The position numbers were made by a program, and so were the translations under genes. Positions 1 to 64,000 of a stretch of DNA of 64,000 nt are shown piece after piece; positions within the stretch are counted from its first letter, which is position 1; each line of letters begins with the position of its first letter. Where the stretch lies: positions 62,001 to 126,000 of the forward strand of contig CAISIK010000027.1 of NCBI GenBank assembly GCA_903885375.1, read 5' to 3'. Source of the stretch: an uncultured Pseudomonadota bacterium. Its GTDB lineage: Bacteria > Myxococcota_A > UBA796 > SXON01. The notes under the pieces are model-generated. The model saw nothing but the letters and a program-made list of their open reading frames with translations, did not search any database and was not told where the DNA came from.

Positions 1-564
<564 letters not shown>

Positions 565-567
565 GGC

Positions 568-1263
568 ATGAACAAGGTCTTCGAGTCGGCAGCCGCGGCG
601 ATCGCGGACATTCCGGATGGTGCGGTGCTCATGGCCGGCGGCTTCGGCCTCTGCGGCATCCCGGAGAACCTCATCATGGCGCTGCGCGAGCGGGGCACGC
701 GCGGGCTCACCGTCATCTCCAACAACTGCGGCGTTGATGACTGGGGTCTCGGTCCGCTCCTCCAGAGCCGGCAGATCCGGAAGATGATCAGCAGCTACGT
801 AGGCGAGAACAAGGAGTTCGAGCGGCAGTACCTGTCGGGCGAGCTGGAGGTGGAGCTCTGCCCCCAGGGCACCCTCGCCGAGCGCGTCCGGGCCGGCGGC
901 GCGGGCATCCCCGCCTTCTTCACCCCCACCGGCTTCGGCACCGTGGTGGCGGAGGGGAAAGAAACCCGCGAGTTCGATGGCCGTAGCTACGTGATGGAGC
1001 GCGCGCTCGTCGCCGACTTCGCGTTCGTGAAGGCCTGGAAGGCCGATCGCCAAGGCAACCTCGTGTACCGCCACACCGCCCGCAACTTCAACCCGATGAT
1101 GGCCACGGCGGGTCGGATCACGGTCGCGGAGGTCGAGGAGCTCGTGGAAGACGGCGAAATCCACCCCGACGCCGTGCACACCCCCGGCATCTTCGTGCAG
1201 CGGGTCATCCGCGGCCACGACTACCAGAAGCGCATCGAGCGCCGCACCACCCGGGAGGCCTGA
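568..1263 (+). CDS. scoA: 3-oxoacid CoA-transferase, subunit A
   Basis: Alpha subunit (231 aa) of a family I CoA-transferase of the succinyl-CoA:3-ketoacid type, which moves CoA between succinyl-CoA and acetoacetate (ketone body or short acid activation, cytoplasm). It has the N-terminal [13 protein letters not shown] signature, the SNNCG motif and the FFTPTGFGT segment expected of the A subunit, at normal length. A GGAG sequence precedes the ATG. It starts 3 bases after guaB and ends 2 bases before subunit B, so A and B are clearly coupled. The exact acid substrate (acetoacetate or another 3-oxoacid) cannot be told from sequence alone. Confidence 0.93.
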
Positions 1264-1265
1264 CC

Positions 1266-1919
1266 ATGCCCATGACCCGCGATGGCATCGTGAAGCGCGC
1301 CGCCGAAGAGCTGCGCGACGGCTACTACGTGAACCTCGGCATCGGCATTCCCACGCTCGTGGCGAACCACATCCCCCCGGGGGTGGACATCGTGCTCCAC
1401 AGCGAGAACGGCCTCTGCGGCATGGGCCCCTTCCCGCTCGAAGCCGACGTCGACCCCGACCTCATCAACGCCGGCAAGCAGACCGTGACGGCCCTCCCCG
1501 GCGCGAGCTTCTTCTCCAGCGCCGACAGCTTCGCGATGATCCGCGGCGGCCACATCCACCTCACCATCCTCGGCGCCATGCAGGTGAGCGCAGGGGGCGA
1601 TCTCGCCAACTGGATGATCCCCGGCAAGATGGTGAAGGGCATGGGCGGCGCGATGGACCTCGTGTCGGGCGCGCGCCGTGTGGTGGTCACCATGGAGCAC
1701 ACCGCCAGGGGCGAGCCCAAGCTGCTTGCCGCGTGCAACCTGCCGCTCACCGGGGTGGGCTGCGTGGACCTGCTCATCACCGACTACGGGGTGTTCACCT
1801 TCGAGGGCGGGCTCACGCTCACCGAGATCGCGGAGGACCTCTCGGTGGAGGAGGTCCGTGCCGCCACGGCTGCGCCGTTCGCGGTGGCGCCGAACCTGCG
1901 GCGGCTCGCGCTGGATTGA
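1266..1919 (+). CDS. scoB: 3-oxoacid CoA-transferase, subunit B
   Basis: Beta subunit (217 aa) of the same family I CoA-transferase. The SENGLCGMG motif near residue 47 holds the glutamate that forms the covalent CoA thioester in this family. Further family features are the [10 protein letters not shown] start, the [12 protein letters not shown] segment and the [10 protein letters not shown] stretch. An ATG two codons downstream (MTRDG) is an alternative start, but GGGAGG lies well placed for the first ATG. The gene ends in front of a perfect inverted repeat that probably terminates the operon. Confidence 0.93.
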
Positions 1920-1935
1920 GGGGGAGGGCTTGGGG

Positions 1936-1986
1936 GCGATCCGCGTTCGCCCCGTTGCTCTTCGGGCCGGCCCTGCCGCGGATCGC
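1936..1986. terminator. Hairpin between convergent genes scoB and the Cys-rich lipoprotein
   Basis: A perfect 10-base inverted repeat (GCGATCCGCG at 1936-1945, CGCGGATCGC at 1977-1986) encloses an inner palindrome GGGCCGGCCC (1964-1973). It sits between two genes that converge on it (stops at 1919 and 2003), the expected place for a bidirectional terminator. There is no U-tract, so intrinsic termination is an inference. Confidence 0.5.
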
Positions 1987-2002
1987 GGCGCAATCGGGGT
2001 GT

Positions 2003-2689
2003 TCAGTCCTTGTAGAGGTAGACGTCGGCCAGGGTGTAGCAGCCCGCGTCCAACTGAACACTGGTGTCGGCCGAGGTGCCATCGGAGGAGGCGCGCCCGG
2101 CAATGCCCACGTAGAAGTCCCCTGACTCCTCGCACGTGAAGTCACGGCCGTCGCTCGTGCAGGGGAGAGGAATCCCCAGCAGCTCCATCGTGATGGTCAT
2201 GTTCTGACCGCTGCACTCCACCACGATGTTGGTGGGGAGGTAGTCCTCGATCGCGCAGCTGTCCTCGTACACCTGCCACTCCGAGCCGTAGTTCCCTGCA
2301 TCGAGCGCGCAGCCGCCGCCGCCGCCCCCGCCCGTGTCGCCGGTGTCCTCGGGGGAGTCGCACACGCCGCTGCCTTCGGACTCGATCAGGTCGTTGTACG
2401 CCGTCTCGCACTCCGCATCGCAGTCCTGCATCTTCTCGCGCGTGGACTCCCAGCAGCTGCCGCTCTCGCCGTACTTGCCCTTCACATCGTCGTACTCGTC
2501 GGGGTCGGCCTCCTCGAGGCAGGCGAGGTAGTCTGCGCAGCTCGAGGTCTGGTGCACACCATCCTCGGGGCCGGTGCTTCCGCCGGTGTCGCCTCCGGTG
2601 ACCGCCGTGTCCTCCCCCTCACCGAGGAGGCCTGTACAGGCGAGGGTGGAGAGGGCACTGACGACGACGAAGGCGTGGAGGATGCGCAT
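2003..2689 (-). CDS. Cysteine-rich putative lipoprotein with DTG linkers
   Basis: Unrecognised 228-residue exported lipoprotein. The N-terminus is a signal peptide ending in the lipobox LACT, which puts the lipidated cysteine at about residue 18. The mature chain then has a Gly/Asp/Thr-rich linker with DTG repeats, a first Cys-rich segment (about residues 50-110), a poly-Gly linker and a second Cys-rich segment. I count twelve cysteines after the lipidated one, an even number that fits disulfide-bonded extracytoplasmic domains. DTG linkers of this kind are common in surface lipoproteins of uncultured Myxococcota. The gene lies downstream of rplC on the same strand but is separated from it by a strong hairpin. 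Function unknown. Confidence 0.75.
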   Translation of the reverse strand: MRILHAFVVVSALSTLACTGLLGEGEDTAVTGGDTGGSTGPEDGVHQTSSCADYLACLEEADPDEYDDVKGKYGESGSCWESTREKMQDCDAECETAYNDLIESEGSGVCDSPEDTGDTGGGGGGGCALDAGNYGSEWQVYEDSCAIEDYLPTNIVVECSGQNMTITMELLGIPLPCTSDGRDFTCEESGDFYVGIAGRASSDGTSADTSVQLDAGCYTLADVYLYKD

Positions 2690-2747
2690 GCCGCCGTCTA
2701 CACGAGGAATCGTCCGTCGTCCATCGGAAGCGCATCACGGGGGGGAT

Positions 2748-2798
2748 GCAACGCGCAGCGGCGCGCGCCCACCCCGAGGTGGGGCGCACGCGCGTTGC
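2748..2798. terminator. Strong GC hairpin downstream of rplC
   Basis: Perfect 9-base inverted repeat GCAACGCGC (2748-2756) / GCGCGTTGC (2790-2798), with a further imperfect inner stem of the CCACCCC/GGTGGGG type. It lies 24 bases past the rplC stop and upstream of the next same-strand gene. A smaller hairpin (GCCCC/GGGGC, 2804-2816) sits directly after the rplC stop. No U-tract is seen on the minus strand, so this is a candidate terminator or mRNA 3'-end stabiliser. Confidence 0.5.
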
Positions 2799-2821
2799 CC
2801 GACGCCCCCTCGGGGCCTCGC

Positions 2822-3475
2822 CTACTTCTTGACGGCAGCGCGCACGGCCACCACGGCGCCATCGGCCCCGGGCACGCCACCGCGCACGTAGAGCAGGTTG
2901 CGCTCCACGTCGACCTGCTCTACGTACAGGTTCTGCACGGTGAGCTTCGCATCGCCCATGTGACCGGGCATCTTCTTGCCCTTGAAGGTCATGCCGGGGG
3001 TGAGGCGGGTACCGATGGAACCGCCGTGGCGGTAGTACTCGTGCACACCGTGCGAGGCCTTGAAGCCGCTGAAGTTGTGCCGCTTCATGACGCCGGCGAA
3101 GCCCTTGCCCTTGCTGACGCCCTGCACATCGACGCGCTGGCCTTCCTTGAAGAAGTCGGCGAGCACGAGCTGCTTGCCCACCTCGAGGCCGGCGACGACT
3201 TCCGCGGTGACGCGGAACTCACGCACCACGGCGGCGGTGCTGGCGCCCGCCTTCTTGAAGTGGCCGAGCTCGGCGCGGGTGGCGCGCGAGTCCTTCTTGG
3301 TGCCCCAGGCGACCTGAACGGCGTTGTAGCCATCCTTGGTGGTGGCGGTCTTGACCTGCAGGACGGTGTTGGGGGTCAGCTCGATGATGGTGACCCCGCG
3401 CGACGCGGCGTTCTTGTCGAACACCTGGGTCATGCCAATCTTCTTGCCGATCAAACCGAGAATTTCATTCGCCAT
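2822..3475 (-). CDS. rplC: 50S ribosomal protein L3 (solitary)
   Basis: Full-length (217 aa) ribosomal protein L3, an early-assembling 23S rRNA-binding protein near the peptidyl-transferase centre. Recognisable parts are the start MANEILGLIGKKIGMTQVF, the GVSKGKGFAGVMKRHNF motif with its conserved basic tip, GSIGTRLTPG and KKMPGHMG. No truncation or missing segment is visible. What is odd is the setting: rplC normally lies between rpsJ and rplD in the S10 operon, but here no ribosomal gene is next to it. It stands alone between two lipoprotein genes, with hairpins on both sides. A second copy in an S10 operon elsewhere, or relocation of the only copy, are both possible. Confidence 0.95.
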   Translation of the reverse strand: MANEILGLIGKKIGMTQVFDKNAASRGVTIIELTPNTVLQVKTATTKDGYNAVQVAWGTKKDSRATRAELGHFKKAGASTAAVVREFRVTAEVVAGLEVGKQLVLADFFKEGQRVDVQGVSKGKGFAGVMKRHNFSGFKASHGVHEYYRHGGSIGTRLTPGMTFKGKKMPGHMGDAKLTVQNLYVEQVDVERNLLYVRGGVPGADGAVVAVRAAVKK

Positions 3476-3534
3476 GGGAGCCTCGCATTGGACGGATCGT
3501 GCCGTCGTACGGGTTGTACGGCCGCGATATGCGG

Positions 3535-3571
3535 GCGCGCCGGGCGACTATTGCCCTGGGGGGCGGCGCGC
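3535..3571. terminator. Hairpin between the ASH-repeat lipoprotein and rplC
   Basis: Perfect 8-base inverted repeat GCGCGCCG (3535-3542) / CGGCGCGC (3564-3571) directly after the stop of the upstream minus-strand gene and before rplC. It would separate rplC transcription from the preceding gene. No U-tract is visible. Confidence 0.45.
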
Positions 3572-3579
3572 AAGGTCGC

Positions 3580-4704
3580 TCAGAAGATGTCGAGCGAGCT
3601 GCCCTGGAGCTCGATGACGTAGTCATCCTCGACGGGGTCGTTGCTGATGATGTGCAGCACGTTGTTGTCGAGGTCCTTGATGGAGAGGTCGACGCAGGTG
3701 GAGTTCGCATCCCCCCGGTAGGTGACCTTGAACGACGTCGTCTTTCCGGGAGCCACGGTTTTGGAGCCGGTCCACCCCGAGAGGGAGAAGGTGCCGCAGG
3801 TGGCGATGATGTCGTTCTCCACCGAAACGTCGCTCACCACGAGGTCCTCGTCACCATCGTTGCCCACGGTGATGGTGCGGCCATCGTCGGCCCCATCGAT
3901 GCTGAAGAAGTCGGTGATGGCGTAGTCGCTGCTGCTGCCGGTATCGACCTCGATGAGCGGCGAGCACACGTCGCAACTGTCGATGCCTTCGCCGGTGAGC
4001 GCGATGCGGGTCGTGGGCGAGCCCGGATCGTCGGACTCGATCACCAGGTTCGTGGAGTACGACTTCTGCGCGGTGGGCGTGAACGTGACCTCGATCACGC
4101 GGTACTCGCCCGGATCGAGCGTGCGCGGGGGGGTGAGGTTGCCCCCGAGGACGAAGGCCGTATCGCCGCTTGAGGCCGCGCTGACAGTGAGCGCCTCGGT
4201 GCCCGTGTTGGTGACGACGAGCTGCTTCATCGCGCTGGCGTAGAGGTCGAGCTTGCCGAAGGCCAGCGAGGGCTGATCGGTGGAGAGCTCCGCGCCGGAG
4301 GTGGAGCCGCCACCCGTGTCCTCGCCTTCGCCCGCCGCGCGCCCGAGGAGCTCGACGGTGGCCGTTTCCTTGCCGAGGGTCAGCTCGATGGCGCCGGCGT
4401 GCTCACCGGCCTCCGTGGGCTCGTAGGAGAGCGTGAGCACCGTTTCGGTTTCGTTCTCGAGGTCGAGGCCCGTGGAGTTCACGCCGAAGAACTCTCCGCT
4501 CACCGAGGCGGTGGCATGCACCAGCTTCCCGGAGGTGTTGGTGAGCACCAGCGCTTCTTCGCCGATGTCGCCCACGTCGAGCTCGCCGAAGTCGATCGAA
4601 GTGGCGTTCAGCGTGACGCCATTGACCGTTTGGTTCGTGCTGCCGCCCCCAGCCTGGGGAATGGGCTGGAGTCCGATGCAGCCGAGGAGGAGGGGGATCA
4701 TCAC
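3580..4704 (-). CDS. Lipoprotein with ASH / choice-of-anchor-D type Ig-like repeats
   Basis: A 374-residue exported protein. The first nine residues end in a very short lipobox-like LLLGC, so it is probably a lipoprotein, although the signal peptide is short. The mature part holds about three Ig-like repeats of the ASPM/SPD-2/Hydin (ASH, choice-of-anchor D) kind (roughly residues 35-125, 145-240, 265-374). These show the pattern xxFGxLDVGxxxxxxLxLTNTG, then a TxxVTFTP strand and an ESDDP loop. A GEDTGGG linker separates the first two. Such repeats are found in surface proteins of myxobacteria. No catalytic motif is visible and the function is unknown. It lies 22 bases downstream of the barrel gene nfsH and may be transcribed with it. 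Confidence 0.75.
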   Translation of the reverse strand: MMIPLLLGCIGLQPIPQAGGGSTNQTVNGVTLNATSIDFGELDVGDIGEEALVLTNTSGKLVHATASVSGEFFGVNSTGLDLENETETVLTLSYEPTEAGEHAGAIELTLGKETATVELLGRAAGEGEDTGGGSTSGAELSTDQPSLAFGKLDLYASAMKQLVVTNTGTEALTVSAASSGDTAFVLGGNLTPPRTLDPGEYRVIEVTFTPTAQKSYSTNLVIESDDPGSPTTRIALTGEGIDSCDVCSPLIEVDTGSSSDYAITDFFSIDGADDGRTITVGNDGDEDLVVSDVSVENDIIATCGTFSLSGWTGSKTVAPGKTTSFKVTYRGDANSTCVDLSIKDLDNNVLHIISNDPVEDDYVIELQGSSLDIF

Positions 4705-4726
4705 CGCCGAAGTATAGCGTACCGGC

Positions 4727-5515
4727 TCAGAAAGTGTACTTCAACGACGCCGAAGCGTTGAGCCCGAGGTCCCAACCGACGGCGTAGAACACGTCGGCAT
4801 CGATGCCCACCGAGAAGTGGGAGAGCTTGGTGTAGTACTCGAGCGTGGGGCCGGCGAAGCCGTAGGGGTGGATGCTGCCCTGGATGCCGGGATCCGCGCC
4901 GAAGGCGGGGATGACATCCTCGGTGTACCCCGTGGACTCCACGAGGTGGGGGCTGTACAGCGCACCGCCGCCCGCGCGGAAGCCGATGCCCACCCGACGG
5001 ATCGGGTAGGCGCTGAACTCGTAGGCGGCCTGCAGCGAGTAGGTGCGAAGGTCGCCCTCGGTGCAGGGGTAGCCGCCCGCGGCGCCACCGTTGAAGTCGC
5101 ACAGGCCGCCCTGAAGCTCCCACGCGAGGCCGTTGTGGATGCCCTGGACGAACCCGACTTCCCAAGCCATCGACTGCTTTTCGTTGTCGACGAAGTCCTG
5201 CCCGAAGCTCAGGCCGACCACCGTTCCGGCGCTGACCGCCGAACCGTTACCCTTGTTGCCGAAGTTCAGCAGGTAGGCCCCCGCGCCCATGTTGGCGCGG
5301 GCGTAGAAACCACGCACGATTTCGCGGATGGTGCGCTCGTCTTCCGGGCGCGCCTTCTTCTTCTTCGGCGTGTCCTCCTCCTCGTCGGACTCCTCTTCTT
5401 CATCGGAGGCGACGGCATCATCGGAGCCCACGGCGACGAGCCAGGGCTGGGGCAGGGCCGGCTCCGCGGCGACTGCAACGGGCAGGACGAGGGCAAGCAA
5501 CGGAGCGACGATCAT
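4727..5515 (-). CDS. nfsH: Outer-membrane barrel protein, NfsH/GltH (CglE)-like
   Basis: A 262-residue protein with a clean signal peptide (MIVAPLLALVLPVAVAAEPA), an acidic-then-basic low-complexity stretch near residues 35-55 and a C-terminal region of alternating amphipathic strands ending in aromatic KYTF, as in outer-membrane beta-barrels. The frame is open further upstream, but only the ATG at 5515 gives a signal peptide. By position it is the last gene of the eight-gene cluster and occupies the place of nfsH in Myxococcus xanthus. Its counterpart in the gliding complex is the outer-membrane protein GltH/CglE. The assignment rests mainly on order and fold and is less certain than for nfsC-nfsG. 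Confidence 0.7.
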   Translation of the reverse strand: MIVAPLLALVLPVAVAAEPALPQPWLVAVGSDDAVASDEEEESDEEEDTPKKKKARPEDERTIREIVRGFYARANMGAGAYLLNFGNKGNGSAVSAGTVVGLSFGQDFVDNEKQSMAWEVGFVQGIHNGLAWELQGGLCDFNGGAAGGYPCTEGDLRTYSLQAAYEFSAYPIRRVGIGFRAGGGALYSPHLVESTGYTEDVIPAFGADPGIQGSIHPYGFAGPTLEYYTKLSHFSVGIDADVFYAVGWDLGLNASASLKYTF

Positions 5516-5555
5516 CAGTACGACCTCAGCGCGGCAGGTTTTAGCACAGGTGGGG

Positions 5556-7397
5556 CTAACCCGGCGAGAAGATGAAGGGATAGCTGACGATGACGATGCC
5601 GCCGCCCTTCGGTTCGGGGAACTGGAAGCGCATGAAGCGACCGTTGATGCAGCCTTCCACAGCGGGGCTACCCATGGTAGAGGCCTTGGTCGTGGCCGAG
5701 GACACGGTGCCATCCTTGGCGATGACGAACTTCACCGTGATCTTGCCGCCGAGCGCGGGGTTCTTGGTGAGCTCCCGCTGGTAGCAGTAGCGGATCTGGT
5801 TCATGTTGCGCTTGATGACGGCGTCGATGAGCGACTTGTCGAGCGCGCCGAGGATGATCGGGTCGCCACCGGGGGCGCCGATGCCGCCTTCGCCCTTCTT
5901 GCCGAAGTTGCCGCCGCCGGAGCCGTAGCCGCTGGCGCCCGACCCACGACCCTTGGTGCCGAGACCGCCGAGGCCATCCGCCGTGCCGCCGCCGCCGAGG
6001 CCGGAGCCGCGACCGCCGAGACCGCCGGAGCCCATCTGGGTGCCCTTGGCGCCGATGAGGCCGCCGATGCCGCTCATGGTGTCGGCGTTCATGCCGGTGG
6101 CGCCGAGAGCCTGGTCGAGGGCGGAGTCATCGCGCAGCGAGCCCAGCACGCCGGCGTTCTCCGCGATCTCCTTGTCCAGCTGCTGCTTCTGCATCTGGAC
6201 CTTTTCGCCCTTGGCCTTGTCCATCTTGGCGTCTTTCTTGCCGACCTTGCCCTCTTCCTTCTTCGCCTTGGCGCCTTCGCCGGCGTCAGGGTTCTTGTCC
6301 TCCTTCTTGTTGTCCTTCTTCTCCTCCTCCTGCTTCTGCAGGAGCAGCTCCACCATGTGGTCGTCGAGACCGTTGTTGGAGCCCTTCGGGGGCGGGGGAA
6401 GGAACATGTAGGCGAAGGTCATCGCGGCGGTGATGAAGCCCATGAAGGCCACGATGCCGACGATGGGCCAGTCGATCTGGGAGGCGCCCTTGGGGGCGAG
6501 CTTGCCCGGGTAGACGAGGTGGGCCACGAAGATGGTGGTGCCCAGGTCGACCACGAGGCGGGTGTCTTCGCCGATGTCGATGCTGAAGAGCTCGCCGCCA
6601 TCACGCTTGGCCGAGCCATCGGCCAGCATCTCGGCGAAGGTCTTGCGGGTCTCGCCCACATCCACGAAGCCGGCCCACTTGTCGGAGACGCGCGCGGTCC
6701 AGCGGCCGCCGGCGTTGCTGAACAGCTGGAAGTTCCGGCTGGGGAGCATGTCCGAGGGGACGAAGAACGCGGACTCCCACGCATCGCCGAAGAAGCTCGA
6801 CTTCACGCCGGAGCCGAGGGTCACGGCCTGGCCGCGGAAGTGCCGCACGTCGACCACGGAATCGCCGAAGACCTGCGCCACTTCGAGCATCCGCCCGCGC
6901 GACTTGTCGGCGGCGGCGTCGTTCGCGGAGGCGCTGGCGCGCATCACGAAGGCCATCACGTCTTCCACGGGGCCCTCGTCGTCTTCCGAGACGGGGAGCG
7001 ACTCGCCGGGGCTGGTGTGGTCATCGCCCGCATCCTCGCCCGCGGCGCTGAGCGCGGAGGCGCTCTCACCGGCGGCCTCGACGGCCTCGGGGATCGTCAC
7101 GGTGATGCGGATGTCGCCGATGCTGATGGTGTCGCCGGAGCGGAGCACCACGTTGCTGACGGATTCGCCGTTGACCTTGGTGCTCTGGTCGCCCACGAGG
7201 TCGAGCAGCTGAACGGAGCCGTCCTCGTTCACGTTGAGCACGGCGTGCAGGTCCTGCAGCGCGGAGGCTTCGACACGAAGCATCGCCGCCGGACCCTTGC
7301 CGATGGTGACGCTCTCGTTGCGAAGCTCTTCCCGCCGGAGAAGCTGATCGCCGTTGTAGATGTCGAACGTGAGGGAAAGTGAGCTGCTGCCGGCCAT
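5556..7397 (-). CDS. nfsG: NfsG/GltG-like inner-membrane protein: FHA domain, one TM helix, TonB-like C-terminal domain
   Basis: 613 residues. The N-terminal ~105 residues resemble an FHA fold (phosphothreonine-peptide binding in other proteins). A second cytoplasmic region follows, then a single membrane helix at about 309-333. The periplasmic part has a Lys/Glu-rich coiled stretch, a Gly-rich linker and a C-terminal domain (about 515-613) of the AgmX/PglI TonB-like type, with the motif NMNQIRYCYQRELTKNP. In M. xanthus, GltG and its sporulation paralogue NfsG have this FHA-TM-TonB layout and couple the inner-membrane motor to periplasmic and outer-membrane parts. It lies between the nfsF and nfsH homologues, as in the Myxococcus nfs operon. 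The Gly-rich linker probably spans the periplasm. Confidence 0.85.
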   Translation of the reverse strand: MAGSSSLSLTFDIYNGDQLLRREELRNESVTIGKGPAAMLRVEASALQDLHAVLNVNEDGSVQLLDLVGDQSTKVNGESVSNVVLRSGDTISIGDIRITVTIPEAVEAAGESASALSAAGEDAGDDHTSPGESLPVSEDDEGPVEDVMAFVMRASASANDAAADKSRGRMLEVAQVFGDSVVDVRHFRGQAVTLGSGVKSSFFGDAWESAFFVPSDMLPSRNFQLFSNAGGRWTARVSDKWAGFVDVGETRKTFAEMLADGSAKRDGGELFSIDIGEDTRLVVDLGTTIFVAHLVYPGKLAPKGASQIDWPIVGIVAFMGFITAAMTFAYMFLPPPPKGSNNGLDDHMVELLLQKQEEEKKDNKKEDKNPDAGEGAKAKKEEGKVGKKDAKMDKAKGEKVQMQKQQLDKEIAENAGVLGSLRDDSALDQALGATGMNADTMSGIGGLIGAKGTQMGSGGLGGRGSGLGGGGTADGLGGLGTKGRGSGASGYGSGGGNFGKKGEGGIGAPGGDPIILGALDKSLIDAVIKRNMNQIRYCYQRELTKNPALGGKITVKFVIAKDGTVSSATTKASTMGSPAVEGCINGRFMRFQFPEPKGGGIVIVSYPFIFSPG

Positions 7398-7452
7398 GTT
7401 TCGTCCTCGGAGCCGGGCGTCTCGCGACGGGCTCCTGGGGTGGGGTGGTTTG

Positions 7453-7731
7453 CTACTTGACTTCGTCGACCGACTGTTCCATCTCTTCGTTGAAGTCAGC
7501 GCGGAGCTTGATCAGCGGGTTGAACTGAGCCTTCTTGCGGTCGAGGACGAGGGCGCTCTGGGGTTTGACCAGCTCACCGTTCACATCCAGCCCTTCGAAG
7601 TCGATTTCGGTCTTGGTCTTGTAGACGACCTTCGTTTCCCCTCCGCCCTCTTCATCCTGGGCGAGCGCCGCGGAGGCGCCGAACCCGGCGAGAAGGGCAA
7701 CGAGGATGGTGCGGGAGGTGAACTTGACCAT
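7453..7731 (-). CDS. nfsF: Small periplasmic protein, NfsF/GltF (CglF)-like
   Basis: 92 residues with a signal peptide (MVKFTSRTILVALLAGFGA, cleavage after ALA near residue 24) and a conserved-looking core KTEIDFEGLDVNGELVKPQ followed by a charged tail. The frame is open further upstream but only this ATG gives a signal peptide, and a GGAG sequence precedes it. Small proteins with this core occur between gltE/nfsE and gltG/nfsG in myxobacteria (GltF, also called CglF). A promoter-like sequence lies about 45 bases upstream, so nfsF-G-H may also be transcribed separately from the genes before them. Confidence 0.75.
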   Translation of the reverse strand: MVKFTSRTILVALLAGFGASAALAQDEEGGGETKVVYKTKTEIDFEGLDVNGELVKPQSALVLDRKKAQFNPLIKLRADFNEEMEQSVDEVK

Positions 7732-7776
7732 GGGCGACTCCGTGAGGCGGGATTGTTCCCGACGGCGAGCAGTTGG

Positions 7777-7806
7777 ACAATAGGGCAACGGTTTGGTTCC
7801 CGTCAA
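7777..7806 (-). promoter_or_regulatory. Candidate housekeeping promoter for nfsF-G-H
   Basis: On the minus strand, TTGACG (7801-7806) and TATTGT (7777-7782) are separated by 18 bases, close to a sigma-70 -35/-10 pair. The sequence lies in the only comparatively AT-rich gap of the cluster and ends about 45 bases before the nfsF start codon. Confidence 0.45.
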
Positions 7807-7828
7807 ACTTGCGTGTGCGGCGATCGGG

Positions 7829-9307
7829 CTAGCCCGGGGCGGGAGCCGGGGCGGGAGCCGGTTCGGGAGCGGGAGCCGGAGCCGGGGTGGGCTCGGGGGC
7901 CGGCGCGGGGGCCGGGGTGGCAGTGGCGCACGCGGCCACGGCCTCGGCGAGCTGCGCCTTGGCATCATCCACGAAGGTGGTCATGTCGGCCACCATCGCG
8001 AGGTCCTTCTCCGCGATGACCGGCTTCGCCTGCTCGATGACCATGGGCACGAGGTCCATGACGCCGGAGGGGCTGGTCGCGAGGCACTCCCCGTACTTCG
8101 CGATGTCGGCTTCCATCGACTTGATGGTGACATCCATCGCGGCGAGGCGCTCGGCATCACGCTTGGCGCGCTCCTCGGCCTCGATGCGCTTGCGCTCGAT
8201 CTCGGCTTTGCGCTTCTTCTCCGCCTCTTCGAGGGACTTGATCTCGTCCTTCAGCTTGAAGATGTCGTCGGTGGGAGAGATCGTGCCGGCGCTGGTGGTC
8301 ACGAAGGTGTCCAGGATGCCTGCGGCCTTGGTGAACTTCTTCGTGTAGTGCATGTGCAGCATGACCGCGTTGGTGGTCAGCGTGCGGTTCGTCGGGTCGC
8401 GCTTGAGCAGGGAGTCGTAGATCTTCTCGGACTCGTCGTACTCCTTCTCGCCGCGCAGCGCGATGGCGTAGCCCATCTGGATGTCGACGTTGGCGGGGTA
8501 CTGCTTGGCGATCGGCTCGAAGCAGGTGCGCGCGAGCGGGTAGTCGCCCGAGTTGAGCGCCACGTACCCGAGGTTGAGGTTCGCCTCGAGGTTGGAGGGA
8601 TCCACCTTCAGCGCCGTGCGGAACTGCTCGATGGCAGCGGATTCGTTGTGCTGGGCGAGGTGGGTCACGCCCATGTTGTTGTAGATACCCGCGTCGGCAT
8701 CGTTCAGCGTGCGGGCCTTTTCCGCGGCCAGCGTGCTCATGCCGTAGTCGCCCTTGGCGTAGTAGGCGCGGGAGAGGTTGCGGTAGGCGCCGACGTTCTT
8801 CGGGTCGCGCGCCAGCACTTCCTGCGCTTCGGCCACCGCCTCGTCGTACATCTTGGCGGAGGTGTAGGCATCCACCAGGTTGTTGCGGGCTTCGATGTCG
8901 TCGGGGTGGGCATCGACGTAGGCCTTCAACGCCGTGGCGCCCTCGGCCGCCTTGCCGTTGGCGACCAGCGCCCCGCCGAGGTTGAACACCGCGGCCGAGA
9001 AGTCGGGCTGCAGCTCGACGGCCTTGCGGTAGTAGGTCTCTGCCTTGGCAAGGTCGCCCGTGCGTTCGGCGGCATAACCAGCGTTGAACCACGCCTTGGT
9101 GTAGGAACCGTCGGCGGTGGTGGCGGCCTCGAACCGGGCGAGCGCGCCGGCGTAGTCGGCGGTACCGCCGGCTCCCCCGAGGAGCTTCACGCCGGCGGCG
9201 AATTCGGCCTTGGGATCGACCTGCGCCGCGGCGTTGGGGTCGGTCTCGAGGGGCTTCTTCTCGCCACAGCCAGTGAGGACGAGCGCGATGAGGAGGATTC
9301 GGAGCAT
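7829..9307 (-). CDS. nfsE: TPR lipoprotein, NfsE/GltE (AglT)-like
   Basis: 492 residues. The N-terminus MLRILLIALVLTGCGEKK is a lipoprotein signal with lipobox LTGC. Residues ~45-310 are tetratricopeptide repeats (for example KAWFNAGYAAERTGDLAKAE and SNLEANLNLGYVALNSGDY). A Lys/Glu/Arg-rich coiled coil follows at ~325-395, then a Pro-Ala tail built from PAPAPEP units. Its family counterpart in the Myxococcus gliding complex is the outer-membrane TPR lipoprotein GltE, and in the spore-coat complex NfsE. The start lies 3 bases after the stop of nfsD, so the two are coupled. The acidic Pro-Ala tail is likely a flexible extension. Confidence 0.85.
   Translation of the reverse strand: MLRILLIALVLTGCGEKKPLETDPNAAAQVDPKAEFAAGVKLLGGAGGTADYAGALARFEAATTADGSYTKAWFNAGYAAERTGDLAKAETYYRKAVELQPDFSAAVFNLGGALVANGKAAEGATALKAYVDAHPDDIEARNNLVDAYTSAKMYDEAVAEAQEVLARDPKNVGAYRNLSRAYYAKGDYGMSTLAAEKARTLNDADAGIYNNMGVTHLAQHNESAAIEQFRTALKVDPSNLEANLNLGYVALNSGDYPLARTCFEPIAKQYPANVDIQMGYAIALRGEKEYDESEKIYDSLLKRDPTNRTLTTNAVMLHMHYTKKFTKAAGILDTFVTTSAGTISPTDDIFKLKDEIKSLEEAEKKRKAEIERKRIEAEERAKRDAERLAAMDVTIKSMEADIAKYGECLATSPSGVMDLVPMVIEQAKPVIAEKDLAMVADMTTFVDDAKAQLAEAVAACATATPAPAPAPEPTPAPAPAPEPAPAPAPAPG
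7832..7921 (-). repeat. Short tandem repeat coding the Pro-Ala-Glu tail of NfsE
   Basis: About 90 bases of degenerate GC-rich repeats (units near CCGGGGCGGGAG on the plus strand) at the 3' end of nfsE, translating as PAPAPEP-type units. Such repeats are prone to slippage, so tail length may vary between strains. Confidence 0.7.
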
Positions 9308-9310
9308 GGC

Positions 9311-12300
9311 TTAGGGCTCTTTTTCGAAGGAGGCGGTCTTGGCCGAGGGCGCGGAGAAGCGCGGCGAAGGGATGGTCTCGAAGAGGCCAGGGTACTCATC
9401 CGGCGCCAGCACGCCGAGACGACGCGTGGCTTCTGCAGTGCTCTCGTCGTACAGCGAGAGCTCGTACGCCTTGGTGAGGGCCGCGCTGTAGAAGGTCGCG
9501 GCCTTCTGGGTGGCCGGGTAGGCCTTGTCTTCCAGCGCCATCCGGTAGATTTCCTTCTGGTCCTCGGTGAGGTAGGTCGGAATGTACGAGTTGAGCAGGG
9601 TCGACGCGAGGTCTTCCGAGGCGTGCCCAAGGCGGACGAGCGAGGCGGTACCCCACTTGCCCGCGCCGGAGGAGATGATCTTGTTGTAGGTCGCTTCCAG
9701 TGCGCTGAAGGCCTTCACCTTGTTCTTGAGCTGCTCGAGCAGGAGCTTGTCGACCTGCTTCTGCGGCAGCTTCTTGTCGCCGGGGCCGCTCACCTTCATG
9801 GCCATGTAGGCGGCATACTCCGGCTCGGAGAGCGCGAAGAGCATCTGCGCGTAGGCTTCGGTGGCCACTTCGCCACTGGCGCCGGCCGCCTTCTGCCCCT
9901 CGTAGAAGGTCACGCCGTCCTTCCAGTGCTGCGTGAGCTTCGGCGCCATGCCGATCTTGTCCATCATCAGCCCGTAGCGGAGCCGCGCGAACATCATCTC
10001 GTCGAACGTGTACTGCACGGGGGGCGGGGCGCCCTTGACCGGGCGGCCGGTCGCCACCGAGAACACGCCCATGTAGACCTTGCTGGCCTCGGCGTACTTG
10101 CCGTTGGCTTCGTAGATCTTGGCGATTTCGAGCTGCACACCGTTGATGTTGGGCTCGGTCTTGTAGGTGCCCATGTACTTCTGGTAGTCGCCAATCGACT
10201 GCTCCCACTGGCCCATCGCGCCGCGGAACAGCGCCGCGGAGAAGATGGCGTCCTTCGAGCCAGGGTGCGCCTGGTCCATGGAGTACAGGCGCTCGTACCA
10301 TTCGGCGGCGTGCGTGAAGTCGGCGGTGGACTCGTAGTCGAACCCGAGCGCGGCCACCTGGTCCTTGTAGTACTTGGACTTGGGGAAGTTCTCCACGATC
10401 TCGTGGCGAACCTTCATGGCATCGCGGGTGCGGCCGAGGTCGTGGTAGTACACGCTCGCGTTGTTCAACGCGAGGTCGGCGTTCTGCGACTTCGGGAATT
10501 CCTTGTAGAACGCCCAGTAGTCCGCCGCGCCCTTGGCCTTGTCGTTCGACTTCTTGAAGCCGACCTCGATGAGCTTGAGCGAGGAGTTCTCGTAGATGCC
10601 GAAGACCTCCTTCTTGAAGCCGTCGGAGCCAAGGCCGTCCTGATCGTAGAAGGCCTTGCTGACCTCCTTCAGGTTGGGCCAGTCCTCGACGAGCGTGAAG
10701 CTGTCGAGGATGAGGTTCGCGGCCTGCTCGGCTTCCTTCGACTTCGGGTCCATCCCGATGACGATGCGGAACCGGTCGGACGCGTCCTTGAACTGGTTGT
10801 TGTTGTACAACAGGTACGCGGACTTGTAGATGATGCTCCGGACCTTGGCATCATCCGGGTACAGCTTGGCGAACTGGTCGAGCGCCGTGAGCAGCTTCTT
10901 CTCCCAGTCGGTGAGCTCGATCGGCTCGGTGCCGGAGCCGGGGCCGTCGGACTTCTTGTCCTTCTTCACGAACTCGTCGGCCGCGAAGATCGCGGATTCG
11001 GCGCAGAACTTGGAGTGCTTGCCCTTCGGGTCCATCGCGACGACCTTCATGTACTGGTCGTAGGCGACGTCGAACTTCTTCAGCTTGTAGAGCAGCTCGC
11101 CATAGTCGTGCCGCATGTCGTAGCTGTACTTCGAGTCGGGGAACTCCTCGAGGTACGTGGCGTACGCGCCTTCGGCGAGGGCACGCACGCGCTTCTGGGC
11201 CTCGCCCGTGAGCTTGTTGCCCTCGATCTGGTAGTTGGTGGCCACCGTACGCAGGCTCTTCTCGATGAGCTCCTGCGCGGACTTGATCGACTCGGTGTTG
11301 CTCGCGTTGGCGCGCGCCCAGGAGCTCGACTTGCCGTACTGGGTGCGGAGGCGGTCGATCTCCGCGATCGTGTCCTCCTTCTTGCCCATCTTGGTGAGGC
11401 ACTGGATGATTTCGTTCTGGTACTCGGGGGCTGTCGGCGCCGTCGGCTGCTCGGTGATGAGCCGGCGGTAGGTCTGGATGGCCTGCTCGAACTTGCCCTG
11501 CTCGAAGTAGGTGGCGGCGAGCCGCTTGAGCATGTCGCGTACGAGTTCGGGGCGGCCGAGCTTGCCGAAGTACTCGTAGGCTTCGTCGAGGTTGCCGGCG
11601 TCGGCAAAGAAGCGGACGAGGTCCTTGAGCGCTTCATCCTGGAGCTGGATGTTGCCCTTGGTGTTCGCCTGCTTCGTCGAGTAGTCGACCACGGTCTTCA
11701 TCGTGTCGATGGCCTTGCCGTACTCGCCGACGTTGTACCAGCACCACGCGAGCTTGTAGTTCGCGAAGGCGTACTTCTCGAAGTCGCGGAAGGAGGCGGC
11801 GCGCTGGTACGCGGTGAGCGCCTTCATCGCTTCGTTCTTGTCGAAGTAGTACTCGCCGATGAGCAGGTAGGCATCGGGGATGAAGCGGCTGTCCTGGTAG
11901 GTCTTCACCAACCGGGTGAGCTCGAGGTTGCTCTCATCGCGACGCTTGGCATCACCCGTGGCGTTGGCGATCTCGTTGAGCGCCTGGCCCAGGTAGAAGG
12001 TGGCCTCGTCGGCACGCTGGAACTGCGGGTAGTTCTGGAGGATCTGGCGATACAGCTTGATGCTGCGCTCCTGCCAGGAGGCGGAGGCCGCGTGATCCTG
12101 CGGAATCTTGTCGGGCTCGCACTTCGGGGTGTTGAAGCACTTGTCGAACTCGGCGCTGTAGGCCTCCATCTCGCCCTGGTACAGGAAGCGGCCCTCTTCG
12201 AAGAAGAGGTCGGCGAGGCGGAGCAGCATCTCGGCCTTCTGGTCACCCTCGAGCACCGAGTCCTTCAGCAGCTGCTTCAGGCGCTCGATGGACTCCATGC

Positions 12301-12502
12301 GCGCCGCGTGGGCCTTCTCCTCGAACTCCTTCTGCGCGGCATCACGGGCGCTGGCGTCGGTGGCCTTGAGCACGCGGCGATCGCCGCGGGCACCGCGGTC
12401 CTGGGCCATGGCCTGGTCGGGCGCGACGAGCGAGCCCGCCAGCGGGATGACCGCCAGGGCGAGGAGCAGGTTGGAACGAAGGAACTTGAATCGGAACATC
12501 AT
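9311..12502 (-). CDS. nfsD: Giant periplasmic TPR protein, NfsD/GltD (AgmU)-like
   Basis: 1063 residues, the largest protein of the cluster. A signal peptide of about 34 residues ends in AMA. The rest is almost entirely TPR-like helical repeats in which aromatic and alanine positions recur (for example ATFYLGQALNEIANA, ADAYWAFYKEF-type units). The family match by size, location and repeats is GltD/AgmU, a periplasmic part of the Myxococcus focal-adhesion gliding machinery, and its paralogue NfsD of the spore-coat machinery. It is preceded by nfsC with a 65-base gap and followed by nfsE after 3 bases. No enzymatic motif is visible, and a scaffold or tether role across the periplasm is the likely function. 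Confidence 0.83.
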   Translation of the reverse strand: MMFRFKFLRSNLLLALAVIPLAGSLVAPDQAMAQDRGARGDRRVLKATDASARDAAQKEFEEKAHAARMESIERLKQLLKDSVLEGDQKAEMLLRLADLFFEEGRFLYQGEMEAYSAEFDKCFNTPKCEPDKIPQDHAASASWQERSIKLYRQILQNYPQFQRADEATFYLGQALNEIANATGDAKRRDESNLELTRLVKTYQDSRFIPDAYLLIGEYYFDKNEAMKALTAYQRAASFRDFEKYAFANYKLAWCWYNVGEYGKAIDTMKTVVDYSTKQANTKGNIQLQDEALKDLVRFFADAGNLDEAYEYFGKLGRPELVRDMLKRLAATYFEQGKFEQAIQTYRRLITEQPTAPTAPEYQNEIIQCLTKMGKKEDTIAEIDRLRTQYGKSSSWARANASNTESIKSAQELIEKSLRTVATNYQIEGNKLTGEAQKRVRALAEGAYATYLEEFPDSKYSYDMRHDYGELLYKLKKFDVAYDQYMKVVAMDPKGKHSKFCAESAIFAADEFVKKDKKSDGPGSGTEPIELTDWEKKLLTALDQFAKLYPDDAKVRSIIYKSAYLLYNNNQFKDASDRFRIVIGMDPKSKEAEQAANLILDSFTLVEDWPNLKEVSKAFYDQDGLGSDGFKKEVFGIYENSSLKLIEVGFKKSNDKAKGAADYWAFYKEFPKSQNADLALNNASVYYHDLGRTRDAMKVRHEIVENFPKSKYYKDQVAALGFDYESTADFTHAAEWYERLYSMDQAHPGSKDAIFSAALFRGAMGQWEQSIGDYQKYMGTYKTEPNINGVQLEIAKIYEANGKYAEASKVYMGVFSVATGRPVKGAPPPVQYTFDEMMFARLRYGLMMDKIGMAPKLTQHWKDGVTFYEGQKAAGASGEVATEAYAQMLFALSEPEYAAYMAMKVSGPGDKKLPQKQVDKLLLEQLKNKVKAFSALEATYNKIISSGAGKWGTASLVRLGHASEDLASTLLNSYIPTYLTEDQKEIYRMALEDKAYPATQKAATFYSAALTKAYELSLYDESTAEATRRLGVLAPDEYPGLFETIPSPRFSAPSAKTASFEKEP

Positions 12503-12567
12503 CGACGACTCCGGGTCGCGTCGGCGTCAGACATTGGGGGGCGAGTGAAGGTTCTCGGAGAGCCGAG

Positions 12568-14409
12568 CTACTTGCACTTTGCCTGTTCGGTGTAGTGGTA
12601 CCAACCCAGCTCATCCTTCCAATACTCGCCGTTGAACGGCCAGTAGATGAAGCGGGGTGAAGTGGCGAAGTCGGTGTCCTGGCTCTTCGCGGTGTCCTTC
12701 AGGTCGATGTTCTGCATGCTGTACGTGTAGTCCGCACGGCGAGCATCCACGACTTCGAACTGGATGATCTGGGCCTGGCCGATGAGCTCGCTCATCTGCT
12801 TGGTGACCGTGACCATGTTGCGGAGAAGGGCGCGGCCGGCGCGCTTCTTCAGGCGCTCCCGGCTTTCGGCGATGATCTTCATCGTCTCTTCGCCCACCGC
12901 GGTCTTCCACTGCGACTTCTGCGAGAGGATCAGCTGCTCTTCCGTGTCGAGCAGCGCGAGGTGCTGGACGAGGCCGGCCAGCTCCTGGTCGCGGAGCAAG
13001 CGGAGGAAGAGGGACTTCGGCAGCAGGGTTTCGCCCTTGCTTTCGAAGTAGCGCTCGTAGGCCTGATCGGAGAGCTTGCGGCCTTCCTCCGAGGAGTACG
13101 TCTTCAGCGTGTCCTTCAGCTCCTGGTGGATCGGCACGTACGTGGCTTCGAACTCCTTCAGCGTGCGCTCGACGTCGTCGAACTGGCAGAGGTTGAAGTA
13201 GGTCAGCGCGCGGAGCACCGTGGCTTCCGGGATGAACTCGTTGTCGGCGTAGTACGGGCTCTCGACGGTGAGGACCTCGCCGAGGGTGTAGTTGAGGTCG
13301 CTGAGCATGAACAGCGTCCACGCCATTTCGAACTGCGCTTCGGCCCAGTAGACGCTGTCGCGCGGGACCTGGGAGTAGTACTCCTTGGCCTGATCGTACT
13401 GCGCGATGCCGTAGTAGATGCGTGCGATGTTGAGCACCGCGAGCTCGCGGAGCTTGTCGAGGGCTTCGAGCTCCTGGAGCGTGGGCGCGTCGACCTTGGT
13501 CTTGGCCACTTCGGAGAACGACCGCACCGCCGACTTGAGCTTGCCCTGCTTGTTGTCGATGACGCCCACCAGGTAGGTGGCGCGGGTGTAGAGGTCGGAC
13601 TTCTCGCTCACCTGCTGGAGCATCTTCTTGGCGTCGGAGAGTCGATCCGCCTCGTAGTACTGCAGGCCGAGGAGGTAGTAGAGCTGGTTCCGGGCCGACC
13701 GGGGGTAATCCTCGGGCGAGATCTTCTCGACGACCTTCTCGAGGTCGGTGACATCGCCCGTGTACTTGTAGATCGCCACCAGCTTCGGGAGCGCGTACTT
13801 GAAGTAGGGATTCCCCGTACCCTTCTTCAGCACTTCGATGAAGTAGTACTGCGCCGAGTGGTACATCTTGAGGTCGTAGAGCGACATCCCCATGTAGTAG
13901 AGGATCTTGCTCTCCTTCTCGGGGTACGTGTTGTCCTTGAGGAGGTCGTGCAGGGCGAGACTGGCCGAGAGCGGCTTCTTCGCCTTGTACTGGCGGATGG
14001 CGTCGTCGAGCTTCTCCGGGTCCTTGCCGGCCTCTTCGTCGCTGTCCTTGTCGGAGAGCTCCTTGCGGGAGGAGTCCTTGCCCACGCTGGTGTCCTTCTC
14101 GAAGGAGTCGCGCGAGGCGGCCTTCTTCGACTTGGGCGCGGGAAGCTCCTCGTCGTCGGCGGGCTCGGCCGGGGCATCCTTCGGGGCGGAGTTCGCGGCG
14201 ATCATCTTCTTGACCGCAGCCACCACGGGATCGGGCGCGCCCTCGTTGGTGAGGCAGCGCACGAAGTCGGCCGTGAACGACTCGCCCGAGCCTTCGATGG
14301 TCTGCACCACGATGCTCTCGGGAACGTTCACGTTGACCATGTTCATCACTTCATCGCAGGTCAGCGCGTGGGCCGGCGCCGCGAGGGTGAGCAGGAGGAG
14401 CGGAGACAT
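12568..14409 (-). CDS. nfsC: Periplasmic TPR protein, NfsC/GltC-like
   Basis: 613 residues. The short signal peptide MSPLLLLTLAAPAHA is followed by a small conserved-looking N-terminal domain containing two cysteines (TCDEVMNMV... VRCLTNEG, about residues 17-75). Next come an acidic/basic low-complexity linker (~95-135) and TPR-like helices to the end. The Myxococcus counterparts GltC and NfsC are periplasmic TPR proteins working with the A and B barrels. The start codon directly abuts the stop of nfsB (no spacer), which implies tight translational coupling. Confidence 0.82.
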   Translation of the reverse strand: MSPLLLLTLAAPAHALTCDEVMNMVNVNVPESIVVQTIEGSGESFTADFVRCLTNEGAPDPVVAAVKKMIAANSAPKDAPAEPADDEELPAPKSKKAASRDSFEKDTSVGKDSSRKELSDKDSDEEAGKDPEKLDDAIRQYKAKKPLSASLALHDLLKDNTYPEKESKILYYMGMSLYDLKMYHSAQYYFIEVLKKGTGNPYFKYALPKLVAIYKYTGDVTDLEKVVEKISPEDYPRSARNQLYYLLGLQYYEADRLSDAKKMLQQVSEKSDLYTRATYLVGVIDNKQGKLKSAVRSFSEVAKTKVDAPTLQELEALDKLRELAVLNIARIYYGIAQYDQAKEYYSQVPRDSVYWAEAQFEMAWTLFMLSDLNYTLGEVLTVESPYYADNEFIPEATVLRALTYFNLCQFDDVERTLKEFEATYVPIHQELKDTLKTYSSEEGRKLSDQAYERYFESKGETLLPKSLFLRLLRDQELAGLVQHLALLDTEEQLILSQKSQWKTAVGEETMKIIAESRERLKKRAGRALLRNMVTVTKQMSELIGQAQIIQFEVVDARRADYTYSMQNIDLKDTAKSQDTDFATSPRFIYWPFNGEYWKDELGWYHYTEQAKCK

Positions 14410-15270
14410 CTACTTCATCCCCGGGAAGAAGAAGGAAACGTTCGTCTGGACGATGAGGTTGTTCTTCATCTCCAGGGTCGTGGACTTGACGGTTTCGATG
14501 TAGGTCATCGACTTCACCTCGGCCCGGAGGGCCACTGACTCGCTGAAGGCGATGCGGGCGCCGCCGCCCATGACCGTGGTGGGGTGCACCTGGCTGGCCG
14601 TGCGGTGCGCAGGACCATCCGGTGGCTCATCTTCGGCCTGGAGGGCGACGATGTCGTCTTCCGTGGCGGTGATGCCGAGCCCGACGGTGCCGTACACGTC
14701 GAACGCGATGATGCTGTTGCCGGCGGCAACCTTGCCGTAGATCGGGGCGAACTGCAGGCCGACGGAGCCGTGCGCGGTGAGCCGCGAGATGTCGGGCGAC
14801 ACGCTGTTCTTCTCGAGGAGCTGGCAGGACAGCGGCTTCCAGTCGGGGTCATCGCAGCCGCCCTGACCGAGGACAGGGCTGTAGGCGGCGGTGGCCTCGA
14901 TCGCGAAGATCTCGGTGGCGTGGTAGTCGAAGACCGCCCCGAGGATGTACCGGTTGAGGAAGGGATCGTTGGCGACGAAGCCGAGCGACGGGCCGATCTC
15001 GTAGCGGTGCAGCTTCATGAAGGTCTTCGGCTGGATGGTCTTGATGACCTTGCGCTTGCGCTTCGGTTCCTCGACCTTCTTGGCCGATTCGACCTTGCCG
15101 GACTTCACGGCTTCGCGCTCGGCCTTCACCGAGTCTTCGTCTTCTTCTTCATCCTGCGCCACGGCTTCGACGGCGAGGCTCGGGGAGCCGGAGTCGACCG
15201 CGAGCCCGGCGTCGACTTCGTCGGCCAGGGCCATCGGAGCGATGGCGAGGGAAAGGGCAATGCTCAGCAT
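14410..15270 (-). CDS. nfsB: Outer-membrane beta-barrel protein, NfsB/GltB-like
   Basis: 286 residues with a signal peptide (MLSIALSLAIAPMALA), an acidic/basic linker (~35-75) and a barrel region that starts at the family-like MKLHRYEIGPSLGFVANDPF and proceeds through alternating strands to the C-terminus. The same opening motif (aromatic-Arg-aromatic-Glu followed by a V/Y-xN-P/S turn) appears in the next gene upstream, so nfsA and nfsB are paralogues, as they are in Myxococcus. The predicted site is the outer membrane, as part of the barrel pair of the Nfs/Glt complex. Stop and next start abut (14410/14409). Confidence 0.82.
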   Translation of the reverse strand: MLSIALSLAIAPMALADEVDAGLAVDSGSPSLAVEAVAQDEEEDEDSVKAEREAVKSGKVESAKKVEEPKRKRKVIKTIQPKTFMKLHRYEIGPSLGFVANDPFLNRYILGAVFDYHATEIFAIEATAAYSPVLGQGGCDDPDWKPLSCQLLEKNSVSPDISRLTAHGSVGLQFAPIYGKVAAGNSIIAFDVYGTVGLGITATEDDIVALQAEDEPPDGPAHRTASQVHPTTVMGGGARIAFSESVALRAEVKSMTYIETVKSTTLEMKNNLIVQTNVSFFFPGMK

Positions 15271-15286
15271 CGGGTGTCCTGGCCGC

Positions 15287-16174
15287 TCAGAAGTTGAAGA
15301 TGCGGGGCTTCATCTTCGGAATGAAGATGCTGATGCCGCCGGTGGTGATGAACGCCGTCTGGACCTCGTTGTTGAGGACCTGCGGCTGTCCGGTGGTGGG
15401 GTCCACGTCGCCGACGATGTAGTCGGCCTCGGGGCCGATGAACACCAGCGTTCGCGCGTCGATCTTCAGGGCGATGCTCGGCGAGAGGAACACATTGATG
15501 CCGGCACCGAGGTTCACGGCGGGGCTGAACTGCGTGCTGGGCTGCGGCTCGACGTACACCGGGTCGTCGGAGTTGCCCGAGCGGTAGTCCTCGGAGATCG
15601 TGGCCACGTCCTTGCTGATGGCGAGGAGGCCGACGCCGCCGGTGCCGTACACGTCGAAGTTCACGACGCCTTCACCGATGAGGTTGATCTTGCCGTAGAC
15701 AGGCGCCCAGCGCGCGCTGAAGGCGGCGGCCATCTGGAGCCGATCGATCGGCTGCTGGAACTTCGTCTTGGGATCGCCCTGGTAGGCGATGTCCAACAAG
15801 GTGCGGGTGAGCCCCTTCACGCCGGAAACGCCGCTGTTCGGCGAGTACATGAAGGCGGCCTCGACCGCGAACCGCTCGCTGAAGTGGTAGGCGAGGAAGG
15901 CCCCACCCACGTACACGTCGGCGAAGGAGTTGTTCGGCACGTACCCGAGGGCGGGCGCGAATTCGAACCGGTTCGTCTTCAGGAAGAAGCGGTTCCGGAT
16001 TGGATCCGGAATGGGCTTCTTCCCGTTGAATTCGCCGAGGGCTACCTCGGCGGAGTTCTTTTCGCGAGCGAACGCCACATCCGGCGTGAGCAACCCCGTT
16101 GCCATGATGGCAAGGGCGGCCGCACCACCGAGAAGGCGCGAGATGGGTCCGAGAAGGCGACCTGCAGGCTTCAT
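15287..16174 (-). CDS. nfsA: Outer-membrane beta-barrel protein, NfsA/GltA-like
   Basis: 295 residues from the ATG at 16174, which gives a signal peptide of ~36 residues ending DVAFA and has GGAG seven bases upstream. An upstream in-frame start is possible but would add 20 residues before the signal. The barrel region begins FLKTNRFEFAPALGYVPNNS, parallel to the opening of NfsB, and holds the matching strand FDVYGTGGVGL (FDVYGTVGLGI in NfsB). It is the first gene of the eight-gene cluster and probably forms the outer-membrane platform with NfsB. Confidence 0.82.
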   Translation of the reverse strand: MKPAGRLLGPISRLLGGAAALAIMATGLLTPDVAFAREKNSAEVALGEFNGKKPIPDPIRNRFFLKTNRFEFAPALGYVPNNSFADVYVGGAFLAYHFSERFAVEAAFMYSPNSGVSGVKGLTRTLLDIAYQGDPKTKFQQPIDRLQMAAAFSARWAPVYGKINLIGEGVVNFDVYGTGGVGLLAISKDVATISEDYRSGNSDDPVYVEPQPSTQFSPAVNLGAGINVFLSPSIALKIDARTLVFIGPEADYIVGDVDPTTGQPQVLNNEVQTAFITTGGISIFIPKMKPRIFNF

Positions 16175-16224
16175 TCCAGCACTCCGCTGTCCAACTTGCC
16201 CCGGGTGGGATCCGAGGGCGCCGC

Positions 16225-16233
16225 ACCATAGCA
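16225..16233 (-). promoter_or_regulatory. Candidate extended -10 promoter of the nfsA-H cluster
   Basis: On the minus strand TGCTATGGT matches an extended -10 element (TGnTATAAT-like). It lies about 50 bases before the nfsA start in the 99-base gap between nfsA and a divergent gene. There is no good -35, so the call is tentative. Confidence 0.35.
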
Positions 16234-16273
16234 CGGAACGGCTGGTTAGGTAGGTGGGCAGGTGAGGGGGGCG

Positions 16274-16684
16274 ATGATGTTGCTGCTGCTGCTGGCGCGG
16301 GCACTGGCGGGCGAAGCGGCGCTCGTGGGGCCCACCGCTCCGGTGGCTCCGGGCGATCCCGTGAGCTTCACCTACACGCTCGAAGGGGTGTCCTGGCTGG
16401 ATGGCTGTGCGCCCGTCGAGCTGGAACAGCAGGAGGGCGATCGCTGGGTGGCGGTGGCCCGGAAGACCTGCTCCGCCAGCCTCGTGGCCACGCAGGTGGA
16501 GGGAGCGTTGGTGCTGTCCGTGCCGTCGCCACCCGTGGGTACGTACCGGGCTGCGGTCACCTTCGGCGTGGGCTGCGTTGCAGGCCGAACCTTCCCCGTT
16601 GCGGCCTGCCAGACGCTCGACTTCGTGCGGTCCTCGCCCTTCACGGTGGTAGCGCGCTTGGCGGAGCCGGCCCAGGGCCGCTAG
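16274..16684 (+). CDS. Small secreted protein, function unknown
   Basis: 136 residues from the ATG at 16274 (GAGGGG in front); a GTG at 16262 is an alternative. A hydrophobic signal peptide (MMLLLLLARALAGEA) leads into a compact domain with four cysteines and Pro/Val-rich strands, resembling a small Ig-like or C2-like beta sandwich (start APGDPVSFTYTLEG). It is the only plus-strand gene between nfsA and the receptor operon. It is divergent from nfsA and ends 7 bases before the stop of the convergent gene. No family was recognised. Confidence 0.6.
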   Translation: MMLLLLLARALAGEAALVGPTAPVAPGDPVSFTYTLEGVSWLDGCAPVELEQQEGDRWVAVARKTCSASLVATQVEGALVLSVPSPPVGTYRAAVTFGVGCVAGRTFPVAACQTLDFVRSSPFTVVARLAEPAQGR

Positions 16685-16691
16685 CGGTCGC

Positions 16692-17561
16692 TCAGGGCTC
16701 GCTCTCGGAGAAGGTCAGGTTCAGCGTGGCCCAACCCATCCCGCCGCGGCGATCCCGCACCACCACCCAGATCGCTTGCGCATCGAGGGTGGGGTCGTCG
16801 GGAGCGAAGTACACCACGCTGTCGAAGGGGTGGAGCGTATTCGTTTGGTCGAATGTACCCTCCTGCAGGTACCAGGAGAGGTAGGGCTCCTCCGTGCGCT
16901 CCTCCTCCTCCCCGCTCTCGTTCCGGAACGTGTAGGTTTCCACCGCGTCTTCGGCGAGCACGCACTCCACGGTGTAGGCCTGCCCGCGATCGAGGCGGAC
17001 CGTGGCACCATCCTCGATCTCGAAGCCATCCACCTTCCAGCCGGCAACCACCGGATTGTGGTTTGGCGTCGTCGCAAGCGAGACCGGCACTCGCTTGTAG
17101 GCGATCTCCACGTCGTCCTCCGCCAGCTCCTGCCCCTCGGTGAGCTCCGGGAAGGCCGTGATGTAGGTCATCGCGAAGGTGCCTTCGAGACGGTCAGCCT
17201 CCGGCAGGGCGTCGAGGAAGTCGTCCGGCACGATCCAGGCGGGCGGAATGGCGGGGAGGTAGCCGATGAATCCGGCCGCCTGAAGCGCTTCCAGGTCCAT
17301 GTCCTCGGGGTCGCCGCTGCCGAGCAGGGCCGGATCGATCTCGCAGCCGTAGTCGGAGCTCGCTTCGGCGCTGCACACGAACCACGCACTGCCGCCCAGC
17401 GCCTTCGCGGGAGAGAGGATGAGGGCATCGAAGGTCACGACGTCGCCGGGGCGCGGTTCCGCCGGGGTGGCGGCCACGGCGAGCACCCGGAGGCGATCGA
17501 TCTGCCACGACTCGGCCATCGACGCGCTGTCACACGCGGAGAGTATCTGGATAATCAGCAT
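16692..17561 (-). CDS. Putative lipoprotein coupled to the TonB-dependent receptor
   Basis: 289 residues from the ATG at 17561, which overlaps the receptor stop codon as TAATG. The N-terminus MLIIQILSACDS is a very short lipoprotein-like signal with Cys at about residue 10. The protein is acidic and beta-rich, and its C-terminal ~110 residues look like an Ig-like domain (from HNPVVAGWKVDG). Receptor-coupled lipoproteins often act as surface-exposed or periplasmic ligand-binding partners of the barrel; that role here is inferred from the one-base overlap only. A longer upstream reading in the same frame would run inside the receptor gene and gives no signal peptide. Confidence 0.7.
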   Translation of the reverse strand: MLIIQILSACDSASMAESWQIDRLRVLAVAATPAEPRPGDVVTFDALILSPAKALGGSAWFVCSAEASSDYGCEIDPALLGSGDPEDMDLEALQAAGFIGYLPAIPPAWIVPDDFLDALPEADRLEGTFAMTYITAFPELTEGQELAEDDVEIAYKRVPVSLATTPNHNPVVAGWKVDGFEIEDGATVRLDRGQAYTVECVLAEDAVETYTFRNESGEEEERTEEPYLSWYLQEGTFDQTNTLHPFDSVVYFAPDDPTLDAQAIWVVVRDRRGGMGWATLNLTFSESEP

Positions 17562-20188
17562 TAGAACTCCACCTTGGCTTCGAAACCCGGGCTGGGGATG
17601 AAGGGCAGGCCCTTGAAGTAGGTCTTTTCGGTGTAGTCGTAATTGTACTGTTCGAACTCTGGATTCTCGCCGTGAAGTGCATTGATCAGGTCGACGTAGA
17701 GGAGGAGCTGCCATGCCTTGAAGGTGAACAGCTTGTCAAATCGTGCCGACACGGCCCAGAAGGGCGGGAGGCGCTCGCTGTTGTAGGCGCCTGTGGGGAA
17801 GGCCGAGTAGGTGTCCTGGTCGACGTCGTAGACCCCCAGGGAGTACGGCGTGCTCGGGTTCCCGGTGGTGTACTGCACCTTGGCGCCGATGCTCAGATCG
17901 TAGGGGAGCTTGTAGCTGCCCACCGCGGTGAGGATGTGCGTCTGGTCGTAGTCGAAGAGGTACCAGTCCTCCCCGGGGCGGTCCTGACGCTCGGATCGGC
18001 TCAGCGTGTAGCTGACCCAGCCGAAGAAGTTGCCGACGGGCTCGTGCCGGACGATGAGCTCCATGCCGTAGGCGCGCCCGACGCCGGTGTTCACGAAGTA
18101 GCTGTCGTCGAGGCTGCCGAAGTTGCTGTTGCTGACGATCAGGTCGGTGAGGTCCTTGTAGAACCCCTCGAGCTCGACCTTCACGGCGGGCCCGATGCCC
18201 TGCTCGACGCCCACGCTGCTCGACCAGCTCTGCTCGGCACCGACCGCGGCCGGCTTGTCGTCGGGTCGGTAGGACTGGAACGGCTGCGGCGGCTGGTGGT
18301 AGAGCCCGGTGGAGCCCTTGAGCGCGGTCTTCTCGGCCGCCTGCCATCGGAAGGAGAACCGCGGGTCGGCCGCCAGCACCTCGTTCTCGTCGGGGAGGAT
18401 GACGTACATCAGGCGGACGCCGCCGTTGAGCGCGAGCTTGTCGGGGTCGGCGAGCGGCTTCCAGGTGGCGCGCAGCCACGGGTCGGGGCCCCAGCCGGTG
18501 GCCGTGCCGCTGAGCGTGTAGGGCTCGCGCTCCGCCAGCGGATCGATCTCGGCGAACGAAGCCGGGTTGAAGGGGAGCTCGATGGCGAAGTCGGCCCAGC
18601 CGAAGATGGCGTCGATCCCGCTGACGACGGCGAGGTGCTCGTCGTGTTCGTAGCGGACCTCGCCCCGCACCTCTGCGGTGTACTTGGTCTGGATGAGCCG
18701 GAAGGAGTTGCCCACGTCGAGCGCGGCCTCGTCCGTGCCGAAGCTCGGGGCCACGCGCGCCGACCAGTGGTTGCCCCAGGCGCGGTCCCACGTGGCGCCG
18801 ACCCGGTACGTGCTGTATTCGGTGGCGATGTCGCCCTGCGTGTCGGCGTCGGTGCCCTGGGCGTAGCCGGTGGGGGTGGAGACGAGCAGGGAGTCGCGGA
18901 ACCCGAAGGCGAGCACCGAGAACTTGTCGGGCCGCTTGCCCTGATACTGGTACTTGGCCTGGAAGTCCCACCACCGCGGCACCACCGAGAAGCCATCGTC
19001 GGCGAGGAAGGCGGGGAGGAGGAGGTCGATGTACGAAGCCCGCGCGGCCACGCCCACGCCGTGCTCGTGCTCCTTGCCGAGGCTTCCCAACCAGACGCCG
19101 CCGGAGTCCAGCGCGTCGGTCGACCAGCGGAGCTCGTTGCGCTCGGGGAACGAAGTGCGCGTGGTGGCATCCACCGTGCCGCCCGTACTCCGGCCGTAGT
19201 GCGGGCCGTACCCGCCGGGCAGGTAGTCCACGCTCTGCACGAGGTCGGGATTGATGACCGACTCGAACCCGCCGAGGTGGTAGATGTACGGGATGAACAT
19301 GCCATCCACGTAGACGCGACTGTCCTCGGGGTTGGAGCCGCGGATGATGAGCAGGCCCGAGCCCAGCGGGGCGCGGGCCGCTCCCGGGAGGTTCTGCACG
19401 ACCCGGATGGGGTCGCCGAAGGTGCCGGGGATGCGCCGCGCTTCGTCCATCGAGATGGTGCGGCGGGTCACGTCGTCGGTTTCCCGGCGGTAGCTGCCGA
19501 GGATGCCCGGGTCGGCATAGCTCTGGTTGCGCACCCACAGCCGCGCGCTGGTCACCGACCCCGCCACCACCTCGACCGTCTTATCGAGCGTGTCGTAGCC
19601 GGGATGCACGGCCCGCACGGTGTAGCTGCCCGGCGGGAGGCCCCGGAAGGACCAGCGCCCTTCGGCGTCGGTCTGCGTTTCGAGGTTCAGGCTGTCGATC
19701 CGGAGCAGGTGGTCGGCCATCGGCCGCCGGGTGCCCATCTCCACGATGGTTCCTTCGAGCGTGATGGGGGCCTCGCCGGGCTCGGCGGCCGCGGCTGCGT
19801 CGGGTGTGGCGCCTTCCACCCTGGCGCTGTCGAGCACGAAACCGTAGGCGAATTCGATCGCCACGGGCACGGGCCCGGTGGCGTCTTGCGCGGGCGTGAA
19901 CCGGAAGGCGCGCGCGGCCTCGACCGCCGCTTCATCGAAGCCGAAGCCGGCCGCTTCGAGCACCTCGACGCGGGTGACGAGCCCGGCCTCATCGATCTCG
20001 ATGAGGAGGCGCACGGACCCCTCGCGCCGCTCGGCGGTCGCGGCGGCGGGGTAGGGCGCCTGGACGAACTCCAGCAGGGTTGGTTCGACGACCAAAGGCG
20101 GCAGCTCCGCCTCGGCTGGCGGCGGAGCGGGCGCAGGGGTGTCGGCGAGCGCCGCGTGGGCGGCAAGCAGCAGGAACCACGCGCTCAT
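17561..20188 (-). CDS. TonB-dependent receptor with N-terminal TonB-like and carboxypeptidase-regulatory-like domains
   Basis: 875 residues, starting at an ATG overlapping the tonB stop (ATGA). Order of parts: signal peptide (1-15); a TonB C-terminal-like domain (~30-115, with YPAAATAERREGSVRL and the VEAARAFRFTPA helix-strand); a carboxypeptidase-regulatory-like beta domain (~145-225, GLPPGSYTVRAVHPGY); a plug (~245-345, with VVQNLPGAARAPLGSG, LIIRGSNPEDSRVYVDG and a YGRSTGGTVD end); then the barrel to a terminal Phe (KVEF). It should import a ligand across the outer membrane using energy from ExbB-ExbD-TonB, encoded just upstream. The fused TonB-like domain is unusual for a receptor. The substrate is unknown. 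Confidence 0.88.
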   Translation of the reverse strand: MSAWFLLLAAHAALADTPAPAPPPAEAELPPLVVEPTLLEFVQAPYPAAATAERREGSVRLLIEIDEAGLVTRVEVLEAAGFGFDEAAVEAARAFRFTPAQDATGPVPVAIEFAYGFVLDSARVEGATPDAAAAAEPGEAPITLEGTIVEMGTRRPMADHLLRIDSLNLETQTDAEGRWSFRGLPPGSYTVRAVHPGYDTLDKTVEVVAGSVTSARLWVRNQSYADPGILGSYRRETDDVTRRTISMDEARRIPGTFGDPIRVVQNLPGAARAPLGSGLLIIRGSNPEDSRVYVDGMFIPYIYHLGGFESVINPDLVQSVDYLPGGYGPHYGRSTGGTVDATTRTSFPERNELRWSTDALDSGGVWLGSLGKEHEHGVGVAARASYIDLLLPAFLADDGFSVVPRWWDFQAKYQYQGKRPDKFSVLAFGFRDSLLVSTPTGYAQGTDADTQGDIATEYSTYRVGATWDRAWGNHWSARVAPSFGTDEAALDVGNSFRLIQTKYTAEVRGEVRYEHDEHLAVVSGIDAIFGWADFAIELPFNPASFAEIDPLAEREPYTLSGTATGWGPDPWLRATWKPLADPDKLALNGGVRLMYVILPDENEVLAADPRFSFRWQAAEKTALKGSTGLYHQPPQPFQSYRPDDKPAAVGAEQSWSSSVGVEQGIGPAVKVELEGFYKDLTDLIVSNSNFGSLDDSYFVNTGVGRAYGMELIVRHEPVGNFFGWVSYTLSRSERQDRPGEDWYLFDYDQTHILTAVGSYKLPYDLSIGAKVQYTTGNPSTPYSLGVYDVDQDTYSAFPTGAYNSERLPPFWAVSARFDKLFTFKAWQLLLYVDLINALHGENPEFEQYNYDYTEKTYFKGLPFIPSPGFEAKVEF

Positions 20189-20952
20189 TGTTCGATCCTC
20201 ACCGTGCAGACCTGGGGTACGCCCGTGACGGCCACGGGCGTGCCATCCTGGTTCCCGGGCACGAACTTCGCCTTGCGCCACGCTGCTGCGCACGCCTCGC
20301 CGGTGCCGTAGCCGAGGTCGCCCACGACGCGCACGGCGGACACGCTGCCCGCGGGGTCGATGTCGAGGCTCACCTTGATCTCTCCTTCGACGCCGGCCTT
20401 CTGGGCCTCCTCCGGCACGTCCATCATGGGGCGCATCCGGCTCTTCGGGGGCGTCGTGACGCTCGCGAACGTGCGCGGGCCTGTGGCCTCCTCGATGCTC
20501 ATGCCGGGCCCGGCGGCGGCGACACGCGTGGAGTTGCCCGCGCGCGCATCGAGCCCCGTACCCGAGCCGGGCGCGTAGGAGTTGGCGGAGAGGCCCTGGG
20601 TTGCGCGCCGGATCGGCCGCGCGGCCGGTTCGGGCGGCGGCGCTTTCTCGGGGACCGGCTCGGGCGGAGGGATGTCCGCGAACTTCACCGCCTTCGGCTT
20701 CGGTGTGGGCTTCGGGGCCTCCACCGGCGGGGGCGGCGGAGGTGGCGGCGGCGCGGGCGGAGGCGGGGTGGTGACCACCATCTCCACCCACTCGGGCGGC
20801 TTCGACTCCCGAACCGGTTGCGCGAGGATCGCGGTGGCGGCTACCGCGTGGAACACCACGGACGCGAGGATGCCGAGCGGGACGATCCACAATCGTTCGC
20901 TGCGCGACTCGCCGAACGGCGAGAGCGAGCCGGTGGTCCCGGTGGCCGTCAT
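20185..20952 (-). CDS. tonB: TonB energy transducer
   Basis: 255 residues. The N-terminal cytoplasmic part is followed by a membrane helix (~22-42), a poly-Pro segment with PKPTPKPK that would span the periplasm, and a C-terminal TonB-like domain (~170-250, PEEAQKAGVEGEIKVSLDI then AAAWRKAKFVPG). TonB passes proton-motive energy from ExbB-ExbD to outer-membrane receptors. Start and stop overlap the neighbouring genes by 4 bases on both sides (exbD/tonB and tonB/receptor), so all are coupled. Two cysteines near the C-terminus (EACAAA and QVCTV) could form a disulfide. Confidence 0.88.
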   Translation of the reverse strand: MTATGTTGSLSPFGESRSERLWIVPLGILASVVFHAVAATAILAQPVRESKPPEWVEMVVTTPPPPAPPPPPPPPPVEAPKPTPKPKAVKFADIPPPEPVPEKAPPPEPAARPIRRATQGLSANSYAPGSGTGLDARAGNSTRVAAAGPGMSIEEATGPRTFASVTTPPKSRMRPMMDVPEEAQKAGVEGEIKVSLDIDPAGSVSAVRVVGDLGYGTGEACAAAWRKAKFVPGNQDGTPVAVTGVPQVCTVRIEQ

Positions 20953-21374
20953 GGGGCGGGGCTGCCGGGGATCGGGTCGATATTGATCGCGAACTTCGCC
21001 ACGCCCTCCTGCTTCACCACGTCGATCACGTGGGTCACTGCGCCGTGGCGGGCGTTCATGTCTCCCGCAATGAGGCAGATGACCTCCTTGCTGCCGGCCT
21101 TCGCGGTTCGCACCGCCTCGCGGAGGCCCGCTTCGGTGACGGGCGCGCCATCGAGCAGGAGGCTGCCGTCCTCGAGCACCGAGATCGCGAGCGACGAGGG
21201 CGCGGTGGCATCGCCGGTGGCGGCGTCGGGGAGGTTCACCTTGATGGAGGGGGACACGATGTACGAGGTGGTCACCATGAAGATGATGAGCACGACGAGG
21301 ATGATGTCGACCAGCGGGAGGATGTTGATCTCCGTCATCCCCTCGTCGTCACCCCCCAGCCGGGCGCCAGCCAC
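20949..21374 (-). CDS. exbD: Biopolymer transport protein ExbD/TolR family
   Basis: 141 residues. A single membrane helix in NILPLVDIILVVLIIFMVTT carries the conserved aspartate essential for proton coupling, followed by the periplasmic domain. The start is GTG at 21374 with GGGGAG five bases upstream; an internal ATG (MTEIN) is less well placed. It overlaps tonB by 4 bases and follows exbB by 2 bases. With ExbB it forms the stator that drives TonB. Confidence 0.9.
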   Translation of the reverse strand: MAGARLGGDDEGMTEINILPLVDIILVVLIIFMVTTSYIVSPSIKVNLPDAATGDATAPSSLAISVLEDGSLLLDGAPVTEAGLREAVRTAKAGSKEVICLIAGDMNARHGAVTHVIDVVKQEGVAKFAINIDPIPGSPAP

Positions 21375-21376
21375 GC

Positions 21377-21997
21377 CTACTCCCCTTCCGCGCGCATGCG
21401 GGCGACCACGAGGTCCGCGAGGCTCTCGATGCGGCCCACCTGCGCCCGCACCATCCGCGTCAGCACGTTGTAGAGCACGACGGAGGGGATCGCGACCATG
21501 AGCGCCACCGCGGTGGCCACCAGCGCCTCCGAGATGCCGGACATCACGGTCTTGGCGCCTTCTTCCGAGGTGAGCGAGAGGTCGTGGAAGGCCTGGATGA
21601 TGCCCAGCACGGTGCCGAAGAGGCCGATGAACGCGGCCGTGGAGGCCACGGTGCCGATCGCGATGAGGCCGCGCTCCAACCGAAGCTTCTCGAACAGCAG
21701 CGTGCCCTGCATGGCGTAGCGGGAAGCCGCGCTCGCCCGCGCCCGGAGCCCCGCGAGGACCACGCGCGACTCGATGCCGCCGAGCGAACCGAGGGTGGTT
21801 TCCAGCTCACCCCGCTCGCCGCCGCCGAGGTACCGGCCCACGGCCGCCTCGAAGCGGGCGGCGGGGGTGCGGTTGACCATCATGTACACGATCCGCTCCA
21901 CGCCGATGGCCACGCACATCGCGGACATCCCCACCAGCAGCCAGAGCACCCAGCCCGCGCCGAGAAGTGCGAAGTTCAGCATCGCCTGAGCCAGCAT
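21377..21997 (-). CDS. exbB: ExbB/TolQ/MotA-family proton channel protein
   Basis: 206 residues with three predicted membrane helices (~7-30, ~110-135, ~155-178). The conserved block TVASTAAFIGLFGTVLGIIQAF and the following AVALMVAIPSVVLYN helix are diagnostic. GGAGG precedes the ATG at 21997. It forms the proton channel with ExbD. M. xanthus AglR and the Nfs/Glt motor belong to the same wider family, so in this position it could conceivably also serve the nearby Nfs-like complex, but its coupling to tonB and the receptor makes the import role the primary call. Confidence 0.88.
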   Translation of the reverse strand: MLAQAMLNFALLGAGWVLWLLVGMSAMCVAIGVERIVYMMVNRTPAARFEAAVGRYLGGGERGELETTLGSLGGIESRVVLAGLRARASAASRYAMQGTLLFEKLRLERGLIAIGTVASTAAFIGLFGTVLGIIQAFHDLSLTSEEGAKTVMSGISEALVATAVALMVAIPSVVLYNVLTRMVRAQVGRIESLADLVVARMRAEGE

Positions 21998-22020
21998 CGT
22001 GCCTCCTGGGCCGGGGCCGT

Positions 22021-22491
22021 CTAATTCGATCGACCCGGCGCGGCGCACGCGCGCGTGAACCGCGACGCGTGCCGCCCCACGCTTTCTGCCCGGACGACGA
22101 CGACGTTGGCAGCCTCGATGAATTCGTGCGCATCGGCCGGGGTGAGGGCCGGGGTGAGTGCGCAGCCGTCGGCGCTCAGGAACTGCACGGTTCCGCGGGG
22201 CTGCGCCGGGTCGTCCCGATGGAAGACGGGGTGGAACCGATCGTTGAGGAACGTGGTCACGTCGGAGTTTCCCGCGATGCGGTCCACCGGGCCGCCGGGT
22301 TCGTCGACGAAGACGGCCACGGGGTGTTCGACGGGCTCCTCGTCGGACCGCCACAGGACCCACCTCGCCGTGGAACTCGACGTGCTCACGGGTGGGGGGT
22401 CCGGCGGGTCGCTACACGCGAGGAGGAGCGCCGGAAGAAGATGGAGGCGACGGGCGGAGTTGAACCGCCGAATGATGGTTTTGCAAACCAT
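22021..22491 (-). CDS. Thioredoxin-like lipoprotein fragment-length protein (start codon unusual)
   Basis: Up to 156 residues. A convincing lipoprotein signal (RRLHLLPALLLACSD) is followed by a short Pro/Ser linker and a small alpha/beta domain with FLNDRFHPVFHRDD, resembling thioredoxin-fold proteins but without a CxxC pair. The only in-frame ATG/GTG/TTG upstream of the signal is at 22491, inside the tRNA-Cys gene; no standard start exists between the tRNA and the lipobox. Either translation starts within the tRNA sequence, or a non-standard codon (for example ATT or CTT) is used. It ends 23 bases before exbB and is probably co-transcribed with the TonB system. Confidence 0.55.
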   Translation of the reverse strand: MVCKTIIRRFNSARRLHLLPALLLACSDPPDPPPVSTSSSTARWVLWRSDEEPVEHPVAVFVDEPGGPVDRIAGNSDVTTFLNDRFHPVFHRDDPAQPRGTVQFLSADGCALTPALTPADAHEFIEAANVVVVRAESVGRHASRFTRACAAPGRSN

Positions 22492-22518
22492 TGCCTTAGG
22501 CCACTTGGCTACGTCGCC
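22442..22518 (-). tRNA. tRNA-Cys (GCA), CCA encoded
   Basis: Complete cloverleaf on the minus strand: 7-bp acceptor GGCGACG/CGTCGCC, D arm with AAGTGG, 5-bp anticodon stem ATGGT/ACCAT around loop TTGCAAA (anticodon GCA), five-base variable loop and T arm GGCGG-TTCAACT-CCGCC. A discriminator T and CCA follow in the DNA (22442-22445). Confidence 0.95.
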
Positions 22519-22521
22519 GGC

Positions 22522-22554
22522 GCCGCCGGTCTAAGGCCCGGAGGCGCCGGCGGC
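22522..22554. terminator. Hairpin between the DUF2817 peptidase gene and tRNA-Cys
   Basis: Perfect 8-base inverted repeat GCCGCCGG (22522-22529) / CCGGCGGC (22547-22554) directly after the peptidase stop and just before the tRNA. It would end the peptidase transcript or separate it from the tRNA unit. No U-tract. Confidence 0.45.
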
Positions 22555-22560
22555 AAGGGC

Positions 22561-23598
22561 TCACGTGTGCAACAGGCGGCGACAGGCGGCGTGGAGCTCG
22601 CGGGCATGCACGATAACGCGCGCCTGCCATGCCGGATCCAGCGGCGCGAAGGCCTCGCGCATGCCCAGCTTCGCGGGGTGGTCGAGGCGCGGCTCCCCCC
22701 AGTGGTGGAGGCGGTTCTCGGCGCGCAGCCGGGCGAGCACCCCGAGGTTGCCGAGCGTGCCGAACTCGCAGGTGAACCCGTCGTACCGAACGCCGGGGAG
22801 GCGCTCCAGCAGGGCGCCGGTCAGGCCGCCGCGGATGAGGTAACCCTGTGGGTCCGAGGGGTCCCAGGAGCGCACGTCCTCGCCCATCGCGGTGCGCACG
22901 CGGGCCAGGTCGCCGGGCGCGACCTTTCCTTCGAGGAGCAGCGTGCGGCCGCCGTACGCACCGAGCGCGCTGTGCCAGTCCACGTGCACCACCCGCTCGC
23001 GATCACGAAGCCGGCTCTCCAGGAACGGCAGGAGCTGCGCGGGCCCCGGTTGCAGCTCGCGCCCACCGTAGAACAGCCCCTTCTCGAACTCGTACTGGCC
23101 GCTCACCACGGCGTTCTTCAGGGCGCCGTACCCATGACGCAGCACCGACCAGGCCACATCGAGCCAGAAGAACTCCGGTCCTCCGGGGGGCGTGCGCGGG
23201 TTCAGGAGCGTGTCGAGCGCCCGATAGGCGGGATCGACGCCCTGCCACCCGCCGGGGGGATGGAAGTTGCGGTTGAGGTCGACGTTCGCCTCGTTCACCC
23301 GCCGCAGGTTGGCCCAGCCCCACGGGTTGAGCGCGTGCACGTAGAGGATGGCCTCCTCGCCCCGCTCCAGGGTCAGCGCTTCGAGCTGGGCCGCGCCGCC
23401 GCCGAAGCCCTCCACGCCGTGCAGCCCGCTCGTGTAGAGGAGCACGCGCCGGGCGTCGGGTGGCCCGGCCCAGGCCCAGTCGATGGAGTGGTCGTCGTCC
23501 ACGGGGAAGTGCCCGGACTCCATGCCGGCGGTCGCGGCCCGGAAGCGCTCGCGGGCCTGCGCGTAGTCACGGCTGAATCTCGCCTCGATAGCATCCAT
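22561..23598 (-). CDS. DUF2817 / M14-type metallo-carboxypeptidase-like protein
   Basis: 345 residues. The sequence shows the M14-related signature SGLHGVEGFGG (HxxE zinc ligands), the NPWGWANLRRVNEANVDLNRNF block typical of DUF2817 and a later VDWHSALG containing a probable third zinc histidine. A C-terminal CEFGT motif may supply the catalytic glutamate. No signal peptide is visible, so it is probably cytoplasmic. The likely activity is hydrolysis of a peptide or amide bond; the substrate is unknown. It is divergent from the glycosyltransferase gene, with 56 bases between them. Confidence 0.8.
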   Translation of the reverse strand: MDAIEARFSRDYAQARERFRAATAGMESGHFPVDDDHSIDWAWAGPPDARRVLLYTSGLHGVEGFGGGAAQLEALTLERGEEAILYVHALNPWGWANLRRVNEANVDLNRNFHPPGGWQGVDPAYRALDTLLNPRTPPGGPEFFWLDVAWSVLRHGYGALKNAVVSGQYEFEKGLFYGGRELQPGPAQLLPFLESRLRDRERVVHVDWHSALGAYGGRTLLLEGKVAPGDLARVRTAMGEDVRSWDPSDPQGYLIRGGLTGALLERLPGVRYDGFTCEFGTLGNLGVLARLRAENRLHHWGEPRLDHPAKLGMREAFAPLDPAWQARVIVHARELHAACRRLLHT

Positions 23599-23654
23599 GC
23601 CACGGAACGTAGCGTACCGGTCCGGCCGGTGTCCCCGCGCGATAGGCGCGCCGC

Positions 23655-24668
23655 GTGAAGTTCGCGCTCGTCCACCGCCGGTTCACCACCAATGGAGGCA
23701 CCGAGAGGTACCTCGTGGGCCTCGCGCGTTTCCTCGTCGGTCAGGGGCACGAGGTCACGGTCCTCTGCAACGAGGTCCGGGAGGACCTGCGCGCCGAGCC
23801 CGGGGTCCGCTTCGTGCACCTCCCGATGTGGCGGCCGGTCAAGGCGCTCAGCCTGGCGCTCTCGGTCTTCCGGGCGCTGCGAAGTGAGCGCTACGACGGC
23901 ATTCTCGGGCTCGGTCGCCACTGGGGCCACACGGTCTACCGGGCCGGCGGCGGCTCGCATGTGGACTACCTGCGCCGCGCCCATCCGATCCGCCGTTGGC
24001 TCTCCCCGGGCGACTGGCTCGACAGTCTCCTCGACCGCCTGGCCGTGCGTTCGGCGCGGGTGTGCATCGCCAACAGCGAGCTCGGAGCTGCCGGCCTGCG
24101 TAGCGACCATGGCGCCCCTCGCGTGGAGGTCATCTACAACGGGGTGGACCTCCAGCGGTTCCGGCCCGATCCGGAGGTTCGCCGGGCCGTTCGGGAGGAG
24201 CTCGGCGCCGATGGGCGGGTGGCCATCTTCGTGGGCAACGGGTTCGTCCGCAAGGGCCTCGACGTGGCCATCGCCGCGCTGCCGGCGGGGTGGACGCTCT
24301 GGGTTGTCGGCGGTGATCCGCCGGTGCCGGCTCCGCCGTCGGTGCGATTCCTGGGAAGCCGGCGCGACCCGGAACGGTTCTTGCAGGCTGCCGACGTGAT
24401 GATCCTCCCGACGCGGTACGACCCCTTCGCCAACGTGTGCCTCGAGGCCCTCGCCTGCGGCATCCCCGCCCTCACCACCCGCGCCAATGGCGCCAGCGAG
24501 GTCGTTCCCGAGCCCTGGATGGTGTGCGAGGCGGTGGAGGAGTTCCGCGCGGCGTTCGCGCGGGTCACCCCCGACCTCGGCCCGGCCTGCCGTCGGGCGG
24601 CCGAAGCGTTCACGCCCGAACGCAGCTACCGCCGGGCCCTCGCCCTGCTCTCGGAGACCTCCTCGTGA
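23655..24668 (+). CDS. Glycosyltransferase family 4, WaaG-like
   Basis: 337 residues with GT-B fold features. The N-terminal Rossmann half has TNGGTERYLVGLARFLVGQG, close to the start of LPS-core glucosyltransferase WaaG. The C-terminal donor site has VIYNGVDLQRF, the VGNGFVRKGLDV strand and the retaining-GT motif (E-x7-E) in PFANVCLEALACGIPALT. It should add a sugar to a lipid-linked or LPS-core acceptor at the inner face of the cytoplasmic membrane. The start is GTG at 23655. The stop overlaps the next start as GTGA, linking it to a penicillin-binding protein, so the pair may act in envelope building. Confidence 0.87.
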   Translation: MKFALVHRRFTTNGGTERYLVGLARFLVGQGHEVTVLCNEVREDLRAEPGVRFVHLPMWRPVKALSLALSVFRALRSERYDGILGLGRHWGHTVYRAGGGSHVDYLRRAHPIRRWLSPGDWLDSLLDRLAVRSARVCIANSELGAAGLRSDHGAPRVEVIYNGVDLQRFRPDPEVRRAVREELGADGRVAIFVGNGFVRKGLDVAIAALPAGWTLWVVGGDPPVPAPPSVRFLGSRRDPERFLQAADVMILPTRYDPFANVCLEALACGIPALTTRANGASEVVPEPWMVCEAVEEFRAAFARVTPDLGPACRRAAEAFTPERSYRRALALLSETSS

Positions 24669-27600
24669 AACGGTTCCTCAAGCGGCTGGCCTGGCTCTCG
24701 CTCGTGCTCTCCGTCGTGGGCGGCCTCGTGGGGGCGTGGGCGTATCGGAAGTACGTGGTGATGGAGCCCGGCCCCGAGTTCGACCGGGCCCACGTGCTCG
24801 CGATCATCGCGCAAGAGTCGCCGGTCTACTACCGCGACGGCGTCACGCCGATGGGCGTCTTCTTCGACCAGGAGCACCGCAGCTACGTGCCCTACGCCGA
24901 GCTGCCGGCGGACTGGGTCGGGGCCATCGTGGCGTCGGAGGACGGGAGCTTCTGGACGCACCCGGGCGTGGATCCGAAGCATGTGATCCGCGCGATCGGC
25001 CAGAACATCCAGGCGGGCTCGGTGGTGGCCGGCGGGTCGACCCTCACGCAGCAGACCGCCAAGAACCTCTTCTACCGACCGGATCGGTCCTTGCGCGCGA
25101 AGGCCGTGGAGCTCGTGGATGCGTTGCGCCTCGAAGCGCATTTCTCCAAGGAAGACATCCTCGAGTTCTACGCCAACCAGTTCCATGTGAGCGCCAACGG
25201 CCGGGGCATCGGCATCGCCGCCCGGTACTTCTTCGACAAGACGCCCGATCGGCTCACCACCAAGGAGTGCGCGTTCATCGCCGGCATGGTGAAAGCGCCC
25301 AGCCGGTACAACCCCTTCATCGGGCAGACGGAGGAGCGCCGTGCGGTGGCCCGCGAGGCCGCGGAGGCGCGCACCTCCTACGTGCTCCGGCGGATGGTGA
25401 GCACCGGATACCTCCCCGAAGGGCGGCGCGAGGCCATCGCCGCCGAGCCGCTCCGCTTCCGGCGGGGCGCCTTCCGGTACGACCGGAGCGTTGTCCTCGA
25501 CGAGGTGCAGCGGCGCCTCGAGGAGCCGGAGTTCGTGGAGCTCTTCGAGCGGGCTGGGATCGACAACCCCTCCACCGCCGGCCTCCGCATCGTCACCACG
25601 GTCGATGAACGTGCCGAACGCGCCGCCACCTACGGGCTTTGGCACCACCTCACCGAGCTGGGCGGCGAGCTGGAGCGTCCGGGCGTCTCGGCGCTGCTCC
25701 TCCCCGAGCTCACCCAGGTCGAGGCTTCGCCGGAAGCGGCGTTGCGGGCTTCGACCTTCTACGAAGCGCGCGTCGTCTCCGCCTCGGACAAGGAGGTGCA
25801 GGTGGACGTGGGCGGCCGGCCCTGTGTCGTCGACGCCGCAGGAGTGGAGCGCATCGCGAAGGCAGTAGGGGACACGCCGGCGAAGGTGGCGGCCGGGCTC
25901 ACGCCCGCCCGTTTCGTGCTGGTGAGCGTGCGACCGGCAGGCGTGGGCTGCGACCTCGAGCTCCGGCCGAAGCTGCAGGGGGCGGTGCTCGTGCTCCAGG
26001 ACGGCGAGATCCGCGCGATGGTCGGCGGCAACGACAACCGGAACCTCAACCGGGTGACCGGCGCCAATCGCCAATTCGGCAGCACTTGGAAGCCGCTCCT
26101 GTTCCTCAGCGCGATGGAGCTGGGCTGGCTTCCCACCGACATCCTCGACAACCGGCGCAGCGTCTTCCCCTTCCGCGACGTCTGGTACTACCCCCGCGCC
26201 GACCACCCCTCCGACCCCTTCCTGTCGATGACGGCCACCGGCGCGCGGTCGGAGAACCTCGCCACCGTCTGGCTGCTCTACCACCTCGTCGATCGGGTGG
26301 ACGACGACACGCTCCGCCGCCTCGCCCGCGAGGTGGACCTGTGGCCGCGCGACGGGGAGACGCCCGCCGACTTCGGCGTACGCATGCGGGACGAAGCGGC
26401 GCTTCGCTCCAGTCCGGAGCGCTTCTCCGAGTACGCGTTCATCCGCGCCCGCGCCGACGTCATCGCGCAGCTCGCCAGCTCGCGCCACCCGGAGGATGCG
26501 CTCGCCGTGCGCTCGCTGCTCTACGGGTACGGCGCCAGCGCGGAGCGCGCGCGGGTGGAGCGCACCCAGGGCTCGGCCGAGCGCGAGTCGCGCCTCATCG
26601 CGCTGGAGAACACCTTCCTCTCGCTCGAGGAGCGTGCGTCCGCCTGCCTCGTCGGCCCGCTCTCGGCCTTGCAGTGGGAGCCCGTTTCGCAGGCCCTCGC
26701 CTGCGGACGCGCGCCCGCCGGCTTCGAGCCCGTCCCCGCGGAAGCACTCGCCCTGGCCACGGGGACCGACGTCGGGGGTTCGCTCGCCGAGGAGGGTCGC
26801 GACGACCTGCTCATCGACGGGCGGCTCCACCTCGGCACGCTGCGGCTCCTGCGCGTGGCCCTCGACGTGCGGGCGGCCCAGCTCGCCGACAGCGACCCCT
26901 GGGACCCCGAAACGCTCCTCGCCCACCCGGATTGGCGGGCCCTCGTCGGCGTCCGGACGTTCGCCCGCGCCGCCCGCGAGGCCGGCGTCGAGGCGCCTCT
27001 CCCCGAGAACCTCACCCTCCCCCTCGGCGCGGCCGACGTCTCCCTCGCGGAGATGGCCGGCGCCTACCAGACCATGCTGGGCCGCGGCGCGCCGAAGTTC
27101 GTGTCCGAGGGCTTCGGGGCGGGCTCGGTCACGGGGTTGCGCACCGCCTTCCTCCTGCCCGAGAACAGCGAGCCGACCGCGCTCATCGCCGAAATCCGCG
27201 ACGCGGGCGGGAACATCCTCTTCCGGATGCGGCCCGCGCCGGTGGGCGACGTGGACCCCCGCCCGGGCGCGATGGTCGGCGACATCCTGCGCAATGCCGT
27301 CCTCCACGGCACGGGCCGCCGCGCCGCTTCGCCAGAGGGCCTCACCGGCTGGCCGCTCGCCGGCAAGACGGGCACCACCAACGACTACCGCAACGCCGCG
27401 TTCATCGGCTTCGCGCCGGTCCAGAGCGGCGGCGTGGCCGTTTGGGGCCAGGCGTTCACGGTGGCGGCCTACGTCGGCTACGACGACAACACGTCGATGC
27501 GGCGGGGGCGTCTCCGGGTGCAGGGGGCGAGCGGGGCGCTGCCTGCCTGGCTCGACACCGTGCGCGGCATGGCTGCGGCCGGGCTGCTCGGCTCGCCGGG

Positions 27601-27919
27601 ACTCGCCGAGTACGGGGTTCCCGAGGGGCTCGTGCGCGTGGACGCCCCCGATGGCGCCGGCTTCGATGGCGCGGCGCTCACGGCGCTGCGTCCGCCGGGG
27701 CAGCTGCCCGAGCGCATCATCCGCGGCGCGACGCTGCCGGTGGAGGGGGCCGCGGCGGTGCCGGAAGCGTCGCCCTCGGGCGCGCTCGTCCTGCCGAACG
27801 ACGCCGAGTACGGGCCGCCGGCGCCCGACGAGGGCGTGGACCCTTCGGTGGCGCCCGCCGTCGACGAGGAGCCGACCCTCGACGACCTGGTGGGCCACGA
27901 CCTGCTCCTCCCCGACTAG
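24665..27919 (+). CDS. Class A penicillin-binding protein (bifunctional transglycosylase/transpeptidase)
   Basis: 1084 residues from a GTG that overlaps the preceding stop (GTGA). Parts: membrane anchor (~8-28); GT51 transglycosylase domain (~60-240) with catalytic Glu92 in EDGSFWTHPG and GGSTLTQQTAKNLF; a linker region; and the transpeptidase with Ser473 in STWK, SEN at 529-531 and KTG at 901-903. It polymerises lipid II and crosslinks peptidoglycan on the periplasmic side. The spacing between SEN and KTG (~370 residues) is much longer than in typical PBP1a, implying a large insertion (about 560-830). A Pro/Ala/Asp-rich tail ends the protein. Confidence 0.92.
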   Translation: MKRFLKRLAWLSLVLSVVGGLVGAWAYRKYVVMEPGPEFDRAHVLAIIAQESPVYYRDGVTPMGVFFDQEHRSYVPYAELPADWVGAIVASEDGSFWTHPGVDPKHVIRAIGQNIQAGSVVAGGSTLTQQTAKNLFYRPDRSLRAKAVELVDALRLEAHFSKEDILEFYANQFHVSANGRGIGIAARYFFDKTPDRLTTKECAFIAGMVKAPSRYNPFIGQTEERRAVAREAAEARTSYVLRRMVSTGYLPEGRREAIAAEPLRFRRGAFRYDRSVVLDEVQRRLEEPEFVELFERAGIDNPSTAGLRIVTTVDERAERAATYGLWHHLTELGGELERPGVSALLLPELTQVEASPEAALRASTFYEARVVSASDKEVQVDVGGRPCVVDAAGVERIAKAVGDTPAKVAAGLTPARFVLVSVRPAGVGCDLELRPKLQGAVLVLQDGEIRAMVGGNDNRNLNRVTGANRQFGSTWKPLLFLSAMELGWLPTDILDNRRSVFPFRDVWYYPRADHPSDPFLSMTATGARSENLATVWLLYHLVDRVDDDTLRRLAREVDLWPRDGETPADFGVRMRDEAALRSSPERFSEYAFIRARADVIAQLASSRHPEDALAVRSLLYGYGASAERARVERTQGSAERESRLIALENTFLSLEERASACLVGPLSALQWEPVSQALACGRAPAGFEPVPAEALALATGTDVGGSLAEEGRDDLLIDGRLHLGTLRLLRVALDVRAAQLADSDPWDPETLLAHPDWRALVGVRTFARAAREAGVEAPLPENLTLPLGAADVSLAEMAGAYQTMLGRGAPKFVSEGFGAGSVTGLRTAFLLPENSEPTALIAEIRDAGGNILFRMRPAPVGDVDPRPGAMVGDILRNAVLHGTGRRAASPEGLTGWPLAGKTGTTNDYRNAAFIGFAPVQSGGVAVWGQAFTVAAYVGYDDNTSMRRGRLRVQGASGALPAWLDTVRGMAAAGLLGSPGLAEYGVPEGLVRVDAPDGAGFDGAALTALRPPGQLPERIIRGATLPVEGAAAVPEASPSGALVLPNDAEYGPPAPDEGVDPSVAPAVDEEPTLDDLVGHDLLLPD

Positions 27920-27986
27920 GCCCGCGGGTACGCTTCGTTGCAGAAATCCTGCGGAACAGGCCGGTTGCGTCGGTTAGCACCCGCGC

Positions 27987-28691
27987 GTGCTGATGCTCCT
28001 GCTCGCCGCGTGCACCGTGATGCCGTACCACCGGCCTCCCGACACGTCCCTGCTCGTGGCTCCCCCCGCCGCGGCGCCGGCGGTCGATGTGTCGGGTCTC
28101 CTCGGCCGTCTGGATGCCCTGCTCGCGGCCACATCGTCGGTTGATGTCCGCGACCGCCTCGTGGAGCTGCGCGAGCTCGTGCTCGGCGCGGCGAGCGGCG
28201 ATCCCGCGCTGCGGGCGCGTGTCCTGCAGTACGCCGAGCGGGCCCTCGCCATCGAGGAGCGTTCGTCGGAGCAGACCATCCCCGCTCCCGAGGGCGTGAT
28301 CGACCCCGTGGAGGCGCCGGTGGTGGAGGAGGAGCTGGTGGACGAGGCCGTGCGCAGCGCGGGACCGATGGCCGCCGTGGAGGCCGCCGCGGCCGCGGGG
28401 CGTTGGGAGGAAGCCCTCTCGGCGCTCGGTTCGCCGATGGCGGGCGAGGATGCGTCCGTTGCCGCCCTGCGGAAGCGGTGCGCGGATGGGTGGGCGAAGG
28501 CGGAGCGTGAGGCCGCTGCGGCCGACTTCATCCGGGCGGTGCAGCTCCCGGCCGGGCCCGCGCGTGTGGCGGCAGTCGCGGCCGTCAAGGAGCGGCTGGA
28601 GGCGGTGAACCGGCGTTTCCCCGACAACGCGGTCGCCGACGAGGTGCGCCGCCACCTCGCCACGGTGGCGGCAGAGCAGGCCAAACCATGA
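27987..28691 (+). CDS. Putative lipoprotein upstream of ispA
   Basis: 234 residues from GTG 27987 (ATG at 27993 is equally possible). The start MLMLLLAACTV is a short lipoprotein signal with lipobox LAAC. The mature protein is Ala/Glu-rich and mostly helical, ending with a tail of TPR-like character (AVNRRFPDNAVADEVRRHL). The stop overlaps the ispA start (ATGA). No family recognised. In many bacteria the gene before ispA is xseB; this protein is not XseB-like. Confidence 0.7.
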   Translation: MLMLLLAACTVMPYHRPPDTSLLVAPPAAAPAVDVSGLLGRLDALLAATSSVDVRDRLVELRELVLGAASGDPALRARVLQYAERALAIEERSSEQTIPAPEGVIDPVEAPVVEEELVDEAVRSAGPMAAVEAAAAAGRWEEALSALGSPMAGEDASVAALRKRCADGWAKAEREAAAADFIRAVQLPAGPARVAAVAAVKERLEAVNRRFPDNAVADEVRRHLATVAAEQAKP

Positions 28692-29503
28692 CTCCTTCGT
28701 TGGCCGCCTGGGCGGCCGGGCTCGTGCCGGATTTCGAGGCTGCGCTGTTCGGTCGCTTCGAGGATGCCGACCCCGGTTTCCGCGAGGCGCTGCGCTACCC
28801 CCTGCAGACCGGCGGCAAGCGCATCCGTCCGCTCCTGGCGTTCGCCGCCGCCGGTGCGCTCGGCGCCGATCCGCGGCGCGCGCTCCCGGCGGCGCTGGCG
28901 CTGGAGCTGGTGCACACCTACTCGCTCGTGCACGACGACCTCCCCGCGATGGACGACGACGACCTCCGGCGCGGCCGCCCCACCGTGCACAAGGTGTACG
29001 GCGAGGCCATGGCAATCCTCGTGGGCGATGCGCTCCTCACCGAGGGTTTCGCGGTCATCGCGGAGTCACCGGCCATGGTTCGTGAGCTCGCGGCGGCCGC
29101 AGGGGCGGTCGGCATGGTGGGCGGGCAGGTGCTCGACATCGCTGGCGGGTCGCAGGATGTCGTGTCGCTGACGCGCCTCCACGCCCGGAAGACCGGCGCG
29201 CTCATCCGCGCCGCCGCTCGGATGGGCGGTTTCGCCGCCGGGGCCGATGCACGGCAACTGGAAGCCCTCACTCGCTACGGAGAGGCCGTCGGGCTGGCCT
29301 TCCAGGTGGCCGACGATGTGCTCGATGCCGAGCAGGACGCCGCGCCCGAGGGCCCCCCCTCCTTCGTGCGGCTGCTCGGTCTGGCCGGTGCCACCGCCGA
29401 GGCGAGTCGCCTCGGCGACGTGGCGTGCGGCGCTGCCGAGGAGCTCCCCGCCGCCGAGCGGCTCGTCGAACTGGCCCGGTTCGCCGTGGAGCGCACGATC
29501 TGA
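28688..29503 (+). CDS. ispA: Short-chain polyprenyl diphosphate synthase (farnesyl/geranyl type)
   Basis: 271 residues of the trans-prenyltransferase family, condensing IPP with DMAPP/GPP. The first aspartate-rich motif is DDLPAMDDDD (~83-92) and the second is DDVLD (~200-204). GGKRIRPLL and GRPTVHK are also present. The residues at positions -4/-5 before the first motif (TY in HTYSLVHDD) suggest short products. The loop after the second motif is much shorter than in E. coli IspA: the usual GK...KSTYP stretch is absent, though SFVRLLG remains. It is followed one base later by tlyA; dxs, commonly found here, is missing. Confidence 0.9.
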   Translation: MTPSLAAWAAGLVPDFEAALFGRFEDADPGFREALRYPLQTGGKRIRPLLAFAAAGALGADPRRALPAALALELVHTYSLVHDDLPAMDDDDLRRGRPTVHKVYGEAMAILVGDALLTEGFAVIAESPAMVRELAAAAGAVGMVGGQVLDIAGGSQDVVSLTRLHARKTGALIRAAARMGGFAAGADARQLEALTRYGEAVGLAFQVADDVLDAEQDAAPEGPPSFVRLLGLAGATAEASRLGDVACGAAEELPAAERLVELARFAVERTI

Positions 29504-29504
29504 G

Positions 29505-30239
29505 GTGCCCGAGCGCCTCGACCATGCGCTGGTGGGGCGTGGCCTGCTCCCCAACCGGGAACGGGCGGTGCAGGAAATCCGCGCGGGCAACGTGATCGTG
29601 GATGATCGGGTGGTGGACAAGCCGGGCACGCGGGTGGCCGAGGGCGCCCGGCTCCGCCTCCGGGTGGCTCCGGCGCCTTACGTTTCGCGTGGCGGGCGCA
29701 AGCTCGAAGCCGCGCTCGATGGCTTTGGGGTGGCCCCCGCCGGGCGGACCTGCGCCGACTTCGGCGCCTCCACCGGGGGCTTCACCGACTGCCTCCTGCA
29801 GCGCGGCGCCGCCCGGGTGTACGCGATCGACGTGGGGTACGGCCAGCTCGCCTGGTCGCTGCGCACCGACCCGCGCGTGGTGGTGATGGAGCGCACGAAC
29901 GTCCGCCATCTCGCCGGCCTCCCCGAGCCCATCGAGCTCCTCGTGGGTGACCTGTCCTTCATCTCGCTCTCGTCCGTCCTCCCGTCGATATGCAAGGCCC
30001 TCGCGCCCGGCGGGGAGGCGGTCGTGCTGGTGAAGCCGCAGTTCGAGGTGGAGGCCGCGGGCGTGGGGCCGGGCGGGCTCGTGCGCGACGAGGCGCTGCA
30101 GCTCGGCGCGCTGGCGGCGGTGGAGGCGGCCGCGGTGGCCAACGGGCTCGCCGTGCTCGGCGACATGCAGAGCCCGATCCCGGGGGCGAAGGCGGGCAAC
30201 CGCGAGTGGCTGCTGCATCTACGCAAACCGGCGTGCTAA
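29505..30239 (+). CDS. tlyA: TlyA family rRNA 2'-O-methyltransferase
   Basis: 244 residues from GTG at 29505, one base after the ispA stop. An N-terminal S4 RNA-binding domain (RLDHALVGRGLLPNRERAVQ) is followed by the SRGGRKLEAAL linker and an FtsJ-like methyltransferase domain with the SAM motif CADFGASTGGFTDCLLQRG, then GDLSFISL and VKPQFE, which supply the Asp and Lys of the catalytic tetrad. TlyA methylates ribose in 16S/23S rRNA and was first named haemolysin A. The ispA-tlyA neighbourhood is conserved in many bacteria. Confidence 0.93.
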   Translation: MPERLDHALVGRGLLPNRERAVQEIRAGNVIVDDRVVDKPGTRVAEGARLRLRVAPAPYVSRGGRKLEAALDGFGVAPAGRTCADFGASTGGFTDCLLQRGAARVYAIDVGYGQLAWSLRTDPRVVVMERTNVRHLAGLPEPIELLVGDLSFISLSSVLPSICKALAPGGEAVVLVKPQFEVEAAGVGPGGLVRDEALQLGALAAVEAAAVANGLAVLGDMQSPIPGAKAGNREWLLHLRKPAC

Positions 30240-30257
30240 GGTAGGGTGGGAGCGCAC

Positions 30258-32222
30258 ATGCGGCGAACGATCGCGATTGGAGCCTGGCTCAGCCTCTTGG
30301 CGGGCTGTACGTGGATCGACGATGCCCAGCGCGAGGCGCGCCGCGGTCAGGTGGATGACGATGGCGACGGCGTGATCGCGGCCGAGGACTGTGACGACGC
30401 GAACCCCAGCGTGTCCACTGCCGAGCCGGAAATCTGGTACGACGGCATCGACAGTGACTGCGCGGGCGACGACGACTACGATCAGGACCACGACGGCTAC
30501 GTTCCCGCCGAGTTCGTGGGGCTCACCACGCTGAAGGTGAAGGGCTCCGGCACGCTGAAGGGCGGCGACTGCGATGACGAAGTGCCCGAGGTCTCTCCGG
30601 CCGCGAAGGACATCCCCTACGACGGTGTGGACAGCTCCTGCGGCGGCGGCGATGACTACGATCAGGACGGCGATGGCTACGTGCCCGACGAGTACGTGGG
30701 CCTGGCCACCAAGTACGTCGGCACGAGCGGCCTCCTGCAGGGCGGCGATTGTGATGACGGCAACAGCGCCGTGAACCCGGCCGTGGTCGACTCGGCGTAC
30801 GACGGCCTCGATGCCGACTGCGGCGGCAACAACGACTACGACGCGGATGCCGACGGCTACGTGCCCGACGAGTGGTACGCCGTGGCCGGCGGCATTCCGG
30901 GTGGCGACTGCAACGACGCCGACGCCAGCGTGAACCCCGCCGCCGTCGAGACCTACTACAACGGCGTGGACGACGCTTGCAACGGCGCCGACGACTACGA
31001 CCAGGACGGCGACGGCTTCGTGCGCTCGGGCGATGTCGGTCAGGTCACCGAGGGTGTGGCCAACACCGGCCTCCTCCCCGGCGGCGATTGCGACGACACC
31101 AACCCCGACGCTCGTCCCTACGCCAACGAGACCTACGGCGATGCCATCGACGGCGACTGTGATGGGGGTCGCGACAGCTTGCAGCTCAACGCGGTGGAGG
31201 GCTTCGTCTTCACCGACGCGCATACCCCCGTTTTCGTGGAGCTCGACGGCCAGATCTACCTGTCGGTGGCGGCGGGCGATGTGCTCACGCCCACCAGCCA
31301 CTGGTACGCGAGCGGGTTCGCAATGGTCTGGGAGGCCGGGCTCGTGGCCAACGACGCGAGCCTCGTCAGCGAGTTCGCCTGGGCGAAGTCGGCCAACCCG
31401 ACCAACTTCGAGGTGGGCGGCGCCCACGCGTTCCGGGCGGTGGATGACACGCTCTACGGCGTGATCGGCCGCGTGGGCAGCCACTTCCGCGCGTTGGCGT
31501 TCGAGTCCTACGCGCCGGCCACGAGCGAGTCCGGCCAGGCCACGGCGCAGTCGAACTACGTGGCCGACGACGCGTTCGACGATGCCGACGTCTTCGTGGA
31601 TGCGTCGGGGCGCGTGCACGGCGTCGGCTGCGACGGCGGCACGAACGGGGTCTTGACCTACGCGCGCGTCAACGACCTCGCCACCAGCACCGCCGCCGAC
31701 GTGCAGGTGAACGAATCGGAGGGCGTGGCGAGCGCGGTGGCCTGCGCCTTCGCGTACGATACGGATCTTGAGATCGTGGCCGCGCGGTCCAACGACCTCT
31801 ACAGTTACACCTTCGACGACCAGTCGGTTGCCCCCACCTTCACCGGCACGGCGAGCGGGGCGGGCTGGGTCGCCGCCGACGTGGACGAATCGGTCGACGG
31901 CAGTTCGCCGCTGGAGGTCTACGCGCTCGCCACGCAGGTGTACGTCAGCGGCACCGGCATCTCCGCGCTCGTGGGCCAGATGGGCGATGTGCCGCTCTCG
32001 GCCGACGCGGTCCTCCTGCCGGATGGGAACTACCTCATCGGCTGGGTGAACGACGATGGGACGGCCCGCCTCGCGATCGGCAACGACGCCTCGGGCTTCG
32101 CCTACGTTTCCCTCTCGTTCGATGACGTGGCCACCGGGATTGCCGTGTGGGCCGACGAGGACAACGGCATGGTCGCCCTGGTGAGCGATGCGCAGGTCGC
32201 GGTCGGCGTCTACGACTGGTAG
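30258..32222 (+). CDS. Lipoprotein with MopE-type metal-binding repeats and C-terminal beta-propeller-like region
   Basis: 654 residues from the ATG at 30258 (GGGAG five bases before). Signal peptide with lipobox LAGC. Residues ~33-305 hold five repeats of about 55 residues with the pattern GGDCDDxNPxVNPAxxExxYDGxDxDC followed by a DxDxDGY calcium-type loop. This is the putative metal-binding motif named after MopE, a copper-binding surface protein of Methylococcus. The remaining ~350 residues are strand-rich with repeated DVxVD/VYA units, perhaps a propeller. It is probably an outer-surface lipoprotein binding Ca2+ or Cu. It is convergent with the S41 protease gene (6 bases between stops). 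Confidence 0.82.
   Translation: MRRTIAIGAWLSLLAGCTWIDDAQREARRGQVDDDGDGVIAAEDCDDANPSVSTAEPEIWYDGIDSDCAGDDDYDQDHDGYVPAEFVGLTTLKVKGSGTLKGGDCDDEVPEVSPAAKDIPYDGVDSSCGGGDDYDQDGDGYVPDEYVGLATKYVGTSGLLQGGDCDDGNSAVNPAVVDSAYDGLDADCGGNNDYDADADGYVPDEWYAVAGGIPGGDCNDADASVNPAAVETYYNGVDDACNGADDYDQDGDGFVRSGDVGQVTEGVANTGLLPGGDCDDTNPDARPYANETYGDAIDGDCDGGRDSLQLNAVEGFVFTDAHTPVFVELDGQIYLSVAAGDVLTPTSHWYASGFAMVWEAGLVANDASLVSEFAWAKSANPTNFEVGGAHAFRAVDDTLYGVIGRVGSHFRALAFESYAPATSESGQATAQSNYVADDAFDDADVFVDASGRVHGVGCDGGTNGVLTYARVNDLATSTAADVQVNESEGVASAVACAFAYDTDLEIVAARSNDLYSYTFDDQSVAPTFTGTASGAGWVAADVDESVDGSSPLEVYALATQVYVSGTGISALVGQMGDVPLSADAVLLPDGNYLIGWVNDDGTARLAIGNDASGFAYVSLSFDDVATGIAVWADEDNGMVALVSDAQVAVGVYDW
30354..31173 (+). 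repeat. Five in-frame repeats coding MopE-type metal-binding units
   Basis: Five divergent units of roughly 165 bases inside the lipoprotein gene, each coding an EDCDD/GDCDD/GDCND core, a paired cysteine near YDGxDxDC and an acidic DxDxDGY loop. The units differ enough in DNA sequence to suggest old duplication under protein-level selection. Confidence 0.75.
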
Positions 32223-32228
32223 TGGCGC

Positions 32229-34742
32229 TTAGGGCGCGGCGAAGGCCACGCCATCGTCCGCGACCGCGGCGCCTTCGCCGAAGAGGTACACCTCCTCGCG
32301 CGAGCGCAGGCCGGACTTGTCCTCCGCGAGGATGACCACGCGGTTGCTGCCGGCCTCCACGGGCACGACCACCGAGAACCGGTTCACCTTGCCGCGACCC
32401 GGGCGGTAGAGGAGCTTCTTCTCCTTCCAGTCGACGTTCGATTCCCAGCGCCGCCGGTCCACCCGACCCGAGCCGGCCAGCACCACGATGTGGTCGAGCC
32501 CATCGGCGTCCTTCACGGCCACGGACAGGGTGGCGGTGCCCGGACGAAGGCGCGTGGCGACGGGGGCCACCGTGATCGCGGGCGCCTCCAGGCGCTGCGG
32601 GGCCCCCGAGGTGGGCAGCTCGAGCGGCCAGGACACGAGCCGGTTGAACCCTTCGGCGCCGACCTCGACCGCGAGGGGCAGGGTGCCGGGGTGGCCGGTC
32701 CCGAGCGTGAGCGGCTGCCTCACCTCGAGCACGCCGCCGGGCACGAGCACGGCGCCGCGGTCGGCCACCGCGGCGAACTCCACCCCGGGAATCTCCACGA
32801 AGGGGATGCGGGCGCGCACGTCGGTGAGCGTCATCGTCCCCGTGTTGCGGAGCTCGAGCACGACGGCGCCATCTTCCCATCGGGCGACGGCGCCCAGCCG
32901 CGGGCTCTCGCCGCCCTCCACGGTGAGGATGTCGTCGAGCGCCGCACCCGGCTCGCACCCCTGGCACTCCAGGACCCCGACGAGGCGATCGGCCCGCGCG
33001 GTGCTGCCCGACGAAGGCGTGAAGGGCAGCGACACCACGCGGTGTTCGCCCGCATCGAGGCGCCCGATGGGGACGACCCGATCGTCGAGGTCGGGGTTCA
33101 CCGACCGGAGGCGCAGGGCCGCGCGGCTGAGCGGTGCGCCGCGGTTGTCGATCGCGAAGCGCAGCTCGAAGCGCTCGCCGGCCCGCGGTGTGGCGCCGGG
33201 CTCTAGCTTGACGCTCACGTTGGTGGGCTCGGGCGAGCCCTCGCCGCCGTGCCAATCCAGCGAGGCGCGGCGGAGCGCATCGGTGAGGCGCGAGGCTTGC
33301 AAGGCCGTGAGCGTGGGCATGAGCGCCTGCGCGCCCGCGAGGGCGGCCTTCCGGTCGGTGCTGCTGCCGGCGGCGAGCAGCGAGGCGGCGAAGCGCAGCA
33401 CCTCGTCGTCGGGGTCGTCCCCGCCTGCATCCGCGTAGAAGAGGAGCGGGGTGCCGGCGGGGAGCCGCTCCCGGATGCGCGTGGCGTCCGCATACCAGAA
33501 CGGGTTCTCGCCGAGCTTGACCGGGTAGAGCGCCACGTCGGGCACGACCCCCACCTCGTTGACGTGCACGTCGTTGGCCAGCACGTACTCGGCGGCCGTC
33601 ATCTTCAGCTTGAGCCGGTCGGCTTCGAGCGCGTGCAACGTCTGGACGGTGCCCTTGCCGAAGCTGGTTTCACCGATGACGAGCGCCCGATCGAGCTGCA
33701 TCAGCGCCCCGGCGAGGATCTCCGCGCCGGAGGCCGTTTCGTGGTCGATGAGCACGACCACGGGGGGCAGCGGGGCGCCGGAGTGGGGGTGGGCGTCGAT
33801 GAACTTGAGGAGGCCGGGCACTTCGCCGCCCGACCTGACCTCGGTGGTGACGATGCGGCCGGCATCCACGAAGGTGTCGGCCGCGCGCGCCGACTGGCGC
33901 AGCGAACCGCCGGAGTTGCCGCGGAGGTCGAGGACGAGCCCGCGGTCGAGGAGGCCCTGCCCGCGCAGCTCGGCGAGGACACGATCGAGGTTGGCGACCG
34001 TGCGCTCGGAGAAGTGGTCGATGTGGATGACGCCGATCCCGTTCGGGCCGGCCCGGCCCACCACGTTCGGGATGTTCACCTCGGCCCGCTCCACGTCGAA
34101 GAGCAGGCTCTCGGCGCCGCGCATCACCTCGACGCTCAGCCGCGAGCCTTCAGGGCCGCGGATGTGCGCCGCGGCATCGCGGGGCACCATCCCGGCGGTG
34201 GAGAAGCCATCCACGCGCACGAGGACGTCGCCGACGCGCAGCCCGACACGCTCGGCGGGCGTGTCGGGGTACACCTCGGTGAGCACCAGCGCCCCTTCGG
34301 CGCGCTTCAGCGTGACCCCGATGCCGGTGAGGGTTCCGCTCAGGCGCTCGTCGAACCGCTCCAACGCGCCGCCCACGAGCACGGTGGTGTACCGGTCGAG
34401 GGTGGAGAACGCGCCATTGAGCAGCTCGGCGCGGAGGTCGAGATCGGCATCGAGCTCGCCGGACCCCTCCCGGGCCACATCCTCCAGCTCGGCCAGGGCC
34501 GTGGCGAGGTCGCCGCCGAAGGTCACCCGCCGCTCACCCGCGAGCCCACGCACGTGCGCGGACTGCGGTGTGGCCTGCACGAGCAGCGGTTCCACGCGGC
34601 CCTCGAGGCGGAGCGCCGCGGCCTCGAACATCTGCCCGTGGTCGATGCGCTCGGGCCACCGGTACTGCCCCTCCACCAGCCGGAGCGCCTCCCGGTACAG
34701 GCCGACGTCGCCCGCGAGGGCACAATGGAGCCACCACCACAT
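32229..34742 (-). CDS. S41 family C-terminal-processing protease with PDZ domain and long C-terminal extension
   Basis: 837 residues. The N-terminus (MWWWLHCALAGDV) is a short signal-like segment. A PDZ domain (~130-220, GIGVTLKRAEGALVLTEVYPDTPA) precedes the S41 domain (~225-405), with the catalytic Ser338 in HETASGAE and Lys363 in GETSFGKGTVQ; LDLRGNSGG is also typical. Family members cleave C-termini of envelope proteins. Unlike normal CtpA proteins (~400-450 aa) it carries about 430 extra residues of beta-rich, CARDB/Ig-like repeats (for example ERFELRFAIDNRGAPL, GAVVLELRNTGTMTLTDV), which may bind substrate or the cell surface. Divergent from larB. Confidence 0.88.
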   Translation of the reverse strand: MWWWLHCALAGDVGLYREALRLVEGQYRWPERIDHGQMFEAAALRLEGRVEPLLVQATPQSAHVRGLAGERRVTFGGDLATALAELEDVAREGSGELDADLDLRAELLNGAFSTLDRYTTVLVGGALERFDERLSGTLTGIGVTLKRAEGALVLTEVYPDTPAERVGLRVGDVLVRVDGFSTAGMVPRDAAAHIRGPEGSRLSVEVMRGAESLLFDVERAEVNIPNVVGRAGPNGIGVIHIDHFSERTVANLDRVLAELRGQGLLDRGLVLDLRGNSGGSLRQSARAADTFVDAGRIVTTEVRSGGEVPGLLKFIDAHPHSGAPLPPVVVLIDHETASGAEILAGALMQLDRALVIGETSFGKGTVQTLHALEADRLKLKMTAAEYVLANDVHVNEVGVVPDVALYPVKLGENPFWYADATRIRERLPAGTPLLFYADAGGDDPDDEVLRFAASLLAAGSSTDRKAALAGAQALMPTLTALQASRLTDALRRASLDWHGGEGSPEPTNVSVKLEPGATPRAGERFELRFAIDNRGAPLSRAALRLRSVNPDLDDRVVPIGRLDAGEHRVVSLPFTPSSGSTARADRLVGVLECQGCEPGAALDDILTVEGGESPRLGAVARWEDGAVVLELRNTGTMTLTDVRARIPFVEIPGVEFAAVADRGAVLVPGGVLEVRQPLTLGTGHPGTLPLAVEVGAEGFNRLVSWPLELPTSGAPQRLEAPAITVAPVATRLRPGTATLSVAVKDADGLDHIVVLAGSGRVDRRRWESNVDWKEKKLLYRPGRGKVNRFSVVVPVEAGSNRVVILAEDKSGLRSREEVYLFGEGAAVADDGVAFAAP

Positions 34743-34777
34743 CGCAGGGAAGGTATCGCGCGATTATCGGCGCCGGC

Positions 34778-35449
34778 ATGAATCGTGAGCTTCGACTCCC
34801 CCACAGCACCCTCGACCTCGATCGGGCCGAGCGCATCGGCCAGCCCGAGGTGGTGTACGGCGAAGGGAAGACGGCGGCGCACATCGCCGATGCCCTCGAT
34901 GGCCTCATGTCGGCCGGGGGCTTTGCCTTCGCCACACGCGTGGATGCGGCGAAGGCGGAGGAGGTGGGGCAGCGCCTCGGCGATCGCGGCACCTACTCGT
35001 CGGATGCGCGCATCTTCTCGCTCGGCACGCCGCCTGTTCCCGTGGGGCGCATCGCGGTGGTGAGCGCCGGCACGAGCGACGAGGCGGTGGCCGCCGAAGT
35101 GGAGCGCACCGCGGAGCTCCTGGGCAACGGCGTGCTGCGCGTGCGCGACGTGGGGGTGGCCGGGCTCCATCGGGTGATGGCGCGGGCCGAGGAGCTACGC
35201 GCCTGCCATGCCGTGGTGGTGGTGGCGGGCATGGATGGCGCCCTCCCTTCGGTGGTGGGCGGGCTGGTGGGTTGTCCGGTGATCGCCGTCCCCACGAGTG
35301 TCGGCTACGGTGCGTCGTTCGGCGGCCTGGCGGCGCTCCTCGCCATGCTCAACAGCTGCGCCCCCGGCGTGACCGTGGTGAACATCGACAACGGCTTCGG
35401 CGCCGCCTATGCCGCCTCGCGCGTGAACCGCGCCCGGGTCGGCGCGTGA
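34778..35449 (+). CDS. larB: LarB: nickel-pincer cofactor biosynthesis carboxylase
   Basis: 223 residues with the start at ATG 34778 (the frame is open further upstream over the divergent gene). It has a PurE-like domain with VVSAGTSDEAVAAE, VVVAGMDGALPSVVGGL, GCPVIAVPTSVGYGASFGG and the C-terminal VVNIDNGFGAAYAA. LarB carboxylates and hydrolyses nicotinic acid adenine dinucleotide, the first step to the nickel-pincer nucleotide cofactor of lactate racemase-type enzymes. The stop overlaps the larC start (GTGA). Confidence 0.93.
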   Translation: MNRELRLPHSTLDLDRAERIGQPEVVYGEGKTAAHIADALDGLMSAGGFAFATRVDAAKAEEVGQRLGDRGTYSSDARIFSLGTPPVPVGRIAVVSAGTSDEAVAAEVERTAELLGNGVLRVRDVGVAGLHRVMARAEELRACHAVVVVAGMDGALPSVVGGLVGCPVIAVPTSVGYGASFGGLAALLAMLNSCAPGVTVVNIDNGFGAAYAASRVNRARVGA

Positions 35450-36714
35450 AGCGCGCGTGGATCGATCCCGTCGGCGGGCTCGCCGGCGACATGTTCGTGG
35501 CCGCGCTCATCGACGCCGGCGCCGACGTGGCCGCAATCCTCGCCGAGGTGGAGCGACTCGGCGTTCCCGGCTGGACCGCGCGCGTGGAGCGCGTCTGGCG
35601 CGGCCCCTTCCATGCGGTGCGCTTCGTGGTGGAGCTCGATGACCCGGTGGGTTCCGTCGCGCACGACCACCAGCACGATCATGGCCACGGCGGGCACGAT
35701 CACGCCCACGCCCTCGCCCCCGCGCCCGCGCTCGCCACGGGTTGGCGGGCGGCCAGCCGGCGCTGGGTCGACATCCGGGCGCTCCTGGAAGGCTCCGCGC
35801 TGGCCCCCCGGGTGAAGGCCAGGGCCATCGCGATCTTCGGTGCGTTGGCGGTAGCCGAGGGGCGCGTGCACGGGATGGCGCCGGAGGAGGTCACGTTCCA
35901 CGAGGTCGGCGCCGTGGACTCGATCGTGGACGTGGTGGCGGCGTGCGTGGCGCTGGAGCTGCTGGACATCGACGAGCTCACGGTGGGGGTGATCCCCCTC
36001 GGAACGGGGCACACCCTCGGCGCGCACGGCTGGATTCCGCTCCCCGCCCCCGCCACCGTCGAGCTGCTCCGCGGGCTGAGCGTGGAGGGGCGCGAGGTGA
36101 AGGGCGAAACCGTCACGCCCACGGGGGCGGCCATCCTGGCGGCGCTCGCCCGGTCGGGTCCGATGCCCGCGATGCGCGTGGGCGCGTCGGGCGTGGGCGC
36201 CGGCACGTGGGATCCGGCGAGCCACCCGAACGTGGTGCGCGTGGTGATCGGGGCGGGCGAGGCCGGCGCCGTGGCGGAGGTGGCCGAGCTGCAGACCCAC
36301 GTGGACAGCCTCCATCCGGAGCTCGTGCCCGCGCTCGTCGAGGCGCTGTTCGAGGCTGGCGCCATCGACGTTTTCGTGGCCCAGGGGCTCATGAAGAAGG
36401 GGCGGCCGGGGTGGTCGGTCGCGGTGCTGGCGCCGCCGGAGCTGCGGAGCGTGGTCGGCGAGGCGCTCCTCCGCCACGGCCGCACGCTCGGCTACCGTTG
36501 GCACCTGGCGGCGCGCGAAGTGCTCGCCCGAAGCTGGGAGTCGGTGGCGACGCCGTGGGGGCCGGTGGACGTGAAGCTCGGCACCCGCGCCGGCGAGGTG
36601 CTCCATTGCGCGCCGGAGTACGAGCAGTGCGCCGCCCTCGCGCGGCAGGCGGGCGTGCCGGTCGGGGAGGTCGTTGCGGCCGCGCTGGCCGGCTGGTCGT
36701 TTCGGCGGGGTTGA
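35446..36714 (+). CDS. larC: LarC: nickel insertion protein of pincer cofactor biosynthesis
   Basis: 422 residues from GTG at 35446. Family hallmarks are WIDPVGGLAGDMFVAALIDAG at the N-terminus, a His-rich stretch (ten His in about 20 residues near residue 65-85), VTFHEVGAVDSIVDVV, PLPAPATVELLRG, KGETVTPTGAAIL and the later ETHVDS-like LQTHVDSLHPE. LarC inserts nickel into the pincer nucleotide in a CTP-dependent reaction. It is a single unbroken frame, unlike the frameshifted larC1/larC2 of Lactiplantibacillus. LarE (sulfur insertion) and LarA are not in the window. Confidence 0.93.
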   Translation: MKRAWIDPVGGLAGDMFVAALIDAGADVAAILAEVERLGVPGWTARVERVWRGPFHAVRFVVELDDPVGSVAHDHQHDHGHGGHDHAHALAPAPALATGWRAASRRWVDIRALLEGSALAPRVKARAIAIFGALAVAEGRVHGMAPEEVTFHEVGAVDSIVDVVAACVALELLDIDELTVGVIPLGTGHTLGAHGWIPLPAPATVELLRGLSVEGREVKGETVTPTGAAILAALARSGPMPAMRVGASGVGAGTWDPASHPNVVRVVIGAGEAGAVAEVAELQTHVDSLHPELVPALVEALFEAGAIDVFVAQGLMKKGRPGWSVAVLAPPELRSVVGEALLRHGRTLGYRWHLAAREVLARSWESVATPWGPVDVKLGTRAGEVLHCAPEYEQCAALARQAGVPVGEVVAAALAGWSFRRG

Positions 36715-36728
36715 GGGATACTCGCTAC

Positions 36729-37355
36729 GTGGCTGCATCCCCGCAACAGCTCCTCAGCGCCCTGCTGGACATGGAAGTCCACGGTGTGCTGGCGGCCGAT
36801 GCCCAGGGCCGGGTGACCTTCGGCAATCCTGCGGCCTGCGCCCTGCTCGGCTACAACATGATCGAGCTCCAGACGATGGTGCATGTCACCGACGTGTACT
36901 ACCGGCCGGACGACTCGCGAAAGGTGATGGCCGCTGCGCGTGAAGAGGGCTCGCCCGCTGTGGAGGTGATGCTTCGTACCCGCTCCGGGGAGCTCGTTCC
37001 GGTGCGCATGCACGCCCGCGTGCTCACCCGGTCCGACGGCAGCTTCGCGGGCACCGTGGGCCTCGTGGAGGACCAGCGGGAGCTCCTGGACCTGCACCGC
37101 CGCCTCGAGGAGGCGGCCTCCCAGGTCATCGCCAGCGAACGGCGCGCCGCGGTACTGGACACAACGTCGCAGACGGCGAACGATTTGAGTCAGCCAATGA
37201 TGGCAGCGATGGGAAACATCGAGCTGGCCCTGATGGAGCCGGACCTCGAGCCGCGGGTGGCGGCCCGGCTGGAGCGCGCCTACGAGCAGCTGGAGCGGCT
37301 GCAGGTGCTCGCCGCGACCTTCGCCCGCCGGGGCACGACGCGCCCGGGCGGCTGA
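36729..37355 (+). CDS. PAS-domain protein with degenerate histidine-kinase dimerisation helix
   Basis: 208 residues from GTG at 36729 (ATG at 36771 is an alternative). A PAS domain (~8-120; VLAADAQGRVTFGNPAACALLGY) ends in the usual VGLVEDQRELLDL. A coiled coil and a segment follow, ANDLSQPMMAAMGNIELALME, that aligns by eye with the phosphoacceptor helix of histidine kinases (ahDxNNxLtvixGnxEL) but has Asn where the phosphorylated His should be. There is no ATPase domain. It may be a sensory partner protein or a decaying kinase. Confidence 0.7.
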   Translation: MAASPQQLLSALLDMEVHGVLAADAQGRVTFGNPAACALLGYNMIELQTMVHVTDVYYRPDDSRKVMAAAREEGSPAVEVMLRTRSGELVPVRMHARVLTRSDGSFAGTVGLVEDQRELLDLHRRLEEAASQVIASERRAAVLDTTSQTANDLSQPMMAAMGNIELALMEPDLEPRVAARLERAYEQLERLQVLAATFARRGTTRPGG

Positions 37356-37520
37356 GCGCCCTTGCGCGCGGCCGGCTGATCGGCTAACCGCGGGCCGCTC
37401 CCGGCTCTCGTCGGGAGACGTTCACGCTGGACCAACGTTGCTCCCCGTGGTGTCGCCCAATCCAGGGCGATCGGGTGCCAACGCCGGCGGTCGCCCAACC
37501 ACGAATCCCAAGGTAGCAAC
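37356..37520 (+). promoter_or_regulatory. rpsB leader region with two hairpins
   Basis: The 165-base gap before rpsB holds two perfect 6-bp stem-loops: CTCCCG/CGGGAG (37398-37403 with 37412-37417) and TCGCCC/GGGCGA (37453-37458 with 37465-37470). rpsB is often autoregulated through its 5' leader, so these may form an S2-binding leader; the structure was not matched to a known family. A weak TTGCGC-17-TAACCG pair upstream could be the promoter. Confidence 0.4.
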
Positions 37521-38300
37521 ATGTCTGTCTCTCTTCGTGATCTCCTCGACGCCGGCGTTCATTTCGGTCACCAGACCCGCCGTTGGCACCCCCGCATGAA
37601 GCCGTACATCTACGGCCAGAAGAACGGGGTCCACATCATCGACATCCAGCAGACCGCCACCAAGCTCCTCGATGCGAGCCGCTTCGTGCAGTCCCTGGCC
37701 GCCCGCGGCCAGTCGATCCTCTTCGTGGGCACCAAGCGCGCCGCGCGCGACATCATCGCCGATGAGTCGAAGCGCGCGAACATGTTCTACGTCAACGAGC
37801 GCTGGCTCGGCGGCACCCTGACCAACTGGGAAACCGTCAAGAAGAGCATCGACCGCCTCAACTTCCTCATCAAGTCCCGCACCGAGGGCCGTTTCGACGC
37901 GCTCACGAAGAAGGAGGCGCTCACCCTGAGCCGCCAGATCGAGAAGATGGAGAAGTCGCTCGGCGGCATCAAGGACCTCAAGGGCCTCCCCGGCGCGATC
38001 TTCGTGATCGACCCGAAGAAGGAGCACATCGCGGTGGAAGAGGCGAACAAGCTGAAGATCCCCGTGGTGGCCCTCTGCGACACCAACTGTGATCCCGATG
38101 GCATCGCCTACGTGATCCCCGGCAACGACGACGCGATCAAGTCGATCCGCCTCTTCACCGGCGCCATCGCCGATGCCGCCGCCGCGGGTGTGGCCGCCGG
38201 CCGCAGCGAAGCGTCCACCCACGCTCGGTACGTCGACGATGGTGGCGACACGGGCGTGGAGATCGTCCGCCGCGGCTCCGCCCCCGAAGCCGACGCCTAA
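37521..38300 (+). CDS. rpsB: 30S ribosomal protein S2
   Basis: 259 residues with all S2 landmarks: [61 protein letters not shown] and the C-terminal [26 protein letters not shown]2 is added late to the small subunit and needs S1 contacts. It is followed by tsf 29 bases later, the universal rpsB-tsf order. The C-terminal tail is long and polar, normal for this phylum. Confidence 0.97.
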
Positions 38301-38329
38301 GATTTCCCAAGAATCATCAGGAGACCAAC

Positions 38330-38980
38330 ATGGCAACGATGGAACAGATCAAGGAGCTCCGCGAGCGCACCGGCGCTGGCATCCTCGACTGCAAGAAGGC
38401 GCTCTCCGAGAACGGCGACGACGTGCAGAAGTCGATCGACTGGCTCCGGGCGAAGGGCATGGCTTCGGCCGCCAAGAAGGCCGGCCGCGCGGCCGCTGAA
38501 GGGCTGGTCGAGTGCTACATCCACGCGGGCGGCAAGGTCGGCGTGATGGTGGAGCTCAACTGCGAGACCGACTTCGTCGCGCTCAACGAGAGCTTCAAGC
38601 AGCTCGCCCGCGACATCGCGATGCACATCGTGGCGGCGCAGCCCGAGTACGTCCGGCGTGAAGAAGTTCCCGCCGATGCCTTCGAGCGGGAGAAGCAGGT
38701 CCAGGTCGAGAAGACCATGGCCGAGGGCAAGCCCCAGGCCATCGCCGAGAAGATCGTCGTGGGTCGCATGAGCAAGTGGTACGAAGAGGTGTGCCTGCTG
38801 GACCAGAAGTGGTTCAAGGACGACTCGAAGACCGTCGATCAGGTCGTCAAGGACCTCACCGCGGTCATCGGCGAGAACGTGCAGGTGCGTCGTTTCTCCC
38901 GCTTCGTCATGGGCGAGGGCCTCACCCGCCGCGCCGATGACTTCGCGGCCGAAGTCGCGAAGCAGGCGGGCATCGCGTAG
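38330..38980 (+). CDS. tsf: Elongation factor Ts
   Basis: 216 residues, a compact EF-Ts like that of Thermus rather than the 283-residue E. coli form. It has an N-terminal UBA-like domain (IKELRERTGAGILDCKKALS), the EF-Tu-contacting VELNCETDFVALNESFK motif, and one core domain. EF-Ts exchanges GDP for GTP on EF-Tu. An AGGAG sequence precedes the ATG. Confidence 0.97.
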   Translation: MATMEQIKELRERTGAGILDCKKALSENGDDVQKSIDWLRAKGMASAAKKAGRAAAEGLVECYIHAGGKVGVMVELNCETDFVALNESFKQLARDIAMHIVAAQPEYVRREEVPADAFEREKQVQVEKTMAEGKPQAIAEKIVVGRMSKWYEEVCLLDQKWFKDDSKTVDQVVKDLTAVIGENVQVRRFSRFVMGEGLTRRADDFAAEVAKQAGIA

Positions 38981-39007
38981 CTGCCCGCGGCGCGATAAGC
39001 CGGGGGC

Positions 39008-39751
39008 GTGTCGAAACAGCCCATCTACTCTCGTGTGCTCCTCAAGATTTCTGGTGAGATGCTCGCGGGCGACATGGACTTTGGGATCGATCCCGGGGTC
39101 CTTCGTCGCCTCGCGGCCGAGCTGAAGGAGGTTGCCGGTCTCGGTGTCCAGCTTGGGCTGGTCATCGGTGGCGGCAACATCTTCCGCGGCATCTCCGGAA
39201 GCGAAAAGGGCATGGACCGGTCCCATGCCGACTACATGGGCATGCTGGCCACGGTGATCAACGCGCTGGCCATGCAGGATGCGCTCGAGTCCGTCGGGTG
39301 CAAGACCCGCGTGGTCAGCGCGCTGCGCATGGAGCAGGTCTGCGAGCCCTACATCCGCCGGCGGGCCATGGCCCACCTGGCGAAGGGGCGCGTCGTCATC
39401 TTCGCGGCCGGCACGGGCAACCCCTACTTCTCCACCGACTCTGCGGCCGCGCTGCGCGCCGCGGAGATGGGCGCCGACGTGATCCTGAAGGCCACCAAGG
39501 TCGATGGGGTCTACGACAAGGACCCGAAGAAGTTCGCCGACGCGGTGCGCTTCGAGCGGATCGCCCCGATGGAGGCGTTCAAGCTCGGGTTGAAGGTGGC
39601 CGACGCCACCGCGATCGCGCTCGCGATGGAGAACAACACGCCGATGATCGTGTTTGATCTCAGCGTTCCCGGAAACATCAAACGGGTGGTGTGCGGCGAG
39701 GCCGTGGGCACCATCGTGACCACGCCGCCTGCGGCGGGAGGAACCCCATGA
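39008..39751 (+). CDS. pyrH: UMP kinase
   Basis: 247 residues of the bacterial hexameric UMP kinase (UMP to UDP, start of pyrimidine nucleotide supply). Motifs: [67 protein letters not shown]. The start is GTG at 39008. It overlaps frr by 4 bases (ATGA), keeping the classic tsf-pyrH-frr order. Confidence 0.97.
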
Positions 39752-40311
39752 GTGACGAATACCTGAAGAGCGCCTCTGGCGACATGGCCAAGGGCATCGA
39801 CCAGCTCAAGCGCGACCTCGTGGGGGTCCGTACCGGTCGCGCCACGCCGGCGCTGATCGAGCACCTGCCCGTGGAGGTCGCAAGCTACGGCAGCACGATG
39901 CAGATGAAGGAGCTCGGAGGCATCACCGCGCCCGATGCCCGTCTCATCGTGGTGAACCCCTGGGACAAGGGCACCATCAAGGACATCGAGCGGGCCATCG
40001 CCGTGAGCGGAATGGGCTTCAACCCCCAGAGCGACGGGCAGATCGTCCGCATCCCGATCCCGGCCCTCACCGGCGAGCGCCGCCAGCAGCTGGTGAAGGT
40101 CGTCAAGCAGCACGCGGAAGATGCGAAGGTGCGCGTTCGCGGCGTGCGTCGCGAGTACAAGGAGCTGCTCGAGTCGGCCGAGGCCGATGGGGAGCTCACC
40201 GAGGATCAGCTCAAGAAGGCGCTGGAGAAGCTCCAGACGGAGACCGACTCCCACGTGAAGCTGGTCGACGAGGTGTGCGCGCGCAAGGAGAAGGAGATTC
40301 TCGACGTGTAG
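39748..40311 (+). CDS. frr: Ribosome recycling factor
   Basis: 187 residues, normal length. It splits post-termination ribosomes together with EF-G. Motifs: [71 protein letters not shown] precedes the ATG, which overlaps the pyrH stop. Confidence 0.97.
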
Positions 40312-40323
40312 TCGGGAGAGCCC

Positions 40324-41046
40324 ATGCCCGTACCAGCCCATGTCGCGATCATCATGGACGGCAACGGCCGGTGGGCCGAGTCGCGCGATTGGCCGCGGGT
40401 GCGTGGTCATGAGGAGGGTGCGGAGAGCGTGCGCGTGGTCACCCGCGCGTGTCGCGAGATGGGCTGCAGGGCGCTGACGCTCTACAGCTTCTCCACGGAG
40501 AACTGGAAGCGGCCGGAGGAGGAGGTGGGCGCGCTGATGGGGCTGCTCGCGCGCTACCTCGTGCAGGAGCGCAGGGAGATCATGGAGAACGGCGTGCGCC
40601 TGCAAACGATCGGGCAGACCGATCGGCTGCCGCTCACGGTGCGCGCGGCGTTGAAGGAGCTCATCCACGCGAGCCGGAACAACACCGGCATGGTGCTCAC
40701 CCTCGCGCTCTCCTACGGCTCCCGTCAGGAGATCGTCGATGCGGCGAAGGCCCTCGCGAAGAAGGCGGCCGCCGGCCGGCTCCGGCCCGAGCAGATCGAC
40801 GAGAAGCTGTTCGCGAGCGAGCTCCAGACCGCCGGCCTGCCCGATCCCGACCTGTTGATCCGCACCAGCGGCGAGCTTCGCATCAGCAACTTCCTGCTCT
40901 GGCAGCTCGCCTACGCCGAGCTGTACGTGACCGACGTGCTCTGGCCCGACTTCCGCCGCCCGCAGCTCGAAGCCGCCTTCGAGGCTTTCGGCAAGCGCGA
41001 GCGTCGGTTCGGGGCCACGGGCGCCCAGCTCCGGTCGGGGCCCTGA
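40324..41046 (+). CDS. uppS: Undecaprenyl diphosphate synthase (cis-prenyltransferase)
   Basis: 240 residues. Catalytic Asp12 lies in IIMDGNGRWA; GHEEGAESVR, LTLYSFSTENWKRP, TLALSYGSRQEI and the C-terminal DLLIRTSGELRISNFLLWQ complete the family pattern. It makes the C55 carrier for peptidoglycan and O-antigen synthesis. It is followed by cdsA after 2 bases. Confidence 0.97.
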   Translation: MPVPAHVAIIMDGNGRWAESRDWPRVRGHEEGAESVRVVTRACREMGCRALTLYSFSTENWKRPEEEVGALMGLLARYLVQERREIMENGVRLQTIGQTDRLPLTVRAALKELIHASRNNTGMVLTLALSYGSRQEIVDAAKALAKKAAAGRLRPEQIDEKLFASELQTAGLPDPDLLIRTSGELRISNFLLWQLAYAELYVTDVLWPDFRRPQLEAAFEAFGKRERRFGATGAQLRSGP

Positions 41047-41048
41047 CG

Positions 41049-41864
41049 ATGCGGAACCGGATCATCGCCGCGGCCGTGGGGCTCGCCATCGTGCTCCCCA
41101 TCCTCCGGGAAGGCGGCGGCTGGGTAGTGGCGCTCGTCGCCTTCGTGGTGGGCGTGGGCATGGATGAGTGGGCCGTCATGGTGGCCGGCGAAGGCGAAGG
41201 CGTTCCCGCCCGGCGCTTGCGCGCCCGCCTCGTGCTCATTCCGATGGGCGTGCTCGCCTTCTGGTGGGTGGCGGTGGGCGCGAAGGGCTCGGCCCTTCCC
41301 CCCGAGGCGCTCCTGCTGGCCATCGTGGGCGTAGGCTTCCTCGTGCCGATGTTCGCCGAACCCGACGTTCGCCGCGCGGGGGATGAGGCCGTGAAGAACG
41401 TGGCTGGGCTTGTGTATGTGCCGCTCCTCCTCGCCACGCTCATCCCCATCCGGGCGCGCGAGGATGGCCTCTGGATGATGGCCTTCCTGCTCGCGGCCAC
41501 CTGGCTGGGCGACACTGGCGCCTACTTCGCCGGTCGCTTCTTCGGCCGGCACAAGCTCTTCCCGCGCATCTCCCCCAACAAGACGGTGGAGGGTGCCATC
41601 GGCGGCCTCGTCGTCTCCGCGTTCGGGTCGGCCGCCATAGCCCGCGCGAGCGGGCTCCCGTTCACCGTGCTCGAAGCGGTGCTGCTCGCCGCGGTGCTCG
41701 ATGTGGCCGGCATCGTGGGTGATCTCGCCGAGAGCATGCTGAAGCGCGCCTGGGGAGTGAAGGACTCCGGCTGGATCATGCCCGGCCACGGCGGCATCCT
41801 CGACCGGATCGACTCGCTGCTCTTCACCGCGCCGCTCCTGTGGGCCTGGCTGGCGCTCCGATGA
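41049..41864 (+). CDS. cdsA: Phosphatidate cytidylyltransferase (CDP-diglyceride synthase)
   Basis: 271 residues with about eight membrane helices and the C-terminal CDS signature (SMLKRAWGVKDSGWIMPGHGGILDRIDS, given here only by its key positions ~218-246: K-R, K-D, PGHGG and D-R-x-D-S). SPNKTVEGAIGG is also present. It forms CDP-diacylglycerol for all phospholipids. In most proteobacteria dxr follows; here rseP does. Confidence 0.95.
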   Translation: MRNRIIAAAVGLAIVLPILREGGGWVVALVAFVVGVGMDEWAVMVAGEGEGVPARRLRARLVLIPMGVLAFWWVAVGAKGSALPPEALLLAIVGVGFLVPMFAEPDVRRAGDEAVKNVAGLVYVPLLLATLIPIRAREDGLWMMAFLLAATWLGDTGAYFAGRFFGRHKLFPRISPNKTVEGAIGGLVVSAFGSAAIARASGLPFTVLEAVLLAAVLDVAGIVGDLAESMLKRAWGVKDSGWIMPGHGGILDRIDSLLFTAPLLWAWLALR

Positions 41865-41921
41865 ACGAATCTTGACCGCCTTCGCCGGCGGCGAGCCGCT
41901 GGCGTGTGCAAGGAAGGCCCC

Positions 41922-43688
41922 GTGGACGTGCTGGCGTTGTTGAAACCCGTACTCGCGATGCTCGCGATGGTGGGGTCCCTGATCCTCATCCACGAGGCGG
42001 GGCACTACGTGGTGGCGCGGCTTTTCGGCGTGTCGGTGAAGGTGTTCAGCCTGGGCGTGGGCCAGCGGCTCGTGGGCTTCCGGTGGGGCAAGACGGACTT
42101 CCGCATCTCCGCGCTGCCGATCGGTGGCTACGTCCGCTGGGTGGGCGCCGACCCGTTCTCCGATGCGGGCTCCGACGATGACGACTGGATCGACGCCGCG
42201 GGCTCCTTCATCCACAAGCCGGCGTGGCAGCGGCTGCTCATCGTGGCCGCCGGCCCGCTCACGAACCTCGTCCTCCCCGTCTTCGTCTTCAGCGCGCTGT
42301 TCATGGTCGGCGAGCCCCAGTGGCAGGCGGTGGTGGGCGCCATCGTGCCGGGCAGCATCGCGGAGTCGGCCGGGGCCCAACCCGGCGACGAGATCGTGGC
42401 CGTCGGCGAAACACCCACCGGCACCTGGGTGGATGTCGCGGAGGCCTTCGAGGAGACCGACGCCGACACGGTCACGCTCCGCGTGCGGCGCGCCGGCGCC
42501 GAGACGACGCTGGCCTTGCCCGTCGCCGAGGCCACCAACCCCCACCGCTTCGGCGACTTCGGCCTCGACCCGCGCGCGCTCGATACGGCCGTGGTCGTGG
42601 ACGACCCGGCGAGCCCCGCCTCGCGTGGCGGCGCCCGCAGCGGCGACCGCATCCTCGCCATCAATGGCGCCCCCGTGGCCACCTGGCACGCCATGGCGGC
42701 GGCGCTGGGCAAGGCGGAGCGGGTGTCGGTGAAGGTCTCCCGTGCCCCGCCCGCGCCGGAGGAGGGTGCCGAGCCCGGCGAGGCGGCGGAGCTGGAGCTC
42801 GAATGGGCGGCCGACCCGAGCTGGGCCCCCGAGCGCTTCCCCGCGGATGACGACACATGGGCGCGGTGGGGCATCGCCCACGGCACGCTCGGCATTGGCT
42901 CCGTGGCGCGGCTCCCCGATGGGCGCGCCTCCGCCGCCCAGTGTGCCGGACTCCGCGTGGGCGACCGCATCCTCCGCCTCGGCGACCGCGACATCCGCCG
43001 CTGGGCCGACGTGACCGCTTCGGTGGCCGGCACCGTCGAGGAGCGCGCGGAGGCGGCGGCGCCCGCTCGGCCGCTCGGCTTCGTGGTCCGGCGCGATGGC
43101 TCCGTGATCAAGCTCGAGATCACCCCCGACGTGGTTCAGGTGGTCGACGACGACCGGCGCTACCGCGTTCGCCCGCTCATCGGCTTCAGCCCGATGGGCA
43201 GCTTCGTGTACCCCGACACCATCCCGCGGCCCTACGGGGTTGCCCAGGCGGCCACCCGGGGCCTGATGGCAACGGGTGAGAACGCGCGTCGGATGGTGGA
43301 GCAGATCGGGTTGATGGTGTCCGGTGGCGCGCCGGTGAGCCAGAACCTCGGCGGCCCCATCGCCATCTTCTCCACCGCCAAGGCGGCGGCGGAGGCGGGC
43401 CTGTTCGCCGCGGCCGGAACGATCGCGCTCCTCAGCATCAGCCTCGGCGTGATCAACCTGCTGCCCGTGCCGGTGCTCGATGGCGGTCAGATCGTGATGT
43501 ACGCCGCGGAGTGGGTGCGCGGGCGTCCGCTGCCGTACCGCCTGCGGGAGCGGCTCCAGCAGGTGGGGGTGCTGCTGCTCGTGTCGCTCTTCCTCGTCGT
43601 CAGCGTGTGGGATGTGCAGAGCTGCGTGCGCGGCGGGCGGGAGGAGCCGGTCGTGGCCGCGCCGGTGGGTCCCGCGCGGTGCGAGTGA
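41922..43688 (+). CDS. rseP: RseP-type site-2 (M50) membrane protease
   Basis: 588 residues from GTG 41922, preceded by AGGAAGG; a GTG at 41904 would add six residues. Zinc motif HEAGH at 24-28 lies in the first helix and a second zinc ligand in NLLPVPVLDGGQ near residue 515. At least two PDZ-like domains lie between (~125-215 and ~305-400), with a less clear third segment at ~215-290. It cleaves transmembrane anti-sigma factors and signal-peptide remnants. At 588 residues it is longer than E. coli RseP (450), the extra length being in the PDZ region. The stop overlaps tsaB. Confidence 0.94.
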   Translation: MDVLALLKPVLAMLAMVGSLILIHEAGHYVVARLFGVSVKVFSLGVGQRLVGFRWGKTDFRISALPIGGYVRWVGADPFSDAGSDDDDWIDAAGSFIHKPAWQRLLIVAAGPLTNLVLPVFVFSALFMVGEPQWQAVVGAIVPGSIAESAGAQPGDEIVAVGETPTGTWVDVAEAFEETDADTVTLRVRRAGAETTLALPVAEATNPHRFGDFGLDPRALDTAVVVDDPASPASRGGARSGDRILAINGAPVATWHAMAAALGKAERVSVKVSRAPPAPEEGAEPGEAAELELEWAADPSWAPERFPADDDTWARWGIAHGTLGIGSVARLPDGRASAAQCAGLRVGDRILRLGDRDIRRWADVTASVAGTVEERAEAAAPARPLGFVVRRDGSVIKLEITPDVVQVVDDDRRYRVRPLIGFSPMGSFVYPDTIPRPYGVAQAATRGLMATGENARRMVEQIGLMVSGGAPVSQNLGGPIAIFSTAKAAAEAGLFAAAGTIALLSISLGVINLLPVPVLDGGQIVMYAAEWVRGRPLPYRLRERLQQVGVLLLVSLFLVVSVWDVQSCVRGGREEPVVAAPVGPARCE

Positions 43689-44308
43689 TCCTGATCGATA
43701 CCGCCGGCCCCACGGTGGCGGTGGCCGCGTTTGCCGGCGGCGAGTGCGTGTGGTCCGGTGCGAACACCATCGTGGCGGGCGCCGATGGCTGGCTCACGCC
43801 CGCGCTCGCAGTCGCGCTGGGCTGCCTGGGCGGGCTCGATTGCGTGGCGGTCGTGGTCGGCCCGGGGGCCTTCACCGGCCTGCGCGTGGGCGTGGCGCAG
43901 GCGCTGGGGCTGGCGTTCGCGCGCGGGGTGCCGCTCCGGGCCGTGCCCAGCCTCGCGTTGCGGGCGGCGGCGAGCGGGGAGAGCGCGAACACGCTCGCGG
44001 TGATCGATGCGCGGAAGGGGCGGCTCTATGTCCAGCGCTTCCGGGTGGCAGGCGGGCTGCCCGAGGCCGAAGCGCCGGCAGAGGACCTCCCCCCCGAAGG
44101 CGCGAGCGCGCTCGCGGCGGCTGGGGCCGTCGTGCTGGGGGAGGGGGCCCACCTCGTGCCCCTGCCCGCGGGCGCCACCGTGCCCGTGCTTCCTCCCGAC
44201 GCCTTCGTGCGCGCCGGCTGGCACCTGTGCGCCTCCCTGCCCGATGTGGAGGCATCCGAACTGGCGCCGTTCTACCTCCGCGAACCCGACGCCCGGCCGT
44301 CGAGCTGA
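43685..44308 (+). CDS. tsaB: TsaB: tRNA N6-threonylcarbamoyladenosine synthesis subunit
   Basis: 207 residues from GTG at 43685, whose GTGA overlaps the rseP stop; GTG at 43679 is an alternative. The ASKHA-fold N-terminus ILIDTAGPTVAVAAF and the hallmark VVVGPGAFTGLRVGVAQALGLA are present, plus AVIDARKGRLYVQRF. TsaB dimerises with TsaD and TsaE to form t6A37 in ANN-decoding tRNAs. Confidence 0.93.
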   Translation: MILIDTAGPTVAVAAFAGGECVWSGANTIVAGADGWLTPALAVALGCLGGLDCVAVVVGPGAFTGLRVGVAQALGLAFARGVPLRAVPSLALRAAASGESANTLAVIDARKGRLYVQRFRVAGGLPEAEAPAEDLPPEGASALAAAGAVVLGEGAHLVPLPAGATVPVLPPDAFVRAGWHLCASLPDVEASELAPFYLREPDARPSS

Positions 44309-44343
44309 GCGGTCTGGTACACTTTCCCCACCAAGGAGCACTC

Positions 44344-44568
44344 ATGGAGTCGGATGAACTCGATCTCGTGCAACGTCTGGCCGCCGGCAACGACGAGCTG
44401 CGGCACCTGTGGGGTCGGCACCAGGGCTACGAACGTGACCTCAGCCGTCTGGACGGGTTGCGGTACCCCTCGGAGGCCGAGCGCCGCGAGATCGGCCGCC
44501 TGAAGCGCATGAAGTTGCGGGGCAAGGAGCGCATCCAGGCCATCATCGACGCCCACCGCAAGGGCTGA
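44344..44568 (+). CDS. DUF465 (YdcH-like) small protein
   Basis: 74 residues, too small to stand out among longer frames, with AAGGAG eight bases before the ATG. It is a charged helical hairpin with the DUF465 pattern (LRHLWGRHQGYERDLSRLD, then RLKRMKLRGKERIQAII). The family's function is unknown. It lies 35 bases after tsaB and is probably co-transcribed. Confidence 0.85.
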   Translation: MESDELDLVQRLAAGNDELRHLWGRHQGYERDLSRLDGLRYPSEAERREIGRLKRMKLRGKERIQAIIDAHRKG

Positions 44569-44628
44569 CCGACAACTCGCGACCACCGCGGGGGCGCCGG
44601 CTCCCCGGAGCGGGGATAGAAGCCGGGC

Positions 44629-45636
44629 ATGACTGGTCCGTCCATCGCCGTTCTGGGGGCTACGGGAAACGTCGGTGAGGCGCTCCTCGCCCGACTCGCC
44701 GGGAGCCCGCTGGCCACCGGCGAGGTGGGTGTGTACGCCTCGCGGGCCACGCGGCGCGAAACCGTTGATTTCGGGGGGAAGACCCTCCCGGTGCGCACCC
44801 TCGCGGAGGCGGCCGATTCGGGCGCCAGCCTCGTCTTCTGCGCGCTGCCGCCGGCGCTCGCGCAGCGCACCGTGGCGAGCTTCGCGGCGCGCGGCGCCCT
44901 GGTGATCGACGTGGGCAACTCCTGCTCGGGCCTGTTCGCCGGCCCCCTGTGCCTGCCCGATGTGCGGCCCATCGATGAGGGCGCGGTCTCGCGAGCCGGA
45001 GGCGCGCGCACGCCGGGCGCCATCGGCTGGCTCCTCGCCACCACGCTCGCGCCGCTCCTCCCGCTCGGCGCGTGGGGCATGACCGGACTGGTGAACCTGC
45101 CCGTCACCGCCTACGGGCGGCTCGCCACCGAGGAGTTCTCCGAGCAGGTCGTGGCCTCCTTCAACAGCAAGGATCCGCCCCGCCGCCGCTTCCCCGACGG
45201 CATCGCGTTCGACACCCTCCCCGAGGATGTGGATGCGGGCGAGTGGAGCGAGCGCGAACGCGCCGCCGCGGCCGAGGTCTCCGAGCTCCTCGGCGTCAAC
45301 CCCGGCCGCATCGGCGTGCAGGTGTGCACCCAGCCCGTGTTCAACGGGATGACCGCCGCGCTCCACATCCGCGGCGTGGATGATGCCGAGCCCGCCGAGA
45401 CGGCCCTGCGCGCCGCGCTCGGGATGGCCACCGCGGCGCGCATGCGCTCCCTTCGGCCGCGCAAGGTCATGACGCGCACGCCGGTCTACTTCGGCGGCGT
45501 GCGGGCCGACCCCGCGGGGGATGGCATCCATCTCTGGCTGGCGGCCGACAACCTCGCCGGGGCGGGCGCGGCCGTTCCAGTCCTGCTGGCCGAGCGCCTC
45601 CTCGGCGCCGGCGTCGCTACGGGGGTCGACGCATGA
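44629..45636 (+). CDS. usg: USG-1-like aspartate-semialdehyde dehydrogenase paralogue lacking the catalytic Cys
   Basis: 335 residues of the ASADH family: Rossmann start IAVLGATGNVGEALL, VFCALPPALA, the dimerisation domain, and the C-terminal DNLAGAGAAVPVLLAERLL. Where active ASADH has NPNC with the nucleophilic Cys, this protein has RTPGAIGW, so the nucleophile is replaced by Ala and catalysis by the standard mechanism is unlikely. Such inactive paralogues (USG-1) occur next to truA in gamma-proteobacteria; here truA lies two genes downstream. The stop overlaps the next start (ATGA). Confidence 0.8.
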   Translation: MTGPSIAVLGATGNVGEALLARLAGSPLATGEVGVYASRATRRETVDFGGKTLPVRTLAEAADSGASLVFCALPPALAQRTVASFAARGALVIDVGNSCSGLFAGPLCLPDVRPIDEGAVSRAGGARTPGAIGWLLATTLAPLLPLGAWGMTGLVNLPVTAYGRLATEEFSEQVVASFNSKDPPRRRFPDGIAFDTLPEDVDAGEWSERERAAAAEVSELLGVNPGRIGVQVCTQPVFNGMTAALHIRGVDDAEPAETALRAALGMATAARMRSLRPRKVMTRTPVYFGGVRADPAGDGIHLWLAADNLAGAGAAVPVLLAERLLGAGVATGVDA

Positions 45637-48077
45637 GCATCACCTTGCTGCTGCTGGGGCAGGCGCTCGCGCTGCCCACCGATGAGGCCGCGTGGATCGA
45701 GACCACCACCGGGGTCGACGACCTGTCGGTGAGCTGGGATGAGGCCTGGGTGGCGTTCACCACCAGCGGCGGCGAGCTCATCGTGCTCGACACCTCCACC
45801 TGGGATGCCTGGAACGTGCCGGTGTCGGGGGTGGCCTCCGGTGGCGTGGCAGTGGGCGGTCCGAGCGGCGCGAGCACGCTGTTCGCGGGCCTTTCCGACG
45901 GCAAGGTGGCGGCATGGGGGCTCTTCCCGGGCGAGGCGCCCAGCGAGCTGCTCTCCTTCGCCGTGGGCGGTGCGCCGCTCGCGCTCGAGGCCGACGGGCA
46001 GACGCTCTACGCGCTGGTGGACGCTGCGGAGATCGGCCCTTCGCTTGAGTCCTACGTGGTCGGCACGCTGGCGCCCACCGGGGTCGAGGCGGCCGACCTC
46101 GGGTCCGACGGTTTTGCCGACATGGGCGCGCGGATGGGCACCGACTCGGAAACGCAGGCTGGCGTCATCAGCTACCTGTACGTCACGCACGGCGGCTCGA
46201 AGGTGTCGCGCGTGAGCGTGTCGGCGAGCGCGATGTCGCCGGGGCTCAACGATGCGAGCAGCGGCGGCTCACAGGATTACGGCGACGTCTGGGCCGTCGA
46301 TGGCATCGCCACGACCTGGTTCACCAACGCGGGCTCCGCCAGCAGTGTCAGCTCGGCCACCAACGACTCCGGCACGTTCGAGATCAAGAACACCACCGAA
46401 CCCTCGCTGGGCGAGCCCACCGCGGTGGGCGGCTCCTACCGCGATGGGTGGATGGGCATCTCCAACGCCGATGGGCTCCACGTTTTCGCCTACGGCGAAG
46501 AGGGGCTCGCCGCCAGCGCCGACGTCGTCATCGCCGAGGATGCCCTCGCCACCGAGATCGTGGCGTTGAACGGCTACGGCGTGGTAGGCCTGGCCTCGGG
46601 CGCCTCGATCGTGTCGGCGCTTCCTTGGGTGCAGCTCACCAGCGTTTCGGCGGAGTCGGTGATCCCGGGCGACGAGGTGACCGTCAGCTTCACCAGTAGC
46701 AAGACGGGGAGTTGGCAGGCCTACTACCAGGTTCTCGGCGGTGCAGGCACATCTACCAAGTTCGAGGACGCCTCCGGTGAGGTGGAAGCCGGCGAGGAGG
46801 TCACCGCTACGCTCATCGTCCCCGAGTCCGACTCCGACGCCGACCAGCGCCTGCTCGTGGAGCTGCGTGTGAGCGACGATGGTTGGGGCACGTCGGGCCG
46901 CGATGGCGTGTACCTCGCGGTCGACCCGCGTCCCGCCTCCCCCACGCTGGGCGGCGATGCGGTGGGCTTCGGGGATCGCACGATTCGGGTTCAGTTCGAT
47001 GCGCTCGACCTCGATGCGGCGCAGTCCTACCAGGTGTTCATCACCACCGAGCCGTGGGAGTCGGGCGACTACGCCACGGGCGGGCCGGCCTACGTCGGGC
47101 CCGACAAGTACACGGCGGATTCCACGTTCAAGGGAGAGCCCGATGCCTTCGGGGTCTTCGATTGTACAATCGGCGGGCTCACCAACGGAACCACCTACTA
47201 TGTGGGCGTTCGGGCCATCGATGCGGATGGGGCCGAGGTCCAGGAGAGCGATATGTCAGATGTGTACGCCGTCACGCCCGAAGAAACCTTCTCCGTGAGC
47301 GAACGGCTCGGGATCGAGAGCTGGTGCGGGCTCCAGCTTCGGGAGGCCGGGTGGTTGGCGGTGATCGCGGCGGGCTTCGCCGTGGCCCGTCGTACCCCGC
47401 GGCGGCGGCTGCGCGGGGTGGGCGCCCTGGCGCTCCTCGCGGTGGGGCTCGCGCTCCCCGGCGCCGCACAGGCCCGCCCCCACGAGGATGACCAGACGCC
47501 CCGGCACTGGAACCTCGGCCTCCGCTACGGCCCCTTCCTCACCCAGGACGGCACGGCGCTCACCGATGCCTTCGGCGAAACCGACAATCGCCTCTTTCGT
47601 CTGGACCTCGGCTGGACCTCCAACCTGCTCGACGTCGACCTCGGCTTCGGGCTCTACAGCGACGATGGGGGGCAGACCACGGCCTCGGGCCAGTCGAGCG
47701 TGGACGAGACCTCGCTCAACGCCGTCCCCTTCGGGCTCGACGCCACGCTCCGCCTCGACTTCGTGCGGGAGCAGCCGGTGGTGCCCTTCGCGCGCGCCGG
47801 CGTGGACTTCTGGTTGTGGAACGAGACCTGGGTGAGCAAGTTCGACGACGACGGCGGCGGCTCCACCACGGCGGGCAGCTTCGGCTGGCACTGGGCGGGC
47901 GGTCTGATGATCCTGCTCGATGGGCTCGACGCGGGCGCTGCGAGTCGGCTGGAGAACGCCGTCGGCGTGAACGACACCTACCTGGTGGCGGAATACCGGC
48001 AGACCTACACCCTCGGGTCGGACGTGCTCGACTTCAGCGGCTCCGAGCTCACCTTCGGGCTCAAGTTCGACTTCTGA
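45633..48077 (+). CDS. Fusion of a MYXO-CTERM-type secreted protein with an outer-membrane barrel protein
   Basis: 814 residues. Parts: signal peptide (1-13, MSITLLLLGQALA); a strand-rich region resembling a beta-propeller (~20-335); Ig/FN3-like domains (~340-545); then Cys near 568, a hydrophobic helix (WLAVIAAGFAVA) and an Arg cluster, a MYXO-CTERM-like cassette. Directly after comes a second signal-peptide-like segment (VGALALLAVGLALPGAAQA) and a ~200-residue beta-barrel ending in FDF. The two halves resemble the adjacent Myxococcus families that I recall as MXAN_2561 (MYXO-CTERM-anchored) and MXAN_2562 (outer-membrane barrel). An in-frame GTG at GVGALAL could start the barrel separately. 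The function is unknown. Confidence 0.75.
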   Translation: MSITLLLLGQALALPTDEAAWIETTTGVDDLSVSWDEAWVAFTTSGGELIVLDTSTWDAWNVPVSGVASGGVAVGGPSGASTLFAGLSDGKVAAWGLFPGEAPSELLSFAVGGAPLALEADGQTLYALVDAAEIGPSLESYVVGTLAPTGVEAADLGSDGFADMGARMGTDSETQAGVISYLYVTHGGSKVSRVSVSASAMSPGLNDASSGGSQDYGDVWAVDGIATTWFTNAGSASSVSSATNDSGTFEIKNTTEPSLGEPTAVGGSYRDGWMGISNADGLHVFAYGEEGLAASADVVIAEDALATEIVALNGYGVVGLASGASIVSALPWVQLTSVSAESVIPGDEVTVSFTSSKTGSWQAYYQVLGGAGTSTKFEDASGEVEAGEEVTATLIVPESDSDADQRLLVELRVSDDGWGTSGRDGVYLAVDPRPASPTLGGDAVGFGDRTIRVQFDALDLDAAQSYQVFITTEPWESGDYATGGPAYVGPDKYTADSTFKGEPDAFGVFDCTIGGLTNGTTYYVGVRAIDADGAEVQESDMSDVYAVTPEETFSVSERLGIESWCGLQLREAGWLAVIAAGFAVARRTPRRRLRGVGALALLAVGLALPGAAQARPHEDDQTPRHWNLGLRYGPFLTQDGTALTDAFGETDNRLFRLDLGWTSNLLDVDLGFGLYSDDGGQTTASGQSSVDETSLNAVPFGLDATLRLDFVREQPVVPFARAGVDFWLWNETWVSKFDDDGGGSTTAGSFGWHWAGGLMILLDGLDAGAASRLENAVGVNDTYLVAEYRQTYTLGSDVLDFSGSELTFGLKFDF

Positions 48078-48081
48078 GCCG

Positions 48082-48843
48082 GTGCCCAACTACCGACTGA
48101 TCATCGAGTACGACGGGCGGGACTACGCTGGCTTCCAGTCGCAGCCGCGCCATCCAAGCGTGCAGGGCACGCTCGAGGCCGCGCTCGCCCAACACTTCGA
48201 GACCGGCCGCGTGATCGTGCACGGCAGCGGCCGCACCGACTCCGGCGTGCATGCGCTGGGGCAGGTGGTCAACTTCACCGTCGATGTGGAGCGGGAGCCC
48301 GACCGCGTTCGCCTCGGCCTGAACACGCTGCTGCCCCCGAGCATCGCCGTGGTCGAGGCGCGGATCGTGCCGGCCACCTTCCACTCGCGCTTCTCGGCCA
48401 CCGGGAAGACCTACCGCTACCGGGTCTTCGAGCGCCGGGACCGGAGCCCCTTCTCCACGGGCTTTGCCCTGCACGTGCGCCGTCCGCTCGACTGGGGTGC
48501 GGTGGAGGCAGCCCTGCCCACGCTCGTCGGCACCCACGACTTCTCGGCCTTCCGGGGGGCGGGCTGCGTGGCCCGTTCGCCGATCCGCACCATCGATCGG
48601 GCGGAGCACGTGGCGGTGGAGGGCGGGGAGCACCACCTGTACTTCCACGGCAACGGCTTCTTGCGCTACCAGGTGCGGCGCATGGTGGGCACGCTCCTCG
48701 ACATCGGGTTTGGCCGCCGACCGCCCGCGGAGCTCCAGGAGGTCCTCGCCTCCCTCGATCCGCGCCGCGCCGGCAAGACCGCGCTCGCCTGCGGGCTCTG
48801 CCTCCTGCACGTGGACTACCCGCCCGAGTCGCTCACGGGCTGA
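48082..48843 (+). CDS. truA: tRNA pseudouridine(38-40) synthase
   Basis: 253 residues from GTG 48082. Catalytic Asp in GRTDSGVHALGQ, with YDGRDYAGFQSQP at the start, the FHSRFSATGKTYRYR strand and GNGFLRYQVRRMVG near the end. TruA modifies U38-40 in the anticodon stem-loop. The gene overlaps the 3' end of the convergent carF gene by 11 bases. Confidence 0.96.
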   Translation: MPNYRLIIEYDGRDYAGFQSQPRHPSVQGTLEAALAQHFETGRVIVHGSGRTDSGVHALGQVVNFTVDVEREPDRVRLGLNTLLPPSIAVVEARIVPATFHSRFSATGKTYRYRVFERRDRSPFSTGFALHVRRPLDWGAVEAALPTLVGTHDFSAFRGAGCVARSPIRTIDRAEHVAVEGGEHHLYFHGNGFLRYQVRRMVGTLLDIGFGRRPPAELQEVLASLDPRRAGKTALACGLCLLHVDYPPESLTG

Positions 48844-49552
48844 GCGAGCCGTCCTCGAGCCGCGGGGGCACGCCGGTGACCCGGGTGATCGCGCGCTCGA
48901 GGCCACGGAAGTACCGGATGCGATGCAGGAGCGGGTTCATCCAGCCCGTGGTGATGCAGTAGTGTGAGAGGTAGGGGGGGCGATGGTGGAGGGCGTGGTG
49001 CTCGGGCCGGAGCACGAGGCCGCTGCGCTGGAGGAGCCGGATCCACCGGGGGTTCTCGCCGCGGTGGGCCCAGCTGTGAAACTGGTTCGTGGCGAAAACA
49101 CCGAGGGAGAGCGAGAGGAGGAAGACCACGCCGGCCCGCTCCCAGCCGCCCGCTGCGGGGTCGAGCGCGAGCGCGCCCAGCAGGAGCGGGAGGGTGGCCA
49201 GGCAGTTGCTGCCATTGGTCTCGACGAAGTCGTGCCGGGTGATGGCCAGCGGGTCCACGTGATGCTCGCGGAACGGACGGACGAACATCGAGCCCAGCAC
49301 CGGTGTCCTTGCGCTGAGCCAGGTGTCGAAGAACCAGTGGACCGTGCCGGAGCCGAGGTCGGCGGCGAGGTACCCCGCGAACAGGGCCAGCCCCACGATG
49401 CCGTCGAGGAATTCGCCGCCGAGGGCGGCGAGCCGCGAGGCGTTGGCAACCGCGGCGGCGAAGAAGCCGACGATCCCCACGGTGTCGACGACCCGGGCGC
49501 CCAGCGAATAGCTGGCCAGCGAGGTCCGGGAAGTCGTGTTTCTGTCGGTCAT
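48833..49552 (-). CDS. carF: CarF/TMEM189-type plasmanylethanolamine desaturase
   Basis: 239 residues from the ATG at 49552 (a GTG 21 bases upstream is less likely). Several membrane helices, and His motifs of the lipid desaturase domain: GTVHWFFD, REHHVDP, HSWAHR and HHALHHRP. CarF of M. xanthus makes the vinyl-ether bond of plasmalogens and is needed for singlet-oxygen signalling to carotenoid synthesis; human TMEM189 (PEDS1) is its homologue. The presence of the whole His set supports an active enzyme. No carotenoid or CarR/CarQ-type regulatory genes are near. Divergent from the kinase gene, with 41 bases between. Confidence 0.88.
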   Translation of the reverse strand: MTDRNTTSRTSLASYSLGARVVDTVGIVGFFAAAVANASRLAALGGEFLDGIVGLALFAGYLAADLGSGTVHWFFDTWLSARTPVLGSMFVRPFREHHVDPLAITRHDFVETNGSNCLATLPLLLGALALDPAAGGWERAGVVFLLSLSLGVFATNQFHSWAHRGENPRWIRLLQRSGLVLRPEHHALHHRPPYLSHYCITTGWMNPLLHRIRYFRGLERAITRVTGVPPRLEDGSLSP

Positions 49553-49593
49553 CTCTCGCGCCGAGCATACCACCGGGCGATAGTCGGTGGGGC

Positions 49594-51423
49594 GTGCACC
49601 CCGATCCCCGCACCCTGACGAGCGCCCCGAGCGAGACCATCCGTGGCGCGCTGGATGCTCCGGCCGAGCTGCTGCAGCCGCGGGGGCAGCTCACGGGCGC
49701 GTACACCACGCTGGACACGCTCGGGCAGGGTGGAACCGCGCTGGTTCGTCGCGCGCGGCAGGTGGTGCTCGACCGCGACGTGGCCATCAAGACGCCGCTG
49801 CGGGAGCGCCTGGGTCCGGCCGCCGTTCAGCGGGTGCTGCAGGAGGCATGGGTGACGGGCACGCTGGAGCATCCCGGTGTCGTGCCCGTGCACGACGTCG
49901 TCGTCGATGCCGACGGCTGCCCCCACATCGTGATGCGGCGCATCGCCGGCCACACATGGACCGAGCTCCTCCAGGCGCCCGCCGCGGTGGAGGCCCGGTT
50001 CGGCGTGCGCGACGTTCTCGCGTGGCACCTGCGGGTGCTCATGGCGGTGGCCGCGACCGTCCATCACGCGCACGAGCGCGGCGTCCTTCACCGCGACCTG
50101 AAGCCGGACAACGTGATGATCGGCGCTGGTGGGGAGGTGTACCTGCTCGACTGGGGGCTCGCCGTGGCGCTCGACGATCGGAGCGCACGCCACCTCCCGC
50201 TCGCTGCCTCCCAGGGCAGCCTCGCGGGCACCCCGCACTACATGGCACCCGAGATGGCCCGCGCCGATGGCGAGGCCTTCGGTGTGCCCACCGACGTGTA
50301 CCTGCTCGGCGGGCTCCTGTTCACCGTGCTCACGGGCCGGCCCCCGCACGACGGCGAGGAGGTCCAGGAGGTGGTGGACAAGGCCGCCAGCGCGCTCCCA
50401 GTGGTCCCGGCCGACCTGCCTGGCCGGCTGCGCCGGCTCTGCGAGGCGGCGCTCGCGCTCGAACCCCGGGATCGCCCCCAGACCGCGGAAGCCTTCCGCC
50501 GAACCGTGCAGACCTGGCTCGAGGAGCGCGACGCCGACGCGCTCGCCGACGCCGGCCGCACCGCGCTGGCGGAGCTCGAGTCGGCCAGCGCACGGGGCGA
50601 TGCCGCGGGCCTCCCCGCCGCCTTCGCGGCGGTGCGTGTGGCCTGCGAACAAGCGCTCGTGCGCGCCCCCGAGCACCCCGCGGCCCTCGCCACGCTCGAC
50701 CGAGCCTACCTCCACATGGTGGAGTTCGAGCTGGAGCACGGCACCCCGCGAGCGGCGGCGGCGTGGCTCGCCGAGGTCCGTCGACCGCCCGCCGGCCTCG
50801 AAGAGCGGATCCATGCCGCGGCACAGGCTCTGGCGGATCGGGAGGCCGCCGCGGCCAGCCTGCTCGCCGACTTCGACACGGGGGCGGGCGTGCGCACCCG
50901 GGCCTTCGTCACGCTCCTCCTCGGCATCGTCTTCGTCTTCGTCCCCCTCCTCACGGGCCGCTTCGCGCGGGATGCGCCGATGTCGGACATCGCGAGCGCC
51001 ACCGCGGTCGTGCTCGTCGTCGTCCTCGGGCTCTGGTTCTGGGCGCGCGACTCGCTCAGTCGCAGCGTGCTGAACCGCGGGTTCATCCGGACCACGGCCA
51101 CCGTCCCCGCGTTGCACCTCGTGCTCATCGCGGGCGCCGACCGACTCGGCCTGGACGTGGTCGACATCACCGTACTGCTGCCGCTGCTCGCGGCCTCCAC
51201 GTGCTTCTCCATGGCGGCCACCCTCGAGCCCTTCATGCTCCTGCCGGGGCTCGGCTACGTGGCCACCTTCGCCGCGGCCTCCGCCTGGCCGGCGCTGCGC
51301 TGGGAGTGCGTGGCGCTCGGCAACGCCCTCCTGGCCGGCGTGGCGCTGTGGCGCTGGGGCCCCACCGGCCTCACGAGCTGGCTCGCCTTCCGCGAGGAGA
51401 AGCGCCGCGCCCGCGAGGCATAG
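49594..51423 (+). CDS. Transmembrane serine/threonine protein kinase (Hanks type)
   Basis: 609 residues from GTG 49594. Kinase domain (~36-310): GQGGTALVRRA P-loop, Lys66 in VAIK, HRDLKPDN (166-173), DWG (186-188) in place of DFG, and the activation/P+1 segment GTPHYMAPEMA. Helical, TPR-like segments (~320-425) and a C-terminal set of about six membrane helices (~440-590) follow. DFG-to-DWG is tolerated in some active kinases. The membrane part is C-terminal with no obvious extracellular sensor domain. Target unknown. Confidence 0.92.
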   Translation: MHPDPRTLTSAPSETIRGALDAPAELLQPRGQLTGAYTTLDTLGQGGTALVRRARQVVLDRDVAIKTPLRERLGPAAVQRVLQEAWVTGTLEHPGVVPVHDVVVDADGCPHIVMRRIAGHTWTELLQAPAAVEARFGVRDVLAWHLRVLMAVAATVHHAHERGVLHRDLKPDNVMIGAGGEVYLLDWGLAVALDDRSARHLPLAASQGSLAGTPHYMAPEMARADGEAFGVPTDVYLLGGLLFTVLTGRPPHDGEEVQEVVDKAASALPVVPADLPGRLRRLCEAALALEPRDRPQTAEAFRRTVQTWLEERDADALADAGRTALAELESASARGDAAGLPAAFAAVRVACEQALVRAPEHPAALATLDRAYLHMVEFELEHGTPRAAAAWLAEVRRPPAGLEERIHAAAQALADREAAAASLLADFDTGAGVRTRAFVTLLLGIVFVFVPLLTGRFARDAPMSDIASATAVVLVVVLGLWFWARDSLSRSVLNRGFIRTTATVPALHLVLIAGADRLGLDVVDITVLLPLLAASTCFSMAATLEPFMLLPGLGYVATFAAASAWPALRWECVALGNALLAGVALWRWGPTGLTSWLAFREEKRRAREA

Positions 51424-51436
51424 GCTGCCGCCGGGC

Positions 51437-53680
51437 CTACTCGGCTGCCGCGGGGAAGCGGAACACCACCTTGCCCTCCGCGAGGTCCGCCTCCACGCTG
51501 CCGCCGGACACGAGCTTGCCGAAGAGCAGCTCGTCGGCCAACGGCTTCTTGAGGTGCTCCTGGATGACCCGGGCCATCTCGCGCGCGCCGAACTCGGGCT
51601 TGTAGCCTTCGTTGCCCAGCCACTCCCGCAGCTCGTTCGAGATGGTGATCGTGACGTCGCGCGACTGGAGCTGGGCGCCGAGCTCGCGTACGAACTTGTC
51701 GACCACCTGCAGGATGACCGGCCGGCTCAGCGCCCCGAAGACCACGCTGCCATCGAGTCGGTTGCGGAATTCGGGGGGGAAAACCCTCGTCAGCGCGTCG
51801 GCCACCTTGCCTTCCACGCCCGGCGCGGAGAAGCCCACCGAGCTCTTCGCCGCCTCGCGCGCGCCGGCGTTGGTGGTGAGGATCAGCACCACGTTGCGGA
51901 AGTCGGCCTTCTTGCCGTTGTTGTCGGTGAGGGAGGCGTTGTCCATCACCTGAAGCAGCATGTTGAAGATGTTGCCGTGCGCCTTCTCGAGCTCATCGAG
52001 CACCAGCACCGCATGCGGGCTCCGGCTCACGGCCCCGGTGAGGAGGCCCTCCTGGTCGAAACCCACGTAGCCGGGGGGCGCGCCGATCAGGCGGGAGACG
52101 GTGTGCGATTCGCTGTACTCCGACATGTCGAAGCGGATGAACTGCACGCCGAGAACCTCGGCGAGCTGCTTGGCGAGCTCGGTCTTGCCCACGCCCGTGG
52201 GGCCCGAGAACAGGAAGCAGCCCACCGGCTTGTTCGGCGAGCCGAGGCCGGCGCGGTTGAGCTTGATGACGGAGCTGATCGCATCGATGGCGGAGTCCTG
52301 CCCGAAGATGCGCTCCTTGAGCTCGCCCGAGAGGTTCTTGAGGCTCTTCGTTTCTTCGGCGCTCACGCTCTTGGGCGGGATTCGCGCCATGCGGGCCACG
52401 ATCCCTTCCACCTGCTCGCGCCCCACGACTCCGCCGGGGTTGGTGAGCCGGCTAGAGGCGCCCGCTTCGTCCACCACGTCGATTGCCTTGTCGGGCAGGA
52501 AACGTTCGTTGATGTAGCGGGCGGCCAGGCGGGCGGCGGCCTCGATCGCATCGTGCGTGTAGGTGATGCCGTGGTGCGCCTCGTATTGCGGCTTGAGGCC
52601 CTCGAGGATGAGCACCGTCTCCTCCACCGAGGGCTCTCCCACCTCGATGGTCTGGAAGCGGCGGGCGAAGGCGCGGTCCTTGCCGAACGCCTGCCGATAC
52701 TCCTGGTGGGTGGTGCTGCCGATGCACCGGAGCTCGCCGTTGGCCAGCGCCGGCTTGAGGATGTTCGACGCGTCCATTGCGCCGCCGCTCACCGCACCCG
52801 CCCCGATGACAGTGTGGATCTCGTCGATGAACAGGATGGCCTCGGGCGCATCGCGCAGCGCGTCGATCACGCCCTTCAGTCGCTCCTCGAAGTCGCCACG
52901 GTAGCGGGTGCCCGCTACGAGCGCGCCCATGTCGAGCGCGTGGATGATGCAGGGCTTGAGCAGGTCGGGCACGTTGCCCTCGACGATGGCCTTTGCCAGG
53001 CCCTCCACGATGGCGGTTTTTCCGACGCCGGCATCGCCGAGGTAGAGCGGGTTGTTCTTGCGACGGCGCGCAAGGACCTGGATCGTGCGTTCGAGCTCGG
53101 CGGCGCGGCCGATGAGCGGGTCGATCTTGCCGGCCTTGGCGCGCTCGTTGAGGTTCACGCAGAACTGCTGGAGCGGGTTGGCGGCGGGCTTGCCCTCGCC
53201 TGTTTCCGCGCCGGCGCCTTCGAGCCGCCGCGTTTCGGGCACCTTGCGGCGGCCGTGGGCGATGAACGAGGTCACGTCGAGCTTCTCGATGCCCTGCTCG
53301 GCCAGCATGGCCACGGCGTGCGAGTCGGACTCGGAGAAGAGCGCCACCAGCACGTTGGGCCCGCGGATCTCGGTCTTGCCGCTCGACTGCACGTGGAGCG
53401 CGGCGCGGTTCAGCACCCGCCGGAACGACTCCGTCTGCTTGGGCTCGTCTTCCCCGTCGCGCTCGGCGACCGGGATGGTTTCGAGCGACTCGAAGAAGGT
53501 GTCGAGCGCCCCTTCGAGGAGCTTCAGGTCGGCGCCGCACGCCTCCAGGCACTCGGCCGAGGAGGGGTCGGTGAGCAGGGCGTACAGCACATGCTCCAGG
53601 GTGATGAACTCATGGCCGCGTTCCCGCGCTTCATCGAGGGCCAGGGAAAGCGCGATGGTCAGTTCACGGGAAAGCGTCAC
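51437..53680 (-). CDS. clpA: ATP-dependent Clp protease ATP-binding subunit ClpA
   Basis: 747 residues, normal for ClpA. It has the N-domain repeats ([22 protein letters not shown]), two AAA+ modules with Walker A motifs GDAGVGKT and GPTGVGKT, and Walker B ILFIDEIH and VLDELEKAH. No ClpB-type middle domain is present. It unfolds substrates for ClpP; clpP is not in the window. The GTG start overlaps the clpS stop (GTGA), the usual clpS-clpA order. Confidence 0.96.
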
Positions 53681-54015
53681 TCGGGCTCCGTCGTCACCAG
53701 CAGGGGATAGGCACGCGCTCGGGCGAGGTCCATGGCCTGGCCGCTCTTGGCCTCGGCGATCTCGCGGGTGTAGATACCGGCCACGCCCTTGCCCGAGCGG
53801 TGCACGGCCAGCATGATGCGCGTGGATTCCACGCGTGTCCTGCGGAAGACGTTCATCAGGACCTCCGTGACGAACTCCATGGTGGTGTAGTCGTCGTTGT
53901 GGAGGATAACCTTGTACATTCTGGGCTTTTCCACCTTCGGCTTGGTGGCGGTCTGCCCATCATCTCGGGTGTCGGGCTTGTCGGGCCCGCACCGGAACGG
54001 CTCGCTCATTCGCAT
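53677..54015 (-). CDS. clpS: ClpS adaptor protein
   Basis: 112 residues from the ATG at 54015 (a second ATG at 54009 is as good; no clear ribosome site). The core YKVILHNDDYTTMEFV, the VFRRTRVESTRIMLAVHRSGKG helix-loop and the REIAEAK strand match ClpS, which delivers N-degron substrates to ClpA. Residues contacting the N-end residue (Asn-Asp in HNDD, Met in TTMEF) are present. It overlaps clpA by 4 bases. Confidence 0.95.
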   Translation of the reverse strand: MRMSEPFRCGPDKPDTRDDGQTATKPKVEKPRMYKVILHNDDYTTMEFVTEVLMNVFRRTRVESTRIMLAVHRSGKGVAGIYTREIAEAKSGQAMDLARARAYPLLVTTEPE

Positions 54016-54072
54016 CCGTGGAGGGTAACGTGCCCGGCATCGGGGCTCCGACCCCTGTCCGAATCTTCGAAG

Positions 54073-54148
54073 TGGAGCGGGTGAAGGGAATCGAACCCTC
54101 GACAACTAGCTTGGGAAGCTAGCGCTCTACCAACTGAGCTACACCCGC
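54073..54148 (-). tRNA. tRNA-Gly (CCC), CCA encoded
   Basis: Complete cloverleaf on the minus strand: acceptor GCGGGTG/CACCCGC (as paired in the transcript), D arm GCTCAGTTGGTAGAGC, anticodon stem CTAGC/GCTAG around loop TTCCCAA (anticodon CCC), T arm GAGGG-TTCGATT-CCCTT, discriminator T and CCA in the DNA. It lies 57 bases upstream of clpS on the same strand. Confidence 0.95.
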
Positions 54149-54192
54149 CTACCGCGTGCATGTAATCGCGGTGTCCCATAGGGGCAACACGC

Positions 54193-57100
54193 GTGCCCGT
54201 GAAGCCTGCCCCTCGTCGCCGTCGTCCTCGCCGCCGTTCGTGGTGGATGCTGCCCATGGCGGCAATGGTTGCGTTCGCCCTGATGATTCGCTCCGACCTG
54301 GCCACCCGGGTGGCGGGGAACGCGATCCAGGTGGCCGTGGAGCGGGTGCTCGGCGAGGAGGTCACGGTCGGAGCCGTGACGGTTTCTTACTTCCCGCCCG
54401 AGGTGGGCCTCGAGGGGGTGGTGATCAGCCACCGCGCTGATGGCGAGCGCATTGTGGGCGTTCGCAGCGTGCGCGCCCGCTTCGGCGTGCAGGACTGGAA
54501 GGTGGGCCTCGTGGAGCTCCGGGTGGAGCGGCCCGACGTGCTCCTTCACCTCGACGCCGACGGCCTCCGCGAGTTCCGCGACGCTGCCTCCTCGAAGGGG
54601 GCCTCGGCGGACGCCTTCCCCTGGATGGCCCTCACGATCGTGGACGGGCACGTGCGGGTGGAGGGCGGGGACCGCCTCGCCGAGGTGTCGGACATCGACA
54701 TCTCCAGCGAGCCCGACGGCCGGCTCGACATCGCGTGGGGGGCCATGCACCTCCGCGGGGCCGGCATCGATGAAAACACGGGCCCCACCCGCCTGAAGCA
54801 CGTCACGCTCTCGCCGAAAGCGGTGCGCGTGCCGGCGTTGGCGATCACCTTCGACCACCTCGCCATCGAGGGCAGCTTCGCGGCCACCTCGGGGGGGCCC
54901 ATCGAGGGGGAGCTCGCCGTGTCGGCCGGGCTCCCGGCGTTCACCACGAGCAAGGCCGACCCCCGGAGCTTTGTGGATGGGTCGCTCCACCTCGACGTTT
55001 CCCTGTCGGGCGAGGTCGCGGCACCGGTGTTCGATGCCCGCGTCGCCACCGAGAACGTGGTCTGGTGGCGGATCGACTCGCACGGGCTGCCGCATGCGCT
55101 GAACCTCGGCCGCATCGTGGGCCCGCTGCACTTCGAAGGCCACGAGCTCACCGCCGAGCGCCTCGCGCTGCCGTGGGGTGATGGCGAGGTGAGCGTGGAG
55201 GCGAAGGTCGACACCGACGCGCGCACGCTGAAGGCGGCCGTGCTGGCCGAGGGGGTGCATCTCGGACGCGTCCTCCGCCAGACTGGCGGCTTCGCTTCCC
55301 CCTGGGTGGACTTCCCGGCCGACGTGGAGACCCACGTGGAGGGAACGCTCTCGCCCTTCGCGCTCCACGGCCCCTTCGAGGTGGTGTTCCGCGACCTCAT
55401 CGTGCGGAAGGGCCCGTACGACGGCCAGGCCGAGGTCGTGCTCGATGTGCCCCAGGGCCGGGTCGTGGGCGACCTCGCGCTCGACGGCCACCACATCGTC
55501 CTCGACGCCTGGGACACCCGTTTCGGCCCCGCCCACGGTCGCGCCTGGGCCGACATCGGCTTCGGTTCGGATGGCCCGCTCGACCTCCGCACCGAGCTCC
55601 GCGATCTCGACCTCGCCTGGCTCTCGCCGCTCGGCGGGGCGGGCCTCGGGGGGCGGGCCGAGGTGGTGGGCACGCTGGTGGGCCCCTTCGGCGACCTCGT
55701 GGCCGACGCCGACCTCGATGTGGTCGACGCCGAGGTGCTGGAGCTGGGCATCGCCGACCGCCTGCGCGCGCACCTCGACAGCGACCTGCACCGCCTCGAG
55801 TTCACGAGGCTCGAAGCCGAGCTGGGGCACACCCGCTACGCCGGCAACTACACGCTCGACCTCGGCGGGGAGTCGTTGTGGATGGACACGCAGATCGCCG
55901 TGTCCGAAGGCCGCATCCGCGACCTGTCCGGCATCTTCGTGGACCTCGGCGAGTTCGACGGCGGCGTGGTCGCTTCGGCGGTGCTTCAGGGCAACCCCCG
56001 GCGCCTCACGGGCGAGGTCCACGCGCAGTTCGATGACGTCAACCTCTACGGCGAGCGTGGGTTCGCCGGCGGCGCCACCGCCTGGATGGACGACGGCATC
56101 CTCACCATCGACGATCTCACCCTCCGGCGGGAGGCGGGCTCGCTCCTCGCGCGCGGCACGGTCGGTCGCGGCTACGCCATGAACGTGGAGTTCCTTACGG
56201 ACGGGTTCACCCTCGAAGGGCTCGATCACCTGCGCGGTTCCCCGGTGGCGCTCACCGGCGCGCTGACGGCCGACGTGGAGGTGGGCGGGACGCTGTACGA
56301 CTGGGCCCCCCGCGGCCGGCTGCGAGCGCGGTCGATGTTCGTCGGAGAGCGGGCGGTGGAGCCGAGCGAGGTGCGCTTCCGCACGGACGAGACAGGGCGC
56401 GTGGTGTGGGAGGGCGAGATCCTCCGCGGCGCGGCGCGGGTGGGCGGACGCCTCGCCCTCCGCGGCGATCAGGCCTACGACGTGCACGCCACGCTCGATG
56501 ACTTCCCCGCCGACGTCTTCTACCCCTTCGGCGCCGACGGCAGCCGCCTCGAAGCCACCCTCAGCGGTGAGCTGGAGCTCGCGGGCCAGCTCGGCGAGGA
56601 CCGCACGCCGGTGGATGTGGACGCCCGCTTCGACGAGGTGCGCGTGGCCTGGAACGGCCACACGCTCCAGAACGAGGAGGACTGGGTGGTAGCGGTTCAC
56701 GGCCGGTCCGTGCAGGTCCCGGGCCTCTCCCTCTCCGACGGCGCCAGCACCCGACTCGGCCTCGAAGGGTGGACCACCGCCGACGGGCGGGTCAGCTTCC
56801 GGGGCGGCGGCGACTTCGACCTCGATCTCGTGCGCCTCTTCGCGCCGGGCATCCCGCTCGCCGAGGGCGTGGCCACCCTCGATGTCACCTTCGGGCCCAA
56901 CGCCGGCCCGCACGGGTTCGTGGCCGAGGTGAGCGCGAAGGACACCGTGCTCCGCACCGACTACTTCCCCTCCACCTTCACGGGCCTCACCTTCACGGTC
57001 ACCACCGACGGCGACGCCTACACGCTCAGGGGCGTGTCGGCGGAGGTGGGAGGCGGGCGGCTCACCGGCGAAGGGACCATCGCGGCGAAGTCGGGCTGGC

Positions 57101-58104
57101 CCACCGCCTACGATCTGCACGCCACGCTGCGGGATGCCCGCGTGCAGTACCTCGACTACCTCCCGGCCATGGTGGGGGATGCCGACCTCACCTTCGATGG
57201 TCCGGTGGGCGACCTACTCATGGCCGGCACGATCCACATCGACGACATGGAGTTCCGCGACCGGGTGGACTGGGAGGCCCGCATCGTGGCGCTCCAGGCG
57301 AGCCGGCTGACCGACTCGGCCCACGCCGAGCGCGAGGACTACTTCAGCATGGACCTCGCGGTGTCCGCGCCCGACACCATCCGGCTCCGCAACAACCTCG
57401 CCGACGCCACCGCCCGCGCCGACCTCCGCATCGTCGGCGACACCGCCCGCCCCGGCATGACGGGCAACATCGTGGTTGATGGCGGCGGCCGCATGTACCT
57501 GCAGGACCGCGAGTTCGAGGTGACCCGCGGCGAGATGCGCTACCGCGACCCCTACTCCTTCGACCCGGAGATCGACTTCCTGCTCGAAACCGACGTGAGC
57601 GGCCGCGAGCAGGACTACCACGTGGCCTACCGGGTATCGGGGCCCTTCTCCGACTGGACCACCACCACGTCGAGCGACCCCTACCTCTCGCAGGCCGACA
57701 TCAATACGCTCCTGCTCTTCGGCATGACCCGCGAGGAATTCGAGCAGTACGGAGGCATGGCCGCCGCCGCGGTGGCCGCGCAGGCCACCGATCTGCTCGC
57801 CGCCCAGGTCGCGGCCAACCCGGCGCAGCTCGTTGACCGGTGGAACCTCGTGAGCGGTGTGAACGCCCGCGGCACGCCTACGCTCGACAGCAACTGGCGC
57901 GTCGTGGCCGCCAAGGAGTTCCTCGGCTTCACGGCCATTGGCGAGCTCGATCTCGCCGACTACGACCTCTACCTTTCGCTGGAGCGGCGCGTCACCCGCA
58001 ACTTCTTCGCCACCGTCTACGGCACCACGCAGGAGGAGGGCCGGTCGCTCGACTTCGGCTCCGCCGTGGGCACCGAGCTGAAGTACCGGTGGGAGCTGGA
58101 TTGA
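54193..58104 (+). CDS. tamB: TamB-like translocation and assembly module protein
   Basis: 1303 residues. A basic N-terminus and one membrane anchor (~17-33) lead into an AsmA-like start and a very long repetitive beta-structure (taco-like groove). The DUF490/TamB C-terminal domain (~1000-1303) includes the motif DGGGRMYLQDREFEVTRGEM and ends KYRWELD. TamB bridges the inner and outer membranes and is implicated in outer-membrane protein assembly and phospholipid transport. The GTG start is preceded by a poor ribosome site. The stop overlaps the start of the Omp85 gene (TTGA). Confidence 0.92.
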   Translation: MPVKPAPRRRRPRRRSWWMLPMAAMVAFALMIRSDLATRVAGNAIQVAVERVLGEEVTVGAVTVSYFPPEVGLEGVVISHRADGERIVGVRSVRARFGVQDWKVGLVELRVERPDVLLHLDADGLREFRDAASSKGASADAFPWMALTIVDGHVRVEGGDRLAEVSDIDISSEPDGRLDIAWGAMHLRGAGIDENTGPTRLKHVTLSPKAVRVPALAITFDHLAIEGSFAATSGGPIEGELAVSAGLPAFTTSKADPRSFVDGSLHLDVSLSGEVAAPVFDARVATENVVWWRIDSHGLPHALNLGRIVGPLHFEGHELTAERLALPWGDGEVSVEAKVDTDARTLKAAVLAEGVHLGRVLRQTGGFASPWVDFPADVETHVEGTLSPFALHGPFEVVFRDLIVRKGPYDGQAEVVLDVPQGRVVGDLALDGHHIVLDAWDTRFGPAHGRAWADIGFGSDGPLDLRTELRDLDLAWLSPLGGAGLGGRAEVVGTLVGPFGDLVADADLDVVDAEVLELGIADRLRAHLDSDLHRLEFTRLEAELGHTRYAGNYTLDLGGESLWMDTQIAVSEGRIRDLSGIFVDLGEFDGGVVASAVLQGNPRRLTGEVHAQFDDVNLYGERGFAGGATAWMDDGILTIDDLTLRREAGSLLARGTVGRGYAMNVEFLTDGFTLEGLDHLRGSPVALTGALTADVEVGGTLYDWAPRGRLRARSMFVGERAVEPSEVRFRTDETGRVVWEGEILRGAARVGGRLALRGDQAYDVHATLDDFPADVFYPFGADGSRLEATLSGELELAGQLGEDRTPVDVDARFDEVRVAWNGHTLQNEEDWVVAVHGRSVQVPGLSLSDGASTRLGLEGWTTADGRVSFRGGGDFDLDLVRLFAPGIPLAEGVATLDVTFGPNAGPHGFVAEVSAKDTVLRTDYFPSTFTGLTFTVTTDGDAYTLRGVSAEVGGGRLTGEGTIAAKSGWPTAYDLHATLRDARVQYLDYLPAMVGDADLTFDGPVGDLLMAGTIHIDDMEFRDRVDWEARIVALQASRLTDSAHAEREDYFSMDLAVSAPDTIRLRNNLADATARADLRIVGDTARPGMTGNIVVDGGGRMYLQDREFEVTRGEMRYRDPYSFDPEIDFLLETDVSGREQDYHVAYRVSGPFSDWTTTTSSDPYLSQADINTLLLFGMTREEFEQYGGMAAAAVAAQATDLLAAQVAANPAQLVDRWNLVSGVNARGTPTLDSNWRVVAAKEFLGFTAIGELDLADYDLYLSLERRVTRNFFATVYGTTQEEGRSLDFGSAVGTELKYRWELD

Positions 58105-61100
58105 GTCTCCTGCTCCTGCTCGGATGGGCGGCCCTCGCGCAGGCCCAGGAGCCCGAATCCACCGAGGCCCTCGAGGAGGAGGGCCTCACCGCGCACACCG
58201 GCCAGCTCGTGGCCTTCGTGACCATCGCGGCCCCCCGCGGCGGCATCGGGAAGGAGGCGCTCGACCCCCTCTTGCGCGTGCGGCAGGACGGCATCTTCCA
58301 CCCGGGCGATGTGCGCCAGGACATCGCCACGCTCTTCCGGGCCGGCCAGTTCGCCCAGGTGGAGGCCTGGCTGTACCCCTGGCCCGTGCAGCTCCCCACC
58401 GGCGAGGAGGCCGAGGGCGTGCGGCTGGAGTACCGCGTCTACCCGCAGCCGCGGGTGGCCCGCGTGGTGGTGACGGGGGCGCGCTCCATCCCCGTTCCCG
58501 AGCTCCTCGGGGACCTGCGGCTCGCCGAGGGGGACGTGTGGACGCAGGACGACGTCCACCGGTGGGAGTCCGCCGTGACCGAGGCCTACCTCGCCCGGGG
58601 TTGGCCCTCCGCCCAGGCCCGCCTCGAGCGCAGCTACAACGACGATGGCGACGTGCTCCTGCGCTTCGAGGTGGAGGAGGGGCCGCCGCGCCGCGTGTCG
58701 CAGATCCGCGTCCGGCCGAACGCCGCGCTCTCCGAGGCGGAGGGCCGGGCGATCCTCGCCCGCAGCGGCCTGCGAGTGGGCCGCCCATGGACGGACGTCG
58801 CGCTCCGCGAGGCCCAGGACGCCGTGGTGAGCCGGCTCCACGACTACCCCGACCGCTTCCTGTGGTGGCGGCGCGACTGGTGGCCGGAGGCGCGGGTGAA
58901 CCTCAAGGTGGTGCCCGAGGAGGGCGGCGACCGGATCTCGCTCCTCATCGAGGAGCGCCGCCCCTGGACGATCGAGCGGTCCGACCCCGTCAACCACCGC
59001 GATCTGCCCGATGAACGCGCGCTCGTGGCGGGGATGGGGCTCGACGGCGGCGCCCGGCTCGGGCGCGAGTTTGCCGAGGAGGCCAGCGCGGAGCTGAGCG
59101 ACCGGGCCGCCACGGCGGGGTTCGTGGATGCGAAGGTGGAGGTGAGGGTGGACGAGGGGGAGGACCACGTGCGCCTCACCATCGGCGGGCAGCCGGGCCC
59201 CCGCTACGCGCTCGTGCGGGTGCGGACCACCGGCGATGTCATCGACCCCGACCTCATCGGCGCTTCCACCCGCGGCGGGCTCTCCGGGTGCCAGGCGGGG
59301 GGGCGCTACCCCTCCGAGACCCGCGCCGATGCCCGCTCCCATGGCCGGAGCGACCGGTTCCTCTGCCAGGCCACCGCCGAATCGGCGCGCGAGGCGCTCG
59401 TGCCGCCGCTCCTCGGCCGGCAGACCGTCACCCCCGAGGCGGCCGACCGCGCCGCCGCCGACATCGCCGAGTACTACCGGTCCCAGGGCTACCGGTCGGT
59501 CACGGTGGAGCGCACTCGCTTCGAGCGGGTCGGCGAGCCGCACACGCGCGTGCAGGCGGTGGAGGTGGGGTACCGCGTGGAGGCGGGCCCGCGCGTGCGG
59601 CTCGTGGGCGTCACCGTCACCGGCGGCGTTCCCGGCCTGGCGGGGACCACGTTCTTCGCCGACCTCCTGGGCAAGCCGCTCAACCCCAACACCGTGGCCG
59701 AGCGGGCGCGCCGGATCGTGGAGCAGCACCGCGATCGTGGCTTCCTGCATGCCGACGCCCGCGTGCTGACCGAGCTCGATGCGGAGGGGACGGGGGCCCA
59801 GCTCCGGGTGGAGGTCGTTCCCGGTCCGATGGTGCTCGTGCGGTCGGTGCTCGTGCGCGGTCACAGCCGCACCCGCCGCGAAACCATCGAGCGGCCCATC
59901 CAGCTCGCCGCCGGCCAGCCCGTCTCCCCCTCCGTGCTCTCGGATGTGCGGCGCGACCTGTACGAGCTCGGGGTGTTCTCGCGCGTGAGCGTGGAGGCCG
60001 AAGGCGACGAGGACCGGGTCAAGGACATCATCGTGTCGGTCGACGAGCGCCGCAACCTCGCCTTCGAGGCGGGCGGCGGCCTGGCCACCGACAACGGCGC
60101 CGCCCTGTTCTTCCGCGCCCGCCACCGCAACCTCGGCGGCCTCGCCCACCGCCTCACCCTCTACGGGCAGGCGGGCGTCGGCTGGCTCGGCGACACCTGG
60201 ACGCCCGACTGGGTGGCGCCCGAGTGGAAGGCGGCGCTCCGCTACGAGGCGCCCAACCTGCCCACGCTCGGGGAGCGGGTGTCGGTCGACGTCCTGTTCA
60301 ATGAGGAGCAGCAGGAGCGGAGCTACCGCATCGAGCGGTCCGGCGGCGGCGTGGGCGTGCGGCTGCGGCTCGGTCGCAGCGCCACCGCCGAGCTGGGCTA
60401 CCGCGCGCAGTACCGCCGCCTCCTCGACGTGGACCCGGGCGTGCTCGTGCCCGGCGATGCCTGGGCCGAGGAGCTCGGCGTCACCGACCTCGCCGACCCG
60501 GTGCCGCTCCTGCCGAGCGCGGGGCGCTGGGCCAGCGGCATCGAAGCGAGCTTCGTGCTCGACCTGCGCGACGACGTGACGGCGGCCACTCGCGGCGGGC
60601 TCGGCAGCCTGTCGCTGCGCGTGAACGACGACGTGGTGAGCGACCTCGCCTTCGTTCGCGCCGAGGGGAGCTGGACGCAGCTCATCCCCGTGGGCGGCTT
60701 CAGCCTCATCCTTCGCGCCCAGGGCGGCATCGCCGCCGCGCCGGAGGACACGCTCACCATCCCGGTGGAGGACCGCTTCAGCGCCGGCGGCGGGGGCTCC
60801 TTCCGTGGTTTCGACGTGGACCAGCTCGGCCCGGCGAACTTCGTGGGCGCGGAGCCGATCGCCTACCCGAGCGGGCTCGAGCCGGTCGTGGACTGGTCGC
60901 AGCGCGAGGCGTCGGGCCGCTGGGTGCCCACGGGAGGGGACAGCCTGGCCATCGGCACCGTGGAGATCGGCATCCCGTTCTCCAAGCTCGGCCTGTCGAA
61001 CTGGAGCTCCTGGCAGCTCGCCTTCTTCAGTGATGTGGGCAACGTCTGGTGGCTCTCGCCCGCCGTCACGACCGACTCCATGCTCCGCGGCGGCGACCCG

Positions 61101-61244
61101 CTCCTGCGGGTGGGCACGGGCGTGGGCGTGCGCCGGTCCACCCCCATCGGGCCCTTGCAGCTCGACGTGGGCTTCAACCCCGCGCCGCTCGACTACCGCG
61201 AGGAGCTGATCGCGCGGGTGCACTTCGCCGTGGGCGCCCTTTGA
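58101..61244 (+). CDS. Omp85-family outer-membrane protein (BamA/TamA-like)
   Basis: 1047 residues from TTG 58101, which overlaps the tamB stop (TTGA) and gives a signal peptide SLLLLLGWAALAQA. It has about five POTRA-like repeats (~25-640) and a C-terminal 16-strand-type barrel with the lid-lock motif GSFRGF (~900). The terminal residue is Leu rather than the usual Phe. A loop with two cysteines (SGCQAGG...RFLCQAT, ~395-420) is inserted between POTRAs. Pairing with tamB suggests a TamA role; length and multiple POTRAs recall BamA. A second, ordinary BamA may exist elsewhere. Confidence 0.88.
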   Translation: MSLLLLLGWAALAQAQEPESTEALEEEGLTAHTGQLVAFVTIAAPRGGIGKEALDPLLRVRQDGIFHPGDVRQDIATLFRAGQFAQVEAWLYPWPVQLPTGEEAEGVRLEYRVYPQPRVARVVVTGARSIPVPELLGDLRLAEGDVWTQDDVHRWESAVTEAYLARGWPSAQARLERSYNDDGDVLLRFEVEEGPPRRVSQIRVRPNAALSEAEGRAILARSGLRVGRPWTDVALREAQDAVVSRLHDYPDRFLWWRRDWWPEARVNLKVVPEEGGDRISLLIEERRPWTIERSDPVNHRDLPDERALVAGMGLDGGARLGREFAEEASAELSDRAATAGFVDAKVEVRVDEGEDHVRLTIGGQPGPRYALVRVRTTGDVIDPDLIGASTRGGLSGCQAGGRYPSETRADARSHGRSDRFLCQATAESAREALVPPLLGRQTVTPEAADRAAADIAEYYRSQGYRSVTVERTRFERVGEPHTRVQAVEVGYRVEAGPRVRLVGVTVTGGVPGLAGTTFFADLLGKPLNPNTVAERARRIVEQHRDRGFLHADARVLTELDAEGTGAQLRVEVVPGPMVLVRSVLVRGHSRTRRETIERPIQLAAGQPVSPSVLSDVRRDLYELGVFSRVSVEAEGDEDRVKDIIVSVDERRNLAFEAGGGLATDNGAALFFRARHRNLGGLAHRLTLYGQAGVGWLGDTWTPDWVAPEWKAALRYEAPNLPTLGERVSVDVLFNEEQQERSYRIERSGGGVGVRLRLGRSATAELGYRAQYRRLLDVDPGVLVPGDAWAEELGVTDLADPVPLLPSAGRWASGIEASFVLDLRDDVTAATRGGLGSLSLRVNDDVVSDLAFVRAEGSWTQLIPVGGFSLILRAQGGIAAAPEDTLTIPVEDRFSAGGGGSFRGFDVDQLGPANFVGAEPIAYPSGLEPVVDWSQREASGRWVPTGGDSLAIGTVEIGIPFSKLGLSNWSSWQLAFFSDVGNVWWLSPAVTTDSMLRGGDPLLRVGTGVGVRRSTPIGPLQLDVGFNPAPLDYREELIARVHFAVGAL

Positions 61245-62989
61245 ACGAACGTCGGCTCCAGGTGGCGGTGGGCCTCGCGTGTGTCCTCCTCGTGGTCGCC
61301 CCCGCGCTGCTCCATCCCACCGGGGATGCGCTCGGGCTGCGCTACGTGGATGGGTACGGCACCTACTGGTGGTTCTGGTACCTGGGCGAGGTGCTCGCCG
61401 GCCGTCAGGACCTCGTCCACACCGACCTGCTGTTCCATCCCTGGGGCAAGGAGGTCTTCGCCCACACCGGCGGCAACCTGCTCGACGCGCTCCTCGCCTG
61501 GCCGCTGCGCGCGATCTTCGGCCCCACGGCCGGCACGAACGCGTGGATCGCCGTGGTGGTGGGCACCAACTACGCGGCCGGCTGCAAGCTCGGGTCGGCG
61601 TTCACGGGCCGGTCGGGGTGGTTGTCGGGGGTGGCGCTCTCGCTCAACCCCTGGGTGATCCAGGAGCTGAGCGGGGGCCGGCCCACGCAGGCGTGGATCG
61701 CGCTCCCTGCGCTGGCGCTGGCCGGGGTGTGGTCGGCGCGCACCGTGGGCGGGGCGGTGCTCACCGGACTCGCGGTGGGCGCCTCGGGGTGGTTGTACTG
61801 GTATGGCGGGCTCACGACCGGGATCGTGGCGGTGGTGGCGGGCGTGTCCCGGCTCGCACTCCGCCCCGAGCGCGGGCGGGGGCTCGCGGTCCTGGCGCTG
61901 GCGGGCGCCGTGGCGGCGGCGGTCGTGGCGCCCGGCGTGTGGTGGATGCGGGAGCAGATCGCCGGCGGGGAGGTCCCGGGCCTGCTCGCGCTCACCGGCA
62001 CCGGCCTCCTCGCCCCCCTCACGCTCGACGCCGCCGCGGGCGGTCCCACGGGGCTCCAGGTGCTGGCGCCGTTGATTGGGCGCAGTGGCGGGCTGTCGGA
62101 GGCCGAGGGCGTCTTGCGGTTCGGGGCCGGACAGCCCGCGCTGAGCTTCGCGAGCGGGGGTGGGGCGCTGGTGGCGGCGGTCCTCGCGTGGCGGGGCGGC
62201 AAGCGTCGCGAGCTCGCTACCGCGCTGATCGTGGCGGTCGTGGGGCTGCTCCTCGCGTGCGGCCCGGCCATCGTGGTTGGGGAGGGGTTCGTGGTGAACC
62301 GTCCGTGGGTGTGGCTGGTGTCCCATGTGGACGTCCTCCGGCGGTGGTGGTGGCCGGCACGCGCCATCGTGGCCGTTTTCCTCGGCTTTGCGGCGCTCCT
62401 GCCCATCCTCGCCAGCGTGCGCGGGCTGCGCTGGGTGTTCCTCGCGGGCATGGCGGTGGAGAGCTTCCGCACCCACCAGCTCCCCCTGCCCACCTGGGAT
62501 GCGCGGATTCCGGCGCCGCTCGCCTGTCTGCGAAGCGCGCCGGCGGGGGCCGTGATCGACCTGCCCTTCCTCTCCGACCAACGGAACCTGTGGTTCCAGA
62601 CCGAGCACCACCACCCGCTGCTCTCGGGAATGCTGGTGCTGAGCCCCGAGTTCGGTAGCGCCCCGGCGATCGCCCTGCGGCAGGAGAACACCTTCCTCGA
62701 CCTCCTGCTCGATCTCGGGGAGCGGCAGTACACCCGTCCGCTCACCTACGACCCCCCGGATCGAGCGTCCCTCGTCGCGGCCGGCTACCGCTACGTGCTG
62801 GTGGACGAGAGCCGCTTCTGGACGACGCGGCCCGGGGGGGAGGAGGGCGAGCGGAAGTCGATGTGGCCGCGTCTTTCGCGGCTCCTGCGGCCGCTCCTCG
62901 GCGAGCCGGCCCTCGATGCCGATGGCGTGGCGCTGTTCACGCTGGACGGGGCACACCTCGACTGCGTGGTACCCTCCGGCGCACCGTGA
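61241..62989 (+). CDS. Polytopic membrane protein, GT-C glycosyltransferase-like
   Basis: 582 residues from TTG at 61241 (TTGA overlap with the upstream stop). About ten membrane helices, with an N-terminal periplasmic loop DGYGTYWWFWYLGE followed by HTDLLFHPWGKEVFAHTGG, which resembles the first loop of GT-C enzymes of the ArnT/PMT type that use polyprenyl-phosphate sugars. The C-terminal ~130 residues are soluble. No definitive catalytic residue pair was recognised, so the enzymatic call is tentative. The stop overlaps the next gene (GTGA). Confidence 0.65.
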   Translation: MNERRLQVAVGLACVLLVVAPALLHPTGDALGLRYVDGYGTYWWFWYLGEVLAGRQDLVHTDLLFHPWGKEVFAHTGGNLLDALLAWPLRAIFGPTAGTNAWIAVVVGTNYAAGCKLGSAFTGRSGWLSGVALSLNPWVIQELSGGRPTQAWIALPALALAGVWSARTVGGAVLTGLAVGASGWLYWYGGLTTGIVAVVAGVSRLALRPERGRGLAVLALAGAVAAAVVAPGVWWMREQIAGGEVPGLLALTGTGLLAPLTLDAAAGGPTGLQVLAPLIGRSGGLSEAEGVLRFGAGQPALSFASGGGALVAAVLAWRGGKRRELATALIVAVVGLLLACGPAIVVGEGFVVNRPWVWLVSHVDVLRRWWWPARAIVAVFLGFAALLPILASVRGLRWVFLAGMAVESFRTHQLPLPTWDARIPAPLACLRSAPAGAVIDLPFLSDQRNLWFQTEHHHPLLSGMLVLSPEFGSAPAIALRQENTFLDLLLDLGERQYTRPLTYDPPDRASLVAAGYRYVLVDESRFWTTRPGGEEGERKSMWPRLSRLLRPLLGEPALDADGVALFTLDGAHLDCVVPSGAP

Positions 62990-64000
62990 CTGCGCCCGAT
63001 CTTGCGACGCCGATCGACTCCTGTGTGCGCCTGGAGACGCCCGAGCACGTGGTCCTGCCCGTTTCCCTCGCCGGCGTTGGCGCGCGCGGCATGGCCTGGC
63101 TCGTCGATGCCGGCATCCGGGCCGTGGTCCTGTGGGTTGGGGGGCTGCTCCTCTTCACGATCGTGCCGGCTTCCGAAGGCGCCGGGAGCGGCGCGTGGAT
63201 GGTCGTGTGGTTCCTCCTCGACTGGGGCTGGTACGCCGCCTTCGAAGCCTTCGACGACGGCCGGAGCCCCGGCAAGCGGGCGCTGGGCCTGCGGGTGGTG
63301 AGCGCCGACGGCACCGCCATCACCCCGCGCCAGGCGCTCCTCCGCAACCTGCTGCGCGCCGCCGACGCCCTGCCCGCCGTCTACTTCGTGGGCGCCGTCT
63401 CGGTGCTGGTGGATGGTCGTTTCCGGCGGCTCGGCGACATCGTGGCCGGCACGCTCGTGGTGCGGGAGGTCGTGGAGCACATCGAGCTGCCCGCGGTGGC
63501 GATCACGCCCCCCGTGCTCGCGGGCGAGCTGCCGGGCCTGCCGCGGCAACGGCGGGTCACCCCGCAGGACCGGGCCGCGCTCGAAGAGTGGCATGCCGCC
63601 TCCCAGCGCCTCGGCGTCGTGTGGAGCGAGTGGGTGGCCGCCCGCGTGGTGGACGCCTTCGTGAAGCGCTACCGGGTCGCCTCGCCTACCCCCACCCGCA
63701 CGCTGCAGCGCCTCCTCGCCGATGCGCGGGCGGTGCAGCCGGAGCTGGAACGCGCGGCGGGCGCGGGGGTGGATGAGGGGCGCGCGCTCCAGCGCCTCCT
63801 CGCTGACGACGGCCGCCTCTCGCCCACGGAGGCCCCGGCCTTCGTGTGGAGCCTGCGCGCGGTGGTCGCGGAGCTCGGCCGGCTGCGGCAGGTGTCGCCC
63901 GGACGGGCCCGCGCGGCCGAGCAGGCCCTCTGGCGCGCCGAGGGCATCCTGCGGGGGGCGCGGGCGCCGGGGTGGTCGATCCCGCTCACGGCCGTCCACC
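62986..64000 (+). CDS. RDD-family membrane protein (3' end outside window)
   Basis: The frame is open from GTG 62986 to the end of the window (338 residues visible, no stop). Residues ~25-170 are an RDD domain: SLAGVGARGMAWLVDAGIR, membrane helices, DDGRSPGKRALGLRVV and RLGDIVAGTLVVRE. The remaining ~165 residues are Arg/Leu/Ala-rich helical and match no family I recognise. RDD proteins are membrane proteins of uncertain function, some linked to ion transport. The GTGA overlap with the gene before makes them one unit. Confidence 0.8.
   Translation, partial: MTAPDLATPIDSCVRLETPEHVVLPVSLAGVGARGMAWLVDAGIRAVVLWVGGLLLFTIVPASEGAGSGAWMVVWFLLDWGWYAAFEAFDDGRSPGKRALGLRVVSADGTAITPRQALLRNLLRAADALPAVYFVGAVSVLVDGRFRRLGDIVAGTLVVREVVEHIELPAVAITPPVLAGELPGLPRQRRVTPQDRAALEEWHAASQRLGVVWSEWVAARVVDAFVKRYRVASPTPTRTLQRLLADARAVQPELERAAGAGVDEGRALQRLLADDGRLSPTEAPAFVWSLRAVVAELGRLRQVSPGRARAAEQALWRAEGILRGARAPGWSIPLTAVH

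Follow-up and report, generated by a model that had tools for sequence, protein, structure and literature searches.

Two questions have stood in the field since 2011: what task the Glt/Nfs core machinery has in bacteria other than Myxococcus, and how a gliding motor arose from a non-motile ancestor. The window, i.e., the whole stretch of 64,000 nucleotides analyzed here, contains an eight-gene locus of this type, and the question that it raises is whether such a locus encodes a gliding machine, a spore-coat machine, or a machine with another task.

Structure of the A-H operon

Eight open reading frames lie in the same direction on the minus strand at positions 4727 to 16174, all of them where the first-pass annotation had placed them, and their products comprise three barrels (two of the OmpA type at the start of the series and one at its end), three TPR proteins, a small protein of the periplasm, and an FHA-TM-TonB-like protein. 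These genes and the one that follows H are listed below.

A, 15287..16174, minus strand: GltA/NfsA-type OmpA-like 8-stranded outer-membrane barrel, 295 aa (TIGR04565 and structure)
B, 14410..15270, minus strand: GltB/NfsB-type outer-membrane barrel, 286 aa, paralog of A (TIGR04565)
C, 12568..14409, minus strand: GltC/NfsC-type periplasmic TPR protein with a signal peptide, 613 aa (NF033756)
D, 9311..12502, minus strand: GltD/NfsD-type giant TPR protein with a signal peptide, 1063 aa (TPR/YbgF, position, and orthology)
E, 7829..9307, minus strand: GltE/NfsE-type TPR lipoprotein, 492 aa, lipobox LTGC (NF033758 and sequence)
F, 7453..7731, minus strand: CglF/GltF-type small periplasmic protein with a signal peptide, 92 aa (NF033764)
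G, 5556..7397, minus strand: GltG/NfsG-type bitopic inner-membrane protein, 613 aa (NF033760, NF033768, and PF00498)
H, 4727..5515, minus strand: CglE/GltH-type outer-membrane barrel, 262 aa (NF033755)
Next after H, 3580..4704, minus strand: lipoprotein-like protein with choice-of-anchor-D/ASH-type Ig repeats (NF012200, 88.4 bits)

The recomputed gaps are 16 (A/B), 0 (B/C), 65 (C/D), 3 (D/E), 97 (E/F), 55 (F/G), and 40 nt (G/H), and the abutting B/C pair and the 3-base D/E spacing reported previously are exact. In NCBIfam, A and B score 89.8 and 88.4 bits against OMP_myx_plus (TIGR04565, cut-off = 60), H scores 98.9 bits against CglE (NF033755, cut-off = 70), and the tail of G scores 107.6 bits against myxo_SS_tail (NF033768, cut-off = 40); only these pass the curated cut-offs. 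The top matches of C, E, F, and G are GltC (NF033756; 252.6 bits, E = 9e-75, below the equivalog cut-off of 450), GltE (NF033758; 125 bits, E = 4e-36, below the cut-off of 225), CglF (NF033764; 54.5 bits, E = 9e-15, below the cut-off of 90), and GltG (NF033760; 329.9 bits, E = 3e-98, below the cut-off of 650), respectively. The homology of these four proteins to their Glt and Cgl counterparts is certain, but equivalence to Glt does not follow from scores below the cut-offs. D has no NCBIfam model of its own and hit TPR/YbgF only; it is conserved in the GltD position between C and E, and its homologs are co-linear throughout the phylum set. The predicted structure of A is an 8-stranded barrel (mean pLDDT = 81) with OmpA structures as its top PDB matches. 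The assignment to the Glt/Nfs family in the order nfsA-H is borne out by matches to GltC, GltE, CglF/GltF, GltG, CglE/GltH, and OMP_myx, and not by generic TPR matches alone.

G is composed of a degenerate FHA domain (residues 30 to 94), a TM segment, a Gly-rich linker, and a TonB-like tail (residues 519 to 611). In every full-length G protein of the host class, a string such as LQDLH or LADLH takes the place of the FHA motif VSRMH; judging from these sequences, the Ser/Arg motif is lost in the class.

Structure of the upstream Ton/receptor operon

The range of 4727 to 16174 given by the first-pass annotation was too narrow, as five more conserved genes are located upstream at 16692 to 21997. 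They form an ExbB-ExbD-TonB-receptor-lipoprotein block, directly upstream on the same strand, which had been overlooked though it occurs with A-H across the class.

ExbB, 21377..21997, minus strand: ExbB/TolQ-type proton-channel subunit, 206 aa (PF01618, 98.7 bits; NCBIfam TolQ, 99.5 bits)
ExbD, 20949..21374, minus strand: ExbD/TolR-type subunit, 141 aa (PF02472, 92.6 bits)
TonB, 20185..20952, minus strand: TonB, 255 aa (PF03544, 43.2 bits; TIGR01352, above the cut-off)
TBDT, 17561..20188, minus strand: Oar-like TonB-dependent receptor, 875 aa (Pfam domains)
X, 16692..17561, minus strand: lipoprotein, lipobox LSAC, 289 aa (sequence; predicted Ig-like beta domains)

The five genes overlap or are 2 nt apart, and the ExbB, ExbD, TonB_C, and plug domains together in one operon constitute a Ton system with a TBDT. 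The start codon of ExbB was chosen by comparison with its orthologs in the class, and the transmembrane Asp of ExbD is in place (PLVDIILVVLIIFM). TonB takes the form of a TM segment with an S-x3-H motif (SVVFH), a proline-rich spacer, and TonB_C; because this motif is canonical, TonB resembles a normal partner of the TBDT. The TM segment of G lacks the motif, and both points weigh against the coupled reading proposed below. The TBDT contains a signal peptide, TonB_C (residues 44 to 117), CarboxypepD_reg (residues 143 to 215), Plug (residues 259 to 337), and a C-terminal region at the expected site of the barrel, where all Pfam barrel models stayed below the threshold. X matched no Pfam family, and its structure model (pLDDT = 89.4) has weak Ig-type PDB matches. 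X and A are separated by 517 nt, so the Ton/receptor and A-H operons may be independent; a consensus scan, which is uninformative here, found no promoter or terminator signals in this gap.

Conservation in the host class and layout in the phylum

The order and content of A-H are the same in 14 of the 16 fully readable loci of the host class, the two exceptions being from one genus and without a recognizable H, and this class-wide recurrence is far beyond chance. In all readable class loci (19 of 19, seven families), A is preceded by TBDT and X in the same orientation, and ExbB-ExbD-TonB is found upstream of A in 16 of these 19. Three f2 genomes (G049, G101, and G054) have kept TBDT-X-A-H, with ExbB-ExbD-TonB not at the locus. 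The adjacency and orientation of the Ton block and A-H are retained across the seven families, which are separated by long branches, and the ExbB orthologs of the locus form one clade that is apart from AglR-like TolQs and mirrors the class split of f6/f7 versus f1-f5. The lipoprotein-like gene after H is the same neighbor in loci of families f1, f3, and f5, and its product is possibly an accessory to the A-H locus.

In trees that include other Myxococcota loci and are without Myxococcaceae sequences, the A-H loci of the host class form a single clade (SH-aLRT = 100%), to which none of the other Myxococcota loci read belongs. The window locus is a member of this deep clade, which is fixed across the class, and is best named a Glt/Nfs co-ortholog. 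The previous label "Nfs-like" holds for the eight protein types in the nfsA-H order, and the single cluster with no I, J, or K at the locus is likewise an Nfs feature; membership in Nfs specifically is unsupported for a locus that falls in a deep clade of another class. Within M. xanthus, nfs and glt are mutual closest homologs. The identification of A-H as Nfs itself was rejected as unproven, since the class forms its own clade in the tree without Myxococcaceae.

Nearly all of the Myxococcota loci read have C-D-E-F-G as an uninterrupted run, and the presence of this set at one site is general in the phylum, whereas the complete A-H set at one site is a habit of the host class. A phylum-wide A-H locus was rejected because no more than 3 of the 52 upstream ORFs outside the class match TIGR04565, most loci there being without A and B upstream of C, and because a TPR gene and GltI follow G. 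The single-locus layout, which had been suggested to be ancestral, is probably the older state, given the contiguity of C-D-E-F-G and the grouped clusters already reported in Anaeromyxobacter and Bdellovibrio (Bd0828-0838) (Luciano 2011). The ExbB-ExbD pair of L184 was rejected as a second Ton linkage; hisS follows G there, and the pair is 6 kb off.

Motor and gliding-specific components in the genome

The AglRQS-driven gliding or spore machine implied by the first-pass annotation gains no support from the gene searches: no AglRQS is linked to the A-H locus, none of the class loci showed GltI next to G, and the only GltI candidate found in the genome (approximately 90% complete) is a TPR frame of 1892 aa with 26% identity. 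No full equivalent of GltJ was found either (best candidate of 481 aa, 50 bits against a cut-off of 450), nor any match to an MglB-type protein (Robl_LC7/Roadblock). Two unlinked AglRQS-like sets are present, i.e., a triple at C3:15291-17104 and a core complex on C54, no Myxococcus AglR being among the sequences compared. The C3 set is an ExbB-ExbD-ExbD triple in R-Q-S order, and its candidate AglR has an ortholog of at least 49% identity in 23 of the 58 class genomes and none in the other 35, several of which still carry A-H; with this patchy distribution, the triple was rejected as the obligate motor of A-H. The TolQ-TolR-TolR set of C154 was rejected as the first choice for AglRQS, as its TolQ groups with ExbB/TolQ and not with the core-complex AglR.

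In M. xanthus, AglRQS (M1 cluster) is also unlinked to glt, and this one set serves both Glt and Nfs. A-H could therefore be a GltA-H-like gliding machine running on the unlinked C3 or C54 set, with the Ton-receptor operon, 517 nt away, as a separate nutrient or siderophore system. The R-Q-S order of the C3 triple and the occurrence of its AglR orthologs close to genes of the GltG type in other Myxococcota (L164 and L216) agree with this explanation, as does the proposal to regard any genome that combines AglRQS with A, B, and C-G as that of a potential glider (Luciano). It is nevertheless unlikely, considering the lack of Roadblock/MglB matches and of a full GltI or GltJ in the genome, the 35 class genomes without a C3 AglR ortholog at that identity, and the Ton block, which adjoins A-H throughout the class, unlike a random neighbor.

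Proposed function of the locus

We consider the two adjacent operons to be one class-specific locus encoding a trans-envelope complex of the Glt type together with a Ton/receptor module to which it is coupled, a reading suggested by gene content and conservation to which we assign a probability of roughly 0.5. The A-H operon would produce the complex, with G in the inner membrane, C, D, E, and F as the periplasmic scaffold, and A, B, and H as the outer-membrane barrels, while the upstream operon would supply a full Ton energizer (ExbB, ExbD, and TonB), the Oar-like receptor with its additional TonB domain, and X. The products of both operons would cooperate to pass proton-motive force across the envelope, and this force would serve a surface transport or secretion event, of a glycan or a protein, organized by the A-H complex; we infer the physical coupling, the motor that drives G, and the cargo. 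The role of the complex is probably surface transport or secretion and not gliding of the Myxococcus type. There are precedents in M. xanthus, where protein secretion depends on a Ton system and on Oar, a TBDT whose CarboxypepD_reg extension is the same (PMC6434023), and Agl-Nfs moves a surface glycan (PMC3858216). We put forward only tentatively, with the odds against it, the stronger proposal that the force for the Glt-type complex comes from, or is delivered with, the dedicated ExbB-ExbD-TonB and the TonB-domain receptor, which would make the whole one integrated machine that is neither a gliding nor a spore-coat motor.

The Ton-receptor-X block and A-H might also be adjacent through common chromosomal ancestry alone, with no functional link, as would suit spacing typical of a separate operon and the three f2 genomes that keep A-H without ExbB-ExbD-TonB; the persistence of adjacency and orientation over seven families and long branches, and the retention of TBDT-X with A-H even after ExbBD-TonB is gone, make this quite improbable. 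Very improbable is an NfsA-H-equivalent spore-coat or surface-glycan machine, whose motor would drag a capsule polymer round the cell and build the coat, as both the content (eight genes, no I, J, or K) and the order, which match nfsA-H, may be inherited and not Nfs-specific, because the class clade is separate from the other Myxococcota loci read, whereas the nearest relative of nfs is glt and vice versa.

For the coupled complex, a class in which A-H is fixed, gltI is not at the locus, the FHA phosphopeptide motif is lost, and a receptor module, mostly with a Ton motor, adjoins is a defined natural test system, which could show whether the Glt/Nfs core is basically an envelope transport machine. 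ExbB-ExbD-TonB at the locus offers a concrete alternative motor to AglRQS. Because the locus in the host class adjoins a proton-driven outer-membrane transport system, it suggests that machines of the Glt/Nfs type are adaptable to jobs besides movement.

Comparison with known systems

The spore-coat complex NfsA-H of M. xanthus matches the window locus in its eight protein types, in their order, and in their grouping in one cluster, and both are without GltI, GltJ, and GltK at the locus; the window locus differs in its class, its deep separate clade, the adjoining Ton-receptor-lipoprotein block, and the lost FHA motif. With the gliding system of M. xanthus (GltA-K and AglRQS), it shares homologs of GltA, B, C, E, F, G, and H, and D by position. 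Unlike Glt, which is in two loci, it is a single locus with no linked gltI, gltJ, or aglRQS, the genome has no Roadblock/MglB match, and C, E, F, and G score below the Glt equivalog cut-offs.

The C-D-E-F-G-TPR-GltI loci of Polyangia, Nannocystis, Plesiocystis, and Enhygromyxa have the core and its order in common with the window locus. They have no A or B at the site, with YraN, rplS, and others upstream of C, and G is followed by two TPR genes, one of them giant and GltI-like; the host-class loci, in contrast, carry A, B, and H but lack gltI. The Group B core complex (C, D, E, and G with AglRQS; Gammaproteobacteria and others) shares the C, D, E, and G types, and a copy of the Group B type with R-Q-S is on C54 of the same genome; the window locus differs from it in having A, B, F, and H and no linked AglRQS. 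The Oar/Ton(Oar) system of M. xanthus, like the window, encodes a TBDT with a CarboxypepD_reg extension and a plug together with ExbB-ExbD-TonB, whereas the receptor in the window carries an additional TonB_C at its N-terminus and has the lipoprotein partner X and A-H as a fixed neighbor.

The eight-gene locus A-H

All eight reading frames that the first-pass annotation had assigned to a Glt/Nfs-type envelope machinery are present at 4727-16174 on the minus strand with the spacing it gave, and A begins with its start codon at the upper end of this range, 16174. The starts of A, F, and H were set by their signal peptides.

Genes of the locus with starts set by signal peptide, and genes of the adjacent Ton-receptor block (window coordinates)
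21377-21997, minus strand, ExbB, upstream of A
20949-21374, minus strand, ExbD, upstream of A
20185-20952, minus strand, TonB, upstream of A
17561-20188, minus strand, TonB-dependent receptor (TBDT), upstream of A
16692-17561, minus strand, lipoprotein X, upstream of A
15287-16174, minus strand, A
7453-7731, minus strand, F
4727-5515, minus strand, H

In NCBIfam profile searches, A and B match OMP_myx_plus, C matches GltC, E matches GltE, F matches CglF, H matches CglE, and G matches GltG plus an AgmX/PglI tail. Curated cut-offs are passed by A, B, H, and the G tail; C, E, F, and G score below the Glt equivalog cut-offs, yet their homology is unmistakable. D matches TPR/YbgF models only and keeps the place of GltD in the gene order. 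The AlphaFold2 model of A has eight strands, and a Foldseek search with it finds OmpA; GltA and GltB of Myxococcus xanthus have likewise been described as OmpA-like (PMC4488436). A lipoprotein-like protein with choice-of-anchor-D/ASH-type repeats (3580-4704) directly follows H, and families f1, f3, and f5 of the class have it in this position too.

The Ton-receptor block

A block absent from the first-pass annotation, ExbB-ExbD-TonB-TBDT-X, is conserved next to A-H across the class. Its reading frames overlap or nearly overlap, and 517 nt separate X from A. Among 20 further stretches from seven families (19 readable), TBDT and X immediately precede A in each of the 19, and ExbB-ExbD-TonB is at the locus in 16, the three exceptions all belonging to family f2. 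The locus ExbB genes form one clade, separate from the AglR-like TolQs. No Pfam family was found for X, which is predicted with high confidence to be beta-rich, with weak Ig-type PDB matches. A DUF2817 (peptidase-like) protein (22561-23598) is encoded ahead of ExbB on the same strand.

Distribution and phylogeny

The core is ordinary in the phylum, where a GltG-family match was found in 136 of 141 genomes and a GltC match in 293 of 379. Across 80 named loci of public genomes plus 20 stretches from relatives, the genes C-D-E-F-G nearly always follow one another without interruption where enough sequence is readable; the two-cluster split of M. xanthus glt is thus the exception, in agreement with the grouped clusters noted in Anaeromyxobacter and Bdellovibrio (Luciano 2011). 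In loci outside the class, the usual arrangement downstream of G is a TPR gene of ~300 aa and then a giant GltI-like TPR gene (25/34 ORFs downstream of G are TPR); upstream of C lie unrelated ORFs (YraN, rplS, and others), of which 3 in 52 at most match the barrel model. The complete order A-B-C-D-E-F-G-H is present in 14 of the 16 class loci that are readable throughout; H is not recognisable in two genomes belonging to one genus, and the loci read yielded no gltI. Full-length FHA-bearing GltG genes stand alone, without C-F neighbours, in the comparison stretches L193, L196, L197, L199, and L207 (Nannocystis and others), L164, and L216; the last two also have an AglRQS-like triple at a distance of a few kb.

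In a tree of concatenated C, D, E, and G, built without any Myxococcaceae sequence, the class loci all fall on one side of one branch (FastTree support 1.0, SH-aLRT 100); the outgroup branch is long and the root uncertain, and the class split is independent of the root. The first-pass identification is right at the Glt/Nfs level; the label Nfs is putative. Since M. xanthus nfs and glt are each other's closest homologues, the window locus is, on this split, best described as co-orthologous to both, a step to Myxococcaceae that we infer. This subtype of A-H spans the whole class and, together with the Ton-receptor block, is the more informative part of the finding.

The FHA domain of G

The Ser-Arg of the FHA motif VSRMH is lost in every full-length G of the class, including that of the window (5556-7397), the motif being replaced by LQDLH, LADLH, or similar; elsewhere the Arg is retained and the Ser mostly so. 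Phosphothreonine binding by G has therefore probably been lost throughout the class. The G proteins of family f6 (L247, L248, L249), with the same degenerate FHA, measure 1088-1144 aa, close to double the usual length. In several relatives (L235, L238, L244, L245, L252), an FHA-less G paralogue lies within the A-H operon, either following G or placed between E and F; that of the window's own genome is on contig C20 (L083 15971-17329). On contig C13 of this genome, a 780-aa protein (L084 1572-3914) has a VIT/vWA-type "marine sortase target" body fused to a TonB-like tail of GltG type.

Motors elsewhere in the genome

There are several TolQ/ExbB and TolR/ExbD genes in the genome. Of the partners named in the first-pass annotation, AglRQS has candidate counterparts in R-Q-S triples on contigs C3 and C54; equivalents of GltI and GltJ, like a Roadblock (MglB) protein, were not found in this ~90% complete assembly, an absence that is provisional. 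The triple on C3 is an orphan. Orthologues of its AglR-like gene are found close to GltG-type genes in other genomes. Within the class, an orthologue with an identity of 49% or higher is present in no more than 23 of the 58 genomes, a patchy presence that rules out the triple as an obligate partner of A-H. C54 carries a second Glt-type locus (105.7-118.1 kb; L091 5721-16105) in the order C-D-E-TolQ-TolR-TolR-G, which is of the same kind as the published group B core complex and has its own motor.

Proposed function

The conserved adjacency suggests that A-H and the Ton-receptor block serve one process. G would cross the inner membrane, with C, D, E, and F spanning the periplasm and A, B, and H placed in the outer membrane; the neighbouring Ton system would energise the TBDT, which may act with X at the surface. 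Physical coupling of the block to A-H is the weakest link of this model, because A-H can be kept where the Ton genes have gone, the TonB of the locus looks like a canonical partner for its own receptor, and AglRQS-like motors are present elsewhere in the genome. The gliding or sporulation role implied by the first-pass annotation is putative for A-H. By analogy with Oar-dependent secretion in M. xanthus (PMC6434023) and Nfs-dependent glycan movement, we consider energised surface transport or secretion more likely than gliding, at a probability of roughly one half. The window TBDT (signal peptide, TonB_C, CarboxypepD_reg, Plug) has the architecture of M. xanthus Oar (PMC6434023) with one additional TonB domain. 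This is a periplasmic TonB C-terminal domain, placed at the N terminus, and it is not one of the domains behind the architecture counts in PMC6434023.
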